From an uncultured Bacteroidota bacterium (GTDB lineage: Bacteria > Bacteroidota > Bacteroidia > Bacteroidales > WCHB1-69): a stretch of DNA of 64,000 bases. The stretch is from NCBI GenBank assembly GCA_902786595.1, contig CADADB010000006.1, forward strand, positions 1 through 64,000, given 5' to 3'. This document shows positions 1 through 64,000 of the stretch, piece by piece. How positions within the stretch are numbered: the first letter of the stretch is position 1; every line of letters begins with the position of its first letter. The position numbers were made by a program, and so were the translations under genes. Under the pieces are notes generated by a model. That model was not told the origin of the DNA. It was given only the letters and a program-made list of their open reading frames with translations, and did not search any database.

Positions 1-226
1 CCACATGATAGGAAGTGTATGGATTTTCAATATATCCCGTGCAATACGTTTGCCCTAACACATATATGATGGCACTATCCAAAGACTGACCTGGATAATT
101 GTATTCATTCCGAGCTCCTAAAATACCGTCCGTAAACCAGAACTCCTTGCCTTCATTTTGGGCGGAAAGATTCCAGCTTAGGACAAAACAACCATACAAT
201 AGAATAATACGACGGAGGTGTCTCAT
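1..226 (-). CDS. N-terminus of a secreted IgGFc-binding-like surface protein (partial)
   Basis: Reading leftward from an ATG at 226, the frame stays open to the window edge, so only about 75 residues are visible. It begins MRHLRRIILLYGCFVLSWNLSAQ, a signal peptide ending in Ser-Ala-Gln, followed by NEGKEFWFTDG. A short mature N-terminus of the type GKEFW is characteristic of Bacteroidota secreted proteins with an IgGFc-binding-like N-terminal domain, which are often type IX secretion cargo. A -7 box lies about 90 bases upstream. The domain call rests on this short motif only; that the protein is secreted is better supported than the family. Confidence 0.5.
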   Translation of the reverse strand, partial: MRHLRRIILLYGCFVLSWNLSAQNEGKEFWFTDGILGARNEYNYPGQSLDSAIIYVLGQTYCTGYIENPYTSYHV

Positions 227-315
227 AACAGGTTATATTAGCACTAACTTTTTAGTCACACGATTGCCAGATTCATCTGTGGCTTCTTCATATCGCGACG
301 GTTTTTATTGTTGTG

Positions 316-324
316 GCAAAAATA
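316..324 (-). promoter_or_regulatory. -7 promoter box TATTTTTGC for the leftward surface-protein gene
   Basis: On the minus strand the sequence reads TATTTTTGC, matching the Bacteroidota sigma-ABfr -7 consensus TAnnTTTG. It lies about 90 bases ahead of the start at 226. No well-spaced TTG -33 element is evident. Confidence 0.5.
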
Positions 325-426
325 CAAAATTTCAGGTTTCAAGTTTCACACCTCACTTTGACACAATAAAATTGTGCATCTCACGTTATTCGTTCCGATT
401 TATAAACATTCAAAATTATCAAGGTT

Positions 427-1164
427 ATGAAAAACAGATGGGTTCCTATCGCGATTATCGCCAGCATCGGGTTGTTTTTGGCCGCTATAGCCGTGGGCGT
501 GGCCTTTTATCAAACCAAAAAGCCGCAGAAGACGGTCTCCATTGTCGGTTTGGCGGAAAAGGACTTTACCTCAGATCTCATCGTCTGGGAGTTCAATTAT
601 TCGGCCAAGGATATGGATATGAAACAGGCCTACGCCAAACTGAAGGAGCAGAATGAAATCGTGAAAGCTTACCTCAAAAAAGCGAACATTCCGGATAAAG
701 AGATTGATTTTAAGAAAATTACAACATCCCCTACCTATAACAACTATTATGATGATAATGGTCACTGGCGGGAAAACTTCACAGGATATGCGGCCAAACA
801 GGTGGTGCGCATTGAGTCCCGCGACATTGAGAAAATAGAGGCGCTCACCCGCGACATTGCTGAATTGTACGATCAGAACATCATGATCAACAACAACAAT
901 CCGGAGTACTATTACACGAAGCTGTCGGATTTGAAAATCCAGATGTTGGCAGAGGCCTCGCAAGATGCGAAAAACCGTGCCGAAACCATTACCAAGAATG
1001 CCGGTGCTAAGTTAGGCGACCTTAAGAGCGCCAACATGGGCGTGTTCCAGATCACCAAGCCCAACTCTTCCGAGGAAGATTACACCTGGGGCGGCGCCTT
1101 CAACACTTCTTCCAAGGAGAAACGCGCCAGCATCAACATGCGGTTGACCTATTATGTAAAATAG
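427..1164 (+). CDS. SIMPL domain (DUF541, YggE-like) envelope protein
   Basis: This 245-residue protein has one N-terminal hydrophobic helix at about residues 7-27, then a periplasmic domain. The VSIVGLAEKDFTSDL segment followed by an alternating helix/strand region with AKNRAETITKNAGAKLGDL is typical of SIMPL/YggE proteins. Members have been linked to oxidative-stress tolerance, but no catalytic activity is known. Length is normal for the family. It stands alone, facing the hpf operon across a shared terminator. The ATG at 427 is chosen because it places the membrane helix directly at the N-terminus. Confidence 0.8.
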   Translation: MKNRWVPIAIIASIGLFLAAIAVGVAFYQTKKPQKTVSIVGLAEKDFTSDLIVWEFNYSAKDMDMKQAYAKLKEQNEIVKAYLKKANIPDKEIDFKKITTSPTYNNYYDDNGHWRENFTGYAAKQVVRIESRDIEKIEALTRDIAELYDQNIMINNNNPEYYYTKLSDLKIQMLAEASQDAKNRAETITKNAGAKLGDLKSANMGVFQITKPNSSEEDYTWGGAFNTSSKEKRASINMRLTYYVK

Positions 1165-1165
1165 G

Positions 1166-1206
1166 CAATAGGCAAGAGGCAACTGGCAATAGGCAACAGG
1201 CAAAAG
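1166..1206. repeat. Degenerate short tandem repeat (AGGCAAnn units)
   Basis: Directly after the SIMPL stop codon, about five copies of a 7-9 bp unit AGGCAA(T/G/C) follow one another. The repeat abuts the terminator hairpin. Confidence 0.7.
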
Positions 1207-1207
1207 A

Positions 1208-1240
1208 AAAAGCCCCGCTGAGATTTTCGGCGGGGCTTTT
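1208..1240. terminator. Bidirectional intrinsic terminator between the SIMPL gene and hpf
   Basis: The arms AAAAGCCCCGC (1208-1218) and GCGGGGCTTTT (1230-1240) pair perfectly, with A and T tracts on the two outer sides. It can therefore end transcription of the rightward SIMPL gene and the leftward hpf operon. Confidence 0.85.
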
Positions 1241-1259
1241 AAATATAAGCAGAGATGAA

Positions 1260-1595
1260 TTATTCCTTCTCCTCGAAGGAAATCTCCCCATCAGGTCTTT
1301 TGTTCTGAAATTTATCCTTGGTTTTCTGCAGTTGCTTTTTGAGCGCATCAATAGCGAGGTCGGTGGCCTCCTCGAAGGACTTGGCCGTCTTGCCGGCGCG
1401 GGCGTCGTTGCCGCGGATGTTCATGCGAATGTCAACGGTCTTGTTCTCCGGCGCTTCGGTGTTCTCCAACTTCAATGCAACCTCGGCACCCATGATGCCG
1501 TCGTGCAGCTTGTTGAGTTTCTCCACCTTCTCGGTGATAAAAGTTTCCAGTTTCTGATCCGCTTTGAAGTGTACGGAATTGATGTTAATTTTCAT
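1260..1595 (-). CDS. hpf: Ribosome hibernation promoting factor, short form (HPF/RaiA family)
   Basis: The 111-residue protein opens MKININSVHFKADQKLETFI and contains the beta-alpha-beta-beta-beta-alpha pattern and charged C-terminus of HPF/RaiA, which binds the 30S decoding region in stationary phase. It lacks the C-terminal dimerisation domain of long HPF. It lies 24 bases downstream of a tyrosine recombinase, itself downstream of rpsU; this order is conserved in Bacteroidales and suggests cotranscription. It ends just before a strong terminator. Confidence 0.9.
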   Translation of the reverse strand: MKININSVHFKADQKLETFITEKVEKLNKLHDGIMGAEVALKLENTEAPENKTVDIRMNIRGNDARAGKTAKSFEEATDLAIDALKKQLQKTKDKFQNKRPDGEISFEEKE

Positions 1596-1619
1596 AAAAA
1601 CCTCCTTTTTGTTTATGAA

Positions 1620-2510
1620 TTATGCTCTTGGGTGAGCTTGATTGTATATCGATTTGAGTTGCTCAATGGAGTTGTGCGTATATACTTGCGTGGCCGCCAG
1701 ACTGCTGTGACCCAGAATGGTCTTGATGGCATTCAGGTCCGCACCCTTGTTGAGCAGATGAGTGGCGAAAGTGTGCCGGATCACGTGCGGACTGCGTTTG
1801 TCGATAGTGGTCACCATATCCAAGTATTTTCGAACAATTCGATAGACAGCTTTCGCGTAAAGCTGCTTTCCTTTTTCGGTGACAAAGATATAATTATTTT
1901 CGGTAACTCCGCAAAATTTTTTTTCCAAGTTTTCCAAGTACATTGTCAATAACTCTTCCATCTTTTTTCCAAACGGGATGACCCTTTCCTTATTGCGTTT
2001 CCCCAAAACTTTTATTGTATTGTCTTGAAAATGAATGTCTTGTTTTTTAATATTCAGCAGTTCGGAGAGACGCATGCCGGTGGCGTAGAAGAGTTCGAGG
2101 ATGGTGCGGTCGCGCAAACCCTCGAACGTTTCCTCAAACGGAATGTCGGAGAAAAGATGCTCCATATCCTTCTGCTCCACATATTGAGGCAGCTTTTTTG
2201 GGATTTTCGGGGCATGGATGGTGAGGGTCGGATTGACTGTTAATTCCTTGATTTTTAATTTGTAACGATAGAATGCCCGCACCGCACTGATCTTCCGGTT
2301 CACCGATTTTGCCTGCAACGATTCGTCCTCCAGCAGGGAAATAATCCAAGCGCGTATATCATCAGTATGAACATCCGACAGTTGATTAATCTCCAATTTC
2401 TCTTCCAAGTAGCTGAAAAATTGCGACAAATCATGCTCATACGCAGTCACCGTGTGCGGCGACACCCGCTTCTCGTATTTCAAATAGTCGATGAAATCCT
2501 GGAATTGCAT
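1620..2510 (-). CDS. xerC: Tyrosine site-specific recombinase, XerC/XerD type
   Basis: This 296-residue protein has the N-terminal SAM-like core-binding domain (residues about 1-85) and a catalytic domain with all active residues visible: Arg147, Lys171, His242, Arg245, His268 and nucleophile Tyr277. Xer recombinases resolve chromosome dimers at dif. Length, the absence of extra domains and the rpsU-hpf context indicate a housekeeping Xer rather than a phage or transposon integrase. Whether it is the XerC or XerD partner cannot be settled here, so the symbol is provisional. Confidence 0.88.
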   Translation of the reverse strand: MQFQDFIDYLKYEKRVSPHTVTAYEHDLSQFFSYLEEKLEINQLSDVHTDDIRAWIISLLEDESLQAKSVNRKISAVRAFYRYKLKIKELTVNPTLTIHAPKIPKKLPQYVEQKDMEHLFSDIPFEETFEGLRDRTILELFYATGMRLSELLNIKKQDIHFQDNTIKVLGKRNKERVIPFGKKMEELLTMYLENLEKKFCGVTENNYIFVTEKGKQLYAKAVYRIVRKYLDMVTTIDKRSPHVIRHTFATHLLNKGADLNAIKTILGHSSLAATQVYTHNSIEQLKSIYNQAHPRA

Positions 2511-2570
2511 AGCTGTTGGCTGTTGGCTGTTAGCTTTTGGCTAATGGCTAAAAGCCAATGGCCAAAAGCA
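2511..2570. repeat. Degenerate GCTNTTGGC-type repeat with inverted arms
   Basis: Several copies of a GCTGTTGGC/GCTTTTGGC word follow each other. The 9-bp arms at 2533-2541 and 2561-2569 are perfect reverse complements, so the repeat can fold into a hairpin between rpsU and xerC. Confidence 0.7.
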
Positions 2571-2574
2571 AAAA

Positions 2575-2597
2575 AAAACAGGGTTGCGCCCTGTTTT
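2575..2597 (-). terminator. Intrinsic terminator downstream of rpsU
   Basis: The arms AAAACAGGG and CCCTGTTTT flank a 5-base loop, and on the minus strand the stem is followed by an uninterrupted T run (2571-2578). It probably attenuates read-through from rpsU into xerC-hpf. Confidence 0.8.
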
Positions 2598-2619
2598 TCG
2601 TGATTGTCAAAACCTTCCG

Positions 2620-2814
2620 TTATTCGTTCTCGGCATTGCGAAGCTGCTGAACGTAGATGGCTTTGCGCAATTGCTCCCGTCTGATGACGCTCTTTTTGGT
2701 GAATTCCTGTCTGGCGCGGATCTCTTTCTTCACACCAATCTTGTCGAATTTCTTTTTCAGTTTCTTGAGCGCTTTGTCGATGGACTCGCCTTCTTTAATG
2801 GGAACAATAATCAT
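2620..2814 (-). CDS. rpsU: 30S ribosomal protein S21
   Basis: The 64-residue basic protein begins MIIVPIKEGESIDKALKKLKKKF, the standard S21 sequence, and has the R-rich middle (VKKEIRARQEFTKKS) of bacterial S21. It is a small-subunit protein needed for initiation near the anti-Shine-Dalgarno region. It is first in the rpsU-xerC-hpf cluster, with a -7 box about 50 bases upstream and a terminator immediately after it. Confidence 0.95.
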   Translation of the reverse strand: MIIVPIKEGESIDKALKKLKKKFDKIGVKKEIRARQEFTKKSVIRREQLRKAIYVQQLRNAENE

Positions 2815-2860
2815 AAAAAATACCTCTTTCTTTAAATTGTTAATAAAAAAATTTAGCGCG

Positions 2861-2869
2861 GCAAAAATA
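2861..2869 (-). promoter_or_regulatory. -7 promoter box for rpsU
   Basis: The minus strand reads TATTTTTGC, preceded by an A-rich tract, about 47 bases ahead of the rpsU start. Confidence 0.65.
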
Positions 2870-2941
2870 CAATTTTTTTGATATGGCGGCCGTTTTATGT
2901 CACTCTGTTTTTCATTTTATGATATATATCCGAAAAAACTG

Positions 2942-2949
2942 TACTTTTG
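2942..2949 (+). promoter_or_regulatory. -7 promoter box TACTTTTG just before a GTG start
   Basis: TACTTTTG ends only five bases before the GTG at 2955, so a transcript starting at the usual distance would have almost no leader. Confidence 0.6.
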
Positions 2950-2954
2950 CCTCC

Positions 2955-3737
2955 GTGAAAAAGTTTCTCCTTATATTAGGGTTATTATTCTGTGTATCAT
3001 TTATTTACGCTCAACAGAAACGGTATGCTGCGCGGGTGTTCGACGGCATCACCTTCCAGCCGCTCGCCGGTGCCAGCGTCTATAACGTGAACACGCAGAA
3101 ATTCGCCTTTACGGACAAAAATGGACGCTTTGAGATTGACCTATCCTTGAATGACACGCTGATTATCTCCAAATCTATTTACCGGCAGCTTGTAACGGCC
3201 ATCGACAAAGATCTGTTTTACGGCTTCGAGGATTTCTTCCTTTATTATAAAGTGACCATGCTGAAAGAGGTGACCATCATCGGCATCAACCCGTCGTATG
3301 AGGGTTTTAAGAAAGATATTGTCACCTTGGAACTGCCGGAGTATTACAAACGAATAGAAGAAACGCAGCTGTCGGAATGGCAGAAAGCCAACGCCGCCTA
3401 CAAGGAAAACGGGAACATTCTTTCTCTTGGCGGTGGCGTTACGATGTCACCCATTTCATTCCTTTACGACAAGTACAGTCATAAGGGGAAGATGAACCGC
3501 TTATATAACGAGATGGTCTCCTACGAGGATGAGGTGGAGCGCATTCATCAGAAATATAACCGTGACATTGTGTCGGAACTAACTGGTTTGCAAGGAGAAG
3601 AGCTTTTAGAATTTATGATGTACTGCCGGTTTAACTATTACGATCTCGTGCGCTGGAGTGATGAACAGATCCGGGACAAGATCCGCACAAATTATTTTAA
3701 TTACCAATATGATAAAATAGCCAATGACAAACAATAA
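2955..3737 (+). CDS. Secreted protein with carboxypeptidase-regulatory-like (CarbopepD_reg_2) domain
   Basis: Starting at GTG 2955, the protein opens with a clear signal peptide (KKFLLILGLLFCVSFIYAQ) and then a beta-sandwich of the carboxypeptidase-D regulatory type (ARVFDGITFQPLAGASVYN, then TDKNGRFEI). The remaining 150 residues are charged and of unknown function. In Bacteroidota such proteins are periplasmic or outer-membrane associated. An upstream in-frame ATG at 2919 would put the promoter box inside the gene and bury the signal peptide, so GTG is preferred. The 3' end overlaps the next gene by 14 bases. Confidence 0.7.
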   Translation: MKKFLLILGLLFCVSFIYAQQKRYAARVFDGITFQPLAGASVYNVNTQKFAFTDKNGRFEIDLSLNDTLIISKSIYRQLVTAIDKDLFYGFEDFFLYYKVTMLKEVTIIGINPSYEGFKKDIVTLELPEYYKRIEETQLSEWQKANAAYKENGNILSLGGGVTMSPISFLYDKYSHKGKMNRLYNEMVSYEDEVERIHQKYNRDIVSELTGLQGEELLEFMMYCRFNYYDLVRWSDEQIRDKIRTNYFNYQYDKIANDKQ

Positions 3738-3951
3738 GGACTTCTGGAAGAAAAATCTGACATGGTGGCATATCGCCGGTATAGCCGCGGGCGTGCTGCT
3801 GTCGTTGCTTTATTGGTACAAATCCGGACAGTTTTCCGACAACTTTCTAAAAAAGAGCCCTGTTTTGATGGCCATTTGGGGCATTTTAACCGGCTATATC
3901 CTTGTCGATCTCGTGAAATCGAGCAAAAACAGGGACGATTCTAGCTGTTAG
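3724..3951 (+). CDS. Small inner-membrane protein (DUF6132-like), unknown function
   Basis: The 75-residue protein has two predicted membrane helices, around residues 15-31 (AGIAAGVLLSLLYW) and 45-64 (LMAIWGILTGYILVDLV), separated by a short polar loop, and a charged C-terminus. The layout resembles small Bacteroidota DUF6132-type proteins, but that is a weak resemblance. It overlaps the preceding gene by 14 bases, so the two are probably translationally coupled. Confidence 0.6.
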   Translation: MTNNKDFWKKNLTWWHIAGIAAGVLLSLLYWYKSGQFSDNFLKKSPVLMAIWGILTGYILVDLVKSSKNRDDSSC

Positions 3952-4044
3952 CTGTTTGCAATTGGCTATTGGCCTAATATAACCTCTTAAAAAAAGAGAA
4001 TATCCAATGAAAGCAAAAAGCTAATAGCTAATAGCCAAAAGCAA
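3947..4044. repeat. Degenerate TAGCTGTTAGC/GCTATTGGC repeat, partly inverted
   Basis: The gap between the small membrane protein and the MFS gene is filled by TAGCTGTTAGCTG and ATTGGCTATTGGC words on the left and AGCTAATAGCTAATAGCC on the right, in opposite orientation around an A/T-rich centre. Confidence 0.65.
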
Positions 4045-4052
4045 AAAAATTG

Positions 4053-4060
4053 TACTTTTG
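4053..4060 (+). promoter_or_regulatory. -7 promoter box TACTTTTG for the MFS gene
   Basis: TACTTTTGCGG follows an A-tract ending in TTG, in the same arrangement as other promoters in this window, 51 bases before the ATG at 4112. Confidence 0.65.
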
Positions 4061-4111
4061 CGGCTTCAATTATCGGAAATAATAGAATTTCAAACTAAAT
4101 AAATAAACATT

Positions 4112-5764
4112 ATGACAGAAAAACTACAAACTTTGAGAGACAGCGCGGCCATGAGATGGACAGCGTTGTTGCTGCTGGCTTTGGCCATGTTCTGTTCCTA
4201 CATTTTCATGGACATCCTTTCGCCCATCAAGGATCTGATGCAATCGACAAGAGGTTGGGATTCCACCGCTTTCGGTACGATGCAGGGTGCGGAGACGTTT
4301 CTGAACGTGTTCGTTTTCTTCCTCATCTTCGCGGGTATCATCCTCGACAAGATGGGTGTTCGTTTCACGGCTGTACTTTCCGGCACAGTGATGCTGATCG
4401 GCGGCTTGATCAAGTACTATGCTGTCACAGAGGCCTTCATGGGCAGTGGCGTGGAAGCTTGGTTCACCAACCATCTTAACTACATCCCCGGTTTCCAAGA
4501 ACTCGGCGTGGCTCCATTCTATGAGGGAATGCCCGCTTCCGCCAAAGTTGCGGCCGTCGGTTTCATGATTTTCGGTTGCGGTGTGGAAATGGCCGGTATT
4601 ACCGTTTCCCGCGGTATCGTGAAATGGTTCAAGGGTCGTGAGACGGCTTTGGCCATGGGCTCCGAGATGGCCCTCGCCCGTCTGGGTGTGGCCACCTGTA
4701 TGATCTTCTCACCCTTCTTCGCCAAGTTGGGCGGCGTGGTTGATGTTTCCCGTTCCGTGGCGTTCGGCGTGGTGCTGCTCTGTATCGCTTTGATGATGTT
4801 CATCGTCTATTTCTTCATGGACAAGAAGTTAGACGCTCAAACCGGCGAGGCCGAAGAGAAGGACGATCCGTTCAAGGTGTCCGACATTGGCAAGATCCTC
4901 TCTTCCGGCGGTTTCTGGTTGGTGGCTCTCCTCTGCGTGCTTTACTACAGCGCCATCTTCCCGTTCCAGAAATATGCCGTGAACATGCTGCAGTGCAACC
5001 TCACGCTCACGGAGGCCGACATTAACACGTTCTGGGGCGGCAGCTCTGTGACCATCATCCAATACATCATCATGTTGGCGGTGGCGGTGTGCTCTTTCAC
5101 CAGCAACTTCTCCAAGAACAAATCCGCTAAGATTGGTCTGATGGCATTGGCCGTCGTGGCGTTGATTGTCTATTGCTGGATGGGTTACATGCGCGGTACG
5201 GCCGAGACCATCTTCGCCGTGTTCCCGTTGCTCGCCGTGGCCATCACCCCGATTCTCGGTAACTATGTTGACCACAAAGGTAAAGCCGCTTCCATGTTGA
5301 TGATCGGCTCTTTGTTGCTGATTATCTGCCACTTGACCTTCGCGTTCATTCTGCCGCAGTTCAAGGGCAACGCCGCCGGCGGTGTCATTGTGGCTTACTT
5401 GACCATCCTCGTGCTCGGCGCCTCCTTCTCATTGGTGCCCGCCGCCTTGTGGCCGAGTGTCCCGAAATTGGTCGATGAGAAGATCATCGGTTCCGCATAC
5501 GCCCTGATTTTCTGGATCCAGAACATCGGTTTGTGGCTCTTCCCGCTGCTCATCGGTAAGGTTTTGGACAAGACGAACCAGGATGTCATCTCGCAGATGA
5601 ACGAAGGTTTGATCGATGCTGAAACGGCCGCCGTTTCCTACAACTACACCTGGCCGTTGGTGATGCTGGCTTGCCTCGGTGTCGCCGCTCTCATTCTCGG
5701 CATCATTTTGAAGGCCGTCGATAAGAAACAGCACCTCGGTCTTGAGGAACCGAACATCAAATAG
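4112..5764 (+). CDS. Major facilitator superfamily transporter
   Basis: The 550-residue polytopic protein has about twelve membrane helices, the loop after helix 2 carrying the MFS-type LDKMGVRF motif, and a mid-protein cytoplasmic loop (KKLDAQTGEAEEKDDPF) dividing two six-helix halves. The second half has an equivalent loop NYVDHKGKAA. Substrate cannot be told from sequence; related Bacteroidota carriers are annotated as nitrate/oxalate or sugar-phosphate type permeases. It has its own promoter and a strong terminator, so it is likely monocistronic. Confidence 0.85.
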   Translation: MTEKLQTLRDSAAMRWTALLLLALAMFCSYIFMDILSPIKDLMQSTRGWDSTAFGTMQGAETFLNVFVFFLIFAGIILDKMGVRFTAVLSGTVMLIGGLIKYYAVTEAFMGSGVEAWFTNHLNYIPGFQELGVAPFYEGMPASAKVAAVGFMIFGCGVEMAGITVSRGIVKWFKGRETALAMGSEMALARLGVATCMIFSPFFAKLGGVVDVSRSVAFGVVLLCIALMMFIVYFFMDKKLDAQTGEAEEKDDPFKVSDIGKILSSGGFWLVALLCVLYYSAIFPFQKYAVNMLQCNLTLTEADINTFWGGSSVTIIQYIIMLAVAVCSFTSNFSKNKSAKIGLMALAVVALIVYCWMGYMRGTAETIFAVFPLLAVAITPILGNYVDHKGKAASMLMIGSLLLIICHLTFAFILPQFKGNAAGGVIVAYLTILVLGASFSLVPAALWPSVPKLVDEKIIGSAYALIFWIQNIGLWLFPLLIGKVLDKTNQDVISQMNEGLIDAETAAVSYNYTWPLVMLACLGVAALILGIILKAVDKKQHLGLEEPNIK

Positions 5765-5796
5765 CTATTGGCTGTTAGCTTTTAGCTGTTGGCTTA
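5763..5796. repeat. Degenerate TAGCTATTGGCTGTTAGC repeat
   Basis: Four copies of a roughly 9-bp word (AGCTATTGG, CTGTTAGCT, TTTAGCTGT, TGGC) start at the MFS stop codon and end at the terminator. It belongs to the same word family as those at 2511 and 3947. Confidence 0.65.
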
Positions 5797-5800
5797 ATGT

Positions 5801-5838
5801 ATAAGAAAAGGCGTCGCGGTTGCGGCGCCTTTTCTTAT
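5801..5838 (+). terminator. Intrinsic terminator of the MFS gene
   Basis: Thirteen-base arms ATAAGAAAAGGCG (5801-5813) and CGCCTTTTCTTAT (5826-5838) pair perfectly, with an inner CGC/GCG extension. Confidence 0.85.
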
Positions 5839-5904
5839 GGGGGTCAAATAGTTATGAATTAAAAAAAATTTCAAGAAAAATTATTTTCCCTTTTATTATT
5901 TTTG

Positions 5905-5912
5905 TATTTTTG
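5905..5912 (+). promoter_or_regulatory. -7 promoter box for the toxin-antitoxin remnant
   Basis: TATTTTTGC lies 21 bases before the ATG at 5934 in a very T-rich stretch. Confidence 0.55.
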
Positions 5913-5933
5913 CAGCTGTAATTATAAAAAGAA

Positions 5934-6131
5934 ATGAAGAAAACAAAAAGAACAAAAAAAGAACAAAATAAAGTGGAAGAACCAGTGGCGCCGTACACTG
6001 TGAACGACCAATTTCTCCCATCGGACAGATCCTTTTCTGTAGAAGAAAACATACAGGATAAAACCTTATCTGTTGACGAATATTTTGACAAATTGGTCTC
6101 TCTAATTCACGCAGATTATGCGAATCTATGA
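5934..6131 (+). CDS. Small antitoxin-like protein preceding a broken ParE/RelE toxin
   Basis: The 65-residue ORF starts with a lysine-rich tail (MKKTKRTKKEQNK) and ends with a predicted helix (VDEYFDKLVSLIHADYANL). Its last 14 bases overlap the start of a ParE-like reading frame, the classic arrangement of type II toxin-antitoxin operons. No known antitoxin DNA-binding fold is obvious, so the role is inferred from position. The frame itself is intact even though the toxin is not. Confidence 0.6.
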   Translation: MKKTKRTKKEQNKVEEPVAPYTVNDQFLPSDRSFSVEENIQDKTLSVDEYFDKLVSLIHADYANL

Positions 6132-6427
6132 GGTAAGAATCAGTAAAGCTGCACTTCGTGATATGCAAGAATTGCGGGCTTTTTTGAAAGGTTTGATGTC
6201 GGAATAGGGGGGCTATTCGTTATGCTAATACCATGCGAGATGAAATTTAGTCACTTTCTGTTAATGCAGATTGTGTTTCTCGCACAAATTCTAAAACCTT
6301 ATTGTTAATACATCCTAATGCTCGACGACTGGTATCACATAATCGCCGATGGATATATGTGTATCACATTGAAGAGAACGTTGTGATTGTGGATAGAATC
6401 CTCCCTGCAAAAATGAATAAAGGGTAA
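6118..6427 (+). pseudogene. ParE/RelE-family toxin, inactivated by frameshift and nonsense
   Basis: From ATG 6118 the frame reads MRIYEVRISKAALRDMQELRAFLKGLMSE and then stops at 6205. The reading continues in the +2 frame after a run of six G: IRYANTMRDEI, a TAG, SLSVNADC, then HPNARRLVSHNRRWIYVYHIE and VVIVDRILPAKMNKG ending at 6427. This is the full layout of a ParE/RelE toxin of about 100 residues, including the C-terminal R-R-W-x-Y-x-Y-x-I and VDRILP strands. One frameshift in the G run and one in-frame TAG (about 6251-6253) break it. Confidence 0.75.
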
Positions 6428-6456
6428 AGATCAAATGTTTACGACAAATTACGTTT

Positions 6457-7392
6457 TTATCTAATATTATCAATAAACGGCGACAGCACCATTTTCCAAA
6501 ACCGGTTCTTGAATTGCCGTACAAACGGGATGGTGTAGCGTTTGCCATCGAATCCTTGGTATAATCTCGCTACATTCGGATTGGAGGATCCGTTGAAGTC
6601 GAGATAAAGGTCTGATTCCGCGTGGTCGCGGATGTAGGCGTCGAGCAGAAGGAACATAGGTTTGCAGGCTGACAGCTGGTTGTTGCGGCCGGAGAACCAG
6701 AACCAGCGGCGTTTGCCGTCCTTCACGAACAGAGCGCCAGCTGCCAATTTGTCATCGCTTGTCCGCACGCCATAAACTTCTAAGAGATTGTGTTCCAGCA
6801 AATAATCAGCTACTTGCTGTAATCTTGCGTAATCGTTTTCCCGGAAATGTACCGCTTCTTCCGAACCCTTGTTTGTTCGGAAAAGAGCGATAATGTCCGC
6901 TATTTTCTCCTCCTGCACTGTAACCCGGCTTTGCAGTTTCTGTGCCGCCTTGATGTTCCGCTTCGTGTTCTCATGGAATTGGCTATAAAGCTCAGTATAA
7001 GCAATATGCAACGAAAGCGAATGTGAAACGAACTCGTGTTTCCAATGTCCTGATTCTGTTTTTTCATTCATCAGCACATCGGCCAAAACGTAATGTCTGG
7101 AAATCTCATGCAGGAAATCTGCCGTTTTTTGAGGCGTGATTTCATGTTCTGAGAAAATGCCCATCTGTGGAAGAAAGAAGGGCGTGTAAACATATTTTAA
7201 CACTCCTTTTTTTCGGGTTGGAAGAGGCATCACAGCCTTATAGTCGTCATCGACCAAAGCGTTCCATATACCGTTGTCCGTGAGTAAATTTAACAGTTCG
7301 TATTCAGCCAATACATTAGGAGACAAACTGTTGCGAACAGCTTGGTTCCATTTTTCGGGGTCAATTTCAGAATGTTGCAGGAAACGGATCAT
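6457..7392 (-). CDS. GNAT/FemAB-like acyltransferase-fold protein
   Basis: This 311-residue soluble protein has the two-GNAT-domain look of FemAB/FemX-type enzymes: an N-terminal half with the VLKYVYTPFFLPQMGIF strand, a central YSQFHENTKRNIKAAQKL helix, and a C-terminal GNAT core with AAGALFVKDGKRRWFWFSG and YLDFNGSSNPNVARLYQGFDG. FemAB enzymes add amino acids to peptidoglycan stems; whether this one does is unknown. Its start overlaps the gpsA stop codon by one base (TAATG), so the two are coupled. Confidence 0.65.
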   Translation of the reverse strand: MIRFLQHSEIDPEKWNQAVRNSLSPNVLAEYELLNLLTDNGIWNALVDDDYKAVMPLPTRKKGVLKYVYTPFFLPQMGIFSEHEITPQKTADFLHEISRHYVLADVLMNEKTESGHWKHEFVSHSLSLHIAYTELYSQFHENTKRNIKAAQKLQSRVTVQEEKIADIIALFRTNKGSEEAVHFRENDYARLQQVADYLLEHNLLEVYGVRTSDDKLAAGALFVKDGKRRWFWFSGRNNQLSACKPMFLLLDAYIRDHAESDLYLDFNGSSNPNVARLYQGFDGKRYTIPFVRQFKNRFWKMVLSPFIDNIR

Positions 7393-8441
7393 TAGACAAA
7401 ATGTTCGGCTATACGCTTCATTTCGGACGAAACGTTGTTGTTTTCGTACAAAATGCCGTAAATGGTCTCCACAATGGGGATGTTAGCGCCGATTTTCTTG
7501 TTGATTTCATGCACGCAGCGACAAGCGGTGTAGCCCTCCGACACCATGCGTAGCTCCAAAAGCGACACACGCACGGATAACCCGTGACCGATCATGATGC
7601 CGAACAAGCGGTTGCGGCTGAAGGTGGAGTAGGCGGTTACCAACAAGTCTCCGAGATAGACGGAGTCGGAAATATGGCGGTTTTCGTTGGGGTAAACTTC
7701 AGACACAAAGTACTTCATCTCCTTCAGACAGTTGGCCACGTAGGCGGCGATGAAGTTGTCGCCGTAGCCGAGACCGCTGTAGATGCCCGCGCCTAGGGCG
7801 TAGATGTTTTTGAGGACGATGGAGAGTTCCGCTCCCATCACGTCGTTGGAAACGGAGGTGCGGCAGTAGCGGGTGGTAAAGAATTTGGCGACCGTTTCCG
7901 CCAATTCCGTATTCGTGGAAGCAGCGGTCAGGAAGGTGAACTTCTCTTGCGCAATCTCCTCGGCGTGAGAAGGTCCGCTGATGATACAGAGCTGCTCTAT
8001 CGGCACTTTGAACTGCGACTGCATGTAGTCGCTGATGAGTTGCATGGTCTCTGGCACAATGCCCTTGACCGCGAGAATGATCTTCTTTTTCGACAATTGT
8101 GAGCGTTTCAACGGTTCAAGGGTCTTGTGAAGATAGGCCGACGGAGTGACGATAATCACGTAGTCGGCGCGCGACACCGTGCTTTTGATGTCTGTGCTCA
8201 CTTTCACGTCTTCAGGATTGATGAAGACGGAGCTGAGATATTTGGGATTGTGTCCGTATTTGACGATGCTTTCCGCGACCTCCTCTTTGCGCACCCACCA
8301 GTGGATGTGCTCCAAGTTCACCGAAATAATCTTGACAATAGCCGTTGCCCAGCTACCGCTTCCGATTACCGCCACGCGATATCGGGCGCGCAATTTCTTG
8401 CTGCGCGGAATGATTGTCGAAGATTTATGTTCGCTCGTCAT
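7392..8441 (-). CDS. gpsA: NAD(P)-dependent glycerol-3-phosphate dehydrogenase
   Basis: The 349-residue enzyme makes sn-glycerol 3-phosphate from dihydroxyacetone phosphate for phospholipid synthesis. Visible are the Rossmann motif VAVIGSGSWATAI (residues 23-35), the SGPSHAEE segment (155-162), and the catalytic lysine in VLKNIYALGAGI (Lys211), followed by GDLLVTAYSTFSRNR. A charged N-terminal extension of about 20 residues precedes the fold. A promoter box lies 20 bases upstream of the ATG. Confidence 0.92.
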   Translation of the reverse strand: MTSEHKSSTIIPRSKKLRARYRVAVIGSGSWATAIVKIISVNLEHIHWWVRKEEVAESIVKYGHNPKYLSSVFINPEDVKVSTDIKSTVSRADYVIIVTPSAYLHKTLEPLKRSQLSKKKIILAVKGIVPETMQLISDYMQSQFKVPIEQLCIISGPSHAEEIAQEKFTFLTAASTNTELAETVAKFFTTRYCRTSVSNDVMGAELSIVLKNIYALGAGIYSGLGYGDNFIAAYVANCLKEMKYFVSEVYPNENRHISDSVYLGDLLVTAYSTFSRNRLFGIMIGHGLSVRVSLLELRMVSEGYTACRCVHEINKKIGANIPIVETIYGILYENNNVSSEMKRIAEHFV

Positions 8442-8460
8442 TTTAACTTTTTTTAAGCGT

Positions 8461-8469
8461 GCAAAAATA
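8461..8469 (-). promoter_or_regulatory. -7 promoter box for gpsA
   Basis: Minus strand TATTTTTGC, preceded by an A-tract and GTG, as at 25446 and 31034; 20 bases from the gpsA ATG. Confidence 0.7.
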
Positions 8470-8528
8470 CACTATTTTTTGGTATTTTTGATTTTTAATT
8501 TCGTTTGTTCTTCTATTTGTTGATAATG

Positions 8529-8571
8529 AGGACTTTAGACGTGAGACTTGGGACGTGAGACTTGGGACTGA
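8529..8571. repeat. Degenerate GACGTGAGACTTGGG tandem repeat
   Basis: Units GAGACTTGGGAC and GTGAGACTTGGGAC alternate over about 40 bases between the gpsA promoter and the ackA terminator. The same GACGTGAGAC word dominates the long repeat at 32.5 kb. Confidence 0.65.
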
Positions 8572-8574
8572 AAC

Positions 8575-8613
8575 AAAAAGACGAACAATCCCCAAGGGGT
8601 TGTCCGTCTTTTT
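8575..8613 (-). terminator. Intrinsic terminator of ackA
   Basis: AAAAAGACG and CGTCTTTTT form the outer stem and ACAATCCCC and GGGGTTGT the inner stem, with AAGG at the tip. Read leftward it ends in a T run after the ackA stop. Confidence 0.8.
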
Positions 8614-8635
8614 GTATAAACTGTAAAAACTTGTT

Positions 8636-9832
8636 TTACAGTAGATTATAAGTATCTGTAGCGATGACTAATTCTTCATTGGTGGTCACGACAACCAGTT
8701 TCGTGGTGGAGTCGGGAGTCGAGATAATGCCGTCTTCGCCGCAGTATTTCTGGTTGGCCTCGGGGTCGAGTTTTGCGCCGATCCATTCCAGATTCTCGCA
8801 AATCTTCTCGCGCTGGAACCAGGCGTTTTCGCCGATACCGCCCGTGAAGAGGATCACGTCAACGCCACCCATGGCTGCTGCATACGCGCCGATGTACTTG
8901 CGCACGCGGTAAGCGAACATGTTGAAGGCATCGGTGCTGCGTTCGTCGCCCGCGTCGCGGCCGGCGCGGATGTCACGCATGTCAACGCTCTTGCCGGAAA
9001 TGCCTAACAGACCGCTCTTCTTGTTGATGAGGGTGTTCATCTCCTTGGTGTTCAGGCCTTCAGTATCCATGATGTAAAGCAGTGCGCCAGCGTCAAGGTC
9101 ACCCACGCGGGTACCCATCACCAGACCTTCCACCGGGGTGAAACCCATGGAGGTGTCAATGGACTTGCCGTTCTTGATGGCGCAGATGGAAGCGCCATTG
9201 CCGAGGTGGCAGCTTACGATCTTGGCTTTTTCGTAGGGGATACCGGCTATTTCAGCGGCTTTCGGGCCGACATATTTGTGGCTGGTGCCGTGGAAACCAT
9301 ATCTGCGGATTTTTTTCTCGCTATAGTATTCAAAAGGAAGTGCGTACAGGAATGCCTCGGGCGGCATGGTCTGATGGAAGGAGGTGTCAAACACGCCGAC
9401 GTGTTTCACATTGGGCAGCAGTTTTTTCATGGCATCAATGCCGGTAAGACTGGCGGGATTGTGCAGAGGGGCCAAAGCGCAGAGTTTTGCGATTTCCTCG
9501 CGCTCCTTGTCGCCAATGACGACGCTTTCTTTGAAGAACTCACCACCATGAGCCACGCGGTGACCCACAGCTCCGATTTCGTCCAGTGATTTGATGACGC
9601 CATGCTCGGGATCGGTCAACATATTGAGAACCAGTTTGATACCCTCTTCGTGTGTCGGGATGGGGGTTTGCACATAGCATTTCTCCTTGCCGACAGGTTT
9701 GTGGGTGAACTCACCCATTTCCAAACCAACGCGTTCCACTAAACCTTTAGCTAATAATTCAGGTTGCGGTTCCATTTCCAACAGTTGGTATTTGATGGAA
9801 GAACTACCGCAGTTAAGAACTAATATTTTCAT
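8636..9832 (-). CDS. ackA: Acetate kinase
   Basis: The 398-residue enzyme interconverts acetyl phosphate and acetate with ADP/ATP, the substrate-level phosphorylation step of acetate fermentation. It shows the N-terminal VLNCGSSSIKY signature, the HRVAHGGEFF active-site region, GFHGTSHKYV and SCHLGNGASICAI, and the C-terminal FTGGIGENA. The ATG at 9832 is preferred over a TTG two codons upstream because the protein then begins MKILVLNCGSSS as in the family. No pta gene lies next to it. Confidence 0.95.
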   Translation of the reverse strand: MKILVLNCGSSSIKYQLLEMEPQPELLAKGLVERVGLEMGEFTHKPVGKEKCYVQTPIPTHEEGIKLVLNMLTDPEHGVIKSLDEIGAVGHRVAHGGEFFKESVVIGDKEREEIAKLCALAPLHNPASLTGIDAMKKLLPNVKHVGVFDTSFHQTMPPEAFLYALPFEYYSEKKIRRYGFHGTSHKYVGPKAAEIAGIPYEKAKIVSCHLGNGASICAIKNGKSIDTSMGFTPVEGLVMGTRVGDLDAGALLYIMDTEGLNTKEMNTLINKKSGLLGISGKSVDMRDIRAGRDAGDERSTDAFNMFAYRVRKYIGAYAAAMGGVDVILFTGGIGENAWFQREKICENLEWIGAKLDPEANQKYCGEDGIISTPDSTTKLVVVTTNEELVIATDTYNLL

Positions 9833-9879
9833 ATTCAATTATTTAATGATTACTTTTTTATTTCCGTAGAAATTTTAGG

Positions 9880-9888
9880 GCAAAGATA
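9880..9888 (-). promoter_or_regulatory. -7 promoter box for ackA
   Basis: Minus strand TATCTTTGC preceded by a run of eight A; 47 bases from the ackA ATG. Confidence 0.65.
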
Positions 9889-9898
9889 CATTTTTTTT

Positions 9899-9931
9899 GT
9901 GAATAGTGATTAGTGAGCAGTGATTAGTATT
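9899..9931. repeat. Degenerate GTGATTAGTGA repeat
   Basis: GAATAGTGATTAGTGA and GCAGTGATTAGT follow each other. The same word recurs at 33.6 kb. Confidence 0.6.
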
Positions 9932-9957
9932 ATTGGTTGTACATAGTACATTGAAAA

Positions 9958-10716
9958 TTATTCTTCACCTCGGAGAATGTCGGCAACATGGATGATGCCA
10001 ACATCCACGTTATGCTGCATTTTATAGGCATCCAGCAGTTGCAGACAGTGAATATCGGTTGAGGTAATGAACTCCGCCCCTTGGTTGTATGCCCTGAGCA
10101 CAATTTCTCCGGTCATCTTTTCGGCGGCTTCGGGATTGAGCATGGCGAAACGGCCGTTGGCCCCGCAGCAGCAGTTTTTCGTTTCCGTGTCCTCAATCAA
10201 ATCCAATCCTTTTGTGTTGCGGAGCAATGTTTCCGGTGCGTTATTGTCCGGATAAAGATGCTTGGCGGAACAGGATTTGAAGTAGAACACCCGATGCTTG
10301 AATTCGTTGCCCAGGGATTCAGTATGCAAAACATTGACGATATAGTCACACAGTTCCCGGACATTGTTGACAAAGGAGTTCAGCTCGTTGGGAAGCGTGG
10401 CGTTTTTCAGAATCAGGTCGAAATGACGGCGCATAAATCCCGCACAGGCGGCATCGGGAATGACGACTGGGAACTTGGTTCGGTGCAGTTCACAATATTC
10501 TGTGTAGGATTTGATAACCTGATAACCAAGGTCTTTTGCGTACTGCAATTCCCCTTCCATGAAGAAACGGCGGCCGCAGCAGGTGCTTTCCTTGTCGTAA
10601 TGGCAGAACTGGTTCAGACGGTTCAGGACGGTAATCACGCTGGAGACCGTCTCCGCCTGGAACAGGTCCATCTGACACGGAACGTACAAGAACACAGTCT
10701 GTTGCGAATCGCTCAT
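9958..10716 (-). CDS. LutA/LldE-like cysteine-rich (CCG) Fe-S oxidoreductase subunit
   Basis: The 252-residue protein carries two CCG-type cysteine-rich domains: VPCQMD with ESTCCGRRFF (residues about 14-55), and KSCSAKHLYP with ETKNCCCGANGRFAM (about 145-195). These bind the cubane clusters of heterodisulfide reductase, GlcF and LutA proteins. LutA works with LutB and LutC in lactate oxidation, but neither is adjacent, so the substrate is open. It lies 74 bases downstream of nrdJ on the same strand, with a repeat in the gap and no promoter box seen there. Confidence 0.75.
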   Translation of the reverse strand: MSDSQQTVFLYVPCQMDLFQAETVSSVITVLNRLNQFCHYDKESTCCGRRFFMEGELQYAKDLGYQVIKSYTEYCELHRTKFPVVIPDAACAGFMRRHFDLILKNATLPNELNSFVNNVRELCDYIVNVLHTESLGNEFKHRVFYFKSCSAKHLYPDNNAPETLLRNTKGLDLIEDTETKNCCCGANGRFAMLNPEAAEKMTGEIVLRAYNQGAEFITSTDIHCLQLLDAYKMQHNVDVGIIHVADILRGEE

Positions 10717-10718
10717 AT

Positions 10719-10755
10719 AATGGTTATTGGTTATAGGTTATGGGTTATTGAAGTG
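10719..10755. repeat. Degenerate GGTTATTGG/GGTTATAGG repeat
   Basis: The units GGTTATTG, GGTTATAG, GTTATGG and GTTATTG run on in the gap between nrdJ and the LutA-like gene. The same word family occurs at 15077 (reverse), 34776 and 62262. Confidence 0.65.
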
Positions 10756-10790
10756 GTAGAGATGTGCCAAGGCGCGTCTCTGCAATGCTT

Positions 10791-13511
10791 TTAATTTCCG
10801 CATTTGGCATACCCGCAGTTCGAGCATGTGAGGCAGCCCTCTTTGAACTCCATCGTGTCTTTCTGTTGGCAATTGGGGCACACCACACCTTTTTGTTTTG
10901 TGCCGTCCTGAATGAATTTCTTGAGAGCGCGGCAAACACCGTTGCGCCACGAGTTGATGCTTTCCTGACGGAAGTTGAGTCCGGAGATGATGTTCACGAC
11001 GTGGTTCACAGGGATGCCGTTGCGCAAGAGCGCGGAGGTCATCTTCGCGTAGTTCCAGAATTCCTGGTCGAAGCAACGGTCCAGACCGCGCAGGATCACC
11101 TCGTAGCCGGCTTTGTCCTGATAGACGAAATCGTAGGACTTTGTGCCGTCTTCGTGGCGGTTCTTCACGATGGTGCCGTGATCCACCCACTTGGGCAGCA
11201 GGAAGCTCTCGTCACCGGTCTTGCCGGTGAAGATTTCGTAAGGTTTGCCATCGTAGAGTCCGATGTAAGCCACCCAGTCCTCATTGTTGTTCTTGAAGTG
11301 GATGACATCGGCGTTAAGTTCACGAGGACGCTTGAAGTTCTTCGGTTTCTCCTTCTGCTCTTCCTTTTTGGATTGGTCGAGAGAGTTGAGCACGCCGTCA
11401 CGGGAGCCCTCGCGATAGACGGTCAGACCTTTGCAGCCCACCTGCCAAGCTTTCAAGTAGAGGTCGCCAACCACCTCTTCCGTGATGGTGGAGGGCAGGT
11501 TGACGGTGACGGAGATGCTGTGATCGACCCATTTCTGTACGGAGCCCTGCAGCTCTACTTTCTTGATGTAATCGGTGTCCGCAGCGGTGGCCTTGTAGTA
11601 AGGGGATTGTTCCACAAGTGCGAAAATCTCTTTTTCGCTCATCTCCTTCATCTGCTCCAGCGTATATCCTTTGGTTTCCGCCCAGACCACGAACTTGTGG
11701 TGGAAAACCATGTATTCCTCAAACAGGTCACCTACGCTGTCTTTTACAACGGTTTTCTTGGCGGCCATATCGTTCGGGTTGATTTTCCGGCGGCGCTTAT
11801 AGACCACGTTGAATGCGGGTTCGATACCAGAAGTAGTTTGTGTACAAATACTTACGCTTCCCGTGGGGGCGATGGTGAGCAGGGCGATGTTGCGGCGGCC
11901 ATAACGGATCATGTCGTCGTAAAGTTTCGGGTCGGCGTCGCGCAAACGTTGGATGAAGGGGTTGTGGCCCTCCTTGATGCAGCTGTAGATCGGGAATGCG
12001 CCGCGTTCCTTGGCCATAGTGACGGAGGAACGGTAAGCGGCGAGGGCCAGTTGTTTGTGCACTTCCGTGGAGAAAGCGTTGGCCTCGTCGGTGCCGTAGG
12101 TGAGCCCGAGGGCGGCAAGCATGTCGCCTTCGGCAGTGATGCCCAGTCCGGTGCGGCGGCCTTTCAGCGATTGCTTGCGGATCTTGAGCCAGAGTTCCTT
12201 CTCCACGCGCTTAATGCTTTCGCTTTCGGGATCATTCTCGATTTTGGCGAGAATGGCGTCGATTTTTTCCAGTTCCAGGTCGATAATGTCGTCCATCAGA
12301 CGTTGCGCATACTGCACATGCTGGCGGAAACGCGGCATGTTGAAGATAGCGTTTTCGGTGAAAGGATTATCGACATAGCTGTAGAGGTTCATGGAGATGA
12401 GACGGCAGCTGTCGTACGGACAGAGCGGGATTTCGCCGCAAGGGTTGGTGGAAACCGTCTCGAAGCCCTCATCCTTGTAGCAGTCCGGGATGGACTCGCG
12501 GCGGATGTTGTCCCAGAAGAGGACGCCGGGTTCGGCGGATTTCCACGCGTTGTGGATGATCTTGTCCCATAATTTCTTGGCATCAATCTCCTTGGTAACC
12601 TTGGGGTTGTTGCTGTCGATGGGATATTGTTGGGTGTAAGAGGTATGGTTTTGGACGCTTTGCATGAATTCATCATCCACTCTGACGGAGACATTGGCTC
12701 CGGTGACTTTGCCTTGCGTCATTTTTGCATCAATAAATTGCTCTGCATCAGGATGTTTGATAGAGATGGAGAGCATGAGGGCACCGCGACGACCGTCTTG
12801 TGCCACCTCGCGGGTGGAGTTGGAGAACCGTTCCATGAAGGGGACGATGCCCGTGGAGGTTTGCGCGCAGTTCTGCACGTGGCTGCCGGAAGGACGGATG
12901 TCGGACATGTCGTGACCCACGCCGCCGCGGCGTTTCATCAGCTGCACCTGCTCCTCGTCCATCTTCATGATGCCGCCGTAGGAGTCGGAGTTGCCGCTGT
13001 TGCCGATGACGAAGCAGTTGGAGAGGGAGACCACCTGGTACTTGTTGCCGATGCCGGCCATAGGGCTGCCTTGCGGAATCACATACTTGAAATGGTCGAA
13101 CAAGCTGAAAATCAACTCTTCACTCATCGGGTTTGCGTAACGACGTTCGATGCGGGCGAACTCGCGAGCCATGCGGCGATGCATGTCTTCCGGCGTGTGC
13201 TCCACCAATTCGCCGTTGGCGTTCTTCAATGCGTATTTGTCGATCCAAACTCCCGCGGCCAGCTCGTCACCGCCGAAATAACGGGCCACATCCTGGAAAA
13301 TCTCCTCCTTCTTGAACACTGTCTCGGCAGAGGAGACCTCCTCTGTCGTTTCTTCTGCCAACACGGCCTCTGTCTCTTGCGCAAACTTCTGCATCGCAGA
13401 ATTCCGGTTGGCTATCAATTCACTCATCGAATCTTGCAGCTTCTGGTTGATGGTCTGCTGCTCTACATCTTCATTCTCAACTGCACTGAAAAGTGATAAA
13501 TCATTGCTCAT
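10791..13511 (-). CDS. nrdJ: Adenosylcobalamin-dependent (class II) ribonucleotide reductase
   Basis: The 906-residue enzyme reduces ribonucleotides using a B12-derived radical, without a separate radical-generating subunit. Seen are the LSNCFVIGN segment with the first redox cysteine, MKRRGGVGHDMSDIRP, the NPCGEIPLC active-site motif with the thiyl-radical cysteine, and TIAPTGSVSICTQTTSGIEP. The C-terminus is a four-cysteine zinc ribbon (CPNC and CSNCGYAKC), which typically carries the redox-shuttle cysteines in this long form. The N-terminal 60 residues are acidic and variable. No cobalamin riboswitch was seen upstream. Confidence 0.93.
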   Translation of the reverse strand: MSNDLSLFSAVENEDVEQQTINQKLQDSMSELIANRNSAMQKFAQETEAVLAEETTEEVSSAETVFKKEEIFQDVARYFGGDELAAGVWIDKYALKNANGELVEHTPEDMHRRMAREFARIERRYANPMSEELIFSLFDHFKYVIPQGSPMAGIGNKYQVVSLSNCFVIGNSGNSDSYGGIMKMDEEQVQLMKRRGGVGHDMSDIRPSGSHVQNCAQTSTGIVPFMERFSNSTREVAQDGRRGALMLSISIKHPDAEQFIDAKMTQGKVTGANVSVRVDDEFMQSVQNHTSYTQQYPIDSNNPKVTKEIDAKKLWDKIIHNAWKSAEPGVLFWDNIRRESIPDCYKDEGFETVSTNPCGEIPLCPYDSCRLISMNLYSYVDNPFTENAIFNMPRFRQHVQYAQRLMDDIIDLELEKIDAILAKIENDPESESIKRVEKELWLKIRKQSLKGRRTGLGITAEGDMLAALGLTYGTDEANAFSTEVHKQLALAAYRSSVTMAKERGAFPIYSCIKEGHNPFIQRLRDADPKLYDDMIRYGRRNIALLTIAPTGSVSICTQTTSGIEPAFNVVYKRRRKINPNDMAAKKTVVKDSVGDLFEEYMVFHHKFVVWAETKGYTLEQMKEMSEKEIFALVEQSPYYKATAADTDYIKKVELQGSVQKWVDHSISVTVNLPSTITEEVVGDLYLKAWQVGCKGLTVYREGSRDGVLNSLDQSKKEEQKEKPKNFKRPRELNADVIHFKNNNEDWVAYIGLYDGKPYEIFTGKTGDESFLLPKWVDHGTIVKNRHEDGTKSYDFVYQDKAGYEVILRGLDRCFDQEFWNYAKMTSALLRNGIPVNHVVNIISGLNFRQESINSWRNGVCRALKKFIQDGTKQKGVVCPNCQQKDTMEFKEGCLTCSNCGYAKCGN

Positions 13512-13714
13512 ATTTACGGCGGTTTAGGTTTTGTTTTTTTCTTGATATGTTTTTATCTCCAACGTGTTGAAAAATCGCCCTTCTTACCGTTTCATGCATT
13601 TTAAAATAGCAGTATTAACTGACAATCAAAACGTTACGATAAGCAGTACGACTTTTCTTTCAGTTTGCTAAAATAGATAATTGTATTGGATTTTATCCCC
13701 ATGTCGGGGGTATA

Positions 13715-13762
13715 TTTATTAACAAAAAGCCGTTAATATTTTTTTCTGATTGATTATTAACG
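13715..13762. promoter_or_regulatory. Cluster of GTTAATA sites upstream of nrdJ; possible operator
   Basis: The 347-base gap between nrdJ and the permease is AT-rich and has no gene. Within it CGTTAATA (13731-13738) and TATTAACG (13755-13762) form an 8-bp inverted repeat, and a further TTATTAAC lies at about 13716. A short CCCC/GGGG hairpin is at about 13697-13710. No NrdR-box or B12-box consensus was recognised. The function is inference from position. Confidence 0.35.
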
Positions 13763-13834
13763 ACTTATTTTGAAAAAAAATTTTTTGTCAAAAAATGGCA
13801 CGAAAATACTATTCGGATAATGCTCGACCCGAAT

Positions 13835-13863
13835 GAAGAGACGTTTCAGGAAACGTCTCTACG
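13835..13863. repeat. AGAGACGTTTC palindrome, single copy
   Basis: The perfect palindromic core AGAGACGTTTC..GAAACGTCTCT (13837-13860) differs from the paired copies at 20.04 and 60.97 kb mainly in its centre (AGG instead of ATG) and left edge. Its right end contributes the TAG stop of the permease gene. Confidence 0.8.
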
Positions 13864-14935
13864 ACAAACTCACTCGCGGATCCAGCCACCCGTAAATAAT
13901 GTCACATATTATATTGATAATTACCAAGATGATGGACACATAAAGCAACGATCCCATCACCACGGGGAAGTCGTATTTGTCGAGGCCGTCGAGGATGACC
14001 ACGCCCATGCCCTTCCAGTCGAAGATGTACTCCACGAACACGGCGCCGGCCAATAATCCCGCCAACCAACCCGATATTGCCGTGACCACCGGGTTCAGCG
14101 CATTCTTCAGCGCGTGCTTCACGATGATGGTCTTTTGACCCAATCCCTTGGCTTTCGCCGTGCGGATGTAGTCCTGGGACAGCACGTCCAAGAGCGAGTT
14201 CTTCGTCAGCTCAATGACCACCGCCAATGGACGGATACCCAAGGTCAACGCGGGCAGAATCAGATTCTTGAGGTTGACGTATTGTCCTGAACCATAATCA
14301 TCTACGGTGTATAAACTGCCGAACATGTTGAGTCCGGTGTAGTCGGCTAACAGAAATGCGAAGACCCATGCAAAGAGGATGGCCGCGAAGAAAGACGGCA
14401 CCGACATGCCCAACACCGAGACCACCAAAGCGCTCTTGTCGAACCAGTTTCCCTTCTTCAGGGCGCAGAAAATGCCAATGATAATGCCCACGATGAGGGC
14501 AAAAACGATGGAAACCACTGCGAGCAACACGGTTTTCGGGAACGCCTCGCCGATGATTTCCGTCACGGGACGCTTGCTTTGGTAAGATCTTCGTAAGTAT
14601 GGAGCTTTCAGCACGATAGCCGACTTTTTCATCGGTATCAGCTTGACATAGTGATAGTTGTTGTCGTTGAGGTAGAAGAAGGAGTCGGCATCATCGGTCT
14701 TGTGCCAGGAAATCGGCGACACATCGTTGAGATAGGCGAGATACTGTACCCCAAGGGGCAGGTTAAGACCCATCTCCTTGCGGATGGCCTCCTCGGTTTC
14801 CAGGTCGCTGCGCTGTCCCATGATCATGCGCGCCGGATCGGACGGCAGCACCGTGAACAGGAAGAACACGAGCGTCGTCACCCCGAGCATCAGCAGCAGG
14901 CCATAACCGATCTTTTTGACGATGTATCTTAACAT
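13859..14935 (-). CDS. Oligopeptide/dipeptide ABC transporter permease, OppB/DppB family
   Basis: The 358-residue inner-membrane protein begins MLRYIVKKIGYGLLLMLGVTTLVFFL and has the N-terminal TM helix, a long periplasmic loop of about 100 residues typical of Bacteroidota members, five further helices, and the EAA loop (QDYIRTAKAKGLGQKTIIVKHALKNAL) that contacts the ATPase. The ending LDPRVSLS is close to the normal C-terminus, and the TAG stop lies in a palindromic repeat. No OppC, ATPase or binding protein is adjacent. It has its own promoter box at 14952. Confidence 0.88.
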   Translation of the reverse strand: MLRYIVKKIGYGLLLMLGVTTLVFFLFTVLPSDPARMIMGQRSDLETEEAIRKEMGLNLPLGVQYLAYLNDVSPISWHKTDDADSFFYLNDNNYHYVKLIPMKKSAIVLKAPYLRRSYQSKRPVTEIIGEAFPKTVLLAVVSIVFALIVGIIIGIFCALKKGNWFDKSALVVSVLGMSVPSFFAAILFAWVFAFLLADYTGLNMFGSLYTVDDYGSGQYVNLKNLILPALTLGIRPLAVVIELTKNSLLDVLSQDYIRTAKAKGLGQKTIIVKHALKNALNPVVTAISGWLAGLLAGAVFVEYIFDWKGMGVVILDGLDKYDFPVVMGSLLYVSIILVIINIICDIIYGWLDPRVSLS

Positions 14936-14951
14936 ACCATTGTAAACGGCG

Positions 14952-14960
14952 GCAAAAGTA
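14952..14960 (-). promoter_or_regulatory. -7 promoter box for the OppB-type permease
   Basis: Minus strand TACTTTTGCCGCC, preceded by a seven-A tract; 17 bases from the start codon. Confidence 0.7.
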
Positions 14961-14970
14961 CGATTTTTTT

Positions 14971-15035
14971 GCTATTAGCTATTAGCTTTTGGCCATTAGC
15001 TGTCAACAGTTAATAGCTAACAGCCGATAGCCAAA
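14971..15035. repeat. Degenerate GCTATTAGC repeat in inverted halves
   Basis: The left half has GCTATTAGCTATTAGC and TTGGCCATTAGCTGT; the right half has AACAGTTAATAGCTAACAGCCGATAGCC split by a short centre. The halves are imperfect reverse complements. Same word family as 2511, 3947, 5763 and 24164. Confidence 0.65.
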
Positions 15036-15076
15036 GTCAAAGTCAAAATTCCATTCAGTAAAGTTTCCTGCTTCAA

Positions 15077-15106
15077 TAACCTATAACCCATAACCAATAA
15101 CCATTA
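15077..15106. repeat. Degenerate AATAACC/CATAACC repeat
   Basis: Units AATAACC, TATAACC, CATAACC and AATAACC run up to the prfA promoter; this is the reverse-strand form of the GGTTATTG family. Confidence 0.65.
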
Positions 15107-15113
15107 AAAAGTG

Positions 15114-15121
15114 TATCTTTG
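15114..15121 (+). promoter_or_regulatory. -7 promoter box TATCTTTG for prfA
   Basis: TATCTTTGCGGCC is preceded by AAAAAGTG and lies 33 bases before the prfA ATG. Confidence 0.7.
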
Positions 15122-15154
15122 CGGCCCGAAATAGAAAAGTAGAAAGGCTTATAT

Positions 15155-16234
15155 ATGAACGATTTACTGGATAAATTAGAGCTCATTTACCAACGCTGGC
15201 TGCAGATTGGCGAAGAAATCACCAAGCCGGATGTGATGTCCGACATGAAAAACTATGTCAAGCTGAGCAAGGACTACAAGGATTTGCAGGCCGTGGTGGA
15301 TGCTTATAAAAGATATAAGGATGTGATAGACAACATCGCGAACGCCAAAGACATTCTCGCCAACGAAAAAGACGAGGAGTTCCGCGAGATGGCCAAAGCA
15401 GAGTTGGATACCTATCAATCTGAAAAAGAGACACTTGAGGAAGATATTCGCTTGTTGCTGCTGCCTTCTGACCCGCAGGACAGCAAGAACGCCCAGATGG
15501 AAATCCGCGCGGGTACAGGCGGCGACGAGGCCAGCATTTTCGCCGGCGACCTCTTCCGTATGTACCAGCATTTCTGCGACAAGAAGGGCTGGAAAATCGA
15601 AGTGCTTTCTATGACCGAAGGCACCGTGGGCGGTTACAAGGAGATCGACTTCTCCGTGACCGGCAACGGCGTCTATGGCATCATGAAATACGAGTCGGGC
15701 GTGCACCGCGTGCAGCGCGTGCCGCAAACCGAGTCGCAGGGTCGTGTACACACTTCCGCCGCCTCCGTAGTGGTGCTTCCCGAGGCCGACGAGTTCGATG
15801 TGGAACTCAAACAGAGCGACATTAAGAAGGAAACCTTCTGCGCCTCCGGCCCTGGCGGTCAGTGCGTGAACACCACCTACTCCGCCGTGCGCCTCACCCA
15901 CATCCCCACCGGCATCGTGGTCTCCATTCAGGACGAGAAATCACAGATCAAGAACCTCGAAAAGGCCATGCGCGTGCTGCGTACCCGCCTCTTCGAACGC
16001 GAATACCAGAAATATTTGGACGAAATCGCCTCCAAGCGCCGCACGATGGTCTCCACTGGCGACCGCTCCGCGAAGATCCGCACCTACAACTACCCGCAGA
16101 ACCGCGTCACGGACCACCGTATCAACTATACGATGTACAACCTCGCCAATTTCATGAACGGCGACATCGAGGAGGTGATGCAGGCCTTGCAGGTGGCCGA
16201 GAATGCCGAGAGACTGAAAGAGGCAGTGGAATAA
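15155..16234 (+). CDS. prfA: Peptide chain release factor 1
   Basis: The 359-residue protein terminates translation at UAA and UAG. The peptidyl-tRNA hydrolysis motif GGQ is at residues 234-236 (SGPGGQCVNTT), and the stop-codon recognition tripeptide is PQT at 190-192, the P-x-T type that distinguishes RF1 from RF2 (SPF). The N-terminal coiled-coil domain (residues 1-100) is intact. Length is normal. A promoter precedes it and a hairpin plus T run follows it, so it is probably monocistronic. Confidence 0.95.
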   Translation: MNDLLDKLELIYQRWLQIGEEITKPDVMSDMKNYVKLSKDYKDLQAVVDAYKRYKDVIDNIANAKDILANEKDEEFREMAKAELDTYQSEKETLEEDIRLLLLPSDPQDSKNAQMEIRAGTGGDEASIFAGDLFRMYQHFCDKKGWKIEVLSMTEGTVGGYKEIDFSVTGNGVYGIMKYESGVHRVQRVPQTESQGRVHTSAASVVVLPEADEFDVELKQSDIKKETFCASGPGGQCVNTTYSAVRLTHIPTGIVVSIQDEKSQIKNLEKAMRVLRTRLFEREYQKYLDEIASKRRTMVSTGDRSAKIRTYNYPQNRVTDHRINYTMYNLANFMNGDIEEVMQALQVAENAERLKEAVE

Positions 16235-16266
16235 TTAATTGATAATGGATAATGGATAATGGATAA
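16235..16266. repeat. GATAATGGATAATG tandem repeat
   Basis: About three copies of the 9-bp unit GATAATGGA follow the prfA stop. Confidence 0.65.
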
Positions 16267-16276
16267 TTACGGGGAT

Positions 16277-16299
16277 AGGGAACTGTTCCCGTTTTTTTT
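16277..16299 (+). terminator. Probable terminator of prfA
   Basis: A short stem GGGAA..TTCCC (16278-16290) is followed by GTTTTTTTT. The stem is short but the T run is strong. Confidence 0.6.
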
Positions 16300-16300
16300 G

Positions 16301-17215
16301 TTACTCTTTTGTTGTCTTGGTTGTCCGACTTGTCTTACAGATTTCCGCAATATAGTCCACCGCGTTCATGTTGCGAAGGGAAACCACGTCGATCCAGCCG
16401 CTTTCGATTCCATAGACATGTCCTGCTTTCACCGCGTCCAAGAGCGTGTAGGGGTAGCGCGATTGGAAAGCTTCTTTGTCCTCGTTGCGCACGAGGATGA
16501 TGTCGGGATTGATTTTGAAGAGATATTCGCGACTGATGTTCCAGCCCGTGAGGGAGTCACCGGCGTTGCGTGCGCCTGCGAGTTCGATGATTTCCTGAAT
16601 GTGTGTTTTTTTCGGGGCGGTGAAGTCGCCGCCGTCACCGAAGCCGACCACGTAATATACGCACTTGCGATTTTCGGGATCGGGCGCATTTGCCTTTCGC
16701 TCCGCAATTTTTTCCCTCCATTTCGCGGCTTCAGCGTTCCCCTTTTCCTCGCATTGTGTGATGCGTCCGACCACCTCCATCATCTCCGCCATGCCTTCCA
16801 ATGAAGATTCTTCCACGATGCAGATGACAGGAATTCCCATCTTCTCGATGGCATCCACGTCTTTCTGTGAAATCATGGAGCCGATGAGCACCACATCGGG
16901 ATGGAGTGAAAGAAGTTGCTCGAAGTTGATGTTGTGCATTCCTCCGATCTTTGTAATCTTCTCCGTTTCAGGTGGATACTTGCAGAAATCGGAAATGCCG
17001 ACCAGCTTGTCCTGCGCTCCCACGAGGAACATGACCTCGGTAATGGCGGGCGAGATGGAGACGATGCGCTGCGGGGCGGTATCTAGTTGCACCTGCCGAT
17101 GGTAAGAATCCTCCCAAATGAAGAATGCCTCTTTTGGGGCTGTTTTTGGAGAATGACAGGCGGTGAATGCGACAATCAATGTCAATAACAAGGTGAATAA
17201 TCTTTTCAGTTTCAT
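16301..17215 (-). CDS. btuF: BtuF-like periplasmic substrate-binding lipoprotein (B12 or iron chelate)
   Basis: The 304-residue protein has a lipoprotein signal with lipobox FTAC (Cys20) and the helical-backbone metal-receptor fold of BtuF/FhuD: PQRIVSISPAITEVMFLVGAQDKLVGISDFC near the start, HPDVVLIGS, and a second lobe with HIQEIIELAGARNAGDS. The ITEV-GA-D-LVG pattern fits BtuF best, but iron-siderophore binding proteins share it. No BtuC or BtuD is adjacent. The leader is only about 45 bases, too short for a cobalamin riboswitch. Confidence 0.75.
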   Translation of the reverse strand: MKLKRLFTLLLTLIVAFTACHSPKTAPKEAFFIWEDSYHRQVQLDTAPQRIVSISPAITEVMFLVGAQDKLVGISDFCKYPPETEKITKIGGMHNINFEQLLSLHPDVVLIGSMISQKDVDAIEKMGIPVICIVEESSLEGMAEMMEVVGRITQCEEKGNAEAAKWREKIAERKANAPDPENRKCVYYVVGFGDGGDFTAPKKTHIQEIIELAGARNAGDSLTGWNISREYLFKINPDIILVRNEDKEAFQSRYPYTLLDAVKAGHVYGIESGWIDVVSLRNMNAVDYIAEICKTSRTTKTTKE

Positions 17216-17263
17216 TATGTTCTAACAATACATCAACTAAATGATTTCAATTTTATCGGAGTG

Positions 17264-17272
17264 GCAAAGGTA
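17264..17272 (-). promoter_or_regulatory. -7 promoter box for btuF
   Basis: Minus strand TACCTTTGCC; 49 bases from the start codon. Confidence 0.6.
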
Positions 17273-17380
17273 CACAATTTAAAAACACGTTATGTTCAAA
17301 GTGATTTCCATTTTTTTGTTTCTTTGCAACTTAAAAAATAAAAGTAAAAAAGTTGCGTTTTCCTGTTCGTTTTTCGGAAA

Positions 17381-19984
17381 ATGAGTAAGACAAAAGACTT
17401 TTTCAACAATGGTGAACGGTTCTTGCTGGCGGTAATGGTCGGAGGAATTCTCCTGGTTTTGGGAGCTCTTAGCCAGCTTTCGGCACAAGAATTGAGAGGA
17501 AAGGTCTATTCATTGGATGAAAAGGGCGACACCGTGCCCGTGTATATGGCGCGGCTTCAGTGGTTGAATACAGCGGTGGGAACCTTGACGAATACCCGTG
17601 GCTCTTACAAACTGCCGTATGCAAATACTGACACTTTGTTGGTCAGCTATTCGTTTTACAAGCCAGATACGTTGGTTATTAAAAGAGGGGAGAAGCTGAG
17701 AAACATTTTCATTAACACGACTCAGCCGCTGCAGGAGGTAGTGGTGAAGAAAAAGAGGCAAAAATATGTCCGCAAGGGTAATCCGGCTGTGGAGTTGGTG
17801 GAAAAAGTGATTGAACATAAGAATGACAATCGCTTAGAATCCACAGAATCTTATAAATCAAAAGTTTATAAGAAAATGGTGTCGTCTTTCGGAGGAATCA
17901 AGGTGGACTTCCAGAAGAACAAATTCAATCGGCAATTCGCCTTTTTTGAAAAATACATTGACACGATACCGCCGGACTCCATGCGGGTATTGACTCTCTC
18001 CTTGCGGGAAACCCTTTCGGACCACTATTACCAGAAATCCCCGCGTAAGAATGTGAAATACGTGATTGCCAGGCGAATGCAAGGCATAGACGAGGTTTTG
18101 GACGATGAAGGTCTCGGTACCAATCTGGAGGCCATGTTCTCGGAAGTCAATATTTTTGACAATGATATCGAACTGATGCTCAACAAATTCGTGAGCCCAC
18201 TCTCCTCCACCTTGGCAACAGCATATTATCATTATTATATTACAGACACGGTAGATATTGACAGCATTTCCTGCGTAGAACTCACTTTTTCTCCTGTGAA
18301 CAGCAAGAGTTTCGGCTTTACGGGACGCCTGTATATTGTGAATGACAGCACCTACGCCCTAAAAAAATACGCCATCAATGTGCCTGTGGATATTAATATG
18401 AATTTTATCAGACAACTGAAAGTGGAACAAGAATTTACGCAAATAGACAGCAGTTTTTGGGTTCCGCAGACAGCACAGACTTCCGCTTCGTTTTCTTTGT
18501 TTAAGCGAAAGAAAATGCGGCAGATTTTTATTCGGCAGAACACGTTGTGGTATGATTACGAGCCAGGAGCAGTATTGCCAGACTCGCTGATTTCCGTAAA
18601 CGAGGAGATAGAATCTCCTGATGTCCTGAAGTACAAAAGCGGCCGGTGGAAGAAGATGCGTCCGATTCCCCTTTCAGCAAAGGAGTCCTTTATCGACAGT
18701 CTTTCCGCAGAGTTGCGCCGGCTCCCTTTTTTCAGAGGTTTGGAGAAAACGGCTGAGGTTTTCGCCACGGGCTATATCGCCACGAACAAAGACCGGAAGC
18801 TGAGCCGTTTCGACATTGGCTCGATTTACAACATGATTAGCCACAATCCGATGGAAGGGGTACGTCTGCGCATCGGAGGCATGACCACCGCTAATCTGCA
18901 CGACCGCTTTTTCTTGACGGGGTATCTCGCTTTTGGATGTAAAGATCTGAAACTCAAGTATAACGCTACGGCTATTTATAGTTTTGTGCCGAAAAAGCGC
19001 CATTATAACGAATCGCCGAAACATGCCATCTATTTCAGCACCAGTTATGACATGGAGATGGTGGGGCAGAGCTATTCTTATTTGGACCGTGACAATTTCC
19101 TGATGTCTTATACTGACGAAAGTTCCACGGCATTGTCAGCTCAGTACGTACGTCGTCACAAGCTGCGTTACGTGCATGAGTGGCAAAGTCGATTCAGTTT
19201 GGACACATGGTTGCAAATGTCGAACAACGAGGTGGTGGGTGCTGTTCCTTATTGGCGTGTCAATCGTGATGGAACCACCAGTCCTGTAAGGTTTTACAGA
19301 GAAATGGAGTGGAGTGTGAATCTTCGGTGGGCACCGGGAGAGCGTATTTACAATAATCAGTCGGGGAAAGATAACCTTATTCGAATGGCCAAGAATGCGC
19401 CGGTCATCAGCATCTCGCACACCGCCGGCATTTTAGATGGCAAATGTTGGTATAACCGCACGGACTTCTCCGTTGAGAAACGTTTTTGGCTTTCCGCTTT
19501 CGGGCACATTGACGCCACGGCGCAGGCCGGGATTGTCTGGGACGCTGTGCCGTTCCCAAAATTGTATGTCCCGCAAAGCAACCAATCCCTGTTTCTTACC
19601 CCAAAATCTTTCTGCTTGATGAGACCGATGGAGTTTATCATGGACAAATACGTTGCTTTGTACGCCACTTATCACCTGAAAGGGTTGATTTTCAATCGCA
19701 TTCCGCTTTGGAATCGTCTGAAATTACGAGAAGTTCTATCATTCAATGGCATTTACGGCGGATTGTCCCCGAAAAACACCCCCTCTCCGACAACGCCGGG
19801 ACTGTATGTGTTGCCCGACGGTTGCTCTCCTATGGGCAAAGTGCCGTATATGGAAATCACCGCTGGTATCGAGAATATTTTTGGAGTGCTCCGTATCGAC
19901 TATGTCCGGCGGTTGTCATACGCCAAAAGTCTGACCGGTTGGGACAAAAACGGCATTCGCGTTTCGTTGAACATTTCGTTTTAA
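17381..19984 (+). CDS. DUF5686 outer-membrane protein with carboxypeptidase-like regulatory domain
   Basis: The 867-residue protein has an N-terminal signal (hydrophobic residues about 15-33, ending LSAQ), then a beta-sandwich of the CarboxypepD_reg type (residues about 38-115, RGKVYSLDEKGDTVPVYMARLQWLNT and TNTRGSYKLPY), and then the large DUF5686 region, ending in beta-strand-rich sequence and a terminal aromatic (LNISF), as in outer membrane barrels. The family is widespread in Bacteroidota and of unknown function. It ends 6 bases before a pair of palindromic repeats. Confidence 0.85.
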   Translation: MSKTKDFFNNGERFLLAVMVGGILLVLGALSQLSAQELRGKVYSLDEKGDTVPVYMARLQWLNTAVGTLTNTRGSYKLPYANTDTLLVSYSFYKPDTLVIKRGEKLRNIFINTTQPLQEVVVKKKRQKYVRKGNPAVELVEKVIEHKNDNRLESTESYKSKVYKKMVSSFGGIKVDFQKNKFNRQFAFFEKYIDTIPPDSMRVLTLSLRETLSDHYYQKSPRKNVKYVIARRMQGIDEVLDDEGLGTNLEAMFSEVNIFDNDIELMLNKFVSPLSSTLATAYYHYYITDTVDIDSISCVELTFSPVNSKSFGFTGRLYIVNDSTYALKKYAINVPVDINMNFIRQLKVEQEFTQIDSSFWVPQTAQTSASFSLFKRKKMRQIFIRQNTLWYDYEPGAVLPDSLISVNEEIESPDVLKYKSGRWKKMRPIPLSAKESFIDSLSAELRRLPFFRGLEKTAEVFATGYIATNKDRKLSRFDIGSIYNMISHNPMEGVRLRIGGMTTANLHDRFFLTGYLAFGCKDLKLKYNATAIYSFVPKKRHYNESPKHAIYFSTSYDMEMVGQSYSYLDRDNFLMSYTDESSTALSAQYVRRHKLRYVHEWQSRFSLDTWLQMSNNEVVGAVPYWRVNRDGTTSPVRFYREMEWSVNLRWAPGERIYNNQSGKDNLIRMAKNAPVISISHTAGILDGKCWYNRTDFSVEKRFWLSAFGHIDATAQAGIVWDAVPFPKLYVPQSNQSLFLTPKSFCLMRPMEFIMDKYVALYATYHLKGLIFNRIPLWNRLKLREVLSFNGIYGGLSPKNTPSPTTPGLYVLPDGCSPMGKVPYMEITAGIENIFGVLRIDYVRRLSYAKSLTGWDKNGIRVSLNISF

Positions 19985-19989
19985 AACAA

Positions 19990-20019
19990 CGTAGAGACGC
20001 AATGCATTGCGTCTCTACG
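19990..20019. repeat. Palindrome type A: GTAGAGACGCAATG-core, copy 1
   Basis: A 30-base perfect palindrome CGTAGAGACGCAATG/CATTGCGTCTCTACG. An equal copy lies at 60930-60957. It is the first of an ordered pair with type B. Confidence 0.9.
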
Positions 20020-20040
20020 GTTTAGGATATTGTTTCGTTA

Positions 20041-20066
20041 TAGAGACGTTTCATGAAACGTCTCTA
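20041..20066. repeat. Palindrome type B: TAGAGACGTTTCATG-core, copy 1
   Basis: A 26-base perfect palindrome TAGAGACGTTTCA/TGAAACGTCTCTA, 21 bases after type A. It could also fold as a terminator for the two convergent genes. Confidence 0.9.
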
Positions 20067-20071
20067 CCGGA

Positions 20072-21919
20072 TTATTTCAGTAACAGTTGATTGTATTTCC
20101 GTAAAGATTCCAACAGGTTGACTCTCACATGGATGAAGTCGTCGGTGCCGGCCTCTTTGAGAGCATCGATGCATTCGGTGGGGTTACCGGCCACAAGGAA
20201 CGGTGTGTTCGGGAACTGTGCCTTGCATTGCTTAGCCGTTTCCACGCCCAGGGTGGCGTACTCCTCGTCGGAGCTGCACACCACAATGAGGTCGGGTTTC
20301 GCTTCACCTGCGGCCTTCACGCCCTCTTCGACAGTGGCGAAGCCAGCGGGCTCAACAATCTGATAACCAGCACATCCAAAGAAGTTGGTGATGAAACCCG
20401 CACGCGCCTGACGCATAGCCAGGTTACCAACTTTCAAAAGGAAGACGGACGGACGATGGTTAGCTTTCGCGTATTTTTCCGTTTCCAGACGCAGCTCTTC
20501 GAAAGCCATGGCACCGCGATAGGTCTTCAAACCTTCACAGTCGTCTTTTTTCAGATGCTCGATCTTGTCGGCCATTGTTTCGTTGATGTTCGGGTATTGG
20601 TTGGTGCCGAGCAGCACGTAGCGGCGGGTGGCGATGTTCATGTCGCGTTTCTGGCAACTCTCCTCGATGGCGGCTTTCATGGTGCCGTCTTCGATAGCTT
20701 TGAGCGCACCGCCTTGTTGTTCAACGCTTTGGAACAGTTTCCAAGCGTTTTCCGCGATGGAGTTGGTGAGATTTTCGACGTAGTAGGAGCCAGCGGCGGG
20801 ATCGACCACGCGGTCCATGAAGGCCTCCTCTTTGAGGATCACCTGCACGTTACGGGAGATGCGGCGGGAAAACTCGTCAGATTCTTTGTAAGCTACGTCG
20901 AACGGTTGCAGCGAGATGGAATCGGAACCGCCGATGACGGCCGACATACCTTCCGTGGTGCTGCGGAGCATGTTGACGTAAGGATCGTAAAGCGTTTTGT
21001 TCCAAGTAGATGCTACAGTGTTGATGTGGATTTTGTATGCGCAGTCGCATTCCGGCTTGTATTGGGCAACCATTGTGGACCAAAGCAGGCGGGTGGCGCG
21101 CAGTTTGGCGATTTCCATGAAATAGTTGGAGCCGACCGAGAGGGTAAGTTGCATCCGGGAGGCCACTTTTTCGGGTTTGAGCCCTTTTTCAGTGCAGAAT
21201 GCCAGGTATTCGTTAGCCAGACTGAGCGTGTAAGCTAACTCTTGCACGATGGTGGCGCCGGCGTTATGCAACACAATGCCGTTCACATTGATGACCTTGA
21301 AGTTTTTCATGCAGCCGTTCAGCTCGATGAGTTCGACGGCCTGTTTCATGTCTTCTTCGGCGGATTTCCAGAACTTGTTATGTTTGAGGCGGTAGATTAG
21401 CGGATCGAAGTTGATGCTGCCTTGCACCTTTTCTTTGTCGAAATTGTTGGCTTCCACATAGTTGACAAAGCTTTTCATCAGGTCGAGATAGCTTTTCACG
21501 TGGTTGAACTGCACACCGTTGACGTTCAGGTCGATGCCGTTGAGCAGGGTGGCGAGCGCCGCGTCGTTGTTGACGTTGGCGGCGTTGAAGGCAATGCAGG
21601 TGGCGCCGCGTTTCAACGCATCAACAGCAATGGCATTGGCCTTGGCTGGATCCGCTTCTTCCACTTCCTGAACGATGTCCCAATGGTTGTCGTGGGTTTT
21701 GACACCGCGGGTGTAAGGGAACTCGCCCGGCATCGTTTTCAGATAGTCGAGGTCCTCCAGATTTTCAGCGCGATAGTAGGGACGAACCTGGAAACCTTCG
21801 TCGGTTCTCCACACTAATTTCTTCTCATAATCAGCGCCTTTGAGGTCTTTATTGATGGTGGCTTCCCATTGCTCCGTGGTCACGGGCGGGAACTCGGTGA
21901 ATAATTTTTCGTCGTTCAT
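20072..21919 (-). CDS. mutA: Methylmalonyl-CoA mutase small (beta) subunit
   Basis: The 615-residue protein is the non-catalytic partner of MutB, which interconverts succinyl-CoA and methylmalonyl-CoA in propionate formation. It has the TIM-barrel part (TEQWEATINKDLKGADYEKKLVWRTDEGFQVRPYY, DPAAGSYYVENLT) and a C-terminal flavodoxin-like domain with GFITNFFGCAGYQIVE. The cobalamin-binding DxHxxG motif is absent, as expected for the small subunit. MutB normally follows mutA directly but is not in the window: downstream lies a convergent unrelated gene. Confidence 0.92.
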   Translation of the reverse strand: MNDEKLFTEFPPVTTEQWEATINKDLKGADYEKKLVWRTDEGFQVRPYYRAENLEDLDYLKTMPGEFPYTRGVKTHDNHWDIVQEVEEADPAKANAIAVDALKRGATCIAFNAANVNNDAALATLLNGIDLNVNGVQFNHVKSYLDLMKSFVNYVEANNFDKEKVQGSINFDPLIYRLKHNKFWKSAEEDMKQAVELIELNGCMKNFKVINVNGIVLHNAGATIVQELAYTLSLANEYLAFCTEKGLKPEKVASRMQLTLSVGSNYFMEIAKLRATRLLWSTMVAQYKPECDCAYKIHINTVASTWNKTLYDPYVNMLRSTTEGMSAVIGGSDSISLQPFDVAYKESDEFSRRISRNVQVILKEEAFMDRVVDPAAGSYYVENLTNSIAENAWKLFQSVEQQGGALKAIEDGTMKAAIEESCQKRDMNIATRRYVLLGTNQYPNINETMADKIEHLKKDDCEGLKTYRGAMAFEELRLETEKYAKANHRPSVFLLKVGNLAMRQARAGFITNFFGCAGYQIVEPAGFATVEEGVKAAGEAKPDLIVVCSSDEEYATLGVETAKQCKAQFPNTPFLVAGNPTECIDALKEAGTDDFIHVRVNLLESLRKYNQLLLK

Positions 21920-21939
21920 ATTCCTTTTATATTAACGCG

Positions 21940-21948
21940 GCAAAGATA
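21940..21948 (-). promoter_or_regulatory. -7 promoter box for mutA
   Basis: Minus strand TATCTTTGCCGC; 21 bases from the start codon. Confidence 0.7.
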
Positions 21949-21982
21949 CAAATTTTTAGTGAACAGAGGTTTGGGTCAAGAT

Positions 21983-22021
21983 TAAAGTTCAAGGTTCAAA
22001 GTTCAAGGTTTAGGGTTTAAT
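21983..22021. repeat. Degenerate AAGTTCAAGG/TTTAGGGTTTA repeat overlapping the end of trmH
   Basis: Units AAAGTTCAAGGTTC, AAAGTTCAAGG and TTTAGGGTTTA run together. On the minus strand they encode the last residues and stop codon of trmH. Confidence 0.7.
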
Positions 22022-22701
22022 TGATTCACATAGTAATCAATCAGTCCTTCAGAGTTTTTCACGCTTTTTTGCAGCCAGTCGAAGTAGATTTCCTCTTTTT
22101 CTTCATCGGAAAGTTGCCAATGGACATCAGAGTGGCGCATTTTTTCGGAAAAATGAGATAGGATGATGGCCGCTGAATTGGAAATGTTGAAACTTTCGGT
22201 AAATCCGTACATGGGAATCAGGACATTGCCGTCGGCGTACTTTATGGCTTCTTCCGAAAGCCCCGTCAATTCTGTCCCGAACAGGAAAGCCGTTTTCTGT
22301 TCCACCGGCAGGTCGAAGATGGTGCGTTTCTTTTCGTCTGGCAAGGTGGCGGCCACCCAGTAGCCCTGTTCGTGCAACTTGTCTATGCAGTCTTTGACAT
22401 TGTGCTCGCTGTGCGGGTACTCGTGAATGGAGAGCCATTTGTCGGCACCCATGCTGATCTCTTTGTTGGCCTCAAACTCATTACGGTGTTGAATCACATG
22501 CACATCTTGTATCCCGTAGCAGTCGCAGGTCCGCAGTACGGCGCTGATGTTCTGGGCTTGGAAAAGGTCCTCCAGCACCACTGTGATGTGGCGGGTGCGG
22601 TTCTTCAAGATTTCAGACAAACGTTCTTGTCTGCTTTCAGTGACGAACTGTTCCAGGTATTTTACGATTTTCTCCCGTAAATCTCTCTCTTCTATTTTCA
22701 T
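22003..22701 (-). CDS. TrmH/SpoU-family RNA 2'-O-methyltransferase
   Basis: The 232-residue SPOUT enzyme shows the three motifs of the family: NISAVLRTCDCYGI (motif 1), FLFGTELTGLS (motif 2) and GFTESFNISNSAAIIL (motif 3). The best match is TrmH, which methylates G18 of tRNA, but other SpoU substrates cannot be excluded. The ATG at 22701 is chosen; the upstream in-frame candidate is a TTG at 22719 adjoining the hup terminator. The last codons (NPKP-stop) fall in the tandem repeat. Confidence 0.85.
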   Translation of the reverse strand: MKIEERDLREKIVKYLEQFVTESRQERLSEILKNRTRHITVVLEDLFQAQNISAVLRTCDCYGIQDVHVIQHRNEFEANKEISMGADKWLSIHEYPHSEHNVKDCIDKLHEQGYWVAATLPDEKKRTIFDLPVEQKTAFLFGTELTGLSEEAIKYADGNVLIPMYGFTESFNISNSAAIILSHFSEKMRHSDVHWQLSDEEKEEIYFDWLQKSVKNSEGLIDYYVNQLNPKP

Positions 22702-22719
22702 TTTATCTGTTTTATTCAA

Positions 22720-22750
22720 ATAAAAAAGCCCTTGTTCAGGGCTTTTTTAT
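22720..22750 (-). terminator. Intrinsic terminator of hup
   Basis: Perfect 12-bp arms ATAAAAAAGCCC (22720-22731) and GGGCTTTTTTAT (22739-22750). It lies between hup and trmH, so trmH depends on read-through or on a promoter not recognised. Confidence 0.85.
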
Positions 22751-22768
22751 TTCATCATGAAATAATCA

Positions 22769-23038
22769 TTATTTCATTTTTGCAAAAGCAGAACCGGGTT
22801 TGAATTTGACGACCTTCTTTGCGGGGATCTTGATGGACTTGCCAGTGGCAGGATTGTGACCCATTCTGGCTTTACGATCTGCAACACTGAATGTGCCGAA
22901 TCCGATCAAAGAGAGTTTGCCGCCTTTTTTCAAGGTTGCTTTGGTGGCATCCAATAATGCTTCTAAAGCGTTTTTGGCTTGAACTTTTGTTAAACCGGCT
23001 TTCTCTGCCATTGCATTGATTAATTCACTCTTGTTCAT
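22769..23038 (-). CDS. hup: HU-family DNA-binding protein
   Basis: The 89-residue histone-like protein starts MNKSELINAMAEKAGLTKVQAKNALEALL and contains GKLSLIGFGTFSV and the DNA-binding arm RKARMGHNPATGKSIKIPAKKVVKFKPG. It bends and compacts DNA as a dimer. It has a promoter box at 23076 and a strong terminator just after the stop. Confidence 0.95.
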   Translation of the reverse strand: MNKSELINAMAEKAGLTKVQAKNALEALLDATKATLKKGGKLSLIGFGTFSVADRKARMGHNPATGKSIKIPAKKVVKFKPGSAFAKMK

Positions 23039-23075
23039 TTTTAATAATTTTAAGGTTAGAAATAAGTTTGAGCCA

Positions 23076-23083
23076 CAAAGTTA
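23076..23083 (-). promoter_or_regulatory. -7 promoter box TAACTTTG for hup
   Basis: Minus strand TAACTTTG fits TAnnTTTG; 38 bases from the hup start. Confidence 0.55.
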
Positions 23084-23175
23084 GTAAAATTTGTAAAAAG
23101 CGAAGATGAATAACGGATTGTTCGTAATTATTTTAGTTTGTTAATAGTAATTCGTATTCATCACTAATTTATACA

Positions 23176-24147
23176 TCAAAACAAATAATCAGTGTAATTT
23201 TCAAATCGAAATCCAGCCAAAAAATCTTCGGTTTTCATTTTCGTTTTACCTTCTAATTGCAAAAAAATGACAGAAATGTCGTAATTTTTTGTAGAAACAG
23301 TCATTTTCTTATCAAAATTTAAACTAATTTTCCCTGGTTCCAGCGTACTTCTTCTATCGGTGATTTCAACCTCAAAAATTTTAAGAATACATGGTTTCAC
23401 GGAATCGTTATTTTGGTTTTTGAGCCCGATGCGGGTGAAGGCGGCAGGATAGGGGGCTAGGCCGCGGACGTGATTGTAGATGTTCTCTGCGGTGTCGTCC
23501 CAGCGGATGAGCATGTCCTCTTTGAAAATTTTCGGAGCCGGTTTCAGCGTCTCCGTCATATTTTGTGGCGTAGGCGTTATTGTATTGTCGGCCAATTGTT
23601 GCAGGGTTTCCACTGCAATCTCCGCGCCTGCTACCATCAGCTTGTCATGCAAAGTTCCGGCATTGTCTTTGTGGGTGATTTCCACCTCTTTCTGCAAAAG
23701 AATCGATCCTGTGTCGGTGTGTTCGTCCAGCAGGAAAGTGGTGACGCCGGTTTTGGTTTCCCCGTTCATGACGGCGCGTTGTATGGGGGCGGCGCCGCGA
23801 TATTGCGGAAGCAGCGAGGCATGGACATTGAAGGTGCCGAGCGGGGGCATCCCGTAAACGCATTTCGGGAGCATCCGGAAGGCCACCACCACGAAAACGT
23901 CCGCATAATAGTCCCGCAAGGATTCCACGAAGGCCTCGTCTTTCAACTTTTCGGGTTGCAGAACGGGCAGATTGTGGGCGAAAGCATAGTTTTTGACATC
24001 AGAGCTGCGGAGGTGCTGGCCACGGCCGGCCGGTTTGTCGGGCGTGGTTACCACACAAACCACATCATGTCCCGCTTTCCGGATGGCATCGAGCGTGGCC
24101 ACGGCGAACTCGGGCGTGCCCATGAAGATAACACGTAATTTTTTCAT
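23176..24147 (-). CDS. fmt: Methionyl-tRNA formyltransferase
   Basis: The 323-residue enzyme formylates initiator Met-tRNA. Seen are LRVIFMGTPEFAVATLDAI at the N-terminus, TTPDKPAGRGQ, the catalytic FNVHASLLPQYRGAAPIQ region, and VTTFLLDEHTDTGSILLQ, then a C-terminal OB-type domain beginning near residue 205. The length is normal. It is separated from ribH upstream by 75 bases containing a tandem repeat. Confidence 0.94.
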   Translation of the reverse strand: MKKLRVIFMGTPEFAVATLDAIRKAGHDVVCVVTTPDKPAGRGQHLRSSDVKNYAFAHNLPVLQPEKLKDEAFVESLRDYYADVFVVVAFRMLPKCVYGMPPLGTFNVHASLLPQYRGAAPIQRAVMNGETKTGVTTFLLDEHTDTGSILLQKEVEITHKDNAGTLHDKLMVAGAEIAVETLQQLADNTITPTPQNMTETLKPAPKIFKEDMLIRWDDTAENIYNHVRGLAPYPAAFTRIGLKNQNNDSVKPCILKIFEVEITDRRSTLEPGKISLNFDKKMTVSTKNYDISVIFLQLEGKTKMKTEDFLAGFRFENYTDYLF

Positions 24148-24163
24148 TGTATGTTATTTATAT

Positions 24164-24200
24164 GTTTTGGCTATTGACTTTTAGCCGTTGGCTATTAGAT
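24164..24200. repeat. Degenerate GGCTATTGAC/TTTAGCCGTTGGC repeat
   Basis: Units TTTTGGCTATTGACTTTTAGCC and GTTGGCTATTAG fill most of the gap between ribH and fmt. Same word family as 2511. Confidence 0.6.
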
Positions 24201-24222
24201 TATTCAATAGACTGTATGCAAT

Positions 24223-24711
24223 CTAAATGTTTTCGGAAAGAGCCAACATTTTAAGGCAGCTGACAGCACCTTCAACGCCTTTGTTTCCGTGTTTTCCTCC
24301 GGCACGGTCTTCGGCCTGCTCCATTGTGTTGCAAGTCAGGACGCTGAAAATCACAGGTTTTGAAAATTCAAGCCCCACGTTCATAATGCCATCGGCAACG
24401 GCTTGGGAAATGAATTCGAAGTGGCGGGTTTCTCCTTGGATGACGCAACCGATACAGATAACCGCGTCAACGCTAGAATGTTCCAACATCCATTTTGCTC
24501 CCAAGGGCAGTTCGAAGCTGCCGGGAACGTGTTTCACCAAGATGTTTTCTTCTTTTATACCGTGTTCAAGCAGGCATTCTTGCGCACCTTTTAAAAGCGA
24601 ATCGGTAATGCGGTCGTTCCATTCGCTGACCACAATACCGATTCTTGTATTTTGTGCGGAAGAAAACTCAAAAGGGGTGAATTCCGATAAGTTTTTCTTC
24701 TTTTCAGTCAT
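24223..24711 (-). CDS. ribH: 6,7-dimethyl-8-ribityllumazine synthase
   Basis: The 162-residue protein catalyses the penultimate step of riboflavin synthesis, condensing the ribitylamino-pyrimidine with 3,4-dihydroxy-2-butanone 4-phosphate. Motifs: GIVVSEWNDRITDSLL, VPGSFELPLGAKWML, AVICIGCVIQGETRHFEFI and NGNKGVEGAVSCLKM-like C-terminus (HGNKGVEGA). It lies 6 bases after a TPR gene, an arrangement common in Bacteroidales. Confidence 0.95.
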   Translation of the reverse strand: MTEKKKNLSEFTPFEFSSAQNTRIGIVVSEWNDRITDSLLKGAQECLLEHGIKEENILVKHVPGSFELPLGAKWMLEHSSVDAVICIGCVIQGETRHFEFISQAVADGIMNVGLEFSKPVIFSVLTCNTMEQAEDRAGGKHGNKGVEGAVSCLKMLALSENI

Positions 24712-24717
24712 TAAATA

Positions 24718-25419
24718 TTATTTTACGTGGGATTTTGCTCTCTCAACGTATTGAGCCACACTCATTTTGTTATATTCGGAGTAGAAATCCTTCTCAATGG
24801 TTTCGTATGCGTCGAGTGCTTTTTTCCAGTCACCCTTTCTTTCATACATCTGGCCTAACTTGAAAAGGGCGATAGGGGTGAAGAACGGATCTTTGCCTTT
24901 CACGGCCTTCTCATAGTAGCTGATGGCATTGGTTTCGTCGCCTTGCTCATCGTAAAGGTCGCCGATAGTGGCTTGGCAGGCATACCAAAGGACATCCTCT
25001 TTCTTCTTGAATTTCTTGAGATATTCCATTGCCTCATCCTTTTGTCCTAATTTCAAATAGGTCAAACCGGCATAATAATTGGCAGTGTTGGAAGTTCTGG
25101 AGAGTTTGTAACCGCTAGCGATATCCAGGAAACCGTCATTTTCGCCGTCGCCCTCGAGGGCTTTTTTCAACGAAGCCGTGTCACCTTGGGTGAGCCAATG
25201 AATTGGCTGTTGGATTTGGGCAGCAGCTTCAGCATTTTTCTTTTGGACATAAAAACGATTGAAGGCCAGTATCGCGAGAACGATGACCAATACTCCAATA
25301 ATGACACCGTAGATGATGTTCTGATATTTGTTGAAGAATGCCAGAATTTTCGTTACAATGTTCTCATTTTCTTGGGTTTGCTCAACTTTTTTGGAGCCCA
25401 GATTTTCTGTATTTGCCAT
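24718..25419 (-). CDS. Membrane-anchored tetratricopeptide repeat protein
   Basis: The 233-residue protein has an acidic cytoplasmic start, one membrane helix at about residues 36-55 (IIYGVIIGVLVIVLAILAF), and then TPR-like units: NYYAGLTYLKLGQKDEAMEYLKK, ATIGDLYDEQGDETNAISYYEKA and FKLGQMYERKGDWKKALDAYETI. The single N-terminal helix plus TPRs resembles YfgM, a periplasmic chaperone-associated protein, but the role here is unknown. It has its own promoter and is the upstream partner of ribH. Confidence 0.8.
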   Translation of the reverse strand: MANTENLGSKKVEQTQENENIVTKILAFFNKYQNIIYGVIIGVLVIVLAILAFNRFYVQKKNAEAAAQIQQPIHWLTQGDTASLKKALEGDGENDGFLDIASGYKLSRTSNTANYYAGLTYLKLGQKDEAMEYLKKFKKKEDVLWYACQATIGDLYDEQGDETNAISYYEKAVKGKDPFFTPIALFKLGQMYERKGDWKKALDAYETIEKDFYSEYNKMSVAQYVERAKSHVK

Positions 25420-25445
25420 AATTATACGTCTAATTTTTTAAGGGT

Positions 25446-25454
25446 GCAAAAATA
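25446..25454 (-). promoter_or_regulatory. -7 promoter box for the TPR-ribH unit
   Basis: Minus strand TATTTTTGC preceded by ATCAAAAAAAGTG, nearly identical to the tRNA-Asn promoter at 31034. Confidence 0.75.
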
Positions 25455-25532
25455 CACTTTTTTTGATAAGATAGTGCAGTAAGATTTATCCTTTTTAATT
25501 AAAGATGCATAAAGTGAGATTTACTCGTTGAT

Positions 25533-26771
25533 CTAACATCCGAAGGCCTTCTTGATGGCGTCCACATAGTCCAATTTCTCCCAAGGGAAGAAAGTGACGT
25601 TGCGCTTGCCTTGTGCAGTCTCGACCTTTGCTTCGTAACAATCTCTGCCGAAATGTCCGTAAGAGGCAGTGGGTTCGTAGATCGGGTTTTTCAGTTGGAG
25701 GCGCTGGATGATGTCGTAGGGACGCATCGGGAAGATTTCGCTGATGCGCATGGCGATTTCGCTGTCCGTCATTTTCACCTTTTTGGTGCCGTAGGTGTTG
25801 ACGTAGAGTCCAACGGGTTCCGCCTTGCCGATAGCGTAGGCCACCTGGATGAGCACTTGGTCGCAGAGACCCGCGGCCACCATGTTCTTGGCGATGTGGC
25901 GTGTGGCGTAGGCGGCAGAACGATCGACCTTTGAGGGGTCTTTGCCGGAGAAGGCGCCGCCACCGTGTGCACCGCGTCCGCCGTATGTGTCAACAATGAT
26001 TTTGCGTCCGGTGAGACCGGAGTCGCCGTGAGGACCGCCGATGACAAATTTCCCGGTGGGATTCACGAACAGCTTGAAATCAGCGTTGAAAAGTTTCTGT
26101 ACCTTTTTGGGGCAGCTTTTCTTCACGCGGGGAATCAGGATTTTCTCCACATCGCGGCGGATAGTCTCCAACATAGAGGCCTCATCGGCGAAGTCGTCAT
26201 GTTGCGTGGAGATGACGATGCTGTCAATGCGTTCGGGCTTGTGTCTTTCGGAGTATTGAACCGTGACCTGTGATTTGGAGTCGGGACGCAGGTAGGTCAT
26301 TTTCTTTCCTTCTTTGCGGATGGCTGCCAGCTCTTGCACGAAACGATGGGCCAACTCGACGGGGAGCGGCATGTAGTTGTCCATTTCGTTGCAGGCGTAG
26401 CCGAACATCATGCCTTGGTCGCCCGCACCTTGCTCCTCCAACGCTGCCCGTTCCACCCCTTGGTTGATGTCGGGTGACTGGCTATGGATGGTGGAAATCA
26501 CGCCACAGGATTTGTAGTCAAACTGGTAGTCGCTTTTGTTGTAGCCGATTTTCTTGATGACCTGGCGCACCACGTCATCGACGGAGACATAGCCCTCGGT
26601 TTTCACTTCGCCGGCACAAACCACGAGACCGGTGGTGACCAATGTCTCGCATGCCACTTTTGACTCAGGGTCTTGCGCGAGAAAGTTGTCTAACAATGCG
26701 TCCGAAATCTGGTCGCAAATTTTGTCGGGATGTCCTTCCGACACGGATTCTGATGTGAACAAATAACTCAT
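25533..26771 (-). CDS. metK: S-adenosylmethionine synthetase
   Basis: The 412-residue enzyme makes SAM from methionine and ATP. It shows [15 protein letters not shown] near the N-terminus, the [12 protein letters not shown] signature (ATP site) and the [16 protein letters not shown] signature. The ATG at 26771 gives the standard start [17 protein letters not shown]; a longer frame upstream has no family resemblance and would consume the leader. The leader of about 105 bases holds a candidate SAM-II-type riboswitch. Confidence 0.95.
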
Positions 26772-26820
26772 AATCAGTAATTTAATTATAAAAAAATAAA
26801 AAACTGAAAATCGTGGAAGA

Positions 26821-26877
26821 AGATGTTTTAGCATTTTTTTTTGTGGTTGCAATCATTACAAATCTATCCACTGGTTT
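26821..26877 (-). ncRNA. Candidate SAM-II-type riboswitch in the metK leader
   Basis: On the minus strand a GTGG/CCAC stem (26868-26871 with 26843-26846) encloses a loop that starts GATTT and ends ATTGCA. The stem is followed by an A-rich strand with TGCTAAAA (26826-26832) and then CAT. This order (GAUUU, UUGCA, closing stem, A-rich strand, GCUAAAA) and the 17-base loop match the SAM-II pseudoknot. A possible pseudoknot pairs ATG in the loop with CAT after GCTAAAA. SAM-II is known mostly from Proteobacteria. I compared from memory only, so this is an inference backed by motif order and by its position ahead of metK. Confidence 0.6.
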
Positions 26878-26883
26878 TCGGCG

Positions 26884-26892
26884 GCAAAAGTA
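26884..26892 (-). promoter_or_regulatory. -7 promoter box for metK
   Basis: Minus strand TATACTTTTGCC; transcription from here would include the whole candidate riboswitch. Confidence 0.7.
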
Positions 26893-26971
26893 TAATTTTT
26901 TTCAATACAAACGCAACACTATCTGAATTGTTTTTAACCCACAGACAAACGGTTAAAAGCCAAAAAAAATG

Positions 26972-26979
26972 TACTTTTG
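26972..26979 (+). promoter_or_regulatory. -7 promoter box TACTTTTG for lgt
   Basis: TACTTTTGCCACC preceded by an eight-A tract and TG; 24 bases before the lgt ATG. Confidence 0.7.
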
Positions 26980-27003
26980 CCACCGCATTTTAAAAAAGAA
27001 AAT

Positions 27004-27873
27004 ATGTTTTATCGTTCCTTATGTTATATAACGTGGAAAGTGAATCCCGTGGCGTTCCAGATTGGCTCCGTGGAGGTCAGATGGTATGGTATTTTGCTAG
27101 CTTTGGGTTTCTTGCTGGCCTATTACACGCTGCAGCAGATCTTCAAAACCGAGCATCTTTCGCAGAAATTGCTGGATAAAATCTCTATTTGGACGATTGT
27201 ATGGACAATTGTAGGTTTGCGCCTCGGCCATTTTCTGTTCTATGAGCCGGAGATGTTCGTCACCCATCCTTTGCAGATATTGCTGCCTGTGGATGAGAAT
27301 TGGCATTTTATCGGTTATCAGGGACTTGCCAGTCATGGTGGGGTCATCGGCATTTTCGGATTTCTGATTTACTATTGCTGGCGGCATAAAATCAACTTTT
27401 TGTGGATTTTGGACCGTTTAGCCATAGCGGTGCCGATTGCGGCCTCCTTTGTGCGCATCGGCAACCTGATGAACCACGAGATTGTGGGCAGCGTCACGGA
27501 AGTGCCCTGGGCATTCGATTTCATTTACGGAGGATTCGGCATCGCTGGCACCTTCCGTCATCCTGCGCAGCTTTACGAATCCATCGTTTATATGCTGGTT
27601 TTTATCAGTTTGGCCATATACTATTTCAAGTTCGCCAAAGGGAAAGTCGCGGCGGGGCGCACTTCCGGCATCACGCTGACCGTGATTTTCTTGGCGCGTT
27701 TCATCATCGAGTTTTTCAAGGAAGTACAGGTGCAGGGAGAGGTCGGCCATGTGCTCAACAACGGCCAATGGCTCAGCATCCCGCTGATTCTCATCGGTTT
27801 AGGATGTTTGATCTATTCGTTTACGAAGACGAATTATCCAGAATGCCCTTATAAGGAAGAGCCGACAAAGTAA
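27004..27873 (+). CDS. lgt: Prolipoprotein diacylglyceryl transferase
   Basis: The 289-residue inner-membrane enzyme attaches diacylglycerol to the lipobox cysteine, the first step of lipoprotein maturation. It has about seven membrane helices, VRWYGILLALGFLLAYY, LGHFLFYEPE, GLASHGGVIG, and the family signature FVRIGNLMNHEIVGSVTEVPWAF, then RHPAQLYES. The ATG at 27004 follows the promoter by 24 bases; an upstream TTG would lie inside the promoter box. A terminator hairpin follows the stop. Confidence 0.93.
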   Translation: MFYRSLCYITWKVNPVAFQIGSVEVRWYGILLALGFLLAYYTLQQIFKTEHLSQKLLDKISIWTIVWTIVGLRLGHFLFYEPEMFVTHPLQILLPVDENWHFIGYQGLASHGGVIGIFGFLIYYCWRHKINFLWILDRLAIAVPIAASFVRIGNLMNHEIVGSVTEVPWAFDFIYGGFGIAGTFRHPAQLYESIVYMLVFISLAIYYFKFAKGKVAAGRTSGITLTVIFLARFIIEFFKEVQVQGEVGHVLNNGQWLSIPLILIGLGCLIYSFTKTNYPECPYKEEPTK

Positions 27874-27876
27874 GGG

Positions 27877-27898
27877 CTCGCCATATAGCGAGTTTTTT
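27877..27898 (+). terminator. Intrinsic terminator of lgt
   Basis: CTCGC (27877-27881) pairs with GCGAG (27888-27892) and is followed by six T. Confidence 0.75.
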
Positions 27899-27904
27899 AT
27901 ATGA

Positions 27905-28336
27905 CTATTCGATATAGCCGATAAATTCCACGTTCACTTTTGCACTATCGTTGGAAGTGGTGAAATGGAGGTTGGCCTTCACGGAATTGCCTTTGAATTC
28001 TGCTTCTGCAGTCAATTGTATAATGGTTCCCACGGAATCGCAGACGTTTATGCTGTCGATGGCTGGAACGGTTTTCAGAAAATCTTTCAAAAGCTGATCT
28101 CCGGCAATACCTGAATATTGATTTTCCGAAACTTGAACCATAGGTATTAGCTCGTTCAATAAAAAAGATGTGGATTCAGCTATGTTTTGATATTTGAAAC
28201 TCAAGCTGCCGGCTTCCCGCATGTTGTTTGTGGTGTTATGGAAGGTGCCGAAATAACGCCCACCGATGACATTCCCACTGTCGCAGGAGGTGAGGAATAA
28301 CAGAATAAGTGCGATGAACGGTATAATCTTTTTCAT
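27905..28336 (-). CDS. Small lipoprotein of unknown function
   Basis: Starting at ATG 28336, the 143-residue protein has a lipoprotein signal MKKIIPFIALILLFLTSC with lipobox LTSC, and a mature part predicted to be mostly beta strands (GGRYFGTFHNTTNN, AEAEFKGNSVKANLHFTT, VNVEFIGYIE). No family was recognised; the fold looks like a small Bacteroidales beta-sandwich/barrel lipoprotein. It has its own promoter 18 bases upstream and is convergent with lgt. Confidence 0.7.
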   Translation of the reverse strand: MKKIIPFIALILLFLTSCDSGNVIGGRYFGTFHNTTNNMREAGSLSFKYQNIAESTSFLLNELIPMVQVSENQYSGIAGDQLLKDFLKTVPAIDSINVCDSVGTIIQLTAEAEFKGNSVKANLHFTTSNDSAKVNVEFIGYIE

Positions 28337-28353
28337 TGTTTCAAAATTTTGCT

Positions 28354-28362
28354 GCAAAAATA
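28354..28362 (-). promoter_or_regulatory. -7 promoter box for the small lipoprotein gene
   Basis: Minus strand TATTTTTGC; 18 bases from the ATG at 28336. Confidence 0.65.
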
Positions 28363-28370
28363 TAAAAAAT

Positions 28371-28407
28371 GTGGTTTAAGGTTTAAGGGTTAAGGTTTAA
28401 GGGTTAG
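28371..28407. repeat. Degenerate GGTTTAAGG tandem repeat
   Basis: Units GGTTTAAGG, TTTAAGGGTTAAGG and TTTAAGGGTTAG reach the stop codon region of the U32 peptidase gene. Confidence 0.7.
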
Positions 28408-29648
28408 AATTCGTCTTTTACGAGGATCCAGCGATAGACTTGATCGCCGCGGCGAACCAATTCTTTGACTTTCACGGAACAGAAAACACCTTTGGAGACA
28501 TTCTCAACGGGCTTGTCCTCGAGTCGGATTTCCTTGACGGTGTCTTCGTAAACGCCAGTGGTGGGTCCGATGATGAGCATTTCGTCACCGACTGACAGAG
28601 TGTCCTCTTCCATGCAGATTTCTGCCACACCGAGTTTGCTGAAGTAGTTGGTGATTTTGCCGATACGCCGTTTCATTCGGGTGGCCTGCGAACCGTATTT
28701 ATCCGCCCATTCGCCGGTGGTTCGCCCAAGATAGTAACCACCCCAGAAGTCGCGGTTATAGACGCTACGCAGGCGGGTCATCCAATCATTGATTTTTTCG
28801 AGGTCAAAGGTTTGATTGTAAATGGATTCCAGTGCTTCGTGGTAGCATTCCGTCACCATTTTCACATATTCCGGCGAACGTCCGCGGCCCTCGATTTTCA
28901 GTATCGAAACACCAGCTTTCACGATTTTGTCGAGATATCCGATGGTGCATAAGTCCTTAGGGGAGAAGATGTACGGATTGTCAACCTTTAGTTCGAGTCC
29001 GTCTTCTATATCGCGCACTTCGTAGGCGCGGCGGCAAGGTTGCAGACACGCGCCGCGGTTGGCAGGCGAGTTGTAGTTGTCGAGACTGAGGTAACATCTT
29101 CCGGAAACCGCCATGCAGAGCGCCCCGTGAATGAAAACCTCGATTTTGACGAGTTCCCCGAGAGGCCCTTTAATTTGTTGTGCTCCAATCTCTTTGCAGA
29201 TATCTGAGATTTGTTGCAGCGTACATTCACGTCCGAGCACAACCACATCAGCGAACTGGGCGTAGTAGCGCACGGCCTCCACATTGGTGACATTGCACTG
29301 CGTGGAGAGGTGGATTTCGATGCCTTTTTCGCGGGCGTATTGGATGACGGCCATGTCGGAGGCGATGATGGCGGTGACCCCGCACGATTTCGCCGCATCC
29401 AACAGTTCGTGCATCCGTTCGATTTCGTCATTATATATTATAGTATTGACGGTGAGGTAGCTTTTGACTTGATGTTCGTGGCAGATGCTGACGATGTTGG
29501 CCAGATCTTCCAAAGAGAAATTGGCGGCGGAGCGGGAGCGCATGTTCATCGCCCCTACGCCGAAATAGACCGAGCCGGCACCGGCAGCAATGGCCGCGGA
29601 GAGGGATTCATACGAACCCACCGGCGACATGATTTCCACAGGTGTCAT
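28404..29648 (-). CDS. Peptidase U32 family protein (YegQ/TrhP-like)
   Basis: The 414-residue protein starts with an (alpha/beta)8-type PVGSYESLSAAIAAGAGSVYFG and contains the U32 hallmark SGRCYLSLDNYNSPANRGACLQPCRRAY with its four conserved cysteines, which may bind an Fe-S cluster. E. coli members TrhP and RlhA hydroxylate RNA using prephenate rather than acting as peptidases, so RNA modification is the likelier role. Its start codon overlaps the stop of the upstream pseudouridine synthase gene (ATGA), pointing to a joint RNA-modification operon. Confidence 0.85.
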   Translation of the reverse strand: MTPVEIMSPVGSYESLSAAIAAGAGSVYFGVGAMNMRSRSAANFSLEDLANIVSICHEHQVKSYLTVNTIIYNDEIERMHELLDAAKSCGVTAIIASDMAVIQYAREKGIEIHLSTQCNVTNVEAVRYYAQFADVVVLGRECTLQQISDICKEIGAQQIKGPLGELVKIEVFIHGALCMAVSGRCYLSLDNYNSPANRGACLQPCRRAYEVRDIEDGLELKVDNPYIFSPKDLCTIGYLDKIVKAGVSILKIEGRGRSPEYVKMVTECYHEALESIYNQTFDLEKINDWMTRLRSVYNRDFWGGYYLGRTTGEWADKYGSQATRMKRRIGKITNYFSKLGVAEICMEEDTLSVGDEMLIIGPTTGVYEDTVKEIRLEDKPVENVSKGVFCSVKVKELVRRGDQVYRWILVKDEF

Positions 29649-30817
29649 TCCGCTTTGGGTTTGGCGAGCATCTTCAGGAAGTTGACCTCGTTTTTAGTGA
29701 GGAAACGCCAGCGCCCGCGAGGAAGATCCTTTTTGGTGAGACCGGCAAAGATGACGCGGTCGAGTTTGACTACTTCGTAACCAAGGGATTCGAAGATACG
29801 GCGAACGATGCGGTTTTTGCCGGAGTGAATGGTGATGCCGACCTCTTTTTTCCCGTCACCGACATATTCCACTTCGTCGGGGACGATTATACCGTCGTGG
29901 AGTTCCACGCCGCTGTTGCGCAGCAGATCCATGTCCACGGAGGCGAAGGGTTTGTCGAGTTCCACATCGTAGGTTTTCTCGATTTCGGAGCTCGGGTGGG
30001 TGAGTTTCTTGGTGAGGTCGCCGTCGTTGGTGAAGAGCAGCAGACCGGTGGTGTCGCGGTCGAGGCGTCCGACAGGATATATGCGTTCCTCGCAGGCGTC
30101 GCGCACGAGTTCCATGACGTTGGCACGGCCCCGTTCGTCATCGGTGGTGGTGATGTAATCCTTTGGCTTGTTGAGCAGTACGTAAACGGGCTTCTCGCGT
30201 TGCAGTACCTTGTCACCGTAGCGCACCTCATCCGTGGGCATCACTTTGTGACCCATTTCGGTGACAATTTCGCCGTTGACGGTGATGGCGCCGGTGGCGA
30301 TGAGCACATCGGCTTCGCGGCGCGAGCAGATGCCGGCGTTGGCGATGTATTTGTTCAAACGGATGGGACCATGCTTCTCCTCGTACTCCAGGGACAACAC
30401 GCGTTGTTTGCGGGGGAGGGTGCGGCCTTCGCTCTTACGGCGTTCGATGATTTCTGTAAGGATTTCGGACTCGGCGACCACATTGCGGCGGCGCGGTTTG
30501 GAAGAGTCCTCGTCCTTGCGGAACCCGCGTTTGAAGGAGCGGTCGCGGCCTTTGCTGCGGCTCTCGTCACGGTCGAATTTCCGATCGTTTTTTGGCTTGC
30601 GGTCACGGTTGAATTTCCGATCCCCGTTGTCATCCCTCGAAAAGCGTTTCTTAGGGAAGGTGCGGCCGGAATCCTCGGAGTTGTCTTCGTTAAACCGCTC
30701 TCTCTTCCGGTTGTTGGAGGAGAATGAACGTTTTTTACCGGCATCTGACCGTTTGCGAGGTTCCCGTCTCGGTGAAAAATCCTCTTCTGAATTATCCTTG
30801 TTGAATTGTCTGCTCAT
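29645..30817 (-). CDS. RluB/RsuA-family pseudouridine synthase with long basic N-terminal extension
   Basis: The 390-residue protein has an S4 RNA-binding domain (IRLNKYIANAGICSRREADVLIATGAI, residues about 153-200) followed by the RsuA/RluB catalytic core with GRLDRDTTGLLLFTNDGDL, where the second Asp is the nucleophile, and GKNRIVRRIFESLGYEV. The first 140 residues are very rich in Arg, Lys, Asp and Ser, low complexity, as in many Bacteroidota RluB-like enzymes. It forms a two-gene operon with the U32 gene. Confidence 0.9.
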   Translation of the reverse strand: MSRQFNKDNSEEDFSPRREPRKRSDAGKKRSFSSNNRKRERFNEDNSEDSGRTFPKKRFSRDDNGDRKFNRDRKPKNDRKFDRDESRSKGRDRSFKRGFRKDEDSSKPRRRNVVAESEILTEIIERRKSEGRTLPRKQRVLSLEYEEKHGPIRLNKYIANAGICSRREADVLIATGAITVNGEIVTEMGHKVMPTDEVRYGDKVLQREKPVYVLLNKPKDYITTTDDERGRANVMELVRDACEERIYPVGRLDRDTTGLLLFTNDGDLTKKLTHPSSEIEKTYDVELDKPFASVDMDLLRNSGVELHDGIIVPDEVEYVGDGKKEVGITIHSGKNRIVRRIFESLGYEVVKLDRVIFAGLTKKDLPRGRWRFLTKNEVNFLKMLAKPKAE

Positions 30818-30842
30818 CTGAAAAGCCCTTTATTAAAAACCT

Positions 30843-30851
30843 GCAAAAATA
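30843..30851 (-). promoter_or_regulatory. -7 promoter box for the pseudouridine synthase-U32 operon
   Basis: Minus strand TATTTTTGC; 26 bases from the start codon. Confidence 0.65.
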
Positions 30852-30900
30852 CAAATTATAATCGGAACATGGCAACCGTAATATTTGTGCAGTTCCTTGT

Positions 30901-30934
30901 AAAAAAAAACACTCACGTGTCCGCAAGTGTTTTT
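30901..30934 (-). terminator. Terminator downstream of tRNA-Asn
   Basis: AAAAACACT (30905-30913) pairs with AGTGTTTTT (30926-30934); on the minus strand the stem ends in nine T. Confidence 0.8.
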
Positions 30935-30942
30935 CTGTTTTG

Positions 30943-31016
30943 CGCTCCCTCAAGGACTTGAACCTTGGACCCTCTGATTAACAGTCAGATGCTCTAACCA
31001 ACTGAGCTAAGGAAGC
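30943..31016 (-). tRNA. tRNA-Asn (anticodon GTT)
   Basis: On the minus strand, GCTTCCT pairs with AGGGAGC in the acceptor stem; the D loop has AGCTCAGTTGGTTAGAGC, the anticodon stem-loop CTGACTGTTAATCAG gives GTT, and the T arm is CAAGGTTCAAGTCCTTG. The discriminator base is G and CCA is not encoded. It has its own promoter box and terminator, so it is a single-tRNA unit. Confidence 0.95.
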
Positions 31017-31033
31017 GTTCCTTTTTTGATGGC

Positions 31034-31042
31034 GCAAAAATA
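31034..31042 (-). promoter_or_regulatory. -7 promoter box for tRNA-Asn
   Basis: Minus strand TATTTTTGC preceded by TATCAAAAAAAGTG; 18 bases from the tRNA 5' end. The remaining 200 bases up to the next repeat are AT-rich and show nothing else. Confidence 0.75.
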
Positions 31043-31249
31043 CACTTTTTTTGATATAGTACGCCATTCGGACATTTTTTTTCGAATTATTTTCCTTAGC
31101 ACACTTTTTCCTTTATAAATAGTTAATAATCAGCGTTATATATTTATTTGTTTTATTTTTGAATCGGTGTTTTTTAGGTTTTTGAAAAATCGTCTTGCCC
31201 TTTTGTAGTCTCTTTTTTGGAAAAAAACAGGTCATTCTCTGCTATTTTT

Positions 31250-31280
31250 ATTCAGCATTCAACATTCAGCATTCATAATT
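31250..31280. repeat. CATTCAGCATTCA tandem repeat
   Basis: Units ATTCAGC, ATTCAAC, ATTCAGC and ATTCATA lie immediately ahead of the M16 peptidase promoter. Confidence 0.6.
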
Positions 31281-31286
31281 AAATCG

Positions 31287-31294
31287 TACTTTTG
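31287..31294 (+). promoter_or_regulatory. -7 promoter box TACTTTTG for the M16 peptidase
   Basis: TACTTTTGCCGCC, 24 bases before the ATG at 31319. Confidence 0.7.
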
Positions 31295-31318
31295 CCGCCG
31301 AAAAATAGACAAACGCCT

Positions 31319-32560
31319 ATGGCCATCCCTTTCACCCGACAAATCCTCGCTAACGGTTTGCACGTGTTGGTGCACGAAGACCGCACTACACCGCTGGCAG
31401 TCAGTACGATTATCTATCGCGTGGGTTCCCGTGACGAAGATCCCTCTTGCACTGGACTCGCTCACCTGATGGAACACTTCATGTTCAGCGGTTCTGATCA
31501 TGCGCCCGACTTTGACTTGGCCTTGCAGAAGGTCGGTGCCATCAACAATGCCTACACCTCGCAAGACCTCACTTGTTATTATATTGTATTGCCTGCCAAC
31601 AACATAGAGACTGCCCTTTGGCTTGAATCCGACCGCATGACCGCACTCTCCTTCAACCAGCAGGGGCTAGACGTGCAGAAGCAGGTGGTGATGGAGGAGT
31701 TCAAGGAGACCTGCCTCAACCAACCCTACGGTGACTTGATGATGCAGATTTACGGCTTGAGCTATCAGAACCATCCCTATCAATGGCTGCCTATTGGGAA
31801 GGAACTATCTCATATTGAGCAAGTTGAAATGGAAATTATCCGTAAATTCCATGATACGTTCTATTGTCCGGCCAATGCCATTCTCGTAGTGGCGGGGAAT
31901 GTTCGTGCCGAAGAGATTTTCGCGATGGCGGAAAAGTGGTTCGGCGACATTATGCCTGGAAAGCAGAACCCCTGCCAATACCCTCAGGAGTCCCCCGCGA
32001 CGGAAAATCGGTTGAAAGAAGTCTGTAAGCCCGTTCCCGACGACATGCTCTTCAAAAGTTGGCTGATGTGCGAGCGGACGGCTCCCGACTATTGTGCTTA
32101 CGATCTGCTCTCCGACATTCTTGGCACAGGCCAAAGTTCTTACCTTTACCGTAAATTCGTGATAGAAGATAGACTCTTCACCGATATCTCCGCCTCCGTT
32201 GCCGGATCAGCTGACAGAGGTTTGTTTTTCATCAACGGACGTCCTGCCGAAGGGGTTTCCATAAAACAAGCAGATGAAGTGTTGACAAAGTATTTGCTTG
32301 ATTTCCAGTTTGATAACAAATTGTCATACGACTTGCAGAAGGTAAAAAACAACGCCGAATCCATCATTTTGGAACGGAATCTGAAGGTAGAGGACCGTGC
32401 CAACACGCTGGCCACGGGCGAGTTCTACAGCCGTGCCGAAGATTTTGCCGATGAAAGGATCAGATATTTCGCCGTTACCGAGGACGACATCCGGCGGATT
32501 ACCGAGACGATGTTTAAGAGGGAGTGTGGGAATACCTTGTATTATAGACGTAAGACGTAA
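31319..32560 (+). CDS. M16-family zinc metallopeptidase (insulinase/PqqL type)
   Basis: The 413-residue protein has the inverted zinc motif HLMEH at residues 49-53 (GLAHLMEHFMF), with a downstream glutamate in VVMEEFKETC, and the second inactive half containing SYLYRKFVIEDRLFTDIS. This is a single-chain two-domain M16B enzyme. No signal peptide is visible, so it is probably cytoplasmic. The final residues (RRKT-stop) are encoded by the start of a tandem repeat, so the native C-terminus may have been replaced. Confidence 0.87.
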   Translation: MAIPFTRQILANGLHVLVHEDRTTPLAVSTIIYRVGSRDEDPSCTGLAHLMEHFMFSGSDHAPDFDLALQKVGAINNAYTSQDLTCYYIVLPANNIETALWLESDRMTALSFNQQGLDVQKQVVMEEFKETCLNQPYGDLMMQIYGLSYQNHPYQWLPIGKELSHIEQVEMEIIRKFHDTFYCPANAILVVAGNVRAEEIFAMAEKWFGDIMPGKQNPCQYPQESPATENRLKEVCKPVPDDMLFKSWLMCERTAPDYCAYDLLSDILGTGQSSYLYRKFVIEDRLFTDISASVAGSADRGLFFINGRPAEGVSIKQADEVLTKYLLDFQFDNKLSYDLQKVKNNAESIILERNLKVEDRANTLATGEFYSRAEDFADERIRYFAVTEDDIRRITETMFKRECGNTLYYRRKT

Positions 32561-32625
32561 GACGTGAGACGTAAGACGTGAGACGTGTGACGTGTGACGT
32601 GAGACGTGAGACGTGAGAAATTGTT
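32545..32625. repeat. Long degenerate GACGTGAGACGTAA repeat starting inside the M16 gene end
   Basis: About eight units of AGACGT(A/G)AG and variants run from the last codons of the peptidase gene. A second block of the same words in reverse orientation lies at 32672-32716. Confidence 0.75.
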
Positions 32626-32671
32626 GTAAAACGAAGGGTGAAAAACGAAGGATGGTAAAACGATCCGCAAA

Positions 32672-32716
32672 TAACAGACGTAAAATCCCAACGTCTTACG
32701 TCAAACGTCTTACGTC
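32672..32716. repeat. Inverted partner of the GACGTAAG repeat
   Basis: AACGTCTTACGTC, AAACGTCTTACGTC are reverse complements of the words at 32545-32625, with one CAGACGTAA in forward orientation. The two blocks flank about 45 bases of AAACGAAGG-rich sequence. Confidence 0.65.
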
Positions 32717-33084
32717 TATTTTAATAATGTTTTGATTTCCAATAATTTATCCCGAATCTGTGTCAGCGTGTTCACGATGTTGGCGGTTTCGGCCTCTTTC
32801 ATGAAATTGGTTTTGATGGCGGTTTTCGCGCCTTGGATGGTGTACCCTTTCACTTTGGTGAGGTACTGGACGGTGCGCAGGATGGCGATGTCGTTTTTGG
32901 AGTAGAAACGGTCGCCTTTTTTGTTCTTGCGCGGCTTGATCATGTCGAACTCTTTCTCCCAAAAACGCAGGGTGGAGGCGGGAACACCCAGTGCCTCAGC
33001 GGTTTCGCCGATGCCGTACCAGATTTTCTCCTGCTCCGCGATGGATTCGGGCAACGTGTCAGTGATGGGCAGATTCTCTTCCAT
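32716..33084 (-). CDS. MerR-family transcriptional regulator
   Basis: The 122-residue protein has a winged-helix MerR DNA-binding domain (residues about 21-90): YGIGETAEALGVPASTLRFWEKEF, the wing KPRKNKKGDRFYSKNDIAIL, and QYLTKVKGYTIQGAK, then a short helical dimerisation tail. No effector domain or metal-binding cysteines are present. It lies 6 bases downstream of smpB and is the usual Bacteroidales neighbour. Confidence 0.87.
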   Translation of the reverse strand: MEENLPITDTLPESIAEQEKIWYGIGETAEALGVPASTLRFWEKEFDMIKPRKNKKGDRFYSKNDIAILRTVQYLTKVKGYTIQGAKTAIKTNFMKEAETANIVNTLTQIRDKLLEIKTLLK

Positions 33085-33090
33085 AGCAGT

Positions 33091-33546
33091 TTATTCTTCG
33101 TCGGTGCGGCGACGTTGGTCGCGCTCCTTGATGGTTTCGCGTTTGTCGTACATTTTCTTACCTTTGGCCAGACTGATGTCCAGTTTGGCGTAGCCGTTCT
33201 CGTTGATCCACAGTAGGGTAGGGATGATGGTGAAGCCGCGTTCGTTGAGCTTGGTCATCAGTTTGCGCATCTCCTTGCGTTGGAGCAGCAGCTTGCGGTC
33301 GCGCTTGGGCTGGTGGTTGTTGTAGCTGCCTTGCGCATATTCACTGATATGCATGTTGTGAACCCATAACTCGTTGTTAATGAACGAACAATAGGCATCG
33401 GTGATATTGGCGCGCCCCGCCCGGATGGATTTGATCTCCGTGCCGGTCAGCACAATGCCCGCCGTGTAGGAAGTGTGCAGATAGTAGAGGAATTCCGCCT
33501 TCCTGTTCTTAATCGCGATCTGAGTGTCCTGTTTTCTCTTTCCCAT
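33091..33546 (-). CDS. smpB: SsrA-binding protein SmpB
   Basis: The 151-residue protein binds tmRNA and delivers it to stalled ribosomes. Seen are [67 protein letters not shown] and the basic C-terminal tail [19 protein letters not shown]-type helix ([13 protein letters not shown]). No tmRNA gene was seen in the window. It has its own promoter box and probably cotranscribes merR. Confidence 0.95.
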
Positions 33547-33562
33547 AGTTTGTGAATCGGCG

Positions 33563-33571
33563 GCAAAGATA
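33563..33571 (-). promoter_or_regulatory. -7 promoter box for smpB
   Basis: Minus strand TATCTTTGCCGCC; 17 bases from the start codon. Confidence 0.7.
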
Positions 33572-33579
33572 CGTTTTAT

Positions 33580-33640
33580 TTGTGAATTGTGATTAGTGAA
33601 TTGTGATTAGTGAATTGTAGGGACGTGCCTGCGGCGTGTT
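33580..33640. repeat. GTGAATTGTGATTA tandem repeat with a short GC-rich tail
   Basis: GTGAATTGTGATTA occurs twice and GTGAATTGTAG once, followed by GGGACGTGCCTGCGGCGTG, which resembles part of the GC-rich repeats at 43.2 kb. Confidence 0.65.
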
Positions 33641-33688
33641 GAACCTTGAACCAACATTCCCCCGTTAATAAAAAAACTCCAAACGCAA

Positions 33689-33717
33689 TTGAAAGACCCG
33701 CGACAATCGTATCTTTG
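33689..33717 (+). promoter_or_regulatory. Promoter of folA (TTG -33 and TATCTTTG -7)
   Basis: TTG at 33689-33691 is followed after 18 bases by TATCTTTG (33710-33717). This is the best-spaced -33/-7 pair seen in the window; the ATG is 17 bases on. Confidence 0.75.
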
Positions 33718-33733
33718 CGCAAAATTACGTATT

Positions 33734-34222
33734 ATGAGTATAAGTATGATTGCGGCTGTGGGTCAACGGTTGGAGCTGGGTTACCAGAACCAGCTGCTGT
33801 GCCATCTGCCCGTGGATTTGAAACATTTCAAGGAAATCACCTCCGGACACACGGTGCTGATGGGCGACCGCACGTGGGATTCGCTGCCCAAGAAACCCCT
33901 GCCGAACCGTCGGAACATCGTCATCACCCTTGATGACATCGAGTTTGAGGGGGTCGAAACGGTACACTCTATCGAGGCCGCGCTCAAGCTCGTGGCCGAC
34001 GACGAGGAGGCCTTCGTGATGGGCGGCGCCACCATGTACCGACTTTTCCTGCCCCACGCCGATAAACTTTACCTCACCCGCATAGTCTCTGATTTCACGG
34101 CTGACGTCTGGTTCCCCGAAATTGACGAAAACGAATGGAAAATCGTGGAATCCGAATTCGTGCCGAAAGATGAAAAAAACGCTTACGATTTATATTTCCA
34201 AACCTTAATAAGACAAAAATGA
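33734..34222 (+). CDS. folA: Dihydrofolate reductase
   Basis: The 162-residue enzyme reduces dihydrofolate with NADPH. Starting at ATG 33734 it reads MSISMIAAVGQRLELGYQNQLLCHLPVDLKHFKEIT; the tryptophan usual in the LPW motif is replaced by histidine (CHLPVDL), while VLMGDRTWDSLPKKPLPNRRNIVIT and FVMGGATMYRLFLPHADKLYLTRI are typical. The acidic catalytic residue is the Asp of PVDL. The stop overlaps the next start (ATGA). Confidence 0.92.
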   Translation: MSISMIAAVGQRLELGYQNQLLCHLPVDLKHFKEITSGHTVLMGDRTWDSLPKKPLPNRRNIVITLDDIEFEGVETVHSIEAALKLVADDEEAFVMGGATMYRLFLPHADKLYLTRIVSDFTADVWFPEIDENEWKIVESEFVPKDEKNAYDLYFQTLIRQK

Positions 34223-34773
34223 AAAGAATAATCGTTGTTTTGGTTGCCGTTTTTGCATGTTTGGCAACTTTCGCCCAAAAGACGACAGAAATCCCGGAAG
34301 CCCCGTATCTTCCCATTGACGAACGTACCAATTTGGTTACCTACCAGGATGTCGTGAAACAAGAAGGAACTCCTAAAGTGTTGTACGACAGAGCAATGGA
34401 GTGGGTTAAAAAGTACTATAAGAATACCGCTGAGGTTATCAAGAGTGCCGATCCGGAGAAATGCGTCCTCAATATGCGCTCCAGCGTGCGGATTTTCTAT
34501 AAGGACAAAGACGGCACCATGCGCTTCAAGAACATCGTCTATTATAACTTCAAGCTCGAATGCCGCGACAACCGCTACCGTTACACCATCACCGATTTCA
34601 AGGAGAAAGCCACTGGCTCCGCTCCTATCGAGGTCTGGTTCAACACCTCCGCATCTGGCTGGACTCCCAGCATGTACGGCTACCTTTCCCAAATCGACGA
34701 GGAGATGCAGAAGCTCATCGAATCGTTGGAAGAGGGTATGCAGCCGAAAGAGGAGTTCGTGGACGAATGGTGA
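34219..34773 (+). CDS. DUF4468-like secreted protein
   Basis: The 184-residue protein has a signal peptide (MKRIIVVLVAVFACLATFAQ) and a domain with RAMEWVKKYYKNTAEVIKSADPEKCVLNMRSSVRIFYKD and the strand-rich VYYNFKLECRDNRYRYTITDF, the pattern of Bacteroidota DUF4468 proteins with a TBP-like fold. The function is unknown. It overlaps folA by 4 bases and is therefore translationally coupled to it. Confidence 0.75.
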   Translation: MKRIIVVLVAVFACLATFAQKTTEIPEAPYLPIDERTNLVTYQDVVKQEGTPKVLYDRAMEWVKKYYKNTAEVIKSADPEKCVLNMRSSVRIFYKDKDGTMRFKNIVYYNFKLECRDNRYRYTITDFKEKATGSAPIEVWFNTSASGWTPSMYGYLSQIDEEMQKLIESLEEGMQPKEEFVDEW

Positions 34774-34775
34774 TT

Positions 34776-34835
34776 TTAATGGTTATTGGTTATTGGTTAT
34801 TGAAGCCTGAAGCCTGAAACTTGAAACCTGAAACC
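34776..34835. repeat. GGTTATTG repeat followed by GAAGCCTGAAACTTGAAACC repeat
   Basis: Three GGTTATTG units change into four degenerate units of (T)GAAGCCTGAA/TTGAAACC, ending 10 bases before the next start codon. Confidence 0.7.
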
Positions 34836-34844
34836 AGAGTAAAT

Positions 34845-35588
34845 ATGCTCAAAAAAACATGTCTGGTTGTTTTAATTGCTCTGTTATGCAGCGCCTGCTG
34901 TCGCACTCCTGCTGGACACATTAAACTGAACTTTTCTTTTGTCGTTGATAATGATTCCCTGCGGTTGGATACTTGCATGTATCGGAATGCCGCAGGGAAT
35001 TTGTATGAAGTCAACGATGTGCAGTTTTTCATCTCGCATGTACGGTTGGAAACTACCTCTGGCGAGATAGTGGAAATTGCCGATAATCAAGGGATTCACT
35101 ACACCGACATTCGTATTCCCGGGACGCTTTCATGGAGCATCGTGGATGTTGTTCCTGCCGACGAATACAAGTCGATTACGTTTGTGTTCGGGTTGGAAGG
35201 GGAGCAGAACACCACCGGCTATTTCCCGAACCCGCCGGAGAACAACATGAGTTGGCCCGACGTCCTCGGCGGTGGCTACCACTACATGAAGATCAACGGT
35301 CGCTGGATCGATGGCTCCGGCGTGCGGCAGCCCTTCAACCTGCATTCCGGCAAAATCGCCACCGACAGCGGTTTCGCTGACAACACCTTCACCGTCACGT
35401 TGCCGTTGTCGCAGTTCGCGGTCATCCACAAAGAAACCGTCGAGCTCACCTTGCAGATGAACGTGAACGCCTGGTTCTCAAATCCTTACCTTTTCGATTT
35501 CAACGTCTTCGGCGGCAGCATCATGCAGAACCGCGAGGCGCAGGAGGTGCTGCGCGAAAACGGGAGGGATGTTTTCAGCGTGAAGTGA
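34845..35588 (+). CDS. MbnP-like lipoprotein
   Basis: Starting at ATG 34845, the 247-residue protein has a signal with lipobox CSAC (MLKKTCLVVLIALLCSAC) and the MbnP-like domain: LNFSFVVDNDSLRLDTCMYRNAAGNLYEVNDVQFFISHVRL, YTDIRIPG, and GGYHYMKINGRW. MbnP partners MbnH di-heme proteins in copper-responsive systems, but Bacteroidota homologues are common and uncharacterised. No MbnH/MauG gene is adjacent. An upstream TTG start lies inside the repeat and is rejected. Confidence 0.72.
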   Translation: MLKKTCLVVLIALLCSACCRTPAGHIKLNFSFVVDNDSLRLDTCMYRNAAGNLYEVNDVQFFISHVRLETTSGEIVEIADNQGIHYTDIRIPGTLSWSIVDVVPADEYKSITFVFGLEGEQNTTGYFPNPPENNMSWPDVLGGGYHYMKINGRWIDGSGVRQPFNLHSGKIATDSGFADNTFTVTLPLSQFAVIHKETVELTLQMNVNAWFSNPYLFDFNVFGGSIMQNREAQEVLRENGRDVFSVK

Positions 35589-35639
35589 TTTCGTAAATCT
35601 TTTACTTGAAAAAAATTATTCTTGTATCGAAAAAATATA

Positions 35640-35647
35640 TATCTTTG
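35640..35647 (+). promoter_or_regulatory. -7 promoter box TATCTTTG for the restriction-modification island
   Basis: TATATATCTTTGC, 35 bases before the first hsdS-type gene. It is the clearest promoter in the island. Confidence 0.7.
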
Positions 35648-35682
35648 CAGTCTGAAAAAATTACGGTAATAAGATTACTAAA

Positions 35683-36231
35683 ATGATTCGACTGAAAGAT
35701 ATAGCGGAAATACGATCAGGAGTTTATCTCAACAGCCCCCCGGGAGATGAGGTAGCCTATATGCAAATGAAGGATTTGCTGATGGATTCCCCGGAAAAAA
35801 TTGCCTCTTTTGTGGAATATAATCCGAAAATGGAGAAGTATTTACTGCGAAAGGGGGATTTACTGTTTGCTGGGAAAGGCACCACTTACCTTTGCACACT
35901 TTTCAATCTTGACATCAAAGCGGTGGCTTCCACTACATTATATGTCATACGGGTTCAAAACGACAAGGTATTACCGGAATATCTCTGTTGGTATCTGAAC
36001 CGCCCCAATATGGTGAGCAGAATAAGAGCTTCGCAAGTCGGCAGCTCCACACCGTTGATTCTCAAATCCACCTTGGAGGAGCTTGAAATCCCCATACCGG
36101 ATAAAGCCACCCAACGGAAAGTGATGGAAATATCCAGACTTCAGGAACGGGAAACCTATTTGATAAATACTCTTGCAGAGAAACGCGCAAGCATCGTTAA
36201 TCAATTATTAATCAATGAAATAAATAAGTAA
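35683..36231 (+). CDS. Half-size type I specificity (HsdS-like) subunit with one recognition domain
   Basis: The 182-residue protein is a single target-recognition domain (LKDIAEIRSGVY, YLLRKGDLLFAGKGTT, PEYLCWYLNRPNMVSRI, SSTPLILKSTLEELEIPIPD) followed by one conserved helix (QRKVMEISRLQERETYLINTLAEKRASIVNQLL). Canonical HsdS has two such units in about 400 residues. Half subunits can dimerise to give palindromic recognition or exchange with the full subunit. It precedes hsdM by one base and shares its transcript. Confidence 0.75.
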   Translation: MIRLKDIAEIRSGVYLNSPPGDEVAYMQMKDLLMDSPEKIASFVEYNPKMEKYLLRKGDLLFAGKGTTYLCTLFNLDIKAVASTTLYVIRVQNDKVLPEYLCWYLNRPNMVSRIRASQVGSSTPLILKSTLEELEIPIPDKATQRKVMEISRLQERETYLINTLAEKRASIVNQLLINEINK

Positions 36232-36232
36232 T

Positions 36233-37762
36233 ATGGAGAATAAGAAAGTAACCCAAGAAGACATTAACCGCACCGTTTGGAAAGCGTGCGACACCTTTCG
36301 CGGCGTCATTGACCCGAGCCAATACAAGGACTACATTCTCACGATGCTGTTTCTGAAATACGTGAGCGATGTCTATAAATCGAAGCTGAACGATTATCTG
36401 GACAAATACGAGGGCGACAAGGAACGCGCCGAGCGTGCCATGCGCCACGAGCGGTTTGTGGTCCCCGAAAAGAGCTCGTTTGACTTCCTCTATGAGCACC
36501 GCAACGCCTCCAACATCGGCGAGTTGATTGACGAGGCACTGGCCGACCTCGAAGACGCTAACCGCGAGAAGATGAGCAGCGAAGACGGCAGCAGCATCTT
36601 CCGTAACATCAGTTTCAATAGCGCCAACTTAGGCGAGACGAAAGAGAAAAATGCTCGTCTGCGAAATCTGTTACAGGATTTCAAGGGTGTGGAGCTGGAC
36701 GAGTCGCATTTAGAGAACAACGACATCATCGGCGATGCATATATGTATTTGGTGTCCACCTTTGCAGGAGAAGCGGGCAAGAAGGCCGGGGACTTCTTCA
36801 CTCCCGCCGAAGTCTCCACACTGCTCGCAAAACTGACCAAGAGCAACCCAGGTGCCCGTATTTGTGACGTCACCTGTGGCTCTGGCTCTTTGCTGATTAA
36901 GGCAGGAAAGGAAGTTGGTAACAACAACTTCTCCCTTTACGGTCAGGAGGTGAACGGCAGCACGTGGGCATTAGCGATGATGAACATGTTCCTGCACGGT
37001 TTCGACAACGCTGTCATCCGCTGGGGCGACACCTTGCGCAACCCCAAGCTGAAAACCAACGACAAACTGATGAAGTTCGACACGGTGGTGGCCAATCCGC
37101 CGTTCTCGCTCGACAAATGGGGCGCGGAGGAGGCCGCCGCCGACCCGTACAACCGTTTCTGGCGTGGCATTCCGCCCAAGAGCAAGGGCGACTGGGCCTT
37201 CATCAGCCACATGCTGGAGGTGGCCGACGACAATGGCGGCAAGGTGGGTGTGATTATCCCTCACGGCGTGCTGTTCCGTGGCGGCAGCGAAGGCAAGATC
37301 CGTCAATATATCCTTGAGAACGAGCATATTTTAGAGGCGGTTATCGGTTTGCCCGCCAATCTCTTCTACGGTACGGGCATTCCGGCGGCCATCGCCATTT
37401 TCCGCAAGGGACGCGGCTCGGAGAACGTGCTGTTCATCGATGCCAGCCGCGAATATGAGAACGGCAAGAATCAGAACAAGTTGCGTCCGCAGGACATCGA
37501 GCACATCGTGGGTGTCTATCGCAAGTTCGCCAACGGTGAGTTGCAGCCTGGCGTGGTGGAGGACAAATACGCCTACGTGGCCACCCCCTCCGAAATCCGC
37601 GAGAACGACTTCAACCTCAACATTCCGCGCTACGTGGACACCTACGAGGAGGAAGCCGAAATCGACATCCCCGCCGTGCAAAAAGAGATTGAACAGTTGG
37701 AGACGGAACTGGCCGAAGTGCAGGGGAAGATGAAGGAGTATTTGAAGGAGTTGGGGTACTAA
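36233..37762 (+). CDS. hsdM: Type I restriction-modification methyltransferase subunit HsdM
   Basis: The 509-residue protein has the N-terminal helical HsdM domain (VWKACDTFRGVIDPSQYKDYILTMLFLKYVSD) and an adenine-N6 methylase core: GDFFTPAEVSTLLAKL, SAM-binding motif I ICDVTCGSGSLLIKAG (about residue 210-225) and catalytic motif IV NPPFSLDKWG (about 290). It ends with a coiled-coil helix that contacts HsdS. Length and motifs are intact, so it should be active. Confidence 0.93.
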   Translation: MENKKVTQEDINRTVWKACDTFRGVIDPSQYKDYILTMLFLKYVSDVYKSKLNDYLDKYEGDKERAERAMRHERFVVPEKSSFDFLYEHRNASNIGELIDEALADLEDANREKMSSEDGSSIFRNISFNSANLGETKEKNARLRNLLQDFKGVELDESHLENNDIIGDAYMYLVSTFAGEAGKKAGDFFTPAEVSTLLAKLTKSNPGARICDVTCGSGSLLIKAGKEVGNNNFSLYGQEVNGSTWALAMMNMFLHGFDNAVIRWGDTLRNPKLKTNDKLMKFDTVVANPPFSLDKWGAEEAAADPYNRFWRGIPPKSKGDWAFISHMLEVADDNGGKVGVIIPHGVLFRGGSEGKIRQYILENEHILEAVIGLPANLFYGTGIPAAIAIFRKGRGSENVLFIDASREYENGKNQNKLRPQDIEHIVGVYRKFANGELQPGVVEDKYAYVATPSEIRENDFNLNIPRYVDTYEEEAEIDIPAVQKEIEQLETELAEVQGKMKEYLKELGY

Positions 37763-37765
37763 ACG

Positions 37766-37793
37766 ATCATATCGTTGACGTCAACGATATGAT
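37766..37793. promoter_or_regulatory. Perfect 28-bp palindrome between hsdM and the AlbA_2 gene
   Basis: ATCATATCGTTGAC is followed directly by its reverse complement GTCAACGATATGAT. It begins 4 bases after the hsdM stop and has no T run, so it looks more like an operator or a protein-binding site than a terminator. The following 125 bases are AT-rich with no recognised promoter box. Confidence 0.55.
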
Positions 37794-37919
37794 AAATACA
37801 AATAAATATGTGATATTCAATGCATTATATATGATTTTGCAAAAAATACATTCATTAATACAATAAGCAAAATACAATATAATAACCTGTAAACTAACAA
37901 TATAAGTGATGACAATAGT

Positions 37920-39365
37920 ATGAATGACGAGAGCCAAAACATAGAATACAAGCGCAGTTGGAGCGACGAATACCTGAAATGGGTTTGCGGATTCGCCAAT
38001 GCCCAAGGTGGGAGAATCTTCATTGGCATTGACGATGACAAATCGGTTTATGGGTTGACCGATTCGCACCGGCAGATGGAGGACATTCCGAACAAAATTG
38101 TTGCTTTTTTAGGTATTGTGGTGGATGTGAATCTGCATCAGAGGAATGGCAAAGAATACTTGGAAATCATTGTGAATCCGAGCAACGTGCCCATTTCGTA
38201 CAAAGGTATTTTCTACTATCGCTCGGGGGCGACCAAGCAGGAACTGAAAGGGGCTGCACTCCAGCAGTTTGTCTTGAAGAAGATGGGGCGCTCGTGGGAC
38301 GAGATAGTTTGCGAAGGGGCCAGAATGGAACACATTGACGACGAAGCGGTCGCCTATTTCGTGCGCAAGGGCATAAAAGCGGGAAGATTGCCAGAGAATG
38401 CAGCGGACGACTCCACGGAAACCATCTTGCGCAACCTTGACCTTATAGACGATGAAGGAGGTCTGCGCAATGCCGCCATCCTGCTGTTCGGCAAGCGGCC
38501 GTCGAAGTTTTTTGCTTGCGTGGAATTCAAGATCGGGCGGTTCAAGTCCGAATCCGACCTGCGCAATCAGGATATGATTACGGGCAACCTCATTCAAATG
38601 GCCGACAAGGTGATGGAGGTATTAGACAACAAGTATTTGATTCGCCCCATCCATTACGAGGGTTTGCAGCGCATCGAGCCGCTGGAAATTCCCGAAGATG
38701 CCTTGCGTGAAATCATCTTCAATGCCATCATACACAAAGAATACCCTGGCTACTCAACGCAGATGAGGGTATATGACGACCGGATATGGCTATGGAATTC
38801 GGGCGGGCTTCCCGACGGCATCACCTTTGAGCAGTTTATGGGCGAGCACAGTTCGTGTCCGCGCAATCGGCTTATTGCCAGAGCTTTCTATTTGGCAGGT
38901 TTCATCGAGTCGTGGGGACGCGGCATTGGCAAAATCAGAGACGAGTTTGTGGCCAACGGCTTAGAAGCCCCCGTTTACAAGGAGGAGATGGGCGGAATGT
39001 CGGTGTATATCACCCGAAGGAAAGGATTGTTTGGAGATGATAATACTGAAAATGACCCTGTAACTGACGGTGTAAAAGTTGTTGATAATGAAAGTATTAC
39101 AATAGATAATGACCCTGTAAATGATCCTGCAAATGACCCTGTAAAAATTACAGGCTCTACTTTCCTTGTTCTTAGAGCTATCGTCGATAATCCTAACTTG
39201 ACTTACGAGGAGATACAGGTAATCATTAACCGCTCAAGAGCCACGGTTAAGCGTGCTATAAAAATACTACGTATCAATAAATACATTGTCCGTGAAGGTT
39301 CCGACAAATCGGGACACTGGTATGTAACTGAAAAAGGACAGAACTATCTTCAAACACATAAATAA
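37920..39365 (+). CDS. AlbA_2/Schlafen-type ATP-binding protein with C-terminal winged helix
   Basis: The 481-residue protein has an N-terminal AlbA_2 domain (NIEYKRSWSDEYLKWVCGFANAQGGRIFIGID), a GHKL-like C-terminal ATPase part of the HATPase_c_4 type (ALREIIFNAIIHKEYPGYSTQMRVYDDRIWLWNSGGLP; RAFYLAGFIESWGRGIGKI), a linker with NDPV/NDPA tetrapeptide repeats of 12 bp, and a winged-helix tail (YEEIQVIINRSRATVKRAIKIL). Such proteins are frequent in restriction islands; their role is unsettled (regulator or defence effector). Confidence 0.82.
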   Translation: MNDESQNIEYKRSWSDEYLKWVCGFANAQGGRIFIGIDDDKSVYGLTDSHRQMEDIPNKIVAFLGIVVDVNLHQRNGKEYLEIIVNPSNVPISYKGIFYYRSGATKQELKGAALQQFVLKKMGRSWDEIVCEGARMEHIDDEAVAYFVRKGIKAGRLPENAADDSTETILRNLDLIDDEGGLRNAAILLFGKRPSKFFACVEFKIGRFKSESDLRNQDMITGNLIQMADKVMEVLDNKYLIRPIHYEGLQRIEPLEIPEDALREIIFNAIIHKEYPGYSTQMRVYDDRIWLWNSGGLPDGITFEQFMGEHSSCPRNRLIARAFYLAGFIESWGRGIGKIRDEFVANGLEAPVYKEEMGGMSVYITRRKGLFGDDNTENDPVTDGVKVVDNESITIDNDPVNDPANDPVKITGSTFLVLRAIVDNPNLTYEEIQVIINRSRATVKRAIKILRINKYIVREGSDKSGHWYVTEKGQNYLQTHK

Positions 39366-39378
39366 AAACAACTTCAAC

Positions 39379-39663
39379 ATGAAACATATAAAAGACAATT
39401 ACAATTTTAGCATATCTTTACGATGCATTGTCTGCGGTCGTGACGATTGCTTCGAATCCAATGAAGATAAGTCATACATCAAATGCACGAACTGCGGAAA
39501 AGAATACTTTGGCGGTCGGGAGGAACTCATTGAATACAACAATGAACAAATACAAGAATCCATTGACCAGAAGAAAAAAGAAATAACATCTGATGTGAAA
39601 AAGGAAATTCACGATATGATTAAAAAGGCTTTTGCTGGAAACAAAAACATTAAAATCAAATAA
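39379..39663 (+). CDS. Small zinc-ribbon protein in the restriction island
   Basis: The 94-residue protein has four cysteines in two pairs, CIVCGRDDC (residues about 16-24) and CTNCGKEYF (about 36-44), forming a probable zinc ribbon, then a charged helix (EQIQESIDQKKKEITSDVKKEI) that could form a coiled coil. It resembles small zinc-binding proteins (ECs_2282-like) found beside restriction genes, on short similarity only. It lies 13 bases after the AlbA_2 gene and 1 base before the next gene, hence the same unit. Confidence 0.65.
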   Translation: MKHIKDNYNFSISLRCIVCGRDDCFESNEDKSYIKCTNCGKEYFGGREELIEYNNEQIQESIDQKKKEITSDVKKEIHDMIKKAFAGNKNIKIK

Positions 39664-39664
39664 T

Positions 39665-40102
39665 ATGGAAATGGCATCAATAATTATTTCAATCATAGCT
39701 TTATTGGGTTCTTTGGCGACGTACATAGTTCACGACCATAAAATCAAGGAACAAGAGAAGAAGATCAACGAATACCAATTAGCAAAGTTCAAAGAAGAGG
39801 AAGAAGAAAACAAAAAAGCTTTGATCAGTGGCAATATCATAAAAAAAGAAAGAAGTCAACGTGTTTTGAAAATCTACAATAAAGGTAAAGCCACCGCTAC
39901 GAACATCAACATACAAGGCCTTGAAATTCAGGAGTTAGACTTGCAGGATAACATTTTGCCCTATGAGTTACTTAACCCTCAAGATTATGCAGAGATAAAA
40001 TTTTTAATTATCATGAATGCCCCGCCAACTATTAAACTCACTTATACTTGGGACGATGCTTATCAAACTAATAACTCTTACACACAAATTCTATCATTAT
40101 GA
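39665..40102 (+). CDS. Membrane-anchored coiled-coil protein, translationally coupled to hsdS
   Basis: The 145-residue protein starts at ATG 39665 with a membrane helix (MEMASIIISIIALLGSLATYIV), then a charged coiled coil (KIKEQEKKINEYQLAKFKEEEEENKK) and a C-terminal domain of about 80 residues predicted to be beta strands (RVLKIYNKGKATATNINIQGLE; IMNAPPTIKLTYTWDD). No family is recognised. Its stop overlaps the hsdS ATG by 4 bases. A membrane anchor sitting directly ahead of a specificity subunit is unusual. Confidence 0.65.
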   Translation: MEMASIIISIIALLGSLATYIVHDHKIKEQEKKINEYQLAKFKEEEEENKKALISGNIIKKERSQRVLKIYNKGKATATNINIQGLEIQELDLQDNILPYELLNPQDYAEIKFLIIMNAPPTIKLTYTWDDAYQTNNSYTQILSL

Positions 40103-41340
40103 TCAAACAAACAACCCATATCCCCGCCGGCTACAAGCCCTCGCCCCTCGGCATCATTCCCGAAGATTGGGAAGTGAAGAGGTTGGGAGAAATCGCTGAA
40201 ATTGGTTCAGGAGGAACACCTTCTAAAAGCCACAGCGAATATTGGAATGGTAATATACCCTGGGTAACTACATCTCTATTGAATAATCCATATATTGAGA
40301 CTGCAGAAGAATATATTACGGAAGAAGGTCTCCATAATTCTTCTGCCAAGATGCTGAATGAAGGCGTTTTATTAATGGCTATGTATGGACAGGGACAAAC
40401 AAGAGGCAAAGTTTCTAAACTATTAATCAGAGCTTCAACCAATCAAGCTTGTGCCTACATTGATGTTCATACCGGTTTGGTGGATTATATTCATCAGAAT
40501 CTTATAGCAAACTATGAAAGCATTAGAAACGAAAGCAATGACGGAAATCAAAAAAATCTAAGTCTCGGAATTATAAGCAATATTAGAATTAGTTTCCCTC
40601 CTCTTCCCGAACAGCGACGAATCGTGGATTTGTTGGAGCTTTGGGACACCGCCATCGCCAAGCAGACCGCCCTGATAGAGAAGCTCACCTTGCGCAAGCG
40701 CGGCCTCATGCAGCAGCTGCTCACGGGGAAGAAACGGCTGGAAGGGTTTAGTGGGGAGTGGAAAAGAACACCAATCAAAGATTTTGCAAAAGAAGTTAGC
40801 GTTCGGAATTCAAATCGTGAAGACCACATTGTCCTATCTTGCACAAAGTACGATGGTCTTGTTCCATCTCTTGAATATTTTGGAAAGCAAATATATTCTG
40901 ACGATTTAAGCAGTTACAAAAAAATCCCTCAAGGGCATTTTGCCTATGCAACAAACCACATTGAGGAAGGTTCCATTGGTTATCAGTCGAAATACGAACA
41001 AGGTCTAATCAGCCCTATGTACACCGTGTTTATTACGGATAGAAAAAAGGTGGACGACGCTTTTCTATTTGCTGTGTTTAAATCACATCACCTTATCCAC
41101 TTGTATAAATCAATGATGGAAGGCTCAATAAACAGGCGCGGCGGATTAAGATGGGATTCTTTCTCCACTATCAAAATCAATTTGCCACCATTGGATGAGC
41201 AAACCGCCATTGCATCAGTTTTAATCAATGCCGACAAAGAAATCGAGATACAAAAACAAAAACTAGCGGCCATACAGGAACAGAAGAAGGGGTTGATGCA
41301 GGTGCTGCTGACGGGGAAGAGGAGGATAAAAATAAATTAA
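40099..41340 (+). CDS. hsdS: Type I restriction specificity subunit HsdS (full length)
   Basis: The 413-residue protein has two target-recognition domains, each followed by a conserved helix: first PPLPEQRRIVDLLELWDTAIAKQ with the tail GLMQQLLTGKKRL, second PPLDEQTAIASVLINADKEIEIQ with the tail GLMQVLLTGKRR. The DNA encoding the two tails is near-identical, a possible site for domain shuffling. The first recognition domain is clearly more AT-rich than the central helix, indicating mosaic origin. It starts with a 4-base overlap with the preceding gene. Confidence 0.92.
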   Translation: MIKQTTHIPAGYKPSPLGIIPEDWEVKRLGEIAEIGSGGTPSKSHSEYWNGNIPWVTTSLLNNPYIETAEEYITEEGLHNSSAKMLNEGVLLMAMYGQGQTRGKVSKLLIRASTNQACAYIDVHTGLVDYIHQNLIANYESIRNESNDGNQKNLSLGIISNIRISFPPLPEQRRIVDLLELWDTAIAKQTALIEKLTLRKRGLMQQLLTGKKRLEGFSGEWKRTPIKDFAKEVSVRNSNREDHIVLSCTKYDGLVPSLEYFGKQIYSDDLSSYKKIPQGHFAYATNHIEEGSIGYQSKYEQGLISPMYTVFITDRKKVDDAFLFAVFKSHHLIHLYKSMMEGSINRRGGLRWDSFSTIKINLPPLDEQTAIASVLINADKEIEIQKQKLAAIQEQKKGLMQVLLTGKRRIKIN

Positions 41341-41356
41341 AAACAGAAGAAATGTA

Positions 41357-42700
41357 ATGAAAGAAGATATCAACAAATTGTCACATGCAGAGTTTCTTTC
41401 GTTTTTATATAGCGAAAGAGATCGTGAAATCTCAAATAAATACATGCCTGGATGGAGTAATTGGGTTCTGATTGGAGCTACGGTTTCATGTCTAACGATA
41501 ACATATAAATTACTTAAATCCAATGCTTTTAAGGTTCAAGAGACCGTCTTCATCCTACTATTAAGTGGTTTTCTTGCTGCGGCATTATCTTATTATCCAA
41601 CTTTCAAATGGATACTTAGACTCATATCAAGGAAACGTTCCATTGATTATAGCAAGTTATGCACTTTAAAAGAGGCTGCCCCTACAACTATGATTGTTTT
41701 CGGAACAATTATTTCAATAGTAATGGCTTTAGTGTTATATAAATATGAATTGCCCTCATCACTCGTGTTTTTGTGGTTGATATTATTTATCATTAAAATC
41801 ATAACAATTGTTGATTTAATAGTTCATCGCAATAATCTTGTTATAGCAATAGAAAAAATAGATGGGTTCAGAAATTCTACTATTGAAGCAGTGTTTTCCA
41901 TAGTAAATTTATTAATAGCGGGCATAATATTTGATTTGTCTTTTAGACACATAAAAACATTAAACTTTACATCTTTCCCTACTATCAGTCTGGAATTTGA
42001 AATTGCCATTTGCATAGTATTTCTTTTGATACTGCTGTTTTTGATGATTTATTTTAACGAATCGAAAAATAACAAAGCAGAAAAGAATATCGATTTTATC
42101 ATCGACAGATATAATTATGACAATTTGTCACAAGAAGATGCATATACAGAATTGCTAATCCTTCGCCATGGAAAAGATTCTATTCAAGCATTGGAATATG
42201 AGCAAAAAAAGCTTTCGGATTCCATTTCTGTTCTAGAAAAAAGACAAAGTGATATTGAGAAAATTGATTATTCGAAAAAATCAACAGAAGATGTTGATAG
42301 AGCATTAGATATTATTGACACTATAAGTAAAGATTGTGAACGATATACTATAGTGATTAAATCTCTTTTAAATAAAATGAGAGAAATACTAGACTTACGA
42401 ATACCAATCAACGAATCTGAGTATAAAACTCTTTTTGATAAAATAGAATCTTCTCGTGAATTGGTCGAATCTTTGACGGAAAAATGTAGTCATTCAATTA
42501 CAATAATTAAAACAATTGTTGAAAATAAAAAGAAATTGATATGTAGGTATCGAGGAGGTCTTTGTGAGAATTTAGAATGTCAAGATAGAAACAAAAGAAG
42601 AACAATAATGCATAGTGTTTTGTTATTTCTTAGAAAAATAAAACTAAAACCACGCATTATATCAAATAGAGTTAGAATGAAGTGTAATTTACGCAAATAA
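41357..42700 (+). CDS. Multi-pass membrane protein with long C-terminal coiled coil, unknown
   Basis: The 447-residue protein is AT-rich and matches no family I recognise. It has about six membrane helices: around residues 33-53, 62-82, 107-127, 131-153, 176-194 and 212-232. A long acidic/basic heptad region follows (residues about 235-400, including SIQALEYEQKKLSDSISVLEKRQSDIEKI), with a basic Cys-containing tail (CRYRGGLCENLECQ). It begins 16 bases after hsdS and ends just before a remnant of hsdR. The architecture recalls membrane-bound defence effectors, but that is inference from layout. Confidence 0.6.
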   Translation: MKEDINKLSHAEFLSFLYSERDREISNKYMPGWSNWVLIGATVSCLTITYKLLKSNAFKVQETVFILLLSGFLAAALSYYPTFKWILRLISRKRSIDYSKLCTLKEAAPTTMIVFGTIISIVMALVLYKYELPSSLVFLWLILFIIKIITIVDLIVHRNNLVIAIEKIDGFRNSTIEAVFSIVNLLIAGIIFDLSFRHIKTLNFTSFPTISLEFEIAICIVFLLILLFLMIYFNESKNNKAEKNIDFIIDRYNYDNLSQEDAYTELLILRHGKDSIQALEYEQKKLSDSISVLEKRQSDIEKIDYSKKSTEDVDRALDIIDTISKDCERYTIVIKSLLNKMREILDLRIPINESEYKTLFDKIESSRELVESLTEKCSHSITIIKTIVENKKKLICRYRGGLCENLECQDRNKRRTIMHSVLLFLRKIKLKPRIISNRVRMKCNLRK

Positions 42701-42710
42701 CCATTGGATT

Positions 42711-42782
42711 ATGTCTTATATCTCCTTCAAAGAAAACGACATGAGCCAACGCTCCGCTTTGGAATTGATGTGAAGTTGGGTT
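42711..42782 (+). pseudogene. Frameshifted remnant of an hsdR 5' end
   Basis: From ATG 42711 the frame reads MSYISFKENDMSQRSALELM and stops at TGA; skipping one base it continues KLGS. The intact hsdR at 43349 starts MILISFKENDISQKPALELLQKLGY. The two share a long identical DNA stretch across ISFKEND. After about 70 bases the similarity is lost, so this is the left-over start of an earlier or duplicated hsdR. Confidence 0.75.
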
Positions 42783-42818
42783 CTTTAATACGATTGATAA
42801 CCAAAAAATATATACCAA

Positions 42819-42983
42819 ATGATATCAAACCCCGAACCGCAAGACCTACTGCAAACCACCGAGACCTATCGCGTGGAGCGTACCTATTCCACCAGTGTCA
42901 CTCAAGATGTCACTCAAGATGACACCCAAGATGACACCCAAGATGATACTCAAGGTATTAACCATCAAACACTATCATTATGA
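42819..42983 (+). CDS. 54-residue ORF with VTQD tetrapeptide repeats
   Basis: From ATG 42819 the frame reads MISNPEPQDLLQTTETYRVERTYSTS, then about five 12-bp units encoding VTQD/DTQD, ending GINHQTLSL. Its stop overlaps the dinD start by 4 bases. Tetrapeptide linkers of this sort (VTxx repeats) are common ahead of the winged helix of AlbA_2 and Fic proteins, so it is probably a fragment of one rather than a working gene. Confidence 0.4.
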   Translation: MISNPEPQDLLQTTETYRVERTYSTSVTQDVTQDDTQDDTQDDTQGINHQTLSL

Positions 42984-43240
42984 AATCCGAAGAAATCCAA
43001 ACCTTATTCGAACAGTTCGAGAAGGCTGCTGTAACAGTCGAGAATGTTGAATGCTGGAGCGCGCGGGAACTCCAACCGCTGCTGGGTTACGCCAAGTGGG
43101 AAAACTTTTCAAAAGTAATTGAAAAGGCAAAAGAATCCTGCCGGCAAGTGGGACATCCTGTTGCCGACCATTTTCCTGACGTCAGGAAAACGATACCCAT
43201 GCCGAAAGGCCGTAGGGGCAGACCTGCGTGTCTGCCCTAG
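42980..43240 (+). pseudogene. DinD-like (damage-inducible protein D) gene truncated by repeats
   Basis: The first 76 codons encode a DinD N-terminus: KSEEIQTLFEQFEKA, VECWSARELQPLLGYAKWENFSKVIEKAKESC and VADHFPDVRKTIPMPKG. Full DinD is about 270-300 residues and next has the GS-rich and RYACYLIAQN region, which is missing. From about 43208 the frame enters GC-rich hairpin repeats, which give RRGRPACLP and a stop. dinD is often found within type I restriction loci. Confidence 0.72.
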
Positions 43241-43320
43241 TAAGGATGGACCTGCGTGGCTGCCCCCGATAGGTAAAAGGGCGGACACATAGGTCCGCCC
43301 CGACGGTCCGCCCCGACGAA
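43211..43320. repeat. Tandem GC-rich hairpin repeats (GGGCAGAC/GGGCGGAC arms)
   Basis: GGGCAGAC (43216-43223) pairs with GTCTGCCC (43230-43237), and GGGCGGAC (43279-43286) pairs with GTCCGCCC (43293-43300). Two partial copies (GGACCTGCGTGGCTGCCCC and GGTCCGCCCCGACG) lie between and after. The GC content contrasts sharply with the AT-rich neighbours. It looks like a cluster of REP-type elements. Confidence 0.75.
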
Positions 43321-43348
43321 ACGATATAAATAAAAAATCACCCAAAAT

Positions 43349-46300
43349 ATGATCCTTATCTCCTTCAAAGAAAACGACATCAGCCAAAAACCGGCATTGG
43401 AACTGCTGCAAAAGCTGGGTTACCAATACCTCTCGCCGGAGGAAGCATTGGAGCTGCGCGGCGGGAAGACCTCCAACGTGCTGCTGGAAGACATTTTGCG
43501 GCAACAGTTGCGCAATCTGAACTCCATCCGCATCGGCAGCCACAGCGAGGCGCGCTTCTCGGAACAGAACATCGAAAACGGCGTCGCCGCTATGCGCAAC
43601 GTGCCCATGGAAGGCGGCTACCTCAACGGCAACGAGGCAGTGTATAACATGCTCACCCTCGGCAAAGCCTTCGAGCAAAGCATCGACGGCGACAAGAAGA
43701 GCTACACAATGCGCTATATCGACTGGCAGCAACCCGAAAACAACGTGTTTCACGTCACGGAGGAGTTTGCCGTCACCCGCGCGGGCTCCAACGACACCTA
43801 CCGTCCCGACATCGTGCTCTTTGTCAACGGCATCCCCTTGGTGGTCATCGAGTGCAAACGTCCCGATGTCAAAGGGGCGGAAGAGCAGGCTATCTCGCAG
43901 CATCTGCGCAATCAAAAAGAAGACGGCATCCGCAGTCTGTATGTCTATAGCGCCCTGCTGTTAGCTATCGGCAACAGTTTCGGCAGCTACGCCACCACTG
44001 GATCGGCAGCGCAGTTTTGGTGCAAATGGCACGAGCGGTTTATCAACAAGACGGCGGAACAGGACTATCTCCAGCGGCTTAGCGAGATGGCGGGCGATAG
44101 GGAAGTCACCCTGCAGGACGAGTATCTCTACAACCTCTGCCGTCCAGAACGGCTGTTGGAGCTGATGTACCACTTCACGATTTACGATGCCGGTATCAAG
44201 AAGTTGGCCCGATACCAGCAGTATTTCACCGTAAACGAGACGGTGAATCGGGTGAAGACCATAGAGGCGGGACATCGCAACGGCGGCGTGGTCTGGCATA
44301 CGCAAGGCAGCGGCAAATCGCTGACGATGGTGATGTTAGCGCAGAAGATTGCGCAAGAGCCGAGTATTTCCAACTCCCGCATCGTATTGGTTACCGACCG
44401 CACCGACCTCGACAGTCAAATCACAAAGACTTTCCGAAAGTGCGGCAAGGAGGTGGAGAACGCCACTACGGGCAGTCGCTTGGTGGAGTTGTTGGAGAGC
44501 GACACGGATGCTGTCATCACCACGGTTATCAACAAGTTTGCCACGGCCATCAAGAAAATCAAACGCCCGCTCGACAATCCCAATATCTTCATCCTGATTG
44601 ACGAAGCGCACCGCAGCCAATATAAGGAGATGGCCATCCAGATGAACCGGGTGTTGCCCAATGCCTGCAAGATCGCCTTCACGGGCACCCCGCTGATGAA
44701 GAAAGACAAGAATACCGCCCGCACGTTCGGAGGCATCATCAAACCCGTCTATACCGTAAAGCAAGCCGTTGAGGACAAAGCCGTTGTGCCTCTGCTCTAC
44801 GAAGGCCGTTTTTCGCCACAAAGAGTAAACGAAGAATCTATCGACAATTTCTTCAACATGGTGTGTGAAGATCTCACTCCATACCAAGCCACCGATTTGA
44901 AAAAGAAACATGCACGTGCCGACAGCCTCAACCAAGCAGAACAGCGAATTTTCTCCATCGCTATTGATATTTCGAAACATTATGCAGACAATTGGCAGGG
45001 AACTGGCTTCAAAGCCATGCTTGTCACACGTAAGAAGAAGATTGCCATTCTTTATAAAAAGTATCTTGACGAGATTGGGAAGCTCGCCTCCGAAGTGTTG
45101 ATCACTGCGCCTGATGATCGCGAAGGGGAGGAAACCGCATACGGTGGTACGGCCCAGGAGGTTAAGGATTTTTGGAAGCGCATGATGGACGAGCATGGAA
45201 CGCCGCAGAAATATCAAGAAAACCTGATTTCTCGGTTTAAAAACCAAGAGTTACCAGAATTGATGATTGTGGTGGACAAATTGCTCACCGGCTTTGACGA
45301 GCCGAAGGTGGCAGTGATGTATCTCGACCGAAACCTAAAGGGTCATACGTTGTTGCAGGCCGTTGCACGCGTGAACCGCACCTGCGAAGGAAAGGATTTC
45401 GGCTACATCATTGACTATTACGGCGTATTACGAGAATTAGACGATGCCTTAAGCATCTACTCGGAATATGACGAAGACGACCGCAAAGTGTTCCGTGACA
45501 CTTTAGTGCCTGTCAGTGACAAAATCGCTGAACTTCCGCAGCGCCATTCCGACCTTTGGGAGCTGTTCAGGATGATTCCCAACAAACGCGATTTGGAGGC
45601 ATACGCTCAATCGTTGCGCATGGAGGATCGTCGCCACGAGTTCTACGACCGTCTGACGGCATTTTCATCGGTGCTGCAACTCGCCCTATCTACCAAGGAA
45701 TTCTTTGAAACCACTGATGAAAGGGCCATTCATCGTTACAAAGACGATCTGAACATGTTTGCCAAGCTGCGCACCGCTGTCCAACTGCGCTATTCCGACA
45801 CTATCGACTACAAGAAATACGAGGCTCGTATCGAGAAACTCATCAACCACCATGTGGAAAGCGATGCCGTGAAGGTCATCACCAATTTGGTCAACATCTT
45901 CGACAAAGATAATTTCCAGAAAGAAGTGGACAGTGTGGTCGGTACCGCCGCCAAGGCCGATACCATCGCCACCCGTACTGCAAAATACATTCAGGAGAAT
46001 ATGGATTCCGACCCCGCTTTCTTCAAGAAATTCTCGCAGCTTATCAAAGAGACTATAGAACTTTACGAGCAGGGGCGCTTAACGGACAATGAGTATTTGG
46101 AAAAGATGATGCAGTACAAAGAGGATGTGCTGAACCACACCGACAGCGAATTGCCGCCCGAGTTGGAACACAACAACGCGGCGAAGGCCTATTTCGGCAT
46201 CGCTTTGGAGAACTACAAGCGGCTCTTCCCCGGCATGCCCGTCCGCGAAATGGCCTTGGCCACGGCCAACGCTTTCGATGACATCATTCGCCAAACGGTG

Positions 46301-46486
46301 ATTGTAGAGGGTTCCGTGCTGGTGGACTGGCAGTCGAAAAACGACATCATCGGCAAAATGAAAATCCGTCTCGAAGACGAGCTAATCGACAATGTCAAGC
46401 GCAAATACGGAGTGAGTTTCCCGTTTGATGATATGGATATCATCATCGACGGATGTGTGGAGGTGGCCAAAATCTGGATCCGATGA
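43349..46486 (+). CDS. hsdR: Type I restriction endonuclease/translocase subunit HsdR
   Basis: The 1045-residue motor has the N-terminal PD-(D/E)xK nuclease (Asp154 in RPDIVLF, Glu168 and Lys170 in VIECKRPD), the SF2 helicase part with Walker A GSGKS (residues 320-324, HTQGSGKSLTM), DEAH at 418-421 (LIDEAHRSQ), TGTPLM, and a second RecA lobe ending LLTGFDEPKV and QAVARVNR, then a helical C-terminus binding HsdM. All motifs are intact, so restriction activity is expected. Confidence 0.94.
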   Translation: MILISFKENDISQKPALELLQKLGYQYLSPEEALELRGGKTSNVLLEDILRQQLRNLNSIRIGSHSEARFSEQNIENGVAAMRNVPMEGGYLNGNEAVYNMLTLGKAFEQSIDGDKKSYTMRYIDWQQPENNVFHVTEEFAVTRAGSNDTYRPDIVLFVNGIPLVVIECKRPDVKGAEEQAISQHLRNQKEDGIRSLYVYSALLLAIGNSFGSYATTGSAAQFWCKWHERFINKTAEQDYLQRLSEMAGDREVTLQDEYLYNLCRPERLLELMYHFTIYDAGIKKLARYQQYFTVNETVNRVKTIEAGHRNGGVVWHTQGSGKSLTMVMLAQKIAQEPSISNSRIVLVTDRTDLDSQITKTFRKCGKEVENATTGSRLVELLESDTDAVITTVINKFATAIKKIKRPLDNPNIFILIDEAHRSQYKEMAIQMNRVLPNACKIAFTGTPLMKKDKNTARTFGGIIKPVYTVKQAVEDKAVVPLLYEGRFSPQRVNEESIDNFFNMVCEDLTPYQATDLKKKHARADSLNQAEQRIFSIAIDISKHYADNWQGTGFKAMLVTRKKKIAILYKKYLDEIGKLASEVLITAPDDREGEETAYGGTAQEVKDFWKRMMDEHGTPQKYQENLISRFKNQELPELMIVVDKLLTGFDEPKVAVMYLDRNLKGHTLLQAVARVNRTCEGKDFGYIIDYYGVLRELDDALSIYSEYDEDDRKVFRDTLVPVSDKIAELPQRHSDLWELFRMIPNKRDLEAYAQSLRMEDRRHEFYDRLTAFSSVLQLALSTKEFFETTDERAIHRYKDDLNMFAKLRTAVQLRYSDTIDYKKYEARIEKLINHHVESDAVKVITNLVNIFDKDNFQKEVDSVVGTAAKADTIATRTAKYIQENMDSDPAFFKKFSQLIKETIELYEQGRLTDNEYLEKMMQYKEDVLNHTDSELPPELEHNNAAKAYFGIALENYKRLFPGMPVREMALATANAFDDIIRQTVIVEGSVLVDWQSKNDIIGKMKIRLEDELIDNVKRKYGVSFPFDDMDIIIDGCVEVAKIWIR

Positions 46487-47181
46487 CAACAGACAGCATT
46501 CTCTATGGCTCGACCCACATCGAGTACAGCATTGATTATGTGCCGCGAAAAACGCTCGGCATTCGCGTGGAACCCGACGGCTCGGTTTTCATAAAGGCTC
46601 CGGAAGACGCCACTTTGGAAGACATTCGTGAGAAAGTGCATCGCAAAGCCCCTTGGATTTTGCGGCAACGGCGTTATTTTGAGTCTTTTGGGATTCCCAC
46701 AACAGAGCGGCAGTATATCAGCGGCGAGTCGCATCTCTATTTGGGGCGGCAGTATATGCTTCGAATCAGGGAATCAGATTGCAATGCCGTTCATTATCAA
46801 AACAACATTCTTGAAATTGAATGCCGAAACAAGAAAGAGGCCAAGAAGGTGCTACAGGAATGGTATCTGGAGCGAGCAAAGGTCAAATTCGCCGAATACG
46901 CGAAACCAATTGTCGAACACTTTTCCGTTTATGGCGTAAAACCCGAATCTCTTTCCGTTAAAAAGATGGAAAAACGGTGGGGCTACTGTACAAAGGATAG
47001 CGATATCTATCTGAATCCCAGACTAATTTGTGCGCCACGCGGCTGCATTGAGTATGTCATCACCCACGAACTGTGTCATTTGGTACACCGCAACCACACG
47101 AAGGATTTCTATGCGTTGCTAAGCAAGGAGATGCCCCAGTGGGAGAAGTGGAAGACGAAGTTAGAGCGGATGATGCGGTGA
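46483..47181 (+). CDS. YgjP-like (DUF45/M48-related) metallopeptidase
   Basis: Starting at ATG 46483, overlapping hsdR by 4 bases, the 232-residue protein ends in the zinc motif HELCH (residues 195-199) with a third His at 205 (HRNH), preceded by KRWGYCTKDSDIYLNPRLI, the signature of YgjP/DUF45 peptidases. These often close type I restriction operons and have been suggested to act on HsdR, but this is not established. No signal peptide is present. It is the last gene of the island. Confidence 0.87.
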   Translation: MTTDSILYGSTHIEYSIDYVPRKTLGIRVEPDGSVFIKAPEDATLEDIREKVHRKAPWILRQRRYFESFGIPTTERQYISGESHLYLGRQYMLRIRESDCNAVHYQNNILEIECRNKKEAKKVLQEWYLERAKVKFAEYAKPIVEHFSVYGVKPESLSVKKMEKRWGYCTKDSDIYLNPRLICAPRGCIEYVITHELCHLVHRNHTKDFYALLSKEMPQWEKWKTKLERMMR

Positions 47182-47200
47182 AATTTTTCCCGTAAAAACA

Positions 47201-48580
47201 CTATTTCGTTCCCCCGCCCAATGCGATATAAAGGGCGATGATGGCGCGGGCGCCGTTGTAGAGGTTCGTGGCTTCGTTGATTTGCGCTCCAAGGAGACCC
47301 TCTTGCGCCGACAAAACCTCCAAATAGCTGGCTTTGCCGTTGTCCATCAATTCGTGCGTGCCCATGTAGGCATCCTGCAAAACCACAATCTGACGCTTGT
47401 AGTACACGTCTTTATCGCGGGCGGCTTGGCAGTCGGCCAACGCCTCGTTCACTTGATTGCCGGCGTTGATGACGGTCTGCACATACTGCTGGGCGATGTC
47501 TTCTTGCGATAACTTGCTGATTTTGAGGTTGGCTCTCAATTTGCCTTGAGCGAAGACGGGCTGCATGAGAGAGAGCACGGCGTTGAGCAACATGGCACCG
47601 GGATTCACCGTCACACTGCCGCCATTGTTGGTCCAGCCGATGATGCCCTGCAATGAAACCTTCGGATAAAACGCGGCACGGGCGGCCTGCGTGTTATAAA
47701 ACGCCTCTTCCAACAGATGATCCGCCATCTGGATGTCGGGACGGTTCTCGAGCAATTGCGCTGGCACACCCGTGCTTAACCGCTGCGGCAACTCGTAGTT
47801 GTTCCAACGATTGCGGTTGATGTGCTGAGGGGTAATGGCAAGTAACTGACAGATAGCGTTTTCCACACTTCGGATGCTGCGTTTTACATCGATAATCTGC
47901 GTCTTGACATTCAGATAGGAGGATTCCATCTGATTGACGGAGGTGGAATATGCCTTGCCGTTCTCCCAAAGAGCCCGCTGCGTCTCCAAAGAGGCGTTCC
48001 ACAAGCTGTCGGTGGAGAGCAGAATTTCCAACTGGCGGTCTAAAAGCTGCAACATGCAATACTGTTGCGCCACGGCGGAGATGAGGTTGGCCTGAACCAC
48101 CTGCTTCCTCGCCTCGGCTTGCGCAAGAACGGCCTTTGCTTTGCGTTTTTGGTTTGTGTTGACCGCGAAAAAGTCCAGATTCCAATCTACCTGCAACGGT
48201 AAATTGTAGGTCCAGTTGGCGGGACTGAAGTCGAAACTTGACACCGAGCCGGATGGACCAAACGTGACGGATGGCAGGTAGCCCAACTTCGTAGCCTTCA
48301 AGGAGGCCTGCGCCTGCTCCACGGCAATACGGGCAGAGTTGAAGTCGGTGTTGCGGGCCAGAACAGAGTCGATGAGCTGTTGCAACAGCGGGTCCGTGAA
48401 GAACTCACGCCATGACAGCTCTGCGATGGACTTGTCGCCCTGCGCAGCCTTCACATCTTCCGTCACCCCAAACGCCTCCGGGGAAATTTCCGATTTCGAG
48501 GTGTATTTGTTATATATGCCGCAGCCTGCGAACGCAAGACATAAAACGCTGACGGCGATGAAAATGGTTACTCTTTTCAT
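47201..48580 (-). CDS. Outer-membrane efflux channel lipoprotein (TolC/OprM family)
   Basis: The 459-residue protein starts with a lipoprotein signal (MKRVTIFIAVSVLCLAFAGC, lipobox FAGC) and has the duplicated coiled-coil barrel repeats of OprM/CusC/NodT channels (NTDFNSARIAVEQAQASLKATKLGYLPSV; RPDIQMADHLLEEAFYNTQAARAAFYPKVSL). It forms the outer-membrane exit duct of the tripartite pump encoded upstream, overlapping the pump gene by 4 bases. Confidence 0.9.
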   Translation of the reverse strand: MKRVTIFIAVSVLCLAFAGCGIYNKYTSKSEISPEAFGVTEDVKAAQGDKSIAELSWREFFTDPLLQQLIDSVLARNTDFNSARIAVEQAQASLKATKLGYLPSVTFGPSGSVSSFDFSPANWTYNLPLQVDWNLDFFAVNTNQKRKAKAVLAQAEARKQVVQANLISAVAQQYCMLQLLDRQLEILLSTDSLWNASLETQRALWENGKAYSTSVNQMESSYLNVKTQIIDVKRSIRSVENAICQLLAITPQHINRNRWNNYELPQRLSTGVPAQLLENRPDIQMADHLLEEAFYNTQAARAAFYPKVSLQGIIGWTNNGGSVTVNPGAMLLNAVLSLMQPVFAQGKLRANLKISKLSQEDIAQQYVQTVINAGNQVNEALADCQAARDKDVYYKRQIVVLQDAYMGTHELMDNGKASYLEVLSAQEGLLGAQINEATNLYNGARAIIALYIALGGGTK

Positions 48581-51500
48581 TGTTCTGACTTGTTTTCGTT
48601 AGCATTCTCTGAAACAACAACTTCGCTGGCATTTTCTGCTACCGGTACTCCGTGAACTTTCTCGTGCAAGTTCTGGAAGACGATGAAGAAGGCGGGGACG
48701 ACGAAGACCAGTGCCAGCGTGCCGACGGCCATACCGGCGGTGACGCCGAGGGCGAGCACGCGGTTACCGTTGGCGCCCGCACCGCCGGCGATGATAAGCG
48801 GAATCATACCCGCAATCATCGTGACGACAGTCATCAAGATAGGACGCAGACGCTCTTCGCAGGCGGCGAAGGCGGCATCGCGGATACTGAGGCCCTGTGC
48901 GCGACGCTCTGAGGCGAATTCCGTGATGAGGATGGCGGTCTTCGCCAACAAACCGATGAGCATGATGACACCTGTCTGCAGGTAGATGTTGTTCTCCATG
49001 CCCGGCAGGTGCAGTCTTGAAACGAGCCACACAACACCAAACGAACCCAACAAACCGAAGGGTACAGAAAGCAACACGGCCCACGGCGTGAACCAGGAGT
49101 TGTAGAGAGAAGCCAGGATAAGGTAGATGAGAATGACGCAGATGACGTAAATGAGGACGGTGGCGTTCGAGCCGGCGGCCTCCTCCACTTCGCGCGACAT
49201 GCCACCGTATTCGTAGCCGTAGCCGGCGGGCATCTCCTCTTTGAACACCTCGGCGATGGCCTCATGGGCATCACCCTCCGAAAATCCGCTGGCGGTCATC
49301 ACACCGCAAGTGATGCTCTGGTACAGGTTGAAATGTTCAACGGATGCTGAACCGACGATTTCTTTCAGTGTGACGAACTCCGAGATGGGAGCCATCTTGC
49401 CGCCACGCACGCGGACGAAGATGTTGTTCAGCGCGGACGGGTCGAGGCGATATTCCGGCGCAGCGTTCGCCATGATGCGATACACCTTGCCGAACTGGTT
49501 GAAGTTGCCCACGTACGAGCCGCCGCAGTAGGCACCGAGCGTCTTGAGCACGGCCGCGGGCGACACACCGGCGCGGTCGCACTGCGCTGCATCGACGCTG
49601 ACATCATACTTCGGGAAACGCTCGGAATAGGTGGACATCGCCGCCATAATCTCCGGTCGCTCGTTCAGCTTGGCGAGGAACTTGGTGGCATCGGCGTTGA
49701 ATTCCGACATCGGGCGGTCCTGCATATCCTGCAGCACCAGGTTCACGCTGCTGTTCGAGCCATATCCTGGCACCTGCGGCATCTGGAAGGGGATGACCTT
49801 GGCGTTCTTGATGTCCTTGCAGTCCATGGCGAAACGACCATAGACGAGCATGATATTGTGGTTCATGCCCGGGCGGTCGTCCCAGTTTTTCAGGCGGATG
49901 ATGAGCGTGGCGTAGCAGCTGCCCGAGCGGCCTGCCATCATACCGTAACCGTTGATCACAGCGTAACTTTCCAGCTCGGGAATTTTCTTCACCCTTTCCT
50001 CCACTTTCTTCACAATCTCCTCCGTCTCATGCAGGGTGCAGCCTTCCGGTGCACGGACCTCGGCGAAGAACACGCCTTGGTCTTCCTGTGGCACGAGACC
50101 TGACGGCAGACCGCGCATGGACAGGATGAGCAGCACGGCGGCACAGGCCAACAGCACGCCCGCAACCCACGGACGTTTGATGAACTTGGCGACACCCGAT
50201 TTGTATTTGTTGAGGATGGCGTTATAACTGACGGTATAGGCTTTTTTGACGTAGTAGTTCAGATTCTTCTTTTCTTGTTCATCCTTCGAGTAACGCATCA
50301 TCAGGCCGCACAAGGCCGGACAGAGTGTCAGAGCCGAAATGCACGACAAACCGACGGCCGATGCCAGCGTGACACCGAACTGCAGGAAGAACGACCCCGA
50401 GGTGCCAGGCATGAAAGCCACGGGGATAAACACGGCCATGAAGACCAGCGTACACGAGATGACCGCTATGGAGACATCGCTCATGGCCTGGCGCGTGGCT
50501 TCTCGGGCGTCCGATATGCCGCCCTCCATCTTCGCCATCACCGCTTCGACCACGACGATGGCGTCATCCACCACCGTTCCGATGGCGAGCACCAAGGCGA
50601 ATAGCGTCAATATGTTCAGGGAGAAACCTGCCACCTTCACGACGGCAAAGGTACCCAGTAGCGACACGATGATCGAAACAGAGGGGATGATTGTCGCTTT
50701 GAAGCTTTGTAGGAAGAAGTAAACCACAAGGATGACGAGGAGGATGGCGATGATGAGTGTTTCCACCACATTATGGATAGCGGCGAAGAGGAAGTCATCC
50801 GAAGTTTCCAATATTTCGAACTCCAGACCGGCGGGCATCGTCGGCTGCAGCTCTTCGTAAAGCTTGTTGATGCGGGCGTTCACTTCCGTGGCGTTGGCGC
50901 CAGGGGCCTGGAACACCATGTAGATGGTGCCGGGCTTGCCGTCGATGTTGGAGGTGAAGTTATAGCTCACAGCGCCGATTTCCACGTCCGCTACGTCGCT
51001 CAGATGCAGCAGGTGTCCGCCGTCGCTCGTGCGCAACACGATGTCGTTGAATTCCTCGACGGTTTTGAGCGTGCCCTTGTATTCCAAAGAGTATTGGTAG
51101 GCGTTCTCGCTCTGCTCGCCCAACGAACCCGTGGCGGCGACGAAGCTCTGTCCGCCGATGGCCGCGAACACGTCGTTCGGTTCCAGCCCATATTGTGCCA
51201 TCACATCAGGTTTCAGCCAAATGCGCAGGGCGTAGGTGTTACCGAGTGCCATCACGTCGCCCACCCCGGTGATACGCATAAGGCGGGGACGCACGTTGAT
51301 GTCAATGTAGTTGGCGATGAAGTCGGCGTCGTATTTGCCGTCAACGCTCTTCAGTGCGCCGATGTGCAGGATGTTGCTCTGCTGTTTCATCACCTGTATG
51401 CCCACCTTCGTGACTTCCGCGGGAAGCAATGCCGTAGCCCTGCTGACGCGGTTCTGCACGTTCACTGCGGCGAGGTCGGGGTCGGTGCCCTGCTCGAAAT

Positions 51501-51780
51501 AGACCTGGATGGAAACATCACCCGAGGCGGATGCCGAACTGGTGATGTAGGTCATACCGGGCACGCCGTTGATGTTCTCCTCCAGCGGTTGCACCACCGA
51601 TTTCATGATGGTGTTCGCGTCGGCACCGGTGTAGGATGTCGAGACGCGCACTGTCGGCGGGGCGATGTTCGGGTATTGCTCGATGGGCAGCGAGGTAATG
51701 CAGATAAAGCCCACCAGCATGATGACAATCGCAATAGCGCATGCCATCACATGTCTGTTGATGAAAATATTTCCCTTCAT
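48577..51780 (-). CDS. RND multidrug efflux pump, inner-membrane transporter (HAE1, AcrB-like)
   Basis: The 1067-residue protein has twelve membrane helices and two large periplasmic loops. It begins with FINRHVMACAIAIVIMLVGF, SLPIEQYPNIAPPTVRVSTSYTGA, and carries GTVVDDAIVVVEAV with the proton-relay aspartates of helix 4, and MLIGLLAKTAILITEFA in the second half. The C-terminal tail is acidic (ENASEVVVSENANENKSEQ). The hydrophobe/amphiphile class fits better than heavy-metal pumps. Confidence 0.93.
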   Translation of the reverse strand: MKGNIFINRHVMACAIAIVIMLVGFICITSLPIEQYPNIAPPTVRVSTSYTGADANTIMKSVVQPLEENINGVPGMTYITSSASASGDVSIQVYFEQGTDPDLAAVNVQNRVSRATALLPAEVTKVGIQVMKQQSNILHIGALKSVDGKYDADFIANYIDINVRPRLMRITGVGDVMALGNTYALRIWLKPDVMAQYGLEPNDVFAAIGGQSFVAATGSLGEQSENAYQYSLEYKGTLKTVEEFNDIVLRTSDGGHLLHLSDVADVEIGAVSYNFTSNIDGKPGTIYMVFQAPGANATEVNARINKLYEELQPTMPAGLEFEILETSDDFLFAAIHNVVETLIIAILLVILVVYFFLQSFKATIIPSVSIIVSLLGTFAVVKVAGFSLNILTLFALVLAIGTVVDDAIVVVEAVMAKMEGGISDAREATRQAMSDVSIAVISCTLVFMAVFIPVAFMPGTSGSFFLQFGVTLASAVGLSCISALTLCPALCGLMMRYSKDEQEKKNLNYYVKKAYTVSYNAILNKYKSGVAKFIKRPWVAGVLLACAAVLLILSMRGLPSGLVPQEDQGVFFAEVRAPEGCTLHETEEIVKKVEERVKKIPELESYAVINGYGMMAGRSGSCYATLIIRLKNWDDRPGMNHNIMLVYGRFAMDCKDIKNAKVIPFQMPQVPGYGSNSSVNLVLQDMQDRPMSEFNADATKFLAKLNERPEIMAAMSTYSERFPKYDVSVDAAQCDRAGVSPAAVLKTLGAYCGGSYVGNFNQFGKVYRIMANAAPEYRLDPSALNNIFVRVRGGKMAPISEFVTLKEIVGSASVEHFNLYQSITCGVMTASGFSEGDAHEAIAEVFKEEMPAGYGYEYGGMSREVEEAAGSNATVLIYVICVILIYLILASLYNSWFTPWAVLLSVPFGLLGSFGVVWLVSRLHLPGMENNIYLQTGVIMLIGLLAKTAILITEFASERRAQGLSIRDAAFAACEERLRPILMTVVTMIAGMIPLIIAGGAGANGNRVLALGVTAGMAVGTLALVFVVPAFFIVFQNLHEKVHGVPVAENASEVVVSENANENKSEQ

Positions 51781-51783
51781 GGC

Positions 51784-52902
51784 TTATTTCTCGGTTTTGG
51801 GTGCCGCGGGGAACAAAACTTGCTCTCCTTCTTGCACGTTATTCGCTCCAACGGTCACAATCTTGTCGCCGACTTCCAGGCCGCTCGTGATGATGAAGTC
51901 CTTGCCGTTGCCGGCATCCGAATATGTCACAGCGACAGCGGTGGCGGTGCTGTCCGGTTTTACCTTATAAACCAGCGACTTGTCCTGAAGGCGTACCACG
52001 GCGTTTTGCGGAACAACCATCACGTCCTTCTTGTCGGCAGGCAGAATGATAGTGCCCTGGATACCGCTGTACAGCTGGCCATCGGGGTTGGGGAAGGTGG
52101 CCTTGCAGGCGATGGTGCCCGTGGAGGCGTTCACCACACCGGTGGCGCTGGAAACACGTCCCTTGTGCGGATATTCCGTGCCGTTCTTCATCACGAAGGT
52201 CACGTTCGGAAATTTTTTCAGCGCATCCTCTATCTTCCCCTCGTAGCCGCTGGCAACGGCCTGCTCCAGCACTGACTCAGGTATGGAGAAGAGGGCATCC
52301 ATCATCGTGTTGCCGCTGACAATGGTGAGTTGGGTGCCCGGTGTCACCTGAATGCCTTCCGTAACGGGAATCTCACCGATGATACCTTCTACGGGTGAGG
52401 TGATAGTACAGAAGCCCAGATTTACTTTGGCACGGCTTACGGCCGCACGTGCTTGGCTCACAGCCGCTTGCGCCTGATTGTAGGAATTTTCCGAATTGTC
52501 GAGCATGTAGCGGCTCACGATATTCTTTTCAAACAGGTTCTTGTTTGACTCGTACTCCAGCTTCGCGCTTCTCGCCGATGCCTCGGCGGCCTGCAGGTTC
52601 GCCTGTGCGGCCTCTAATTCCAGCTGTGCGTTGCGGGAGTCGATGACGAACAGCGTCGTGCCTTTCTTCACCTGCTGACCTTCGCTCACGCAGATTTTCA
52701 TCAGCTGACCGCTCACTTGCGGCGAGATGGTCACGTCAGATTGCCCTTTCAGCTTCGCGCTGAACTTCACGGGCACCGAGATGTCCTGTTTTTCCACAAT
52801 TATCGTCTCGTACGAAGTTTTCGTTTCCTTGGGCACATCCACCCCGCAAGACACCAATCCGGCCATGATGCCGAAAAAGCACAACCATTTTAACATTTTC
52901 AT
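51784..52902 (-). CDS. RND efflux periplasmic adaptor lipoprotein
   Basis: The 372-residue protein has a lipoprotein signal (lipobox LVSC, Cys19 of MKMLKWLCFFGIMAGLVSC), the lipoyl/barrel-sandwich parts DVTISPQVSGQLMKICVSEGQQVKKGTTLFVID, and an alpha-hairpin of heptads (ELEAAQANLQAAEASARSAKLEYE). It bridges the inner-membrane pump and the channel. It is the first gene of the three-gene operon, 3 bases ahead of the pump gene. Confidence 0.92.
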   Translation of the reverse strand: MKMLKWLCFFGIMAGLVSCGVDVPKETKTSYETIIVEKQDISVPVKFSAKLKGQSDVTISPQVSGQLMKICVSEGQQVKKGTTLFVIDSRNAQLELEAAQANLQAAEASARSAKLEYESNKNLFEKNIVSRYMLDNSENSYNQAQAAVSQARAAVSRAKVNLGFCTITSPVEGIIGEIPVTEGIQVTPGTQLTIVSGNTMMDALFSIPESVLEQAVASGYEGKIEDALKKFPNVTFVMKNGTEYPHKGRVSSATGVVNASTGTIACKATFPNPDGQLYSGIQGTIILPADKKDVMVVPQNAVVRLQDKSLVYKVKPDSTATAVAVTYSDAGNGKDFIITSGLEVGDKIVTVGANNVQEGEQVLFPAAPKTEK

Positions 52903-52967
52903 ATTACTATGTTTTTGTACTGTTTTATTAAATTATCTTATTGTAAAATAACGCTGAAAATAAAAAA

Positions 52968-52976
52968 GCAAAAGTA
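52968..52976 (-). promoter_or_regulatory. -7 promoter box for the efflux operon
   Basis: Minus strand TACTTTTGC, 66 bases from the adaptor start. No adjacent TetR or AraC regulator was found. Confidence 0.65.
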
Positions 52977-53068
52977 CAATTTTTTCCAAACATAATCGCC
53001 CCGGAATTTTTGCACTGAAAGGAGAAATGTTAAAACCGCAGAACTTGCGGATTTGCGCAGAAAAATAA

Positions 53069-53096
53069 AGCGGGGAGAACTTTCGTCCTCCCCGCT
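53069..53096 (-). terminator. Intrinsic terminator of gcvP
   Basis: AGCGGGGAG (53069-53077) pairs perfectly with CTCCCCGCT (53088-53096); on the minus strand TTTATTTTT follows. Confidence 0.8.
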
Positions 53097-53122
53097 ATTC
53101 ATTATTGTGTCCTAAGAATCTC

Positions 53123-55981
53123 CTATTCGCTCAGCACGCAAACGAGATTTCTGTCGCCGTAAGCGTCGTCAATCTTGCCGACGGTCGGCCAGTACTTCTC
53201 GGTGTGCGGCAGCGGGAAGGCAGCCTGCTGACGGGTGTAAGGACGATCCCACGTGTCGGCGCAGACCACGTTCATGCTGTGCGGCGCGTTCTTGATGAGG
53301 TTGTTCGCCTTGTCGGCCTTGCCCTCTTCGATGTCGCGGATCTCCTGACGGATGGCGATCATCGCGTCGCAGAAGCGGTCGAGTTCGCTCAGCGGTTCGC
53401 TCTCGGTGGGCTCCACCATCAAGGTGCCGTGTACCGGGAAGGCCACCGTCGGAGCGTGGAAACCGTAGTCCATCAGTCTCTTGGCGATGTCGCCGACTTG
53501 CACGCCCGCGTGTTTGTCGAACTCGTTGCAGTCGAGGATCATCTCGTGAGCGCACATGCCGTTGGTGCCCGTGTAGAGGATCTTGTAGTCCTTCTCCAAA
53601 CGTGCACGCATGTAGTTGGCGTTCAGGATGGCCGTCTTGGTGACTTCCGTCAAACCCTTGCCGCCTAACATCTTGAGGTATCCGTAGGTGATCGGAATCA
53701 GGTAAGCGCTGCCGTAAGGAGCCGTAGCCACCTGGCTGCCTTGCTCACCACCGACTTTTACGGTAGCGTGGTTCGGCAAGAACGGGACGAGCTTCTCGCA
53801 GACACCGATCGGGCCAACGCCAGGACCGCCACCGCCGTGAGGCATGGCGAAGGTCTTGTGCAGGTTGAGGTGGCAGACGTCGGCGCCCATGGTGCCCGGA
53901 GAGGTGAGACCCACCTGGGCGTTCATGTTTGCACCGTCCATATAGACCAGACCGCCGTTCTCGTGGATGATCTTGATGATTTCGAGGATACCTTCCTCAA
54001 ACACGCCGTGCGTGGAAGGATAGGTGATCATCAGGCAGGATAGGTTGTCCTTGTATTGCTCGGCTTTTGCGCGGAGATCGTCAATATCGACTTCACCGTG
54101 CTCGGTAGCCTTCACCACCACGATCTTGTTGCCGGCCTTGGCAGAAGAAGCGGGGTTGGTGCCGTGTGCAGAAGACGGGATCAGGCAGATGTTGCGGTGA
54201 CCCTCGCCGCGGCTGAGGTGGTAGTTGCGGATGACGGTCATGCCGGCATACTCGCCCGCGGCGCCGGAGTTCGGTTGCAGGGAGATGGCGGCGAAACCGG
54301 TGATCTTGGCCAACCAGTTGCAAACCTCATCCAACATCTCCTTGAAGCCCTCGGCTTGGTCAGCGGGAGCGTACGGGTGGATGTTGCAGACCTCGGCCCA
54401 GCTCAGCGGCAGCATCTCGGCGGCGGCATTGAGCTTCATGGTGCAGGAGCCCAGCGGAATCATGGCGCGGTTCAGTGACAAATCCTTGACTTCCAGCATC
54501 TTCATATAACGCATCATCTCGGTTTCGGAGTGATACTGGTTGAAGATCTTGTGCTGCATGAACGGGCTCTTACGGGTCAGTTCAGCAGGGATGTGCAGGT
54601 CGGGAATGCCGCATCTGCCGTCGCACACGTGCGGGGTGAACGGTTTGCCGGCGGCAATGGCCAGCACTTCGAGGATGTCGTTGACATCGTCGTGGGTGAC
54701 GGTCTCGTCCAACGAAATCGTGAAGCAACGTTCGCAGTGGTAGCAGAGGTTGATCTCCTTCGACAGGGCCACCTTCTTCACGTCCTCGCAGGTGATGCCT
54801 TCGGGCGTTTCGAGGCAGAGGGTGTCGAAGTAATTTTCGTTATACTGTTTGAAGCCGTATTTGGCTGCTTCCTCAGCGAGAACGCCAGCCAACACGTTGA
54901 TCTTCACGGCTTTGTTCTTCAGTCCCTCGGCACCGTGCCACATGCCGTAGAAACCGGCCATGATAGCGGTGAGGGCGCTGGCGGTGCAGATGTTGGAGGT
55001 TGCGCGCTCGCGTTTGATGTGCTGCTCGCGGGTCTGCAGGGCCATGCGGACGGCGCGGTTGCCTTGTGCATCGACGGTGACACCGATGATACGGCCGGGC
55101 ATCTGGCGAAGGAACTCTTCCTTGCAAGCGTAGAAGCCGGCGGCGGGGCTGCCGTAGCCCATCGGGATGCCGAAACGTTGGGTGGAGCCGACCACGCAGT
55201 CAGCGCCCCACTCGCCCGGAGGCGTGAGCAGCGTCAGAGCCAGCAGGTCGGTGGCCACGCCCACGAAGATGTTCTTGGCGTGTGCTTTCTCGACCCATGC
55301 GCTGAAATTGTGGATGCTGCCCCAGTAGCTCGGGTATTGGATCATCGCGCCGAAGAAGGTCTCGTCGAGTTCCACCTGGTCGGGTTTGCCGATCACGAGC
55401 TCGATACCGTGAGGAGCGGCGTTGGTCTTCATCACGCCGATGGAATGCGGGAACACGCCCTCAGCGACGAAGTATTTCACCACGTTGTTCTTCTGTTGCT
55501 CGCGGCTGCGGCTGCGGAAGAACATCAGCATCATCTCGCCGGCGGCCGTGGCGTCGTCCAGCATGGAAGCGTTGGCCAACGGCATAGCGGTCAAGCTGCT
55601 GATCATCGTCTGGTAGTTCAGCAATGCTTCGATACGGCCTTGTGAAATTTCCGCCTGGTACGGAGTATAGGAGGTGTACCAACCCGGATTCTCGAAAATG
55701 TTGCGCAAGATCACCGCAGGAGTGTAGGTGTTGTAGGTACCCATACCGATGTAGGAGCGGTAAATCTTGTTCTTCGCCATCAGAGCATGGATGTGGTTGA
55801 GGTATTCGCCTTCGGTCATGCCGTCGGGAAGATCCAGCGGCTTGGGCAGGCGGATGGCGGCGGGAACCGTCTTCTCAATCAGTTCGTCCATCGTCTTGAC
55901 ACCGATGACATCTAACATTTTCTGTTGTTCGCTCACGGCAGGACCGTTGTGTCTGCACGTAAAATCGTCTTTAATTATCAT
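53123..55981 (-). CDS. gcvP: Glycine dehydrogenase (decarboxylating), P-protein of the glycine cleavage system
   Basis: The 952-residue single-chain P-protein fuses both halves found separately in some bacteria. The PLP lysine lies in VCHLNLHKTFAMPHGGGGPGVGPIGV; earlier features include YIGMGTYNTYTPAVILRNIFENPGWYTSYTPYQAEISQGR. It decarboxylates glycine and passes the aminomethyl group to GcvH. The ATG at 55981 is chosen; the longer frame starts at a TTG. No gcvT or gcvH is adjacent. Confidence 0.94.
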   Translation of the reverse strand: MIIKDDFTCRHNGPAVSEQQKMLDVIGVKTMDELIEKTVPAAIRLPKPLDLPDGMTEGEYLNHIHALMAKNKIYRSYIGMGTYNTYTPAVILRNIFENPGWYTSYTPYQAEISQGRIEALLNYQTMISSLTAMPLANASMLDDATAAGEMMLMFFRSRSREQQKNNVVKYFVAEGVFPHSIGVMKTNAAPHGIELVIGKPDQVELDETFFGAMIQYPSYWGSIHNFSAWVEKAHAKNIFVGVATDLLALTLLTPPGEWGADCVVGSTQRFGIPMGYGSPAAGFYACKEEFLRQMPGRIIGVTVDAQGNRAVRMALQTREQHIKRERATSNICTASALTAIMAGFYGMWHGAEGLKNKAVKINVLAGVLAEEAAKYGFKQYNENYFDTLCLETPEGITCEDVKKVALSKEINLCYHCERCFTISLDETVTHDDVNDILEVLAIAAGKPFTPHVCDGRCGIPDLHIPAELTRKSPFMQHKIFNQYHSETEMMRYMKMLEVKDLSLNRAMIPLGSCTMKLNAAAEMLPLSWAEVCNIHPYAPADQAEGFKEMLDEVCNWLAKITGFAAISLQPNSGAAGEYAGMTVIRNYHLSRGEGHRNICLIPSSAHGTNPASSAKAGNKIVVVKATEHGEVDIDDLRAKAEQYKDNLSCLMITYPSTHGVFEEGILEIIKIIHENGGLVYMDGANMNAQVGLTSPGTMGADVCHLNLHKTFAMPHGGGGPGVGPIGVCEKLVPFLPNHATVKVGGEQGSQVATAPYGSAYLIPITYGYLKMLGGKGLTEVTKTAILNANYMRARLEKDYKILYTGTNGMCAHEMILDCNEFDKHAGVQVGDIAKRLMDYGFHAPTVAFPVHGTLMVEPTESEPLSELDRFCDAMIAIRQEIRDIEEGKADKANNLIKNAPHSMNVVCADTWDRPYTRQQAAFPLPHTEKYWPTVGKIDDAYGDRNLVCVLSE

Positions 55982-56029
55982 ATTGATTATCAGTTTGTTA
56001 TTAATACTTTTGGACAAAATTTAAGAAAG

Positions 56030-56038
56030 GCAAAGATA
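56030..56038 (-). promoter_or_regulatory. -7 promoter box for gcvP
   Basis: Minus strand TATCTTTGCC, 49 bases from the gcvP ATG. The leader is too short for a tandem glycine riboswitch. Confidence 0.65.
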
Positions 56039-56050
56039 CAATTTTTTGGT

Positions 56051-56182
56051 TATCTTCACGTATCGCTCGTATCTGCGCGTATTATTTCTACATCATCTTC
56101 ACGTTGAGCGGGAAATACCATAATTTGATATTTTCCTGCAAATTCCGCAGAACATTACAACATTGCTTTATACGTGAAGATA
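56051..56182. repeat. 132-bp segment bounded by perfect 13-bp inverted repeats
   Basis: TATCTTCACGTAT (56051-56063) and ATACGTGAAGATA (56170-56182) are exact reverse complements. The adjacent CGCTCGTATCTGCGCGTAT and CGCGTGATACGCG extend the similarity outward or inward. An internal ATCTTCACG copy is at about 56095. The right arm encodes the C-terminus and stop of mutY. No ORF is inside; it may be a MITE-like element or inverted tandem repeats. Confidence 0.55.
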
Positions 56183-57181
56183 CGCGTGATACGCGGAAAT
56201 ACCCCGCAAAAACATCGTCATGATTTTTGGCATCGGATATTGTTCGATGTTGTCGAAATCGATAATGGATTGGTTTCCGGAGAGTTTTGGTAATTTTTTC
56301 ACGCTTTTCACGTAGAAATGCGCATGGATGATTTGGTGGGAGAGGGTTTCCCGTGCGGAGAATACAGGGGTGTCGGCAAAATCATCCGAACCGGTTTCCG
56401 TCAAAGGGAATTGGTACATATTTTTCCAAATATCGTTTTCTGATCTTTTCTCAATAATAGTCTTATTATCAGAAAGATAGACGGAGTAATGGAAATAGCG
56501 GTGTTTTTGTTCCGCTTTTTTCTTCTTGATGGGAAGAATATCCACAAGATTGTTTTTAACTGCGTAACATCCTGAAAAAAAAGGACATTCCTCGCAAAGG
56601 GGATTTTTCGGGGTGCAGTGCATCGCGCCGAAATCCATGGCCGCCTGGTTGAACACGCCGGGACGGTCACGGTCGATCTGCTCGTTGCAAATTTCTGTGA
56701 TCTGTTTTACTACAGCGGTTTGCGCCACATCTTCACATACACCGAATATCCTGCTGATGATGCGGATAACATTGCCATCCACGGCAGGGTAGGGCAGATG
56801 AAAGGCAATGGAACCGATAGCGGCGGCTGTGTAAGCTCCTATTCCTTTGAGCGACAGAATCTTATCGTATTCTTTGGGGAATTGTCCATGATGCACCGTC
56901 ATGATTTCGCGGGCGGCGGCATGCATATTGCGGGCGCGGGAGTAGTAGCCCAGTCCCTGCCACACCTTCAACACTCGCTCTTCATCGGCATCGGCCAATG
57001 CTTTGACATTCGGGAAGTTGTCGATGAAACGGAGATAGTAATCCCAGCCCTGCTGCACGCGGGTCTGCTGCAGGATGATTTCGGAAACCCAGATTTTGTA
57101 GGGGTCGGTTTCGCCGCGCCACGGGAGGTCGCGCTTGTGCTCCTCGTACCAGCCAATCAGCGTGTCGGCGAAGGCATCCAT
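56168..57181 (-). CDS. mutY: A/G-specific adenine glycosylase
   Basis: The 337-residue enzyme removes adenine mispaired with 8-oxoguanine. It shows DLPWRGETDPYKIWVSEIILQQTRV, the helix-hairpin-helix LKGIGAYTAAAIGSIAF with the catalytic Asp in PAVDGNVIRI, and the Fe-S cysteines CTPKNPLCEECPFFSGC, then a C-terminal NUDIX-like MutT domain. The last residues (SAYHAYLHV) come from a repeat arm. Its start codon overlaps the ompA stop by one base (TAATG). Confidence 0.93.
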   Translation of the reverse strand: MDAFADTLIGWYEEHKRDLPWRGETDPYKIWVSEIILQQTRVQQGWDYYLRFIDNFPNVKALADADEERVLKVWQGLGYYSRARNMHAAAREIMTVHHGQFPKEYDKILSLKGIGAYTAAAIGSIAFHLPYPAVDGNVIRIISRIFGVCEDVAQTAVVKQITEICNEQIDRDRPGVFNQAAMDFGAMHCTPKNPLCEECPFFSGCYAVKNNLVDILPIKKKKAEQKHRYFHYSVYLSDNKTIIEKRSENDIWKNMYQFPLTETGSDDFADTPVFSARETLSHQIIHAHFYVKSVKKLPKLSGNQSIIDFDNIEQYPMPKIMTMFLRGISAYHAYLHV

Positions 57182-58170
57182 TAGTTGCCCTGTATCAGTT
57201 GGAAAAGTTGGTCCAGATTGGGCGTGAGGATGATTTCCGTGCGGCGGTTTTTGGCACGTGCCTCGGGGGTGTTGTTCTCATCCAAAGGCAGGTATTCGCT
57301 TCTGCCTGAGGCAGAGAGACGTGTCGGGGCGATATTACCACTTTGCAGCAGGGCCTTCACCACGGAGGTGGCGCGCATCACACTCAAATCCCAGTTGTCC
57401 TTCACTTGACCACTGCCACGATAGGGAACGTTATCGGTGTGGCCTTCAATGTTCACGGAGATGTCCGTCTCATTTTCAAGCACTTGTGCCAACTGTTTGA
57501 TAGCTTTGAGACCCTGTTCGTTGATGGTCCAGCTGCCGGAAGCAAACAGCAGCTTGTCATCCATGGAGACGTACACCTTGCCGTCTTTTTCATGCACTTT
57601 CAAACCGCTGCCTTCGAAACCTTTCAACGCGTTGCTGACTTTATCCTTCAACGCTTTAACCTCGGCGTCTTTTTGTGCCAGAATATTCTGCATCTCATTG
57701 ATACGCTGCTCCTTAATGGCTAACTCGGCGCGTGCTTTGGTAAGAGAATCTTGCTGCGTGGCCAGCATTTTCTCTTTCACATCCAGTTCGTCTTTGTATT
57801 TGTCGAGATTGCCGAGCAAATCGTTGATGGTACTTTGGTTGGTGGTGGACACATCAGCGAAATTCTGCAGCAGTTCGTCATAGTCTTTTTTGGCTTTCTC
57901 GTATTCCCTTTCCGCATTTCTGGCCCGCATATAAAGGCGCATCGTGTCATTGCGCATTTTTTCCATTTCATCGGTCAGATTGTTCAGTTGCGTGGTCAGA
58001 CTTGATTTCGCATCCTGACAATTCTTGTTCTCCGAAGTCATGAACGTCAGTTCATCTTGGCTGCGCTGGTACTTTAATTGCAACTCATTGTATTTTTGCT
58101 TAGTGACGCAGCTTGTGAAAATGGTTATCAATGATAGAAATAAGACAGCTGTTTTGATTGTGTTTCTCAT
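57181..58170 (-). CDS. OmpA-family lipoprotein with N-terminal coiled coil
   Basis: From ATG 58170 the 329-residue protein has a lipoprotein signal (MRNTIKTAVLFLSLITIFTSC), a coiled-coil stretch (residues about 25-170: KYQRSQDELTFMTSENKNC, REYEKAKKDYDELLQNF, KEKMLATQQDSLTKARAEL) and the peptidoglycan-binding OmpA domain: SVNIEGHTDNVPYRGSG, SVMRATSVVKALL, RLSASGRSEY and KNRRTEIIL. It probably links outer membrane and wall. It is upstream and coupled to mutY. Confidence 0.9.
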   Translation of the reverse strand: MRNTIKTAVLFLSLITIFTSCVTKQKYNELQLKYQRSQDELTFMTSENKNCQDAKSSLTTQLNNLTDEMEKMRNDTMRLYMRARNAEREYEKAKKDYDELLQNFADVSTTNQSTINDLLGNLDKYKDELDVKEKMLATQQDSLTKARAELAIKEQRINEMQNILAQKDAEVKALKDKVSNALKGFEGSGLKVHEKDGKVYVSMDDKLLFASGSWTINEQGLKAIKQLAQVLENETDISVNIEGHTDNVPYRGSGQVKDNWDLSVMRATSVVKALLQSGNIAPTRLSASGRSEYLPLDENNTPEARAKNRRTEIILTPNLDQLFQLIQGN

Positions 58171-58196
58171 ATTTTGAAGATGATTAGCAATAACTT

Positions 58197-58205
58197 GCAA
58201 AAATA
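58197..58205 (-). promoter_or_regulatory. -7 promoter box for the ompA-mutY operon
   Basis: Minus strand TATTTTTGC; 27 bases from the ATG at 58170. Confidence 0.7.
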
Positions 58206-58271
58206 CGATATTAAGAGACAATTCTATTTATGCCTCAGGAAAGATATAAACAATCCGTTTTGAATAAATAA

Positions 58272-58874
58272 TCAGATGGAAACGACTTCTGTCATAGGGA
58301 TTTTGCGCAGTGCTTCGGTGATGCGGTCGGCTTCGCGCTGGCGAACGGAAATGGTATAAATGCACTGCATATAGCTTTGTCTGTCAAGGACTTGAACATT
58401 GGGGTCTTTCAGAATCTGCATGATGTCGTTCATCTTCACATATTCGAATGTTACGCGGAAGGTTTCCTGAATGGTACGCTCTTCAATCACGGCGGCGTCA
58501 AGGGCTTCGCGGGCGGCCACCTTGTAGGCATTCTGCAATCCACTGACACCCAACTTGATACCGCCAAAGTAACGCACTACAATCACTAATGTGTTCGTCA
58601 AATCTTTGGAGAGCAGCTGACCGTAAATCGGCCTGCCAGCAGTGCCTGACGGTTCCCCGTTATCGTTGAGCCGGTAGGCATCCTTGTGCGGACCGAGAAT
58701 GTAGGCATAGCAATGATGCCGCGCATCCCAGTGCTTTTTCTGGATTTCGGCGAGCCGCTGCTTCACCTCCTGCTCATTCTGCACGGGAAATGCGTACGCC
58801 AGAAACTTGCTGCGTTTTTCGCTGTAACTGCCTTCCGCCGGTTTCGCGATGGTTTTATAGCTGTCGTCGAACAT
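58272..58874 (-). CDS. YigZ/IMPACT-family protein
   Basis: The 200-residue protein has the UPF0029 domain: GSYSEKRSKFLAYAFPV, KHWDARHHCYAYILG, DAYRLNDNGEPSGTAGRPIYGQL and VVRYFGGIKLGVSGLQNAY, then the C-terminal DUF1949-type half. The family is linked to translation regulation in eukaryotes and its bacterial role is unclear. The gene starts inside the end of ribD with a 20-base overlap, so it is coupled to it. Confidence 0.88.
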   Translation of the reverse strand: MFDDSYKTIAKPAEGSYSEKRSKFLAYAFPVQNEQEVKQRLAEIQKKHWDARHHCYAYILGPHKDAYRLNDNGEPSGTAGRPIYGQLLSKDLTNTLVIVVRYFGGIKLGVSGLQNAYKVAAREALDAAVIEERTIQETFRVTFEYVKMNDIMQILKDPNVQVLDRQSYMQCIYTISVRQREADRITEALRKIPMTEVVSI

Positions 58875-59817
58875 ACATCAACAGATTATCGTCAATAGTT
58901 ACTGTTTTTTCTGGGATTCCGGGCAACTTCGGGGCCAAAAGACCTTTTCCCCACTTTTGATTCCCCACCAAAATCCGCGCTTCGTCCCATAATTCCGCTT
59001 CCATGAATTTCTCTAAGGTTTTCTTTCCCCCTTCTATGATAACAGACTGGATATTAAGACTATATAGCTTTTCAACTGCCTCTTTCGCGTTGTCTGGAAG
59101 TGGAGTATATGGCAAGGTTGAGATGATTTCTTCCCCATGTTGCATCACAAATCGTTGCGGATTTTTGCCTGGATATTCGCGGGTGGTGAGCTGCGGCTGG
59201 TCATTCAACATGGTGCGATAGCCGACCAAAATGGCATCCTCTTCGCCACGCCATTTGTGGGAAAGTACCTTCAGCGCAGGATTAGTAATCCAGTAAGAGG
59301 TCACATCGGCAGTGCTTCTGTCTATATCCATAAATCCATCACGGGTTTGCGCCCATTTCAGGATAATGTAGGGCCGGTGTTTGCGATGGAATGTGAAGAA
59401 CCGTTTGTTGAGTTCCTCGCATTCTTCGCGGCAGACATTCTCGACCACTTCCACGCCGGCCTCGCGCAGTTTACGTACGCCTGCTCCGTTTACTTTGTCG
59501 TGGTAGTCGATGGAGCCGATGACCACTTTAGGAATGCCGTAGCGGATGATGGCGTCGGCGCAGGGCGGGGTTTTCCCGAAATGGGAACAGGGCTCCAGAT
59601 TGACATATAGCGTGCATTCTTTCAACAACGCCTTGTCTTTGACGGCGTTGATGGCATTGATTTCCGCATGTGCCTCCCCGCACCGATGATGATATCCCTC
59701 GCCGACAATGATGTCGTGATGCACAATGACTGCACCCACCATCGGGTTGGGGCTCGTCTGCCCCAACCCTAATGCGGCAAGTTGCAGGCATCGATGCATA
59801 TAGGATTCATCGCTCAT
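58855..59817 (-). CDS. ribD: Bifunctional riboflavin biosynthesis deaminase/reductase RibD
   Basis: The 320-residue enzyme carries the cytidine-deaminase-like zinc site HAEINAI and PCSHFGKTPPCADAI (residues about 47-85) in the N-terminal half and the reductase domain from about residue 140 (YIILKWAQTRDGFM, ILVGYRTMLNDQPQLTTR, VIIEGGKKTLEKFME). It makes the ribitylaminouracil substrate for ribH. The ATG at 59817 gives the family start MSDESYMHRCLQLAALG. It lies 2 bases after the upstream gene. Confidence 0.93.
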   Translation of the reverse strand: MSDESYMHRCLQLAALGLGQTSPNPMVGAVIVHHDIIVGEGYHHRCGEAHAEINAINAVKDKALLKECTLYVNLEPCSHFGKTPPCADAIIRYGIPKVVIGSIDYHDKVNGAGVRKLREAGVEVVENVCREECEELNKRFFTFHRKHRPYIILKWAQTRDGFMDIDRSTADVTSYWITNPALKVLSHKWRGEEDAILVGYRTMLNDQPQLTTREYPGKNPQRFVMQHGEEIISTLPYTPLPDNAKEAVEKLYSLNIQSVIIEGGKKTLEKFMEAELWDEARILVGNQKWGKGLLAPKLPGIPEKTVTIDDNLLMYVRRQL

Positions 59818-59819
59818 CC

Positions 59820-60896
59820 CTATTGTTGTTTCAGGAAGTATGATAACGGCTGTAACTGGCGGTCGAAGTGGTAATACTGGCACTGCACCAAATGTGAGGC
59901 GTCACCGTTCAAGACGGCGTAGAATTTGTCACGGTTATAGGGTTCGTCTTCAGGTGTTTCCGTCCGGCCAACAATGGCATCCAGGTAGTAAGGGTCTTTC
60001 TCCAGTTTGCGGAACATGTCCAAAGTCGTTTTTTTGCCGTCAACATCGGTTAAGGTAATGGTTTTGAAATGGTTGAATCGGACGATGGAGTCTATGGCAC
60101 TTTTTGACATGTTTGCCATGTATCTTTCGTAATTCTTATCCCGGTATTCGGACAGCATATCCAGCAATTTCACTGTGTCATAATCCATAATTTGCTCATT
60201 TTTAGAGTTATATAAGTTGAAAAAACGGGCGCCGGATTTCTCCACGTAGTAAGATTCCTCTGGATTCTCAAAATCCTCCACCAGCAGGGATTTGATGCGG
60301 GTGATTTTGGTGTCGAAGAGGTCGCAGTTATACCAATCAATGGGGTTATAAGCGTAGAAAGGCGTCAGGAATCCTCGGAACCCGGGGATATAGACAATAC
60401 AGGGTTCGTCAAATCCCTCGAGAATGGCATAGTTGGCCACATTGTCCATCGTGGCGGGTCCCATGTAGTAGGTCTTCACATTGCGCTCTTTGGTGAAGAA
60501 AGGTATGCCAAAAATCTTGAATTTCGGGGCGTTTTGGTAGATTTCCACCTTGATGGCATTCACAGACATCATTTTGTTGATGTTGGATTGCGCGGTTTTC
60601 GCCACTATTTGCTGGAGGGTGACATTGTGAATGGTGGCAAGCAGTTCGTCCATCTTTTGCGGCATGGCTTTGACGGAGTCTTGGACATACCACCCATCCT
60701 CATGTCTCACCAAAAGAGAGTGCAAACCGGTCATGTCGGCGATGAAGATTTTGGTGATGTTGTTGGTGTCTTTTATCGCAAACAGTTCAGACGTGGGTTG
60801 CGCCTTGCCGATTTTGCCGGTTTTGGACAAGATCAAGAACAGGCAGCCGATAGCCACCAAAGCCGCCAAAATGATGCAAATGATTTTCTTTTTCAT
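59820..60896 (-). CDS. DUF4340-like membrane-anchored protein
   Basis: From ATG 60896 the 358-residue protein has one N-terminal membrane helix (KKIICIILAALVAIGCLFLIL) and a long extracytoplasmic part with ITKIFIADMTG and YVQDSVKAMPQKMDELLATI, the feel of DUF4340-type proteins linked to ABC/gliding export modules, though no GldFG partner is adjacent. An upstream in-frame ATG at 60941 lies inside a palindromic repeat and is rejected in favour of the one preceded by AAAGGA. It is followed at 2 bases by ribD. Confidence 0.65.
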   Translation of the reverse strand: MKKKIICIILAALVAIGCLFLILSKTGKIGKAQPTSELFAIKDTNNITKIFIADMTGLHSLLVRHEDGWYVQDSVKAMPQKMDELLATIHNVTLQQIVAKTAQSNINKMMSVNAIKVEIYQNAPKFKIFGIPFFTKERNVKTYYMGPATMDNVANYAILEGFDEPCIVYIPGFRGFLTPFYAYNPIDWYNCDLFDTKITRIKSLLVEDFENPEESYYVEKSGARFFNLYNSKNEQIMDYDTVKLLDMLSEYRDKNYERYMANMSKSAIDSIVRFNHFKTITLTDVDGKKTTLDMFRKLEKDPYYLDAIVGRTETPEDEPYNRDKFYAVLNGDASHLVQCQYYHFDRQLQPLSYFLKQQ

Positions 60897-60929
60897 TATT
60901 TCCTTTATATTATTGATATCGATGATTGC

Positions 60930-60957
60930 GTAGAGACGCAATGCATTGCGTCTCTAC
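60930..60957. repeat. Palindrome type A, copy 2
   Basis: The same GTAGAGACGCAATG/CATTGCGTCTCTAC palindrome as at 19990. It lies in the gap between two leftward genes, about 35 bases upstream of the DUF4340-like start. Confidence 0.9.
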
Positions 60958-60972
60958 TTGAATGGTCGATAT

Positions 60973-61000
60973 GTAGAGACGTTTCATGAAACGTCTCTAC
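60973..61000. repeat. Palindrome type B, copy 2
   Basis: GTAGAGACGTTTCA/TGAAACGTCTCTAC, 15 bases after type A copy 2, in the same order as the pair at 19990-20066. The spacer between A and B is different in the two pairs. Confidence 0.9.
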
Positions 61001-61016
61001 AGTGGCGCCCCACAAT

Positions 61017-62255
61017 CTATTGCCAACGTTTTTCCGATTTGTCAATTTCACGCTGCAGGTTGGCGGGCAAACCCTCTTTCATGCACTGGTGGCATTTCAT
61101 GTCCAAAGTGTACATTCTGCCAATGCAGTAGTTGGAGTGCTTGCAGCCGCTGCGGGTGACTTCGCCGCTGTGCAGCTTGTTCACGAAATCGGTGTCGTGG
61201 ACAAGGGCGCGAGCCATCTGGAAGGCCACGAAACCGGAGTTGAGCACTTTCTCCATGTTATCTTTGTCAACCATGCCGCCCACGTAAATCAGGGGCATCT
61301 TCACCGCTTGGCGGAACCTCATGGCTGTGTCGTAGAAGTAGGCGTCCTTGTAAGGCACGGTGGGGATGACAATGTGTCCGCCAAGGTGCAAACCGATTTT
61401 CAGCCACCAGAACTTCTTCGTGTCCATGTAGTAAGCCATCGTCTTCACCGGCATGGAGCCGCGCATCACATCCATCGGGGCCTTGCTGACAAAGCCGGCG
61501 GTGAGCACTAGCGCGTGCACGCCGAGACGTTCCAGCTCTTGGGCGACTTTGATGCATTCCTCCTCCTGCATACCGCTGCGGAAGCCGTCATACATGTTGG
61601 TTTTCACCACAATGGCCATGTCGTCCTTGGCTTCTTCCATCACGCGGGTGATGACGCGGCGCATAAAACGCATACGGTTTTCAAGAGAGCCGCCATATTC
61701 GTCCTTACGACGGTTGGTGTAGGGCGACAGGAACTGGCTGATGAGGTAGCCATGGCCGGCGTGCACTTCGATGCAGTCGAAACCGGCACGGCGACAAAGG
61801 TCAACGGCGTTGCCGAAATCCTCGACGATCTGGTCGATGTCCTTGATGGTCATCTTGCGGGTGAAGGTCGGGGAATAGAGGTTGAAGCGGCCCGACGGGG
61901 AGAGCGGTTTCTCGCCGCAGGTGGCGCGGTGCGTCATGTTGCCGCAGTGCCCGATCTGGATGGAGGCCTTGGCGCCTTCCGCATGGATGGCATCAGTCAA
62001 CTTCTTCAGCTCTGGAATAATCTCTTCGCGCAACCATAGCTGACCCTCGAAGGAGAGTCCGCTGCGGCTTACGGAAGCGTAGGCCACCGTGGTCATGCCG
62101 ATGCCGCCACGAGCCACCGCGGTGTGGTAGTTGAACAATGCTTCCGACGGTGCGTTCTTGACCGCCATATTCTCAAATGCTGCAGAACGGATGGTTCTGT
62201 TTCTCAATGTTATAGGCCCAATCTGACAGGGCGTGAAAATGGGAGATTCGATCAT
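61017..62255 (-). CDS. Old yellow enzyme-family NADH:flavin oxidoreductase
   Basis: The 412-residue FMN TIM barrel starts FTPCQIGPITLRNRTIRSAAFENMA and contains ASIQIGHCGNMT, GFDCIEVHAGHGYLISQFLSPYTNRRKDEYGGSLENRMRF and PLIYVGGMVD. The C-terminal extension has four cysteines in the order Cys-x6-Cys (GCKHSNYCIG) and CHQC, which could hold an Fe-S cluster as in enoate/2,4-dienoyl-CoA reductases, but the spacing is not the standard one and the FAD/NAD domain of those enzymes is missing. The substrate is unknown. Confidence 0.85.
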   Translation of the reverse strand: MIESPIFTPCQIGPITLRNRTIRSAAFENMAVKNAPSEALFNYHTAVARGGIGMTTVAYASVSRSGLSFEGQLWLREEIIPELKKLTDAIHAEGAKASIQIGHCGNMTHRATCGEKPLSPSGRFNLYSPTFTRKMTIKDIDQIVEDFGNAVDLCRRAGFDCIEVHAGHGYLISQFLSPYTNRRKDEYGGSLENRMRFMRRVITRVMEEAKDDMAIVVKTNMYDGFRSGMQEEECIKVAQELERLGVHALVLTAGFVSKAPMDVMRGSMPVKTMAYYMDTKKFWWLKIGLHLGGHIVIPTVPYKDAYFYDTAMRFRQAVKMPLIYVGGMVDKDNMEKVLNSGFVAFQMARALVHDTDFVNKLHSGEVTRSGCKHSNYCIGRMYTLDMKCHQCMKEGLPANLQREIDKSEKRWQ

Positions 62256-62261
62256 TTTTAA

Positions 62262-62288
62262 GGGTTATTGGTTATAGGTTATTGAGTG
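62262..62288. repeat. GGTTATTGGTTATAGG repeat
   Basis: Units GGTTATTG, GTTATAG and GTTATTG lie between the outer membrane protein gene and the oxidoreductase. Same family as at 10719. Confidence 0.65.
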
Positions 62289-62300
62289 GTGATATAATCG

Positions 62301-62852
62301 TTAGAAACGGTAGCGGACACCGAGGGCGATGTTGAGCAGGTTGGAGGTGAAATCGCCTTGGCGTAGGCCGAAGACATTGATCATCGGGCGCCAGTCAAGA
62401 CTGAGGTTCAATGGGATGTTAAAATCATATTCCAACCCGATCTGGGCACCGACAGGAAGTCCTAAACGTCTGAATTCCACAAGTTTACCATGTTTGTCAT
62501 AATGTGGAAAATTAAAGAAATCACCATAACCCCAGCTCACGCCAGCGGCGGCACCGATATACCAGTATAAACCTGATTTGATGTTCATGACCCAGTCGTA
62601 GGCGAGGATCAATTCGGCACGTCCATATTGGTAACGCTGAACAAGAGCATCGCCGTCCTCGTCGTACATGACACCTGTGGAGGTGATGAAGGGTGAAACT
62701 CCGGCATCCACTTCCAGCATCCCGTTCGAAATGGCGTGTTGGTAGGAGACTTCAAAATTGTAGCCGATTCGGCCACCAATGGCCTTGGGCTGCGCCATCA
62801 CTGCGCCAACCGTCAGGCAAATCATTACGATTAAGGTTAATAGTTTCTTCAT
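62301..62852 (-). CDS. Outer-membrane beta-barrel protein, unknown
   Basis: From ATG 62852 the 183-residue protein has a signal peptide (KKLLTLIVMICLTVGAVMAQ), then alternating strands: IGGRIGYNFEVSYQHAI, GRAELILAYDWVM, GLYWYIGAAAGVSWGYGDFF, RLGLPVGAQIGLEYDF and a final LLNIALGVRYRF with the C-terminal Phe typical for barrels. Probably an eight-stranded barrel of the OmpX type. The function is not recognisable. It starts 8 bases after tatD and is likely cotranscribed with it. Confidence 0.7.
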   Translation of the reverse strand: MKKLLTLIVMICLTVGAVMAQPKAIGGRIGYNFEVSYQHAISNGMLEVDAGVSPFITSTGVMYDEDGDALVQRYQYGRAELILAYDWVMNIKSGLYWYIGAAAGVSWGYGDFFNFPHYDKHGKLVEFRRLGLPVGAQIGLEYDFNIPLNLSLDWRPMINVFGLRQGDFTSNLLNIALGVRYRF

Positions 62853-62860
62853 TGTATTGT

Positions 62861-63631
62861 TCAATTAAAAAAAATTCGTTCGGCATTCTCCGTTGTCCGT
62901 TCCATCACTTCTTTTACAGGAACTTCCATGATTTCGGCGATTTTTTGGGCGATGAGTGGAATGTAGCTGCTCTCGTTTGGCTTGCCCCGGTGTGGGGTAG
63001 GGGCGAGGTAGGGTGCGTCGGTTTCCAACACGATGTGTTCCAGTCCGATTTTCGGGATCAGCTCCTGCAATTTGCTGTTCTTGAAAGTCACAATGCCGCC
63101 GATACCGATGACAAAACCATGTTTCGCCGCCCAGTCCGCCTCCTGGATGCCACCCGAAAAACAGTGAAGGACACCGCGCAATGATCCTATCGGGTATTCG
63201 TTCAGAATCGGGATGGCCTCGCTGTAACCGTTGCGGATGTGCAGCGAAAGAGGCATCTTGCGGTCACGGGCCCAGTCTAATTGCTTTCGGAAGACAATCA
63301 ACTGTTCCTGCTCAAAGTCGCGGTCGTGGTAAAAATCCAGCCCGATTTCCCCGATGCCGACGATGTTGCGGTCGCCAATATGCGTTTCCAGCTCCGCCAG
63401 CTGTGCTTCGTAGTCCTCCTTCACATCGGAAGGATGCAGTCCGATGAGTCCGAAGATGTTCTCCGGAAACAGTTCCACCGCCTCAGCAATCATCGGGGGC
63501 GTGAGTGCATCCACGCAGGCAAGGAGCACCTTCTCCACATGCGCATCCACTGCGCGCTGAATCACCCCTTGAAGATCTTCAGGGTAATATTCTCGGTACA
63601 GGTGCGCATGGGTATCTATGTAATAATTCAT
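62861..63631 (-). CDS. TatD-family metal-dependent hydrolase
   Basis: The 256-residue TIM-barrel enzyme has YIDTHAHLY (metal-binding HxH), IGEIGLDFYHDRDFEQEQ, LPLSLHIRNGYSEAI and VLETDAPYLAPTPHRGKPNES, the four signature blocks of TatD 3'-5' DNases. The start codon ATG (63631) lies in the tail of a tandem repeat with GAATTATGAATT words. Confidence 0.9.
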   Translation of the reverse strand: MNYYIDTHAHLYREYYPEDLQGVIQRAVDAHVEKVLLACVDALTPPMIAEAVELFPENIFGLIGLHPSDVKEDYEAQLAELETHIGDRNIVGIGEIGLDFYHDRDFEQEQLIVFRKQLDWARDRKMPLSLHIRNGYSEAIPILNEYPIGSLRGVLHCFSGGIQEADWAAKHGFVIGIGGIVTFKNSKLQELIPKIGLEHIVLETDAPYLAPTPHRGKPNESSYIPLIAQKIAEIMEVPVKEVMERTTENAERIFFN

Positions 63632-63660
63632 AATTCACAATTCATAATTCATAATTCATC
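63626..63660. repeat. AATTCATAATTCACAATTCATAATTC repeat spanning a stop and a start codon
   Basis: Units of about 9 bp (AATTCATAA, TTCACAATT, CATAATTCA) join the end of the MATE gene and the start of tatD: the minus-strand repeat carries the MATE TGA and leads into the tatD ATG. Confidence 0.7.
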
Positions 63661-64000
63661 GTTCTGAATTGAGAACACGTGGCGTTGCGTGAAGAGCAAG
63701 ATGGCCGCGAGGATGGCGCCGAGGATGTCGGAAATAGTCAGAGAAACCCAGACTCCGTTGAGACCGTTCCAACCCAAATTGGTGAAAACCATGGGAAGGA
63801 GGAGACTCATCGGGACGAGGAAGATGACTTGTCGTGACAAGCTGGTGGTGATGGCCACCCAGGGCTTGTCGATGGATTGGAAGAAGTTGGAGTTGACGAT
63901 GGTGAATCCGATGAACGGGAACATCACCATACTATACCGCAATGCTGTTTTGCCAAGTTCAATAAGGTGAGCGTCGCTGGTGAAAACGCGCATCAGCAAG
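63649..64000 (-). CDS. MATE-family efflux transporter, C-terminal part (partial)
   Basis: The 117 visible codons are open to the right window edge. They encode the last three to four membrane helices of a MATE/NorM-type exporter: ALRYSMVMFPFIGFTIVNSNFFQSI, then KPWVAITTSLSRQVIFLVPMSLLLPMVF, then LNGVWVSLTISDILGAILAAILLF and a short tail. The FQSIDKPWVAITTSLSRQ loop is typical of Bacteroidota MATE proteins. The last codons and stop come from a tandem repeat. It is one gene upstream of tatD on the same strand. Confidence 0.8.
   Translation of the reverse strand, partial: LLMRVFTSDAHLIELGKTALRYSMVMFPFIGFTIVNSNFFQSIDKPWVAITTSLSRQVIFLVPMSLLLPMVFTNLGWNGLNGVWVSLTISDILGAILAAILLFTQRHVFSIQNDEL

Follow-up and report, generated by a model that had tools for sequence, protein, structure and literature searches.

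Genes embedded in type I restriction-modification (R-M) loci are already known from the rlo and mlo genes of Campylobacter (PMC5183652, PMC2610378) and from the RptR-DarTG island of Escherichia coli (PMC12255303). In the hsd loci of Campylobacter jejuni variable genes lie in the hsdR-hsdS and hsdS-hsdM gaps (Miller et al. 2005, as cited in PMC5183652 and PMC2610378). In the RptR-RMS-DarTG-M48 (RRDM) island of enteropathogenic E. coli a regulator gene comes first and is followed by HsdM-HsdS-[defence genes]-HsdR-metallopeptidase; the regulator RptR represses as a homodimer, its own promoter contains several copies of its palindromic site, and the hsdS-hsdR gap was described as a potential recombination hotspot (PMC12255303). 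Half-sized HsdS proteins have been engineered: the half-S of EcoR124I (EcoR124I-NT) dimerises and reads the palindrome GAAN7TTC, and Ocr, which mimics DNA, inhibits a methyltransferase with an engineered half-S (PMC3320862). Dimers of engineered half-HsdS formed active methyltransferases with HsdM and nucleases when HsdR was added (PMC3320862, PMC6158711), and they have been likened to transcription factors (PMC6158711).

We analysed a stretch of 64,000 nucleotides from an uncultured gut bacterium of the Bacteroidota (the window). Positions 35683..47181 hold a complete type I R-M set together with extra genes, mostly tightly packed and all on one strand (Table 1). As in RRDM, a putative regulator gene precedes HsdM, HsdS, embedded genes, HsdR and a metallopeptidase, and the role we propose for its product halfS resembles that of RptR. 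The window locus differs in having two cargo slots, other cargo and a host from another phylum; none of its ten proteins matched DarT or DarG. RptR is described in the accessible text as a 9-kDa alpha-helical protein that reads TAGCTA (PMC12255303), whereas halfS is of the Methylase_S type with GTA-N7-TAC sites. The C. jejuni loci are alike in the position of their variable genes, and the available portions of both reports mention neither a halfS nor paired promoter sites (PMC5183652, PMC2610378). EcoR124I-NT and M-half-S share with halfS the form of a half HsdS with one target domain, but they are man-made truncations serving as enzymes, according to the text available (PMC3320862, PMC6158711), whereas halfS occurs naturally, is conserved and goes together with its own promoter. 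Embedding of cargo is known; the new element, within the scope of the literature searched, is halfS, and no description of a natural half-HsdS regulator was found there (bioRxiv and most subscription journals lie outside the coverage). The reading that we favour, and hold to be rather probable, is that the type I R-M operon is a scaffold for exchangeable defence genes, controlled by halfS at paired GTA-N7-TAC palindromes.

Table 1. Features of the R-M locus and its promoter region (window positions).
Feature	Position	Strand	Remarks
Operator-like site 1, CGTA-N7-TACT interrupted palindrome	35592..35606	.	Recurs in close promoters
Bacteroidota-type promoter	35622..35647	+	TTG at 35622, -7 box TATCTTTG at 35640-35647
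Operator-like site 2, GGTA-N7-TACT	35665..35679	.	Just 5' of halfS start codon
halfS, proposed autoregulator	35683..36231	+	182 aa; Methylase_S 41.9 bits; one Methylase_S-type domain and one helical region
HsdM, type I adenine methyltransferase subunit	36233..37762	+	Family and motif matches
AT-rich gap after HsdM, 157 bp	37763..37919	.	23.6% GC; first 45-49 bp match post-HsdM sequence of L006 and L035
Slot 1 cargo, SLFN_AlbA_2 + HATPase_c_4 + winged-helix-like protein	37920..39365	+	Domain matches; in slot 1 in relatives
Slot 1 cargo, CxxC zinc-ribbon-like protein (ZnR), 94 aa	39379..39663	+	Adjoins the one-helix gene wherever found
Slot 1 cargo, one-helix membrane protein with C-terminal beta domain (TM156 family), 145 aa	39665..40102	+	
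HsdS, two target recognition domains	40099..41340	+	Two Methylase_S stretches; domains replaced between loci
Slot 2 cargo, TM447, 447 aa	41357..42700	+	About 5 hydrophobic segments, then helical C-terminal half
Relic of hsdR 5' end	42711..42782	+	In-frame stop 42771-42773; intact hsdR of L006 begins at matching point
Relic of slot-2 Schlafen/AlbA_2 gene	42819..42956	+	5' end, then piece resembling its repeat tract
Truncated dinD (PADLOC PDC-S13)	42980..43240	+	First 77-78 residues retained
GC-rich repeats terminating dinD fragment	43212..43310	.	
HsdR	43349..46486	+	Family and motif matches
YgjP-like metallopeptidase (HELCH)	46483..47181	+	

Every gene named in the first-pass annotation was found in its place and on its strand, and the description of a complete hsdM/hsdS/hsdR set with extra genes interspersed was borne out; the embedding is real and recurrent. 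The locus has an HsdM, an HsdS with two target domains and an HsdR with nuclease and motor motifs, as in type I R-M systems. The expected motifs are retained: NPPF in HsdM, PD-ExK, Walker A and DEAH in HsdR and HExxH in YgjP. From families and motifs, HsdM, HsdS and HsdR would form a type I enzyme of the ordinary kind. For the one-helix gene the most likely start is ATG 39665, which makes the protein 145 aa long and leaves a gap of 1 base rather than an overlap; YgjP probably starts at 46483. The tight packing described earlier held for 6 of the 8 junctions, the exceptions being 157 bp after HsdM and 648 bp before hsdR. The locus may be transcribed as a single unit; these two gaps could contain other promoters.

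The order common to relatives is halfS-HsdM-[slot 1]-HsdS-[slot 2]-HsdR-YgjP. In all 22 close loci with enough upstream sequence halfS is an open reading frame immediately 5' of HsdM, and YgjP lies directly 3' of HsdR in 37 of 37 close loci. The half HsdS, previously counted among the extra genes, is one of two constant genes, YgjP being the other. Among 19 distant Bacteroidota loci selected for halfS, HsdM came next in 17 and the full order through YgjP was present in 16. That halfS and YgjP form a repressor-peptidase pair like CapH/CapP was considered but is not proposed; YgjP matched CapP with E 0.003, and in 10 of 20 type I loci that have no halfS YgjP is likewise the first or second gene after HsdR. 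Neither slot was ever empty in the 25 close loci that have M, S and R, and the occupants varied; such foreign genes, differing among relatives, are what marks an R-M locus with embedded defence genes. When the 8 distant loci were excluded, 20 of 22 multi-member cargo families were restricted to one slot (shuffling expectation 4.9; 0 of 5000 shuffles reached that number). The remark that one or two accessory genes are usual in an ordinary type I locus fails in the window's own bacterial family, where 17 of 20 other type I loci had genes between M or S and R, 2 had none there and 1 was unclear.

The promoter in Table 1 was called with the Bacteroidota promoter consensus. A TAnnTTTG box occurred 36-48 bp 5' of halfS in 22 of 22 close loci. 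GTA-N7-TAC was found 41 times, in all 22 of these promoters (shuffle mean 1.04, maximum 6), and other spacers of 0-15 gave 0-3 matches each. Two sites flanked the -7 box in 19 of the 22 promoters, and elsewhere in these loci the motif occurred at 0.022 per 160 bp. Encoded within an R-M operon and preceded by a promoter with conserved, repeated sites, halfS of the close loci is arranged like an R-M controller. This arrangement extends to 7 of 28 more distant halfS regions with two sites, the motif being absent from 19; this count omits L100 (11 bp upstream), L038 (query set; no GTA-N7-TAC in its halfS promoter) and L120-L138 (repeats of counted places). L115 gave no match in the scan of distant loci. 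The sites were spaced by 71-75 or 82-84 bp in close loci (one by 51) and by 37-68 bp in more distant loci. Regular looping was not supported, as the peak in close loci (R 0.76 at 10.5 bp) was broad and the distant loci did not fit.

In the window's own genome the paired-site pattern had a single match, at the halfS promoter, compared to 4 for the backward control. The pattern alone is not specific: of 103 genomes 32 contained it, at 53 places in all, and in many genomes the backward control was equal or commoner. We viewed 30 of the 53 places as loci, plus L195-L199, of which L197 is a further place. Of the 30, 8 had a -7 box between the two sites, and halfS followed in 4 of these (the window among them); it followed in 0 of the 22 that lacked the box; the search reached halfS genes not previously found. 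A general test for palindrome pairs, run on 45 regions (18 of 22 close and 27 of 28 more distant ones), was weak, with p<0.05 in 10 of them compared to 10 of 108 control regions and p=0.060 for the region of the window. The lowest possible p of 0.005 was obtained for 6 of the 45, including SAR324 (L039) and Aeromonadaceae (L042). Some distant halfS promoters without the motif show other paired palindromes.

As expected of a half HsdS, halfS combines a single Methylase_S domain with a single conserved helical region. Pfam gave Methylase_S only, not the helix-turn-helix of type II C proteins. Stand-alone PDB chains named Esub1 (8vsq, 8vsr; 198-206 aa) match the halfS profile at E ~1.5e-7. We compared identities among 20 loci with all four genes within length limits, excluding 8 distant loci and placing the domain borders by hand on the HsdS and halfS of the window. 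Across the 190 locus pairs the median identity was 93% for HsdM, 14% and 15% for TRD1 and TRD2 of HsdS and 58% for the halfS domain (minimum 47%). The HsdS target domains were <30% identical in 95% of pairs and are almost fully shuffled between loci; the halfS domain was not swapped. In the central region of HsdS 10% of pairs fell below 30%, which we attribute to odd HsdS ORFs. The halfS protein is probably the autoregulator of the operon because the engineered half-HsdS dimer reads GAA-N7-TTC, similar to the palindromes of the halfS promoter. A halfS homodimer, alone or with HsdM, would bind the two palindromes either side of the promoter and repress transcription of the operon; GTA-N7-TAC as its symmetric bipartite target is predicted from the promoters.

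An unlikely alternative is that halfS serves mainly as another specificity subunit. A complex of two halfS and two HsdM would methylate GTA-N7-TAC, its specificity being constant, and with HsdR would form a symmetric restriction enzyme; the promoter sites would then be methylated targets and control, if any, would act by methylation. The engineered enzymes introduced above, the constant position of halfS beside HsdM in all 22 close loci and the shape of GTA-N7-TAC, which is that of a bipartite type I target, agree with this. It leaves the two sites at one promoter in 19 of 22 loci unexplained, and the constancy of halfS is unlike that of HsdS specificity domains. Restriction-type avoidance was not seen in the window's own genome, where GTA-Nn-TACT occurred 141 times with N7, 102 with N6 and 85 with N8, though a protected host need not avoid its sites.

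Because Ocr inhibits the engineered half-S methyltransferase and, as stated in the available text, a phage anti-restriction factor awakens PrrC (PMC2610378), halfS with HsdM might be both repressor and sensor. A phage anti-restriction DNA mimic, or less free HsdM, would release the promoter palindromes and induce R-M and cargo at the time of phage attack on restriction; we consider this improbable. Also improbable is an unrelated regulator, encoded elsewhere, that binds the paired sites while halfS is conserved for another reason. Binding by halfS is a prediction, and the 19 motif-less distant promoters would fit such a regulator. However, several families have the sites together with halfS, and previously unseen halfS genes were reached from the sites. 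Only two products common to these operons, halfS and HsdS, come from a sequence-recognition family, and the target domains of HsdS were <30% identical in 95% of pairs, as given above.

In our reading slot 1 (HsdM-HsdS) and slot 2 (HsdS-HsdR) carry independent cargo, probably exchanged by recombination. The cargo of the window consists of an ATPase of the Schlafen-AlbA_2 kind, the membrane pair of zinc-ribbon and one-helix proteins, and TM447, also a membrane protein. Of 150 cargo proteins, 30 representatives were scanned against Pfam and 10 against PADLOC. The cargo of sibling loci includes known or candidate defence families: Pycsar cyclase with PycTM, TIR/Thoeris-like, AbiTii, AriA-like, PD-Lambda-4, Fic (PDC-S04), DinD (PDC-S13) and PDC-S34. 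DinD, Fic and HAD cargo match the guilt-by-embedding candidates PDC-S13, PDC-S04 and PDC-S34 in PADLOC (Payne et al., preprint, as cited in the accessible text of PMC12988326). Of the window proteins, the truncated DinD corresponds to a defence candidate, whereas the SLFN_AlbA_2 protein falls into a known domain family; the latter protein also occupies slot 1 in L006 (partial), L007, L018, L028 and L032. Unlike these, TM447 and TM156 had no match among the models of Pfam, NCBIfam and PADLOC; the matches of ZnR were weak (PDC-M36A, E 0.0028; NF047912 below cut-off).

The 648 bp between TM447 and hsdR are crowded with gene fragments, and the decayed part at 42,711-43,310 had been overlooked in the first-pass annotation. 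It contains a second hsdR start, pieces of a second Schlafen gene, a truncated dinD and GC-rich repeats. The Schlafen relic matches gene starts in L016, L018, L014 and L012, and dinD is longer (277 aa) in L007, L008 and L032. Over TM447 and its scar the window is 95% identical to L008 and 94.8% to L006, compared to 83% and 86% over hsdR. In L007, at the same chromosomal site, slot 1 is shared at 91%, the HsdS target domains are different and TM447 is 27-29% identical; the gap between HsdM and the AlbA_2 gene is ~3 bp there, versus 157 bp in the window, where it is probably the scar of an earlier slot-1 occupant. The comparison shows replacement of cargo with fragments left behind, for which recombination would be the mechanism.

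The suggestion that the membrane proteins function as components of the restriction system was not supported, and we regard it as highly improbable. The gaps at the membrane-gene junctions (16, 1 and -4 bases) speak for it, as do clear TM447 relatives, found so far only between HsdS and HsdR (5 of 5 cases, one split across two contigs). Neighbourhood comparison showed that these genes are not absent from every homologous locus, but most of those examined lack them and have other occupants in the same slots. Some loci being incomplete, TM447 relatives occurred in 3 of the other 37 close loci (L006, L007, L008), with one more in another genome (G561), and the ZnR+TM156 pair likewise in 3 of 37 (L007, L009, L035), TM156 standing alone in L026. 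The pair also occurs in G713 (L195) and, outside an hsd operon, in L140 and L141; in L140 an HsdM-like ORF (29%) lies 7.4 kb away on the opposite strand. The membrane genes are probably embedded cargo rather than enzyme parts because slot contents differ among relatives. Judging by neighbours and location, each of the two modules is most likely a defence effector of its own that acts at the membrane.

The TM447 AlphaFold model (pLDDT 48.6, built with 4 sequences) was discarded. The predicted TM156 structure (pLDDT 69.7 with 5 sequences) has one long helix and seven strands; we assign no fold, since the best Foldseek matches, mostly adaptin-ear-like domains, had E 1.9e-3 or worse and none <1e-3. 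A phage or plasmid origin of the membrane genes was not supported: TM156 had no match in phage records, TM447 none in plasmid records, and the viral contigs searched held no relative of either. TM156 does match the phage family profile phrog_6723 (E 1e-12).

In phase-variable loci a half HsdS stands next to a full HsdS; despite this resemblance we give almost no credence to halfS as a spare or decaying half retained for target-domain shuffling, given 0 swaps in 190 pairs, a reading frame that is open in all 22 loci and no strong halfS-HsdS repeat among the 20 largest of 35 direct families (best: direct repeat of 24 nt, 75%).

The frame of two slots with separate gene pools makes specific defence candidates of the unnamed TM447 and ZnR+TM156. 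Control by halfS, if real, would explain how a costly operon stays regulated while its cargo changes. A family regarded as the specificity part of restriction would then also regulate transcription, and many Bacteroidota promoters would have predicted sites for it. A transcription controller that arose from a restriction specificity subunit would, if true, be a new class of R-M regulator.

The window belongs to a 2.84-Mb draft genome, and the closest relatives of its HsdR are found in uncultured Bacteroidales, largely from the rumen. Gene calls and family matches bear out the hsdM/hsdS/hsdR set with interleaved extra genes reported in the first-pass annotation: a half-size HsdS (halfS), HsdM, an SLFN_AlbA_2 protein, a CxxC zinc-ribbon-like protein (ZnR), a one-helix membrane protein (TM156), HsdS, a 447-aa membrane protein (TM447), HsdR and a YgjP peptidase follow each other in this order. 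The expected motifs are kept in HsdM, HsdR and YgjP. The tight packing that had also been described holds for most junctions, but not for two gaps of 157 bp after HsdM and 648 bp before hsdR. The first gap is AT-rich and its first 45-49 bp resemble the sequence after HsdM in two relative loci (L006 and L035). The second contains a second hsdR 5' end carrying a stop, pieces of a Schlafen gene of the HsdS-HsdR interval and a dinD cut by GC-rich repeats after 77-78 residues. The repeats terminating dinD are REP-like, and the same dinD fragment occurs in L004 (98% identity over 86 residues). In the SLFN_AlbA_2 protein a tandem repeat separates the ATPase part from the winged-helix part; Schlafen genes of the HsdS-HsdR interval carry short direct repeats of unlike sequence near the 3' end. 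The SLFN_AlbA_2 protein also matches PADLOC short-Argonaute-associated profiles (Aga_SIR2) and two of its relatives in the HsdS-HsdR interval match such profiles and pAgo, probably via a shared domain.

Features of the locus and its surroundings in the window
Feature	Position	Remark
GTA-N7-TAC sites	35592-35606 and 35665-35679	either side of box at 35640
halfS to YgjP	35683-47181	single strand
halfS	35683-36231	
SLFN_AlbA_2 protein	37920-39365	
Tandem repeat	39048-39145	in frame, NDPV-type
Match to L006	41229-42782	94.8% DNA identity; hsdR-YgjP stretch 86%
Match to L008	41295-43209	95% DNA identity; hsdR-YgjP stretch 83%
REP-like repeats	43212-43310	GC-rich
Flank 3' of the R-M locus	47201-51780	opposite strand

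The HsdR search gave 45 loci including 37 close relatives, and together with the window 38 close loci were examined. YgjP lies directly 3' of HsdR in 37 of 37 (overlap of 4-34 bases as called), a count that leaves out the cut locus L027, which has no scorable HsdR. HalfS lies directly 5' of HsdM in all 22 close loci with at least 600 bp upstream. For the 25 close loci with HsdM, HsdS and HsdR we counted 1-4 ORFs between HsdM and HsdS (slot 1) and 1-5 between HsdS and HsdR (slot 2), considering ORFs of at least 70 aa on either strand. Of 296 Bacteroidota genomes, 84 gave a match to the halfS profile. In 27 genomes, the window's own among them, the match was near full length (E 6e-22 or better) to a stand-alone ORF of 189-273 aa; weaker matches were mostly inside longer ORFs, namely full HsdS. 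We requested 20 of these 27 places, and among the 19 readable at length HsdM was next in 17 and the full order through YgjP was present in 16. HalfS also precedes HsdM in one WOR-1, one SAR324 and one Aeromonadaceae locus. Other type I loci of the same bacterial family have embedded genes in 17 of 20 cases; no stand-alone halfS was seen among these 20, some of which are cut at contig ends.

We compared pair identities across 20 loci (190 pairs). The medians were 93% for HsdM and 84% for HsdR. The two target domains of HsdS had medians of 14% and 15%, the halfS domain one of 58% (minimum 47%). For each HsdS target domain 95% of the pairs were below 30% identity, for the halfS domain none; HsdS specificity is therefore freely replaced and halfS is not. 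Among solved structures, the halfS profile hits HsdS chains as well as two chains named Esub1. The latter are solved stand-alone proteins resembling halfS (PDB 8vsq, 8vsr), for which a literature search returned no relevant paper.

The 160 bp 5' of halfS in the 22 close loci contain 41 copies of the palindrome GTA-N7-TAC, at least one per locus, although near relatives among them (e.g. L023/L024, L031/L033, L012/L032) reduce the independent cases below 22. Other spacers from 0 to 15 gave 0-3 copies each. Shuffles yielded a mean of 1.04 (maximum 6) and first-order resampling a mean of 0.58 (maximum 5). Elsewhere in these loci and the window, 74 copies occur in 535,518 bp, a background of 0.022 per 160 bp. 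The seven middle positions vary, whereas an outer A is kept in 37 and an outer T in 36 of the 41 sites, neither being demanded by the search. In 19 of the 22 loci two exact sites enclose a TAnnTTTG box; L015, L031 and L033 have one site. Among 28 more distant halfS regions seven have two sites, two have one and 19 none, and some of these 19 carry other repeated palindromes. A general palindrome-pair test, however, was significant (p<0.05) for only 10 of 45 regions compared to 10 of 108 controls, with p=0.060 for the region of the window. Different palindromes, ATCAAA..TTTGA and CATCAT-N5-ATGATG, occur in two copies about 150 bp 5' of halfS in L039 (SAR324) and L042 (Aeromonadaceae), suggesting that halfS and its operator change together. 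By eye, the regions upstream of another halfS group (L093-L106) mostly have two copies of a CAGRAA-type element in place of GTA-N7-TAC.

We also searched in reverse, for two sites 45-72 bases apart in 103 genomes of the family, and found 53 places spread over 32 genomes. The number of matches to the backward control is often equal or higher (4 in the window's own genome), so the pattern alone is unspecific; the true pattern matches once in that genome, at the halfS promoter of the window. Thirty places were examined as loci. A -7 box lay between the sites in eight, with halfS next in four of them, compared to none of the 22 places without the box. These four are the window and three genomes (G713, G715, G735) whose halfS genes were new to the analysis, two of them in genomes with an already known hsdR. 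A further place chosen by eye, G747 (L197), also has halfS. Single GTA-N7-TACT sites are common in the window's own genome (141, compared to 102 for N6 and 85 for N8), and these counts show no avoidance.

According to the accessible parts of the sources, an engineered half of the EcoR124I HsdS forms a dimer that recognises GAAN7TTC together with HsdM (PMC3320862), and half-HsdS enzymes are active, their dimers being likened by the authors to split-palindrome transcription factors (PMC6158711). The expected target of a natural halfS dimer is thus a short palindrome with a gap of about seven bases in the middle. The palindromes at its own promoter match this expectation, and halfS probably binds them. 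Since 95% of the locus pairs have differing target domains in HsdS, that protein is unlikely to be the reader. Taken together, these points argue that halfS is probably an autoregulator, whose dimer, perhaps with HsdM, would read the split palindromes and control the operon. We propose a likeness to RptR, described in the available text as the autoregulator of its enteropathogenic E. coli island (PMC12255303).

The 124 cargo ORFs of the close loci form 22 families with at least two members, 20 of which occur in a single slot only (4.9 expected by chance; 0 of 5000 shuffles as high). The exceptions are DinD and SLFN_AlbA_2, and the latter divides into slot-specific branches. We scanned 30 representatives against Pfam and 10 against PADLOC. 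Those from slot 2 comprise Pycsar cyclase with PycTM, TIR, TIR-SLOG, AbiTii, DUF3800, an AriA-like ATPase, PD-Lambda-4, PDC-S34 and a protein kinase; those from slot 1 comprise Fic (PDC-S04), SLFN_AlbA_2 and family-less proteins. The DNA comparison with L006 and L008 (see table) shows that modules are exchanged between loci. In L006 hsdR directly follows TM447, and the match extends into the hsdR relic of the window, which fits a boundary of an earlier exchange. The flank 3' of the R-M locus, which we take to hold TolC-like and RND-type efflux genes, is common to L007 and the window. The R-M locus of L007 is therefore at the same chromosomal site; its slot 1 is as in the window (91%), and its HsdS target domains and TM447 are different. 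In L195 (same genus) slot 1 is also as in the window and HsdS is different (39%).

None of the Pfam, NCBIfam and PADLOC models matched TM447. It is rare: a single-sequence search hit 1 genome among 295 of the class, a profile search 3 among 393 of the order (own genome counted, one match weak). The five clear members of its family all occupy slot 2 (window, L006, L007, L008 and G561), the placement in G561 being inferred from a gene split across two contigs. TM156 and ZnR are adjacent in the window, L007, L009, L035 and L195; L026 has TM156 without ZnR. Two other genomes of the order have the TM156-ZnR pair at places that are not within an hsd operon (L140, L141), in L140 with an HsdM-like ORF at 7.4 kb on the opposite strand. 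Separate cargo modules behave in this way, and the earlier suggestion that the membrane proteins belong to the restriction system is not supported. Their location among known defence genes points to TM447 and TM156/ZnR as putative membrane-acting defence effectors.

Gene embedding within type I hsd loci is already known: the accessible text of the respective papers describes variable genes (rlo, mlo) between the hsd genes of Campylobacter (PMC5183652), genes embedded in the RptR island (PMC12255303) and guilt-by-embedding candidates among hsd genes (PMC12988326). No description of a conserved halfS with a paired, putative operator was found in the literature searched, a scope outside which bioRxiv and most subscription journals lie. 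As far as that literature goes, this combination is the new part.
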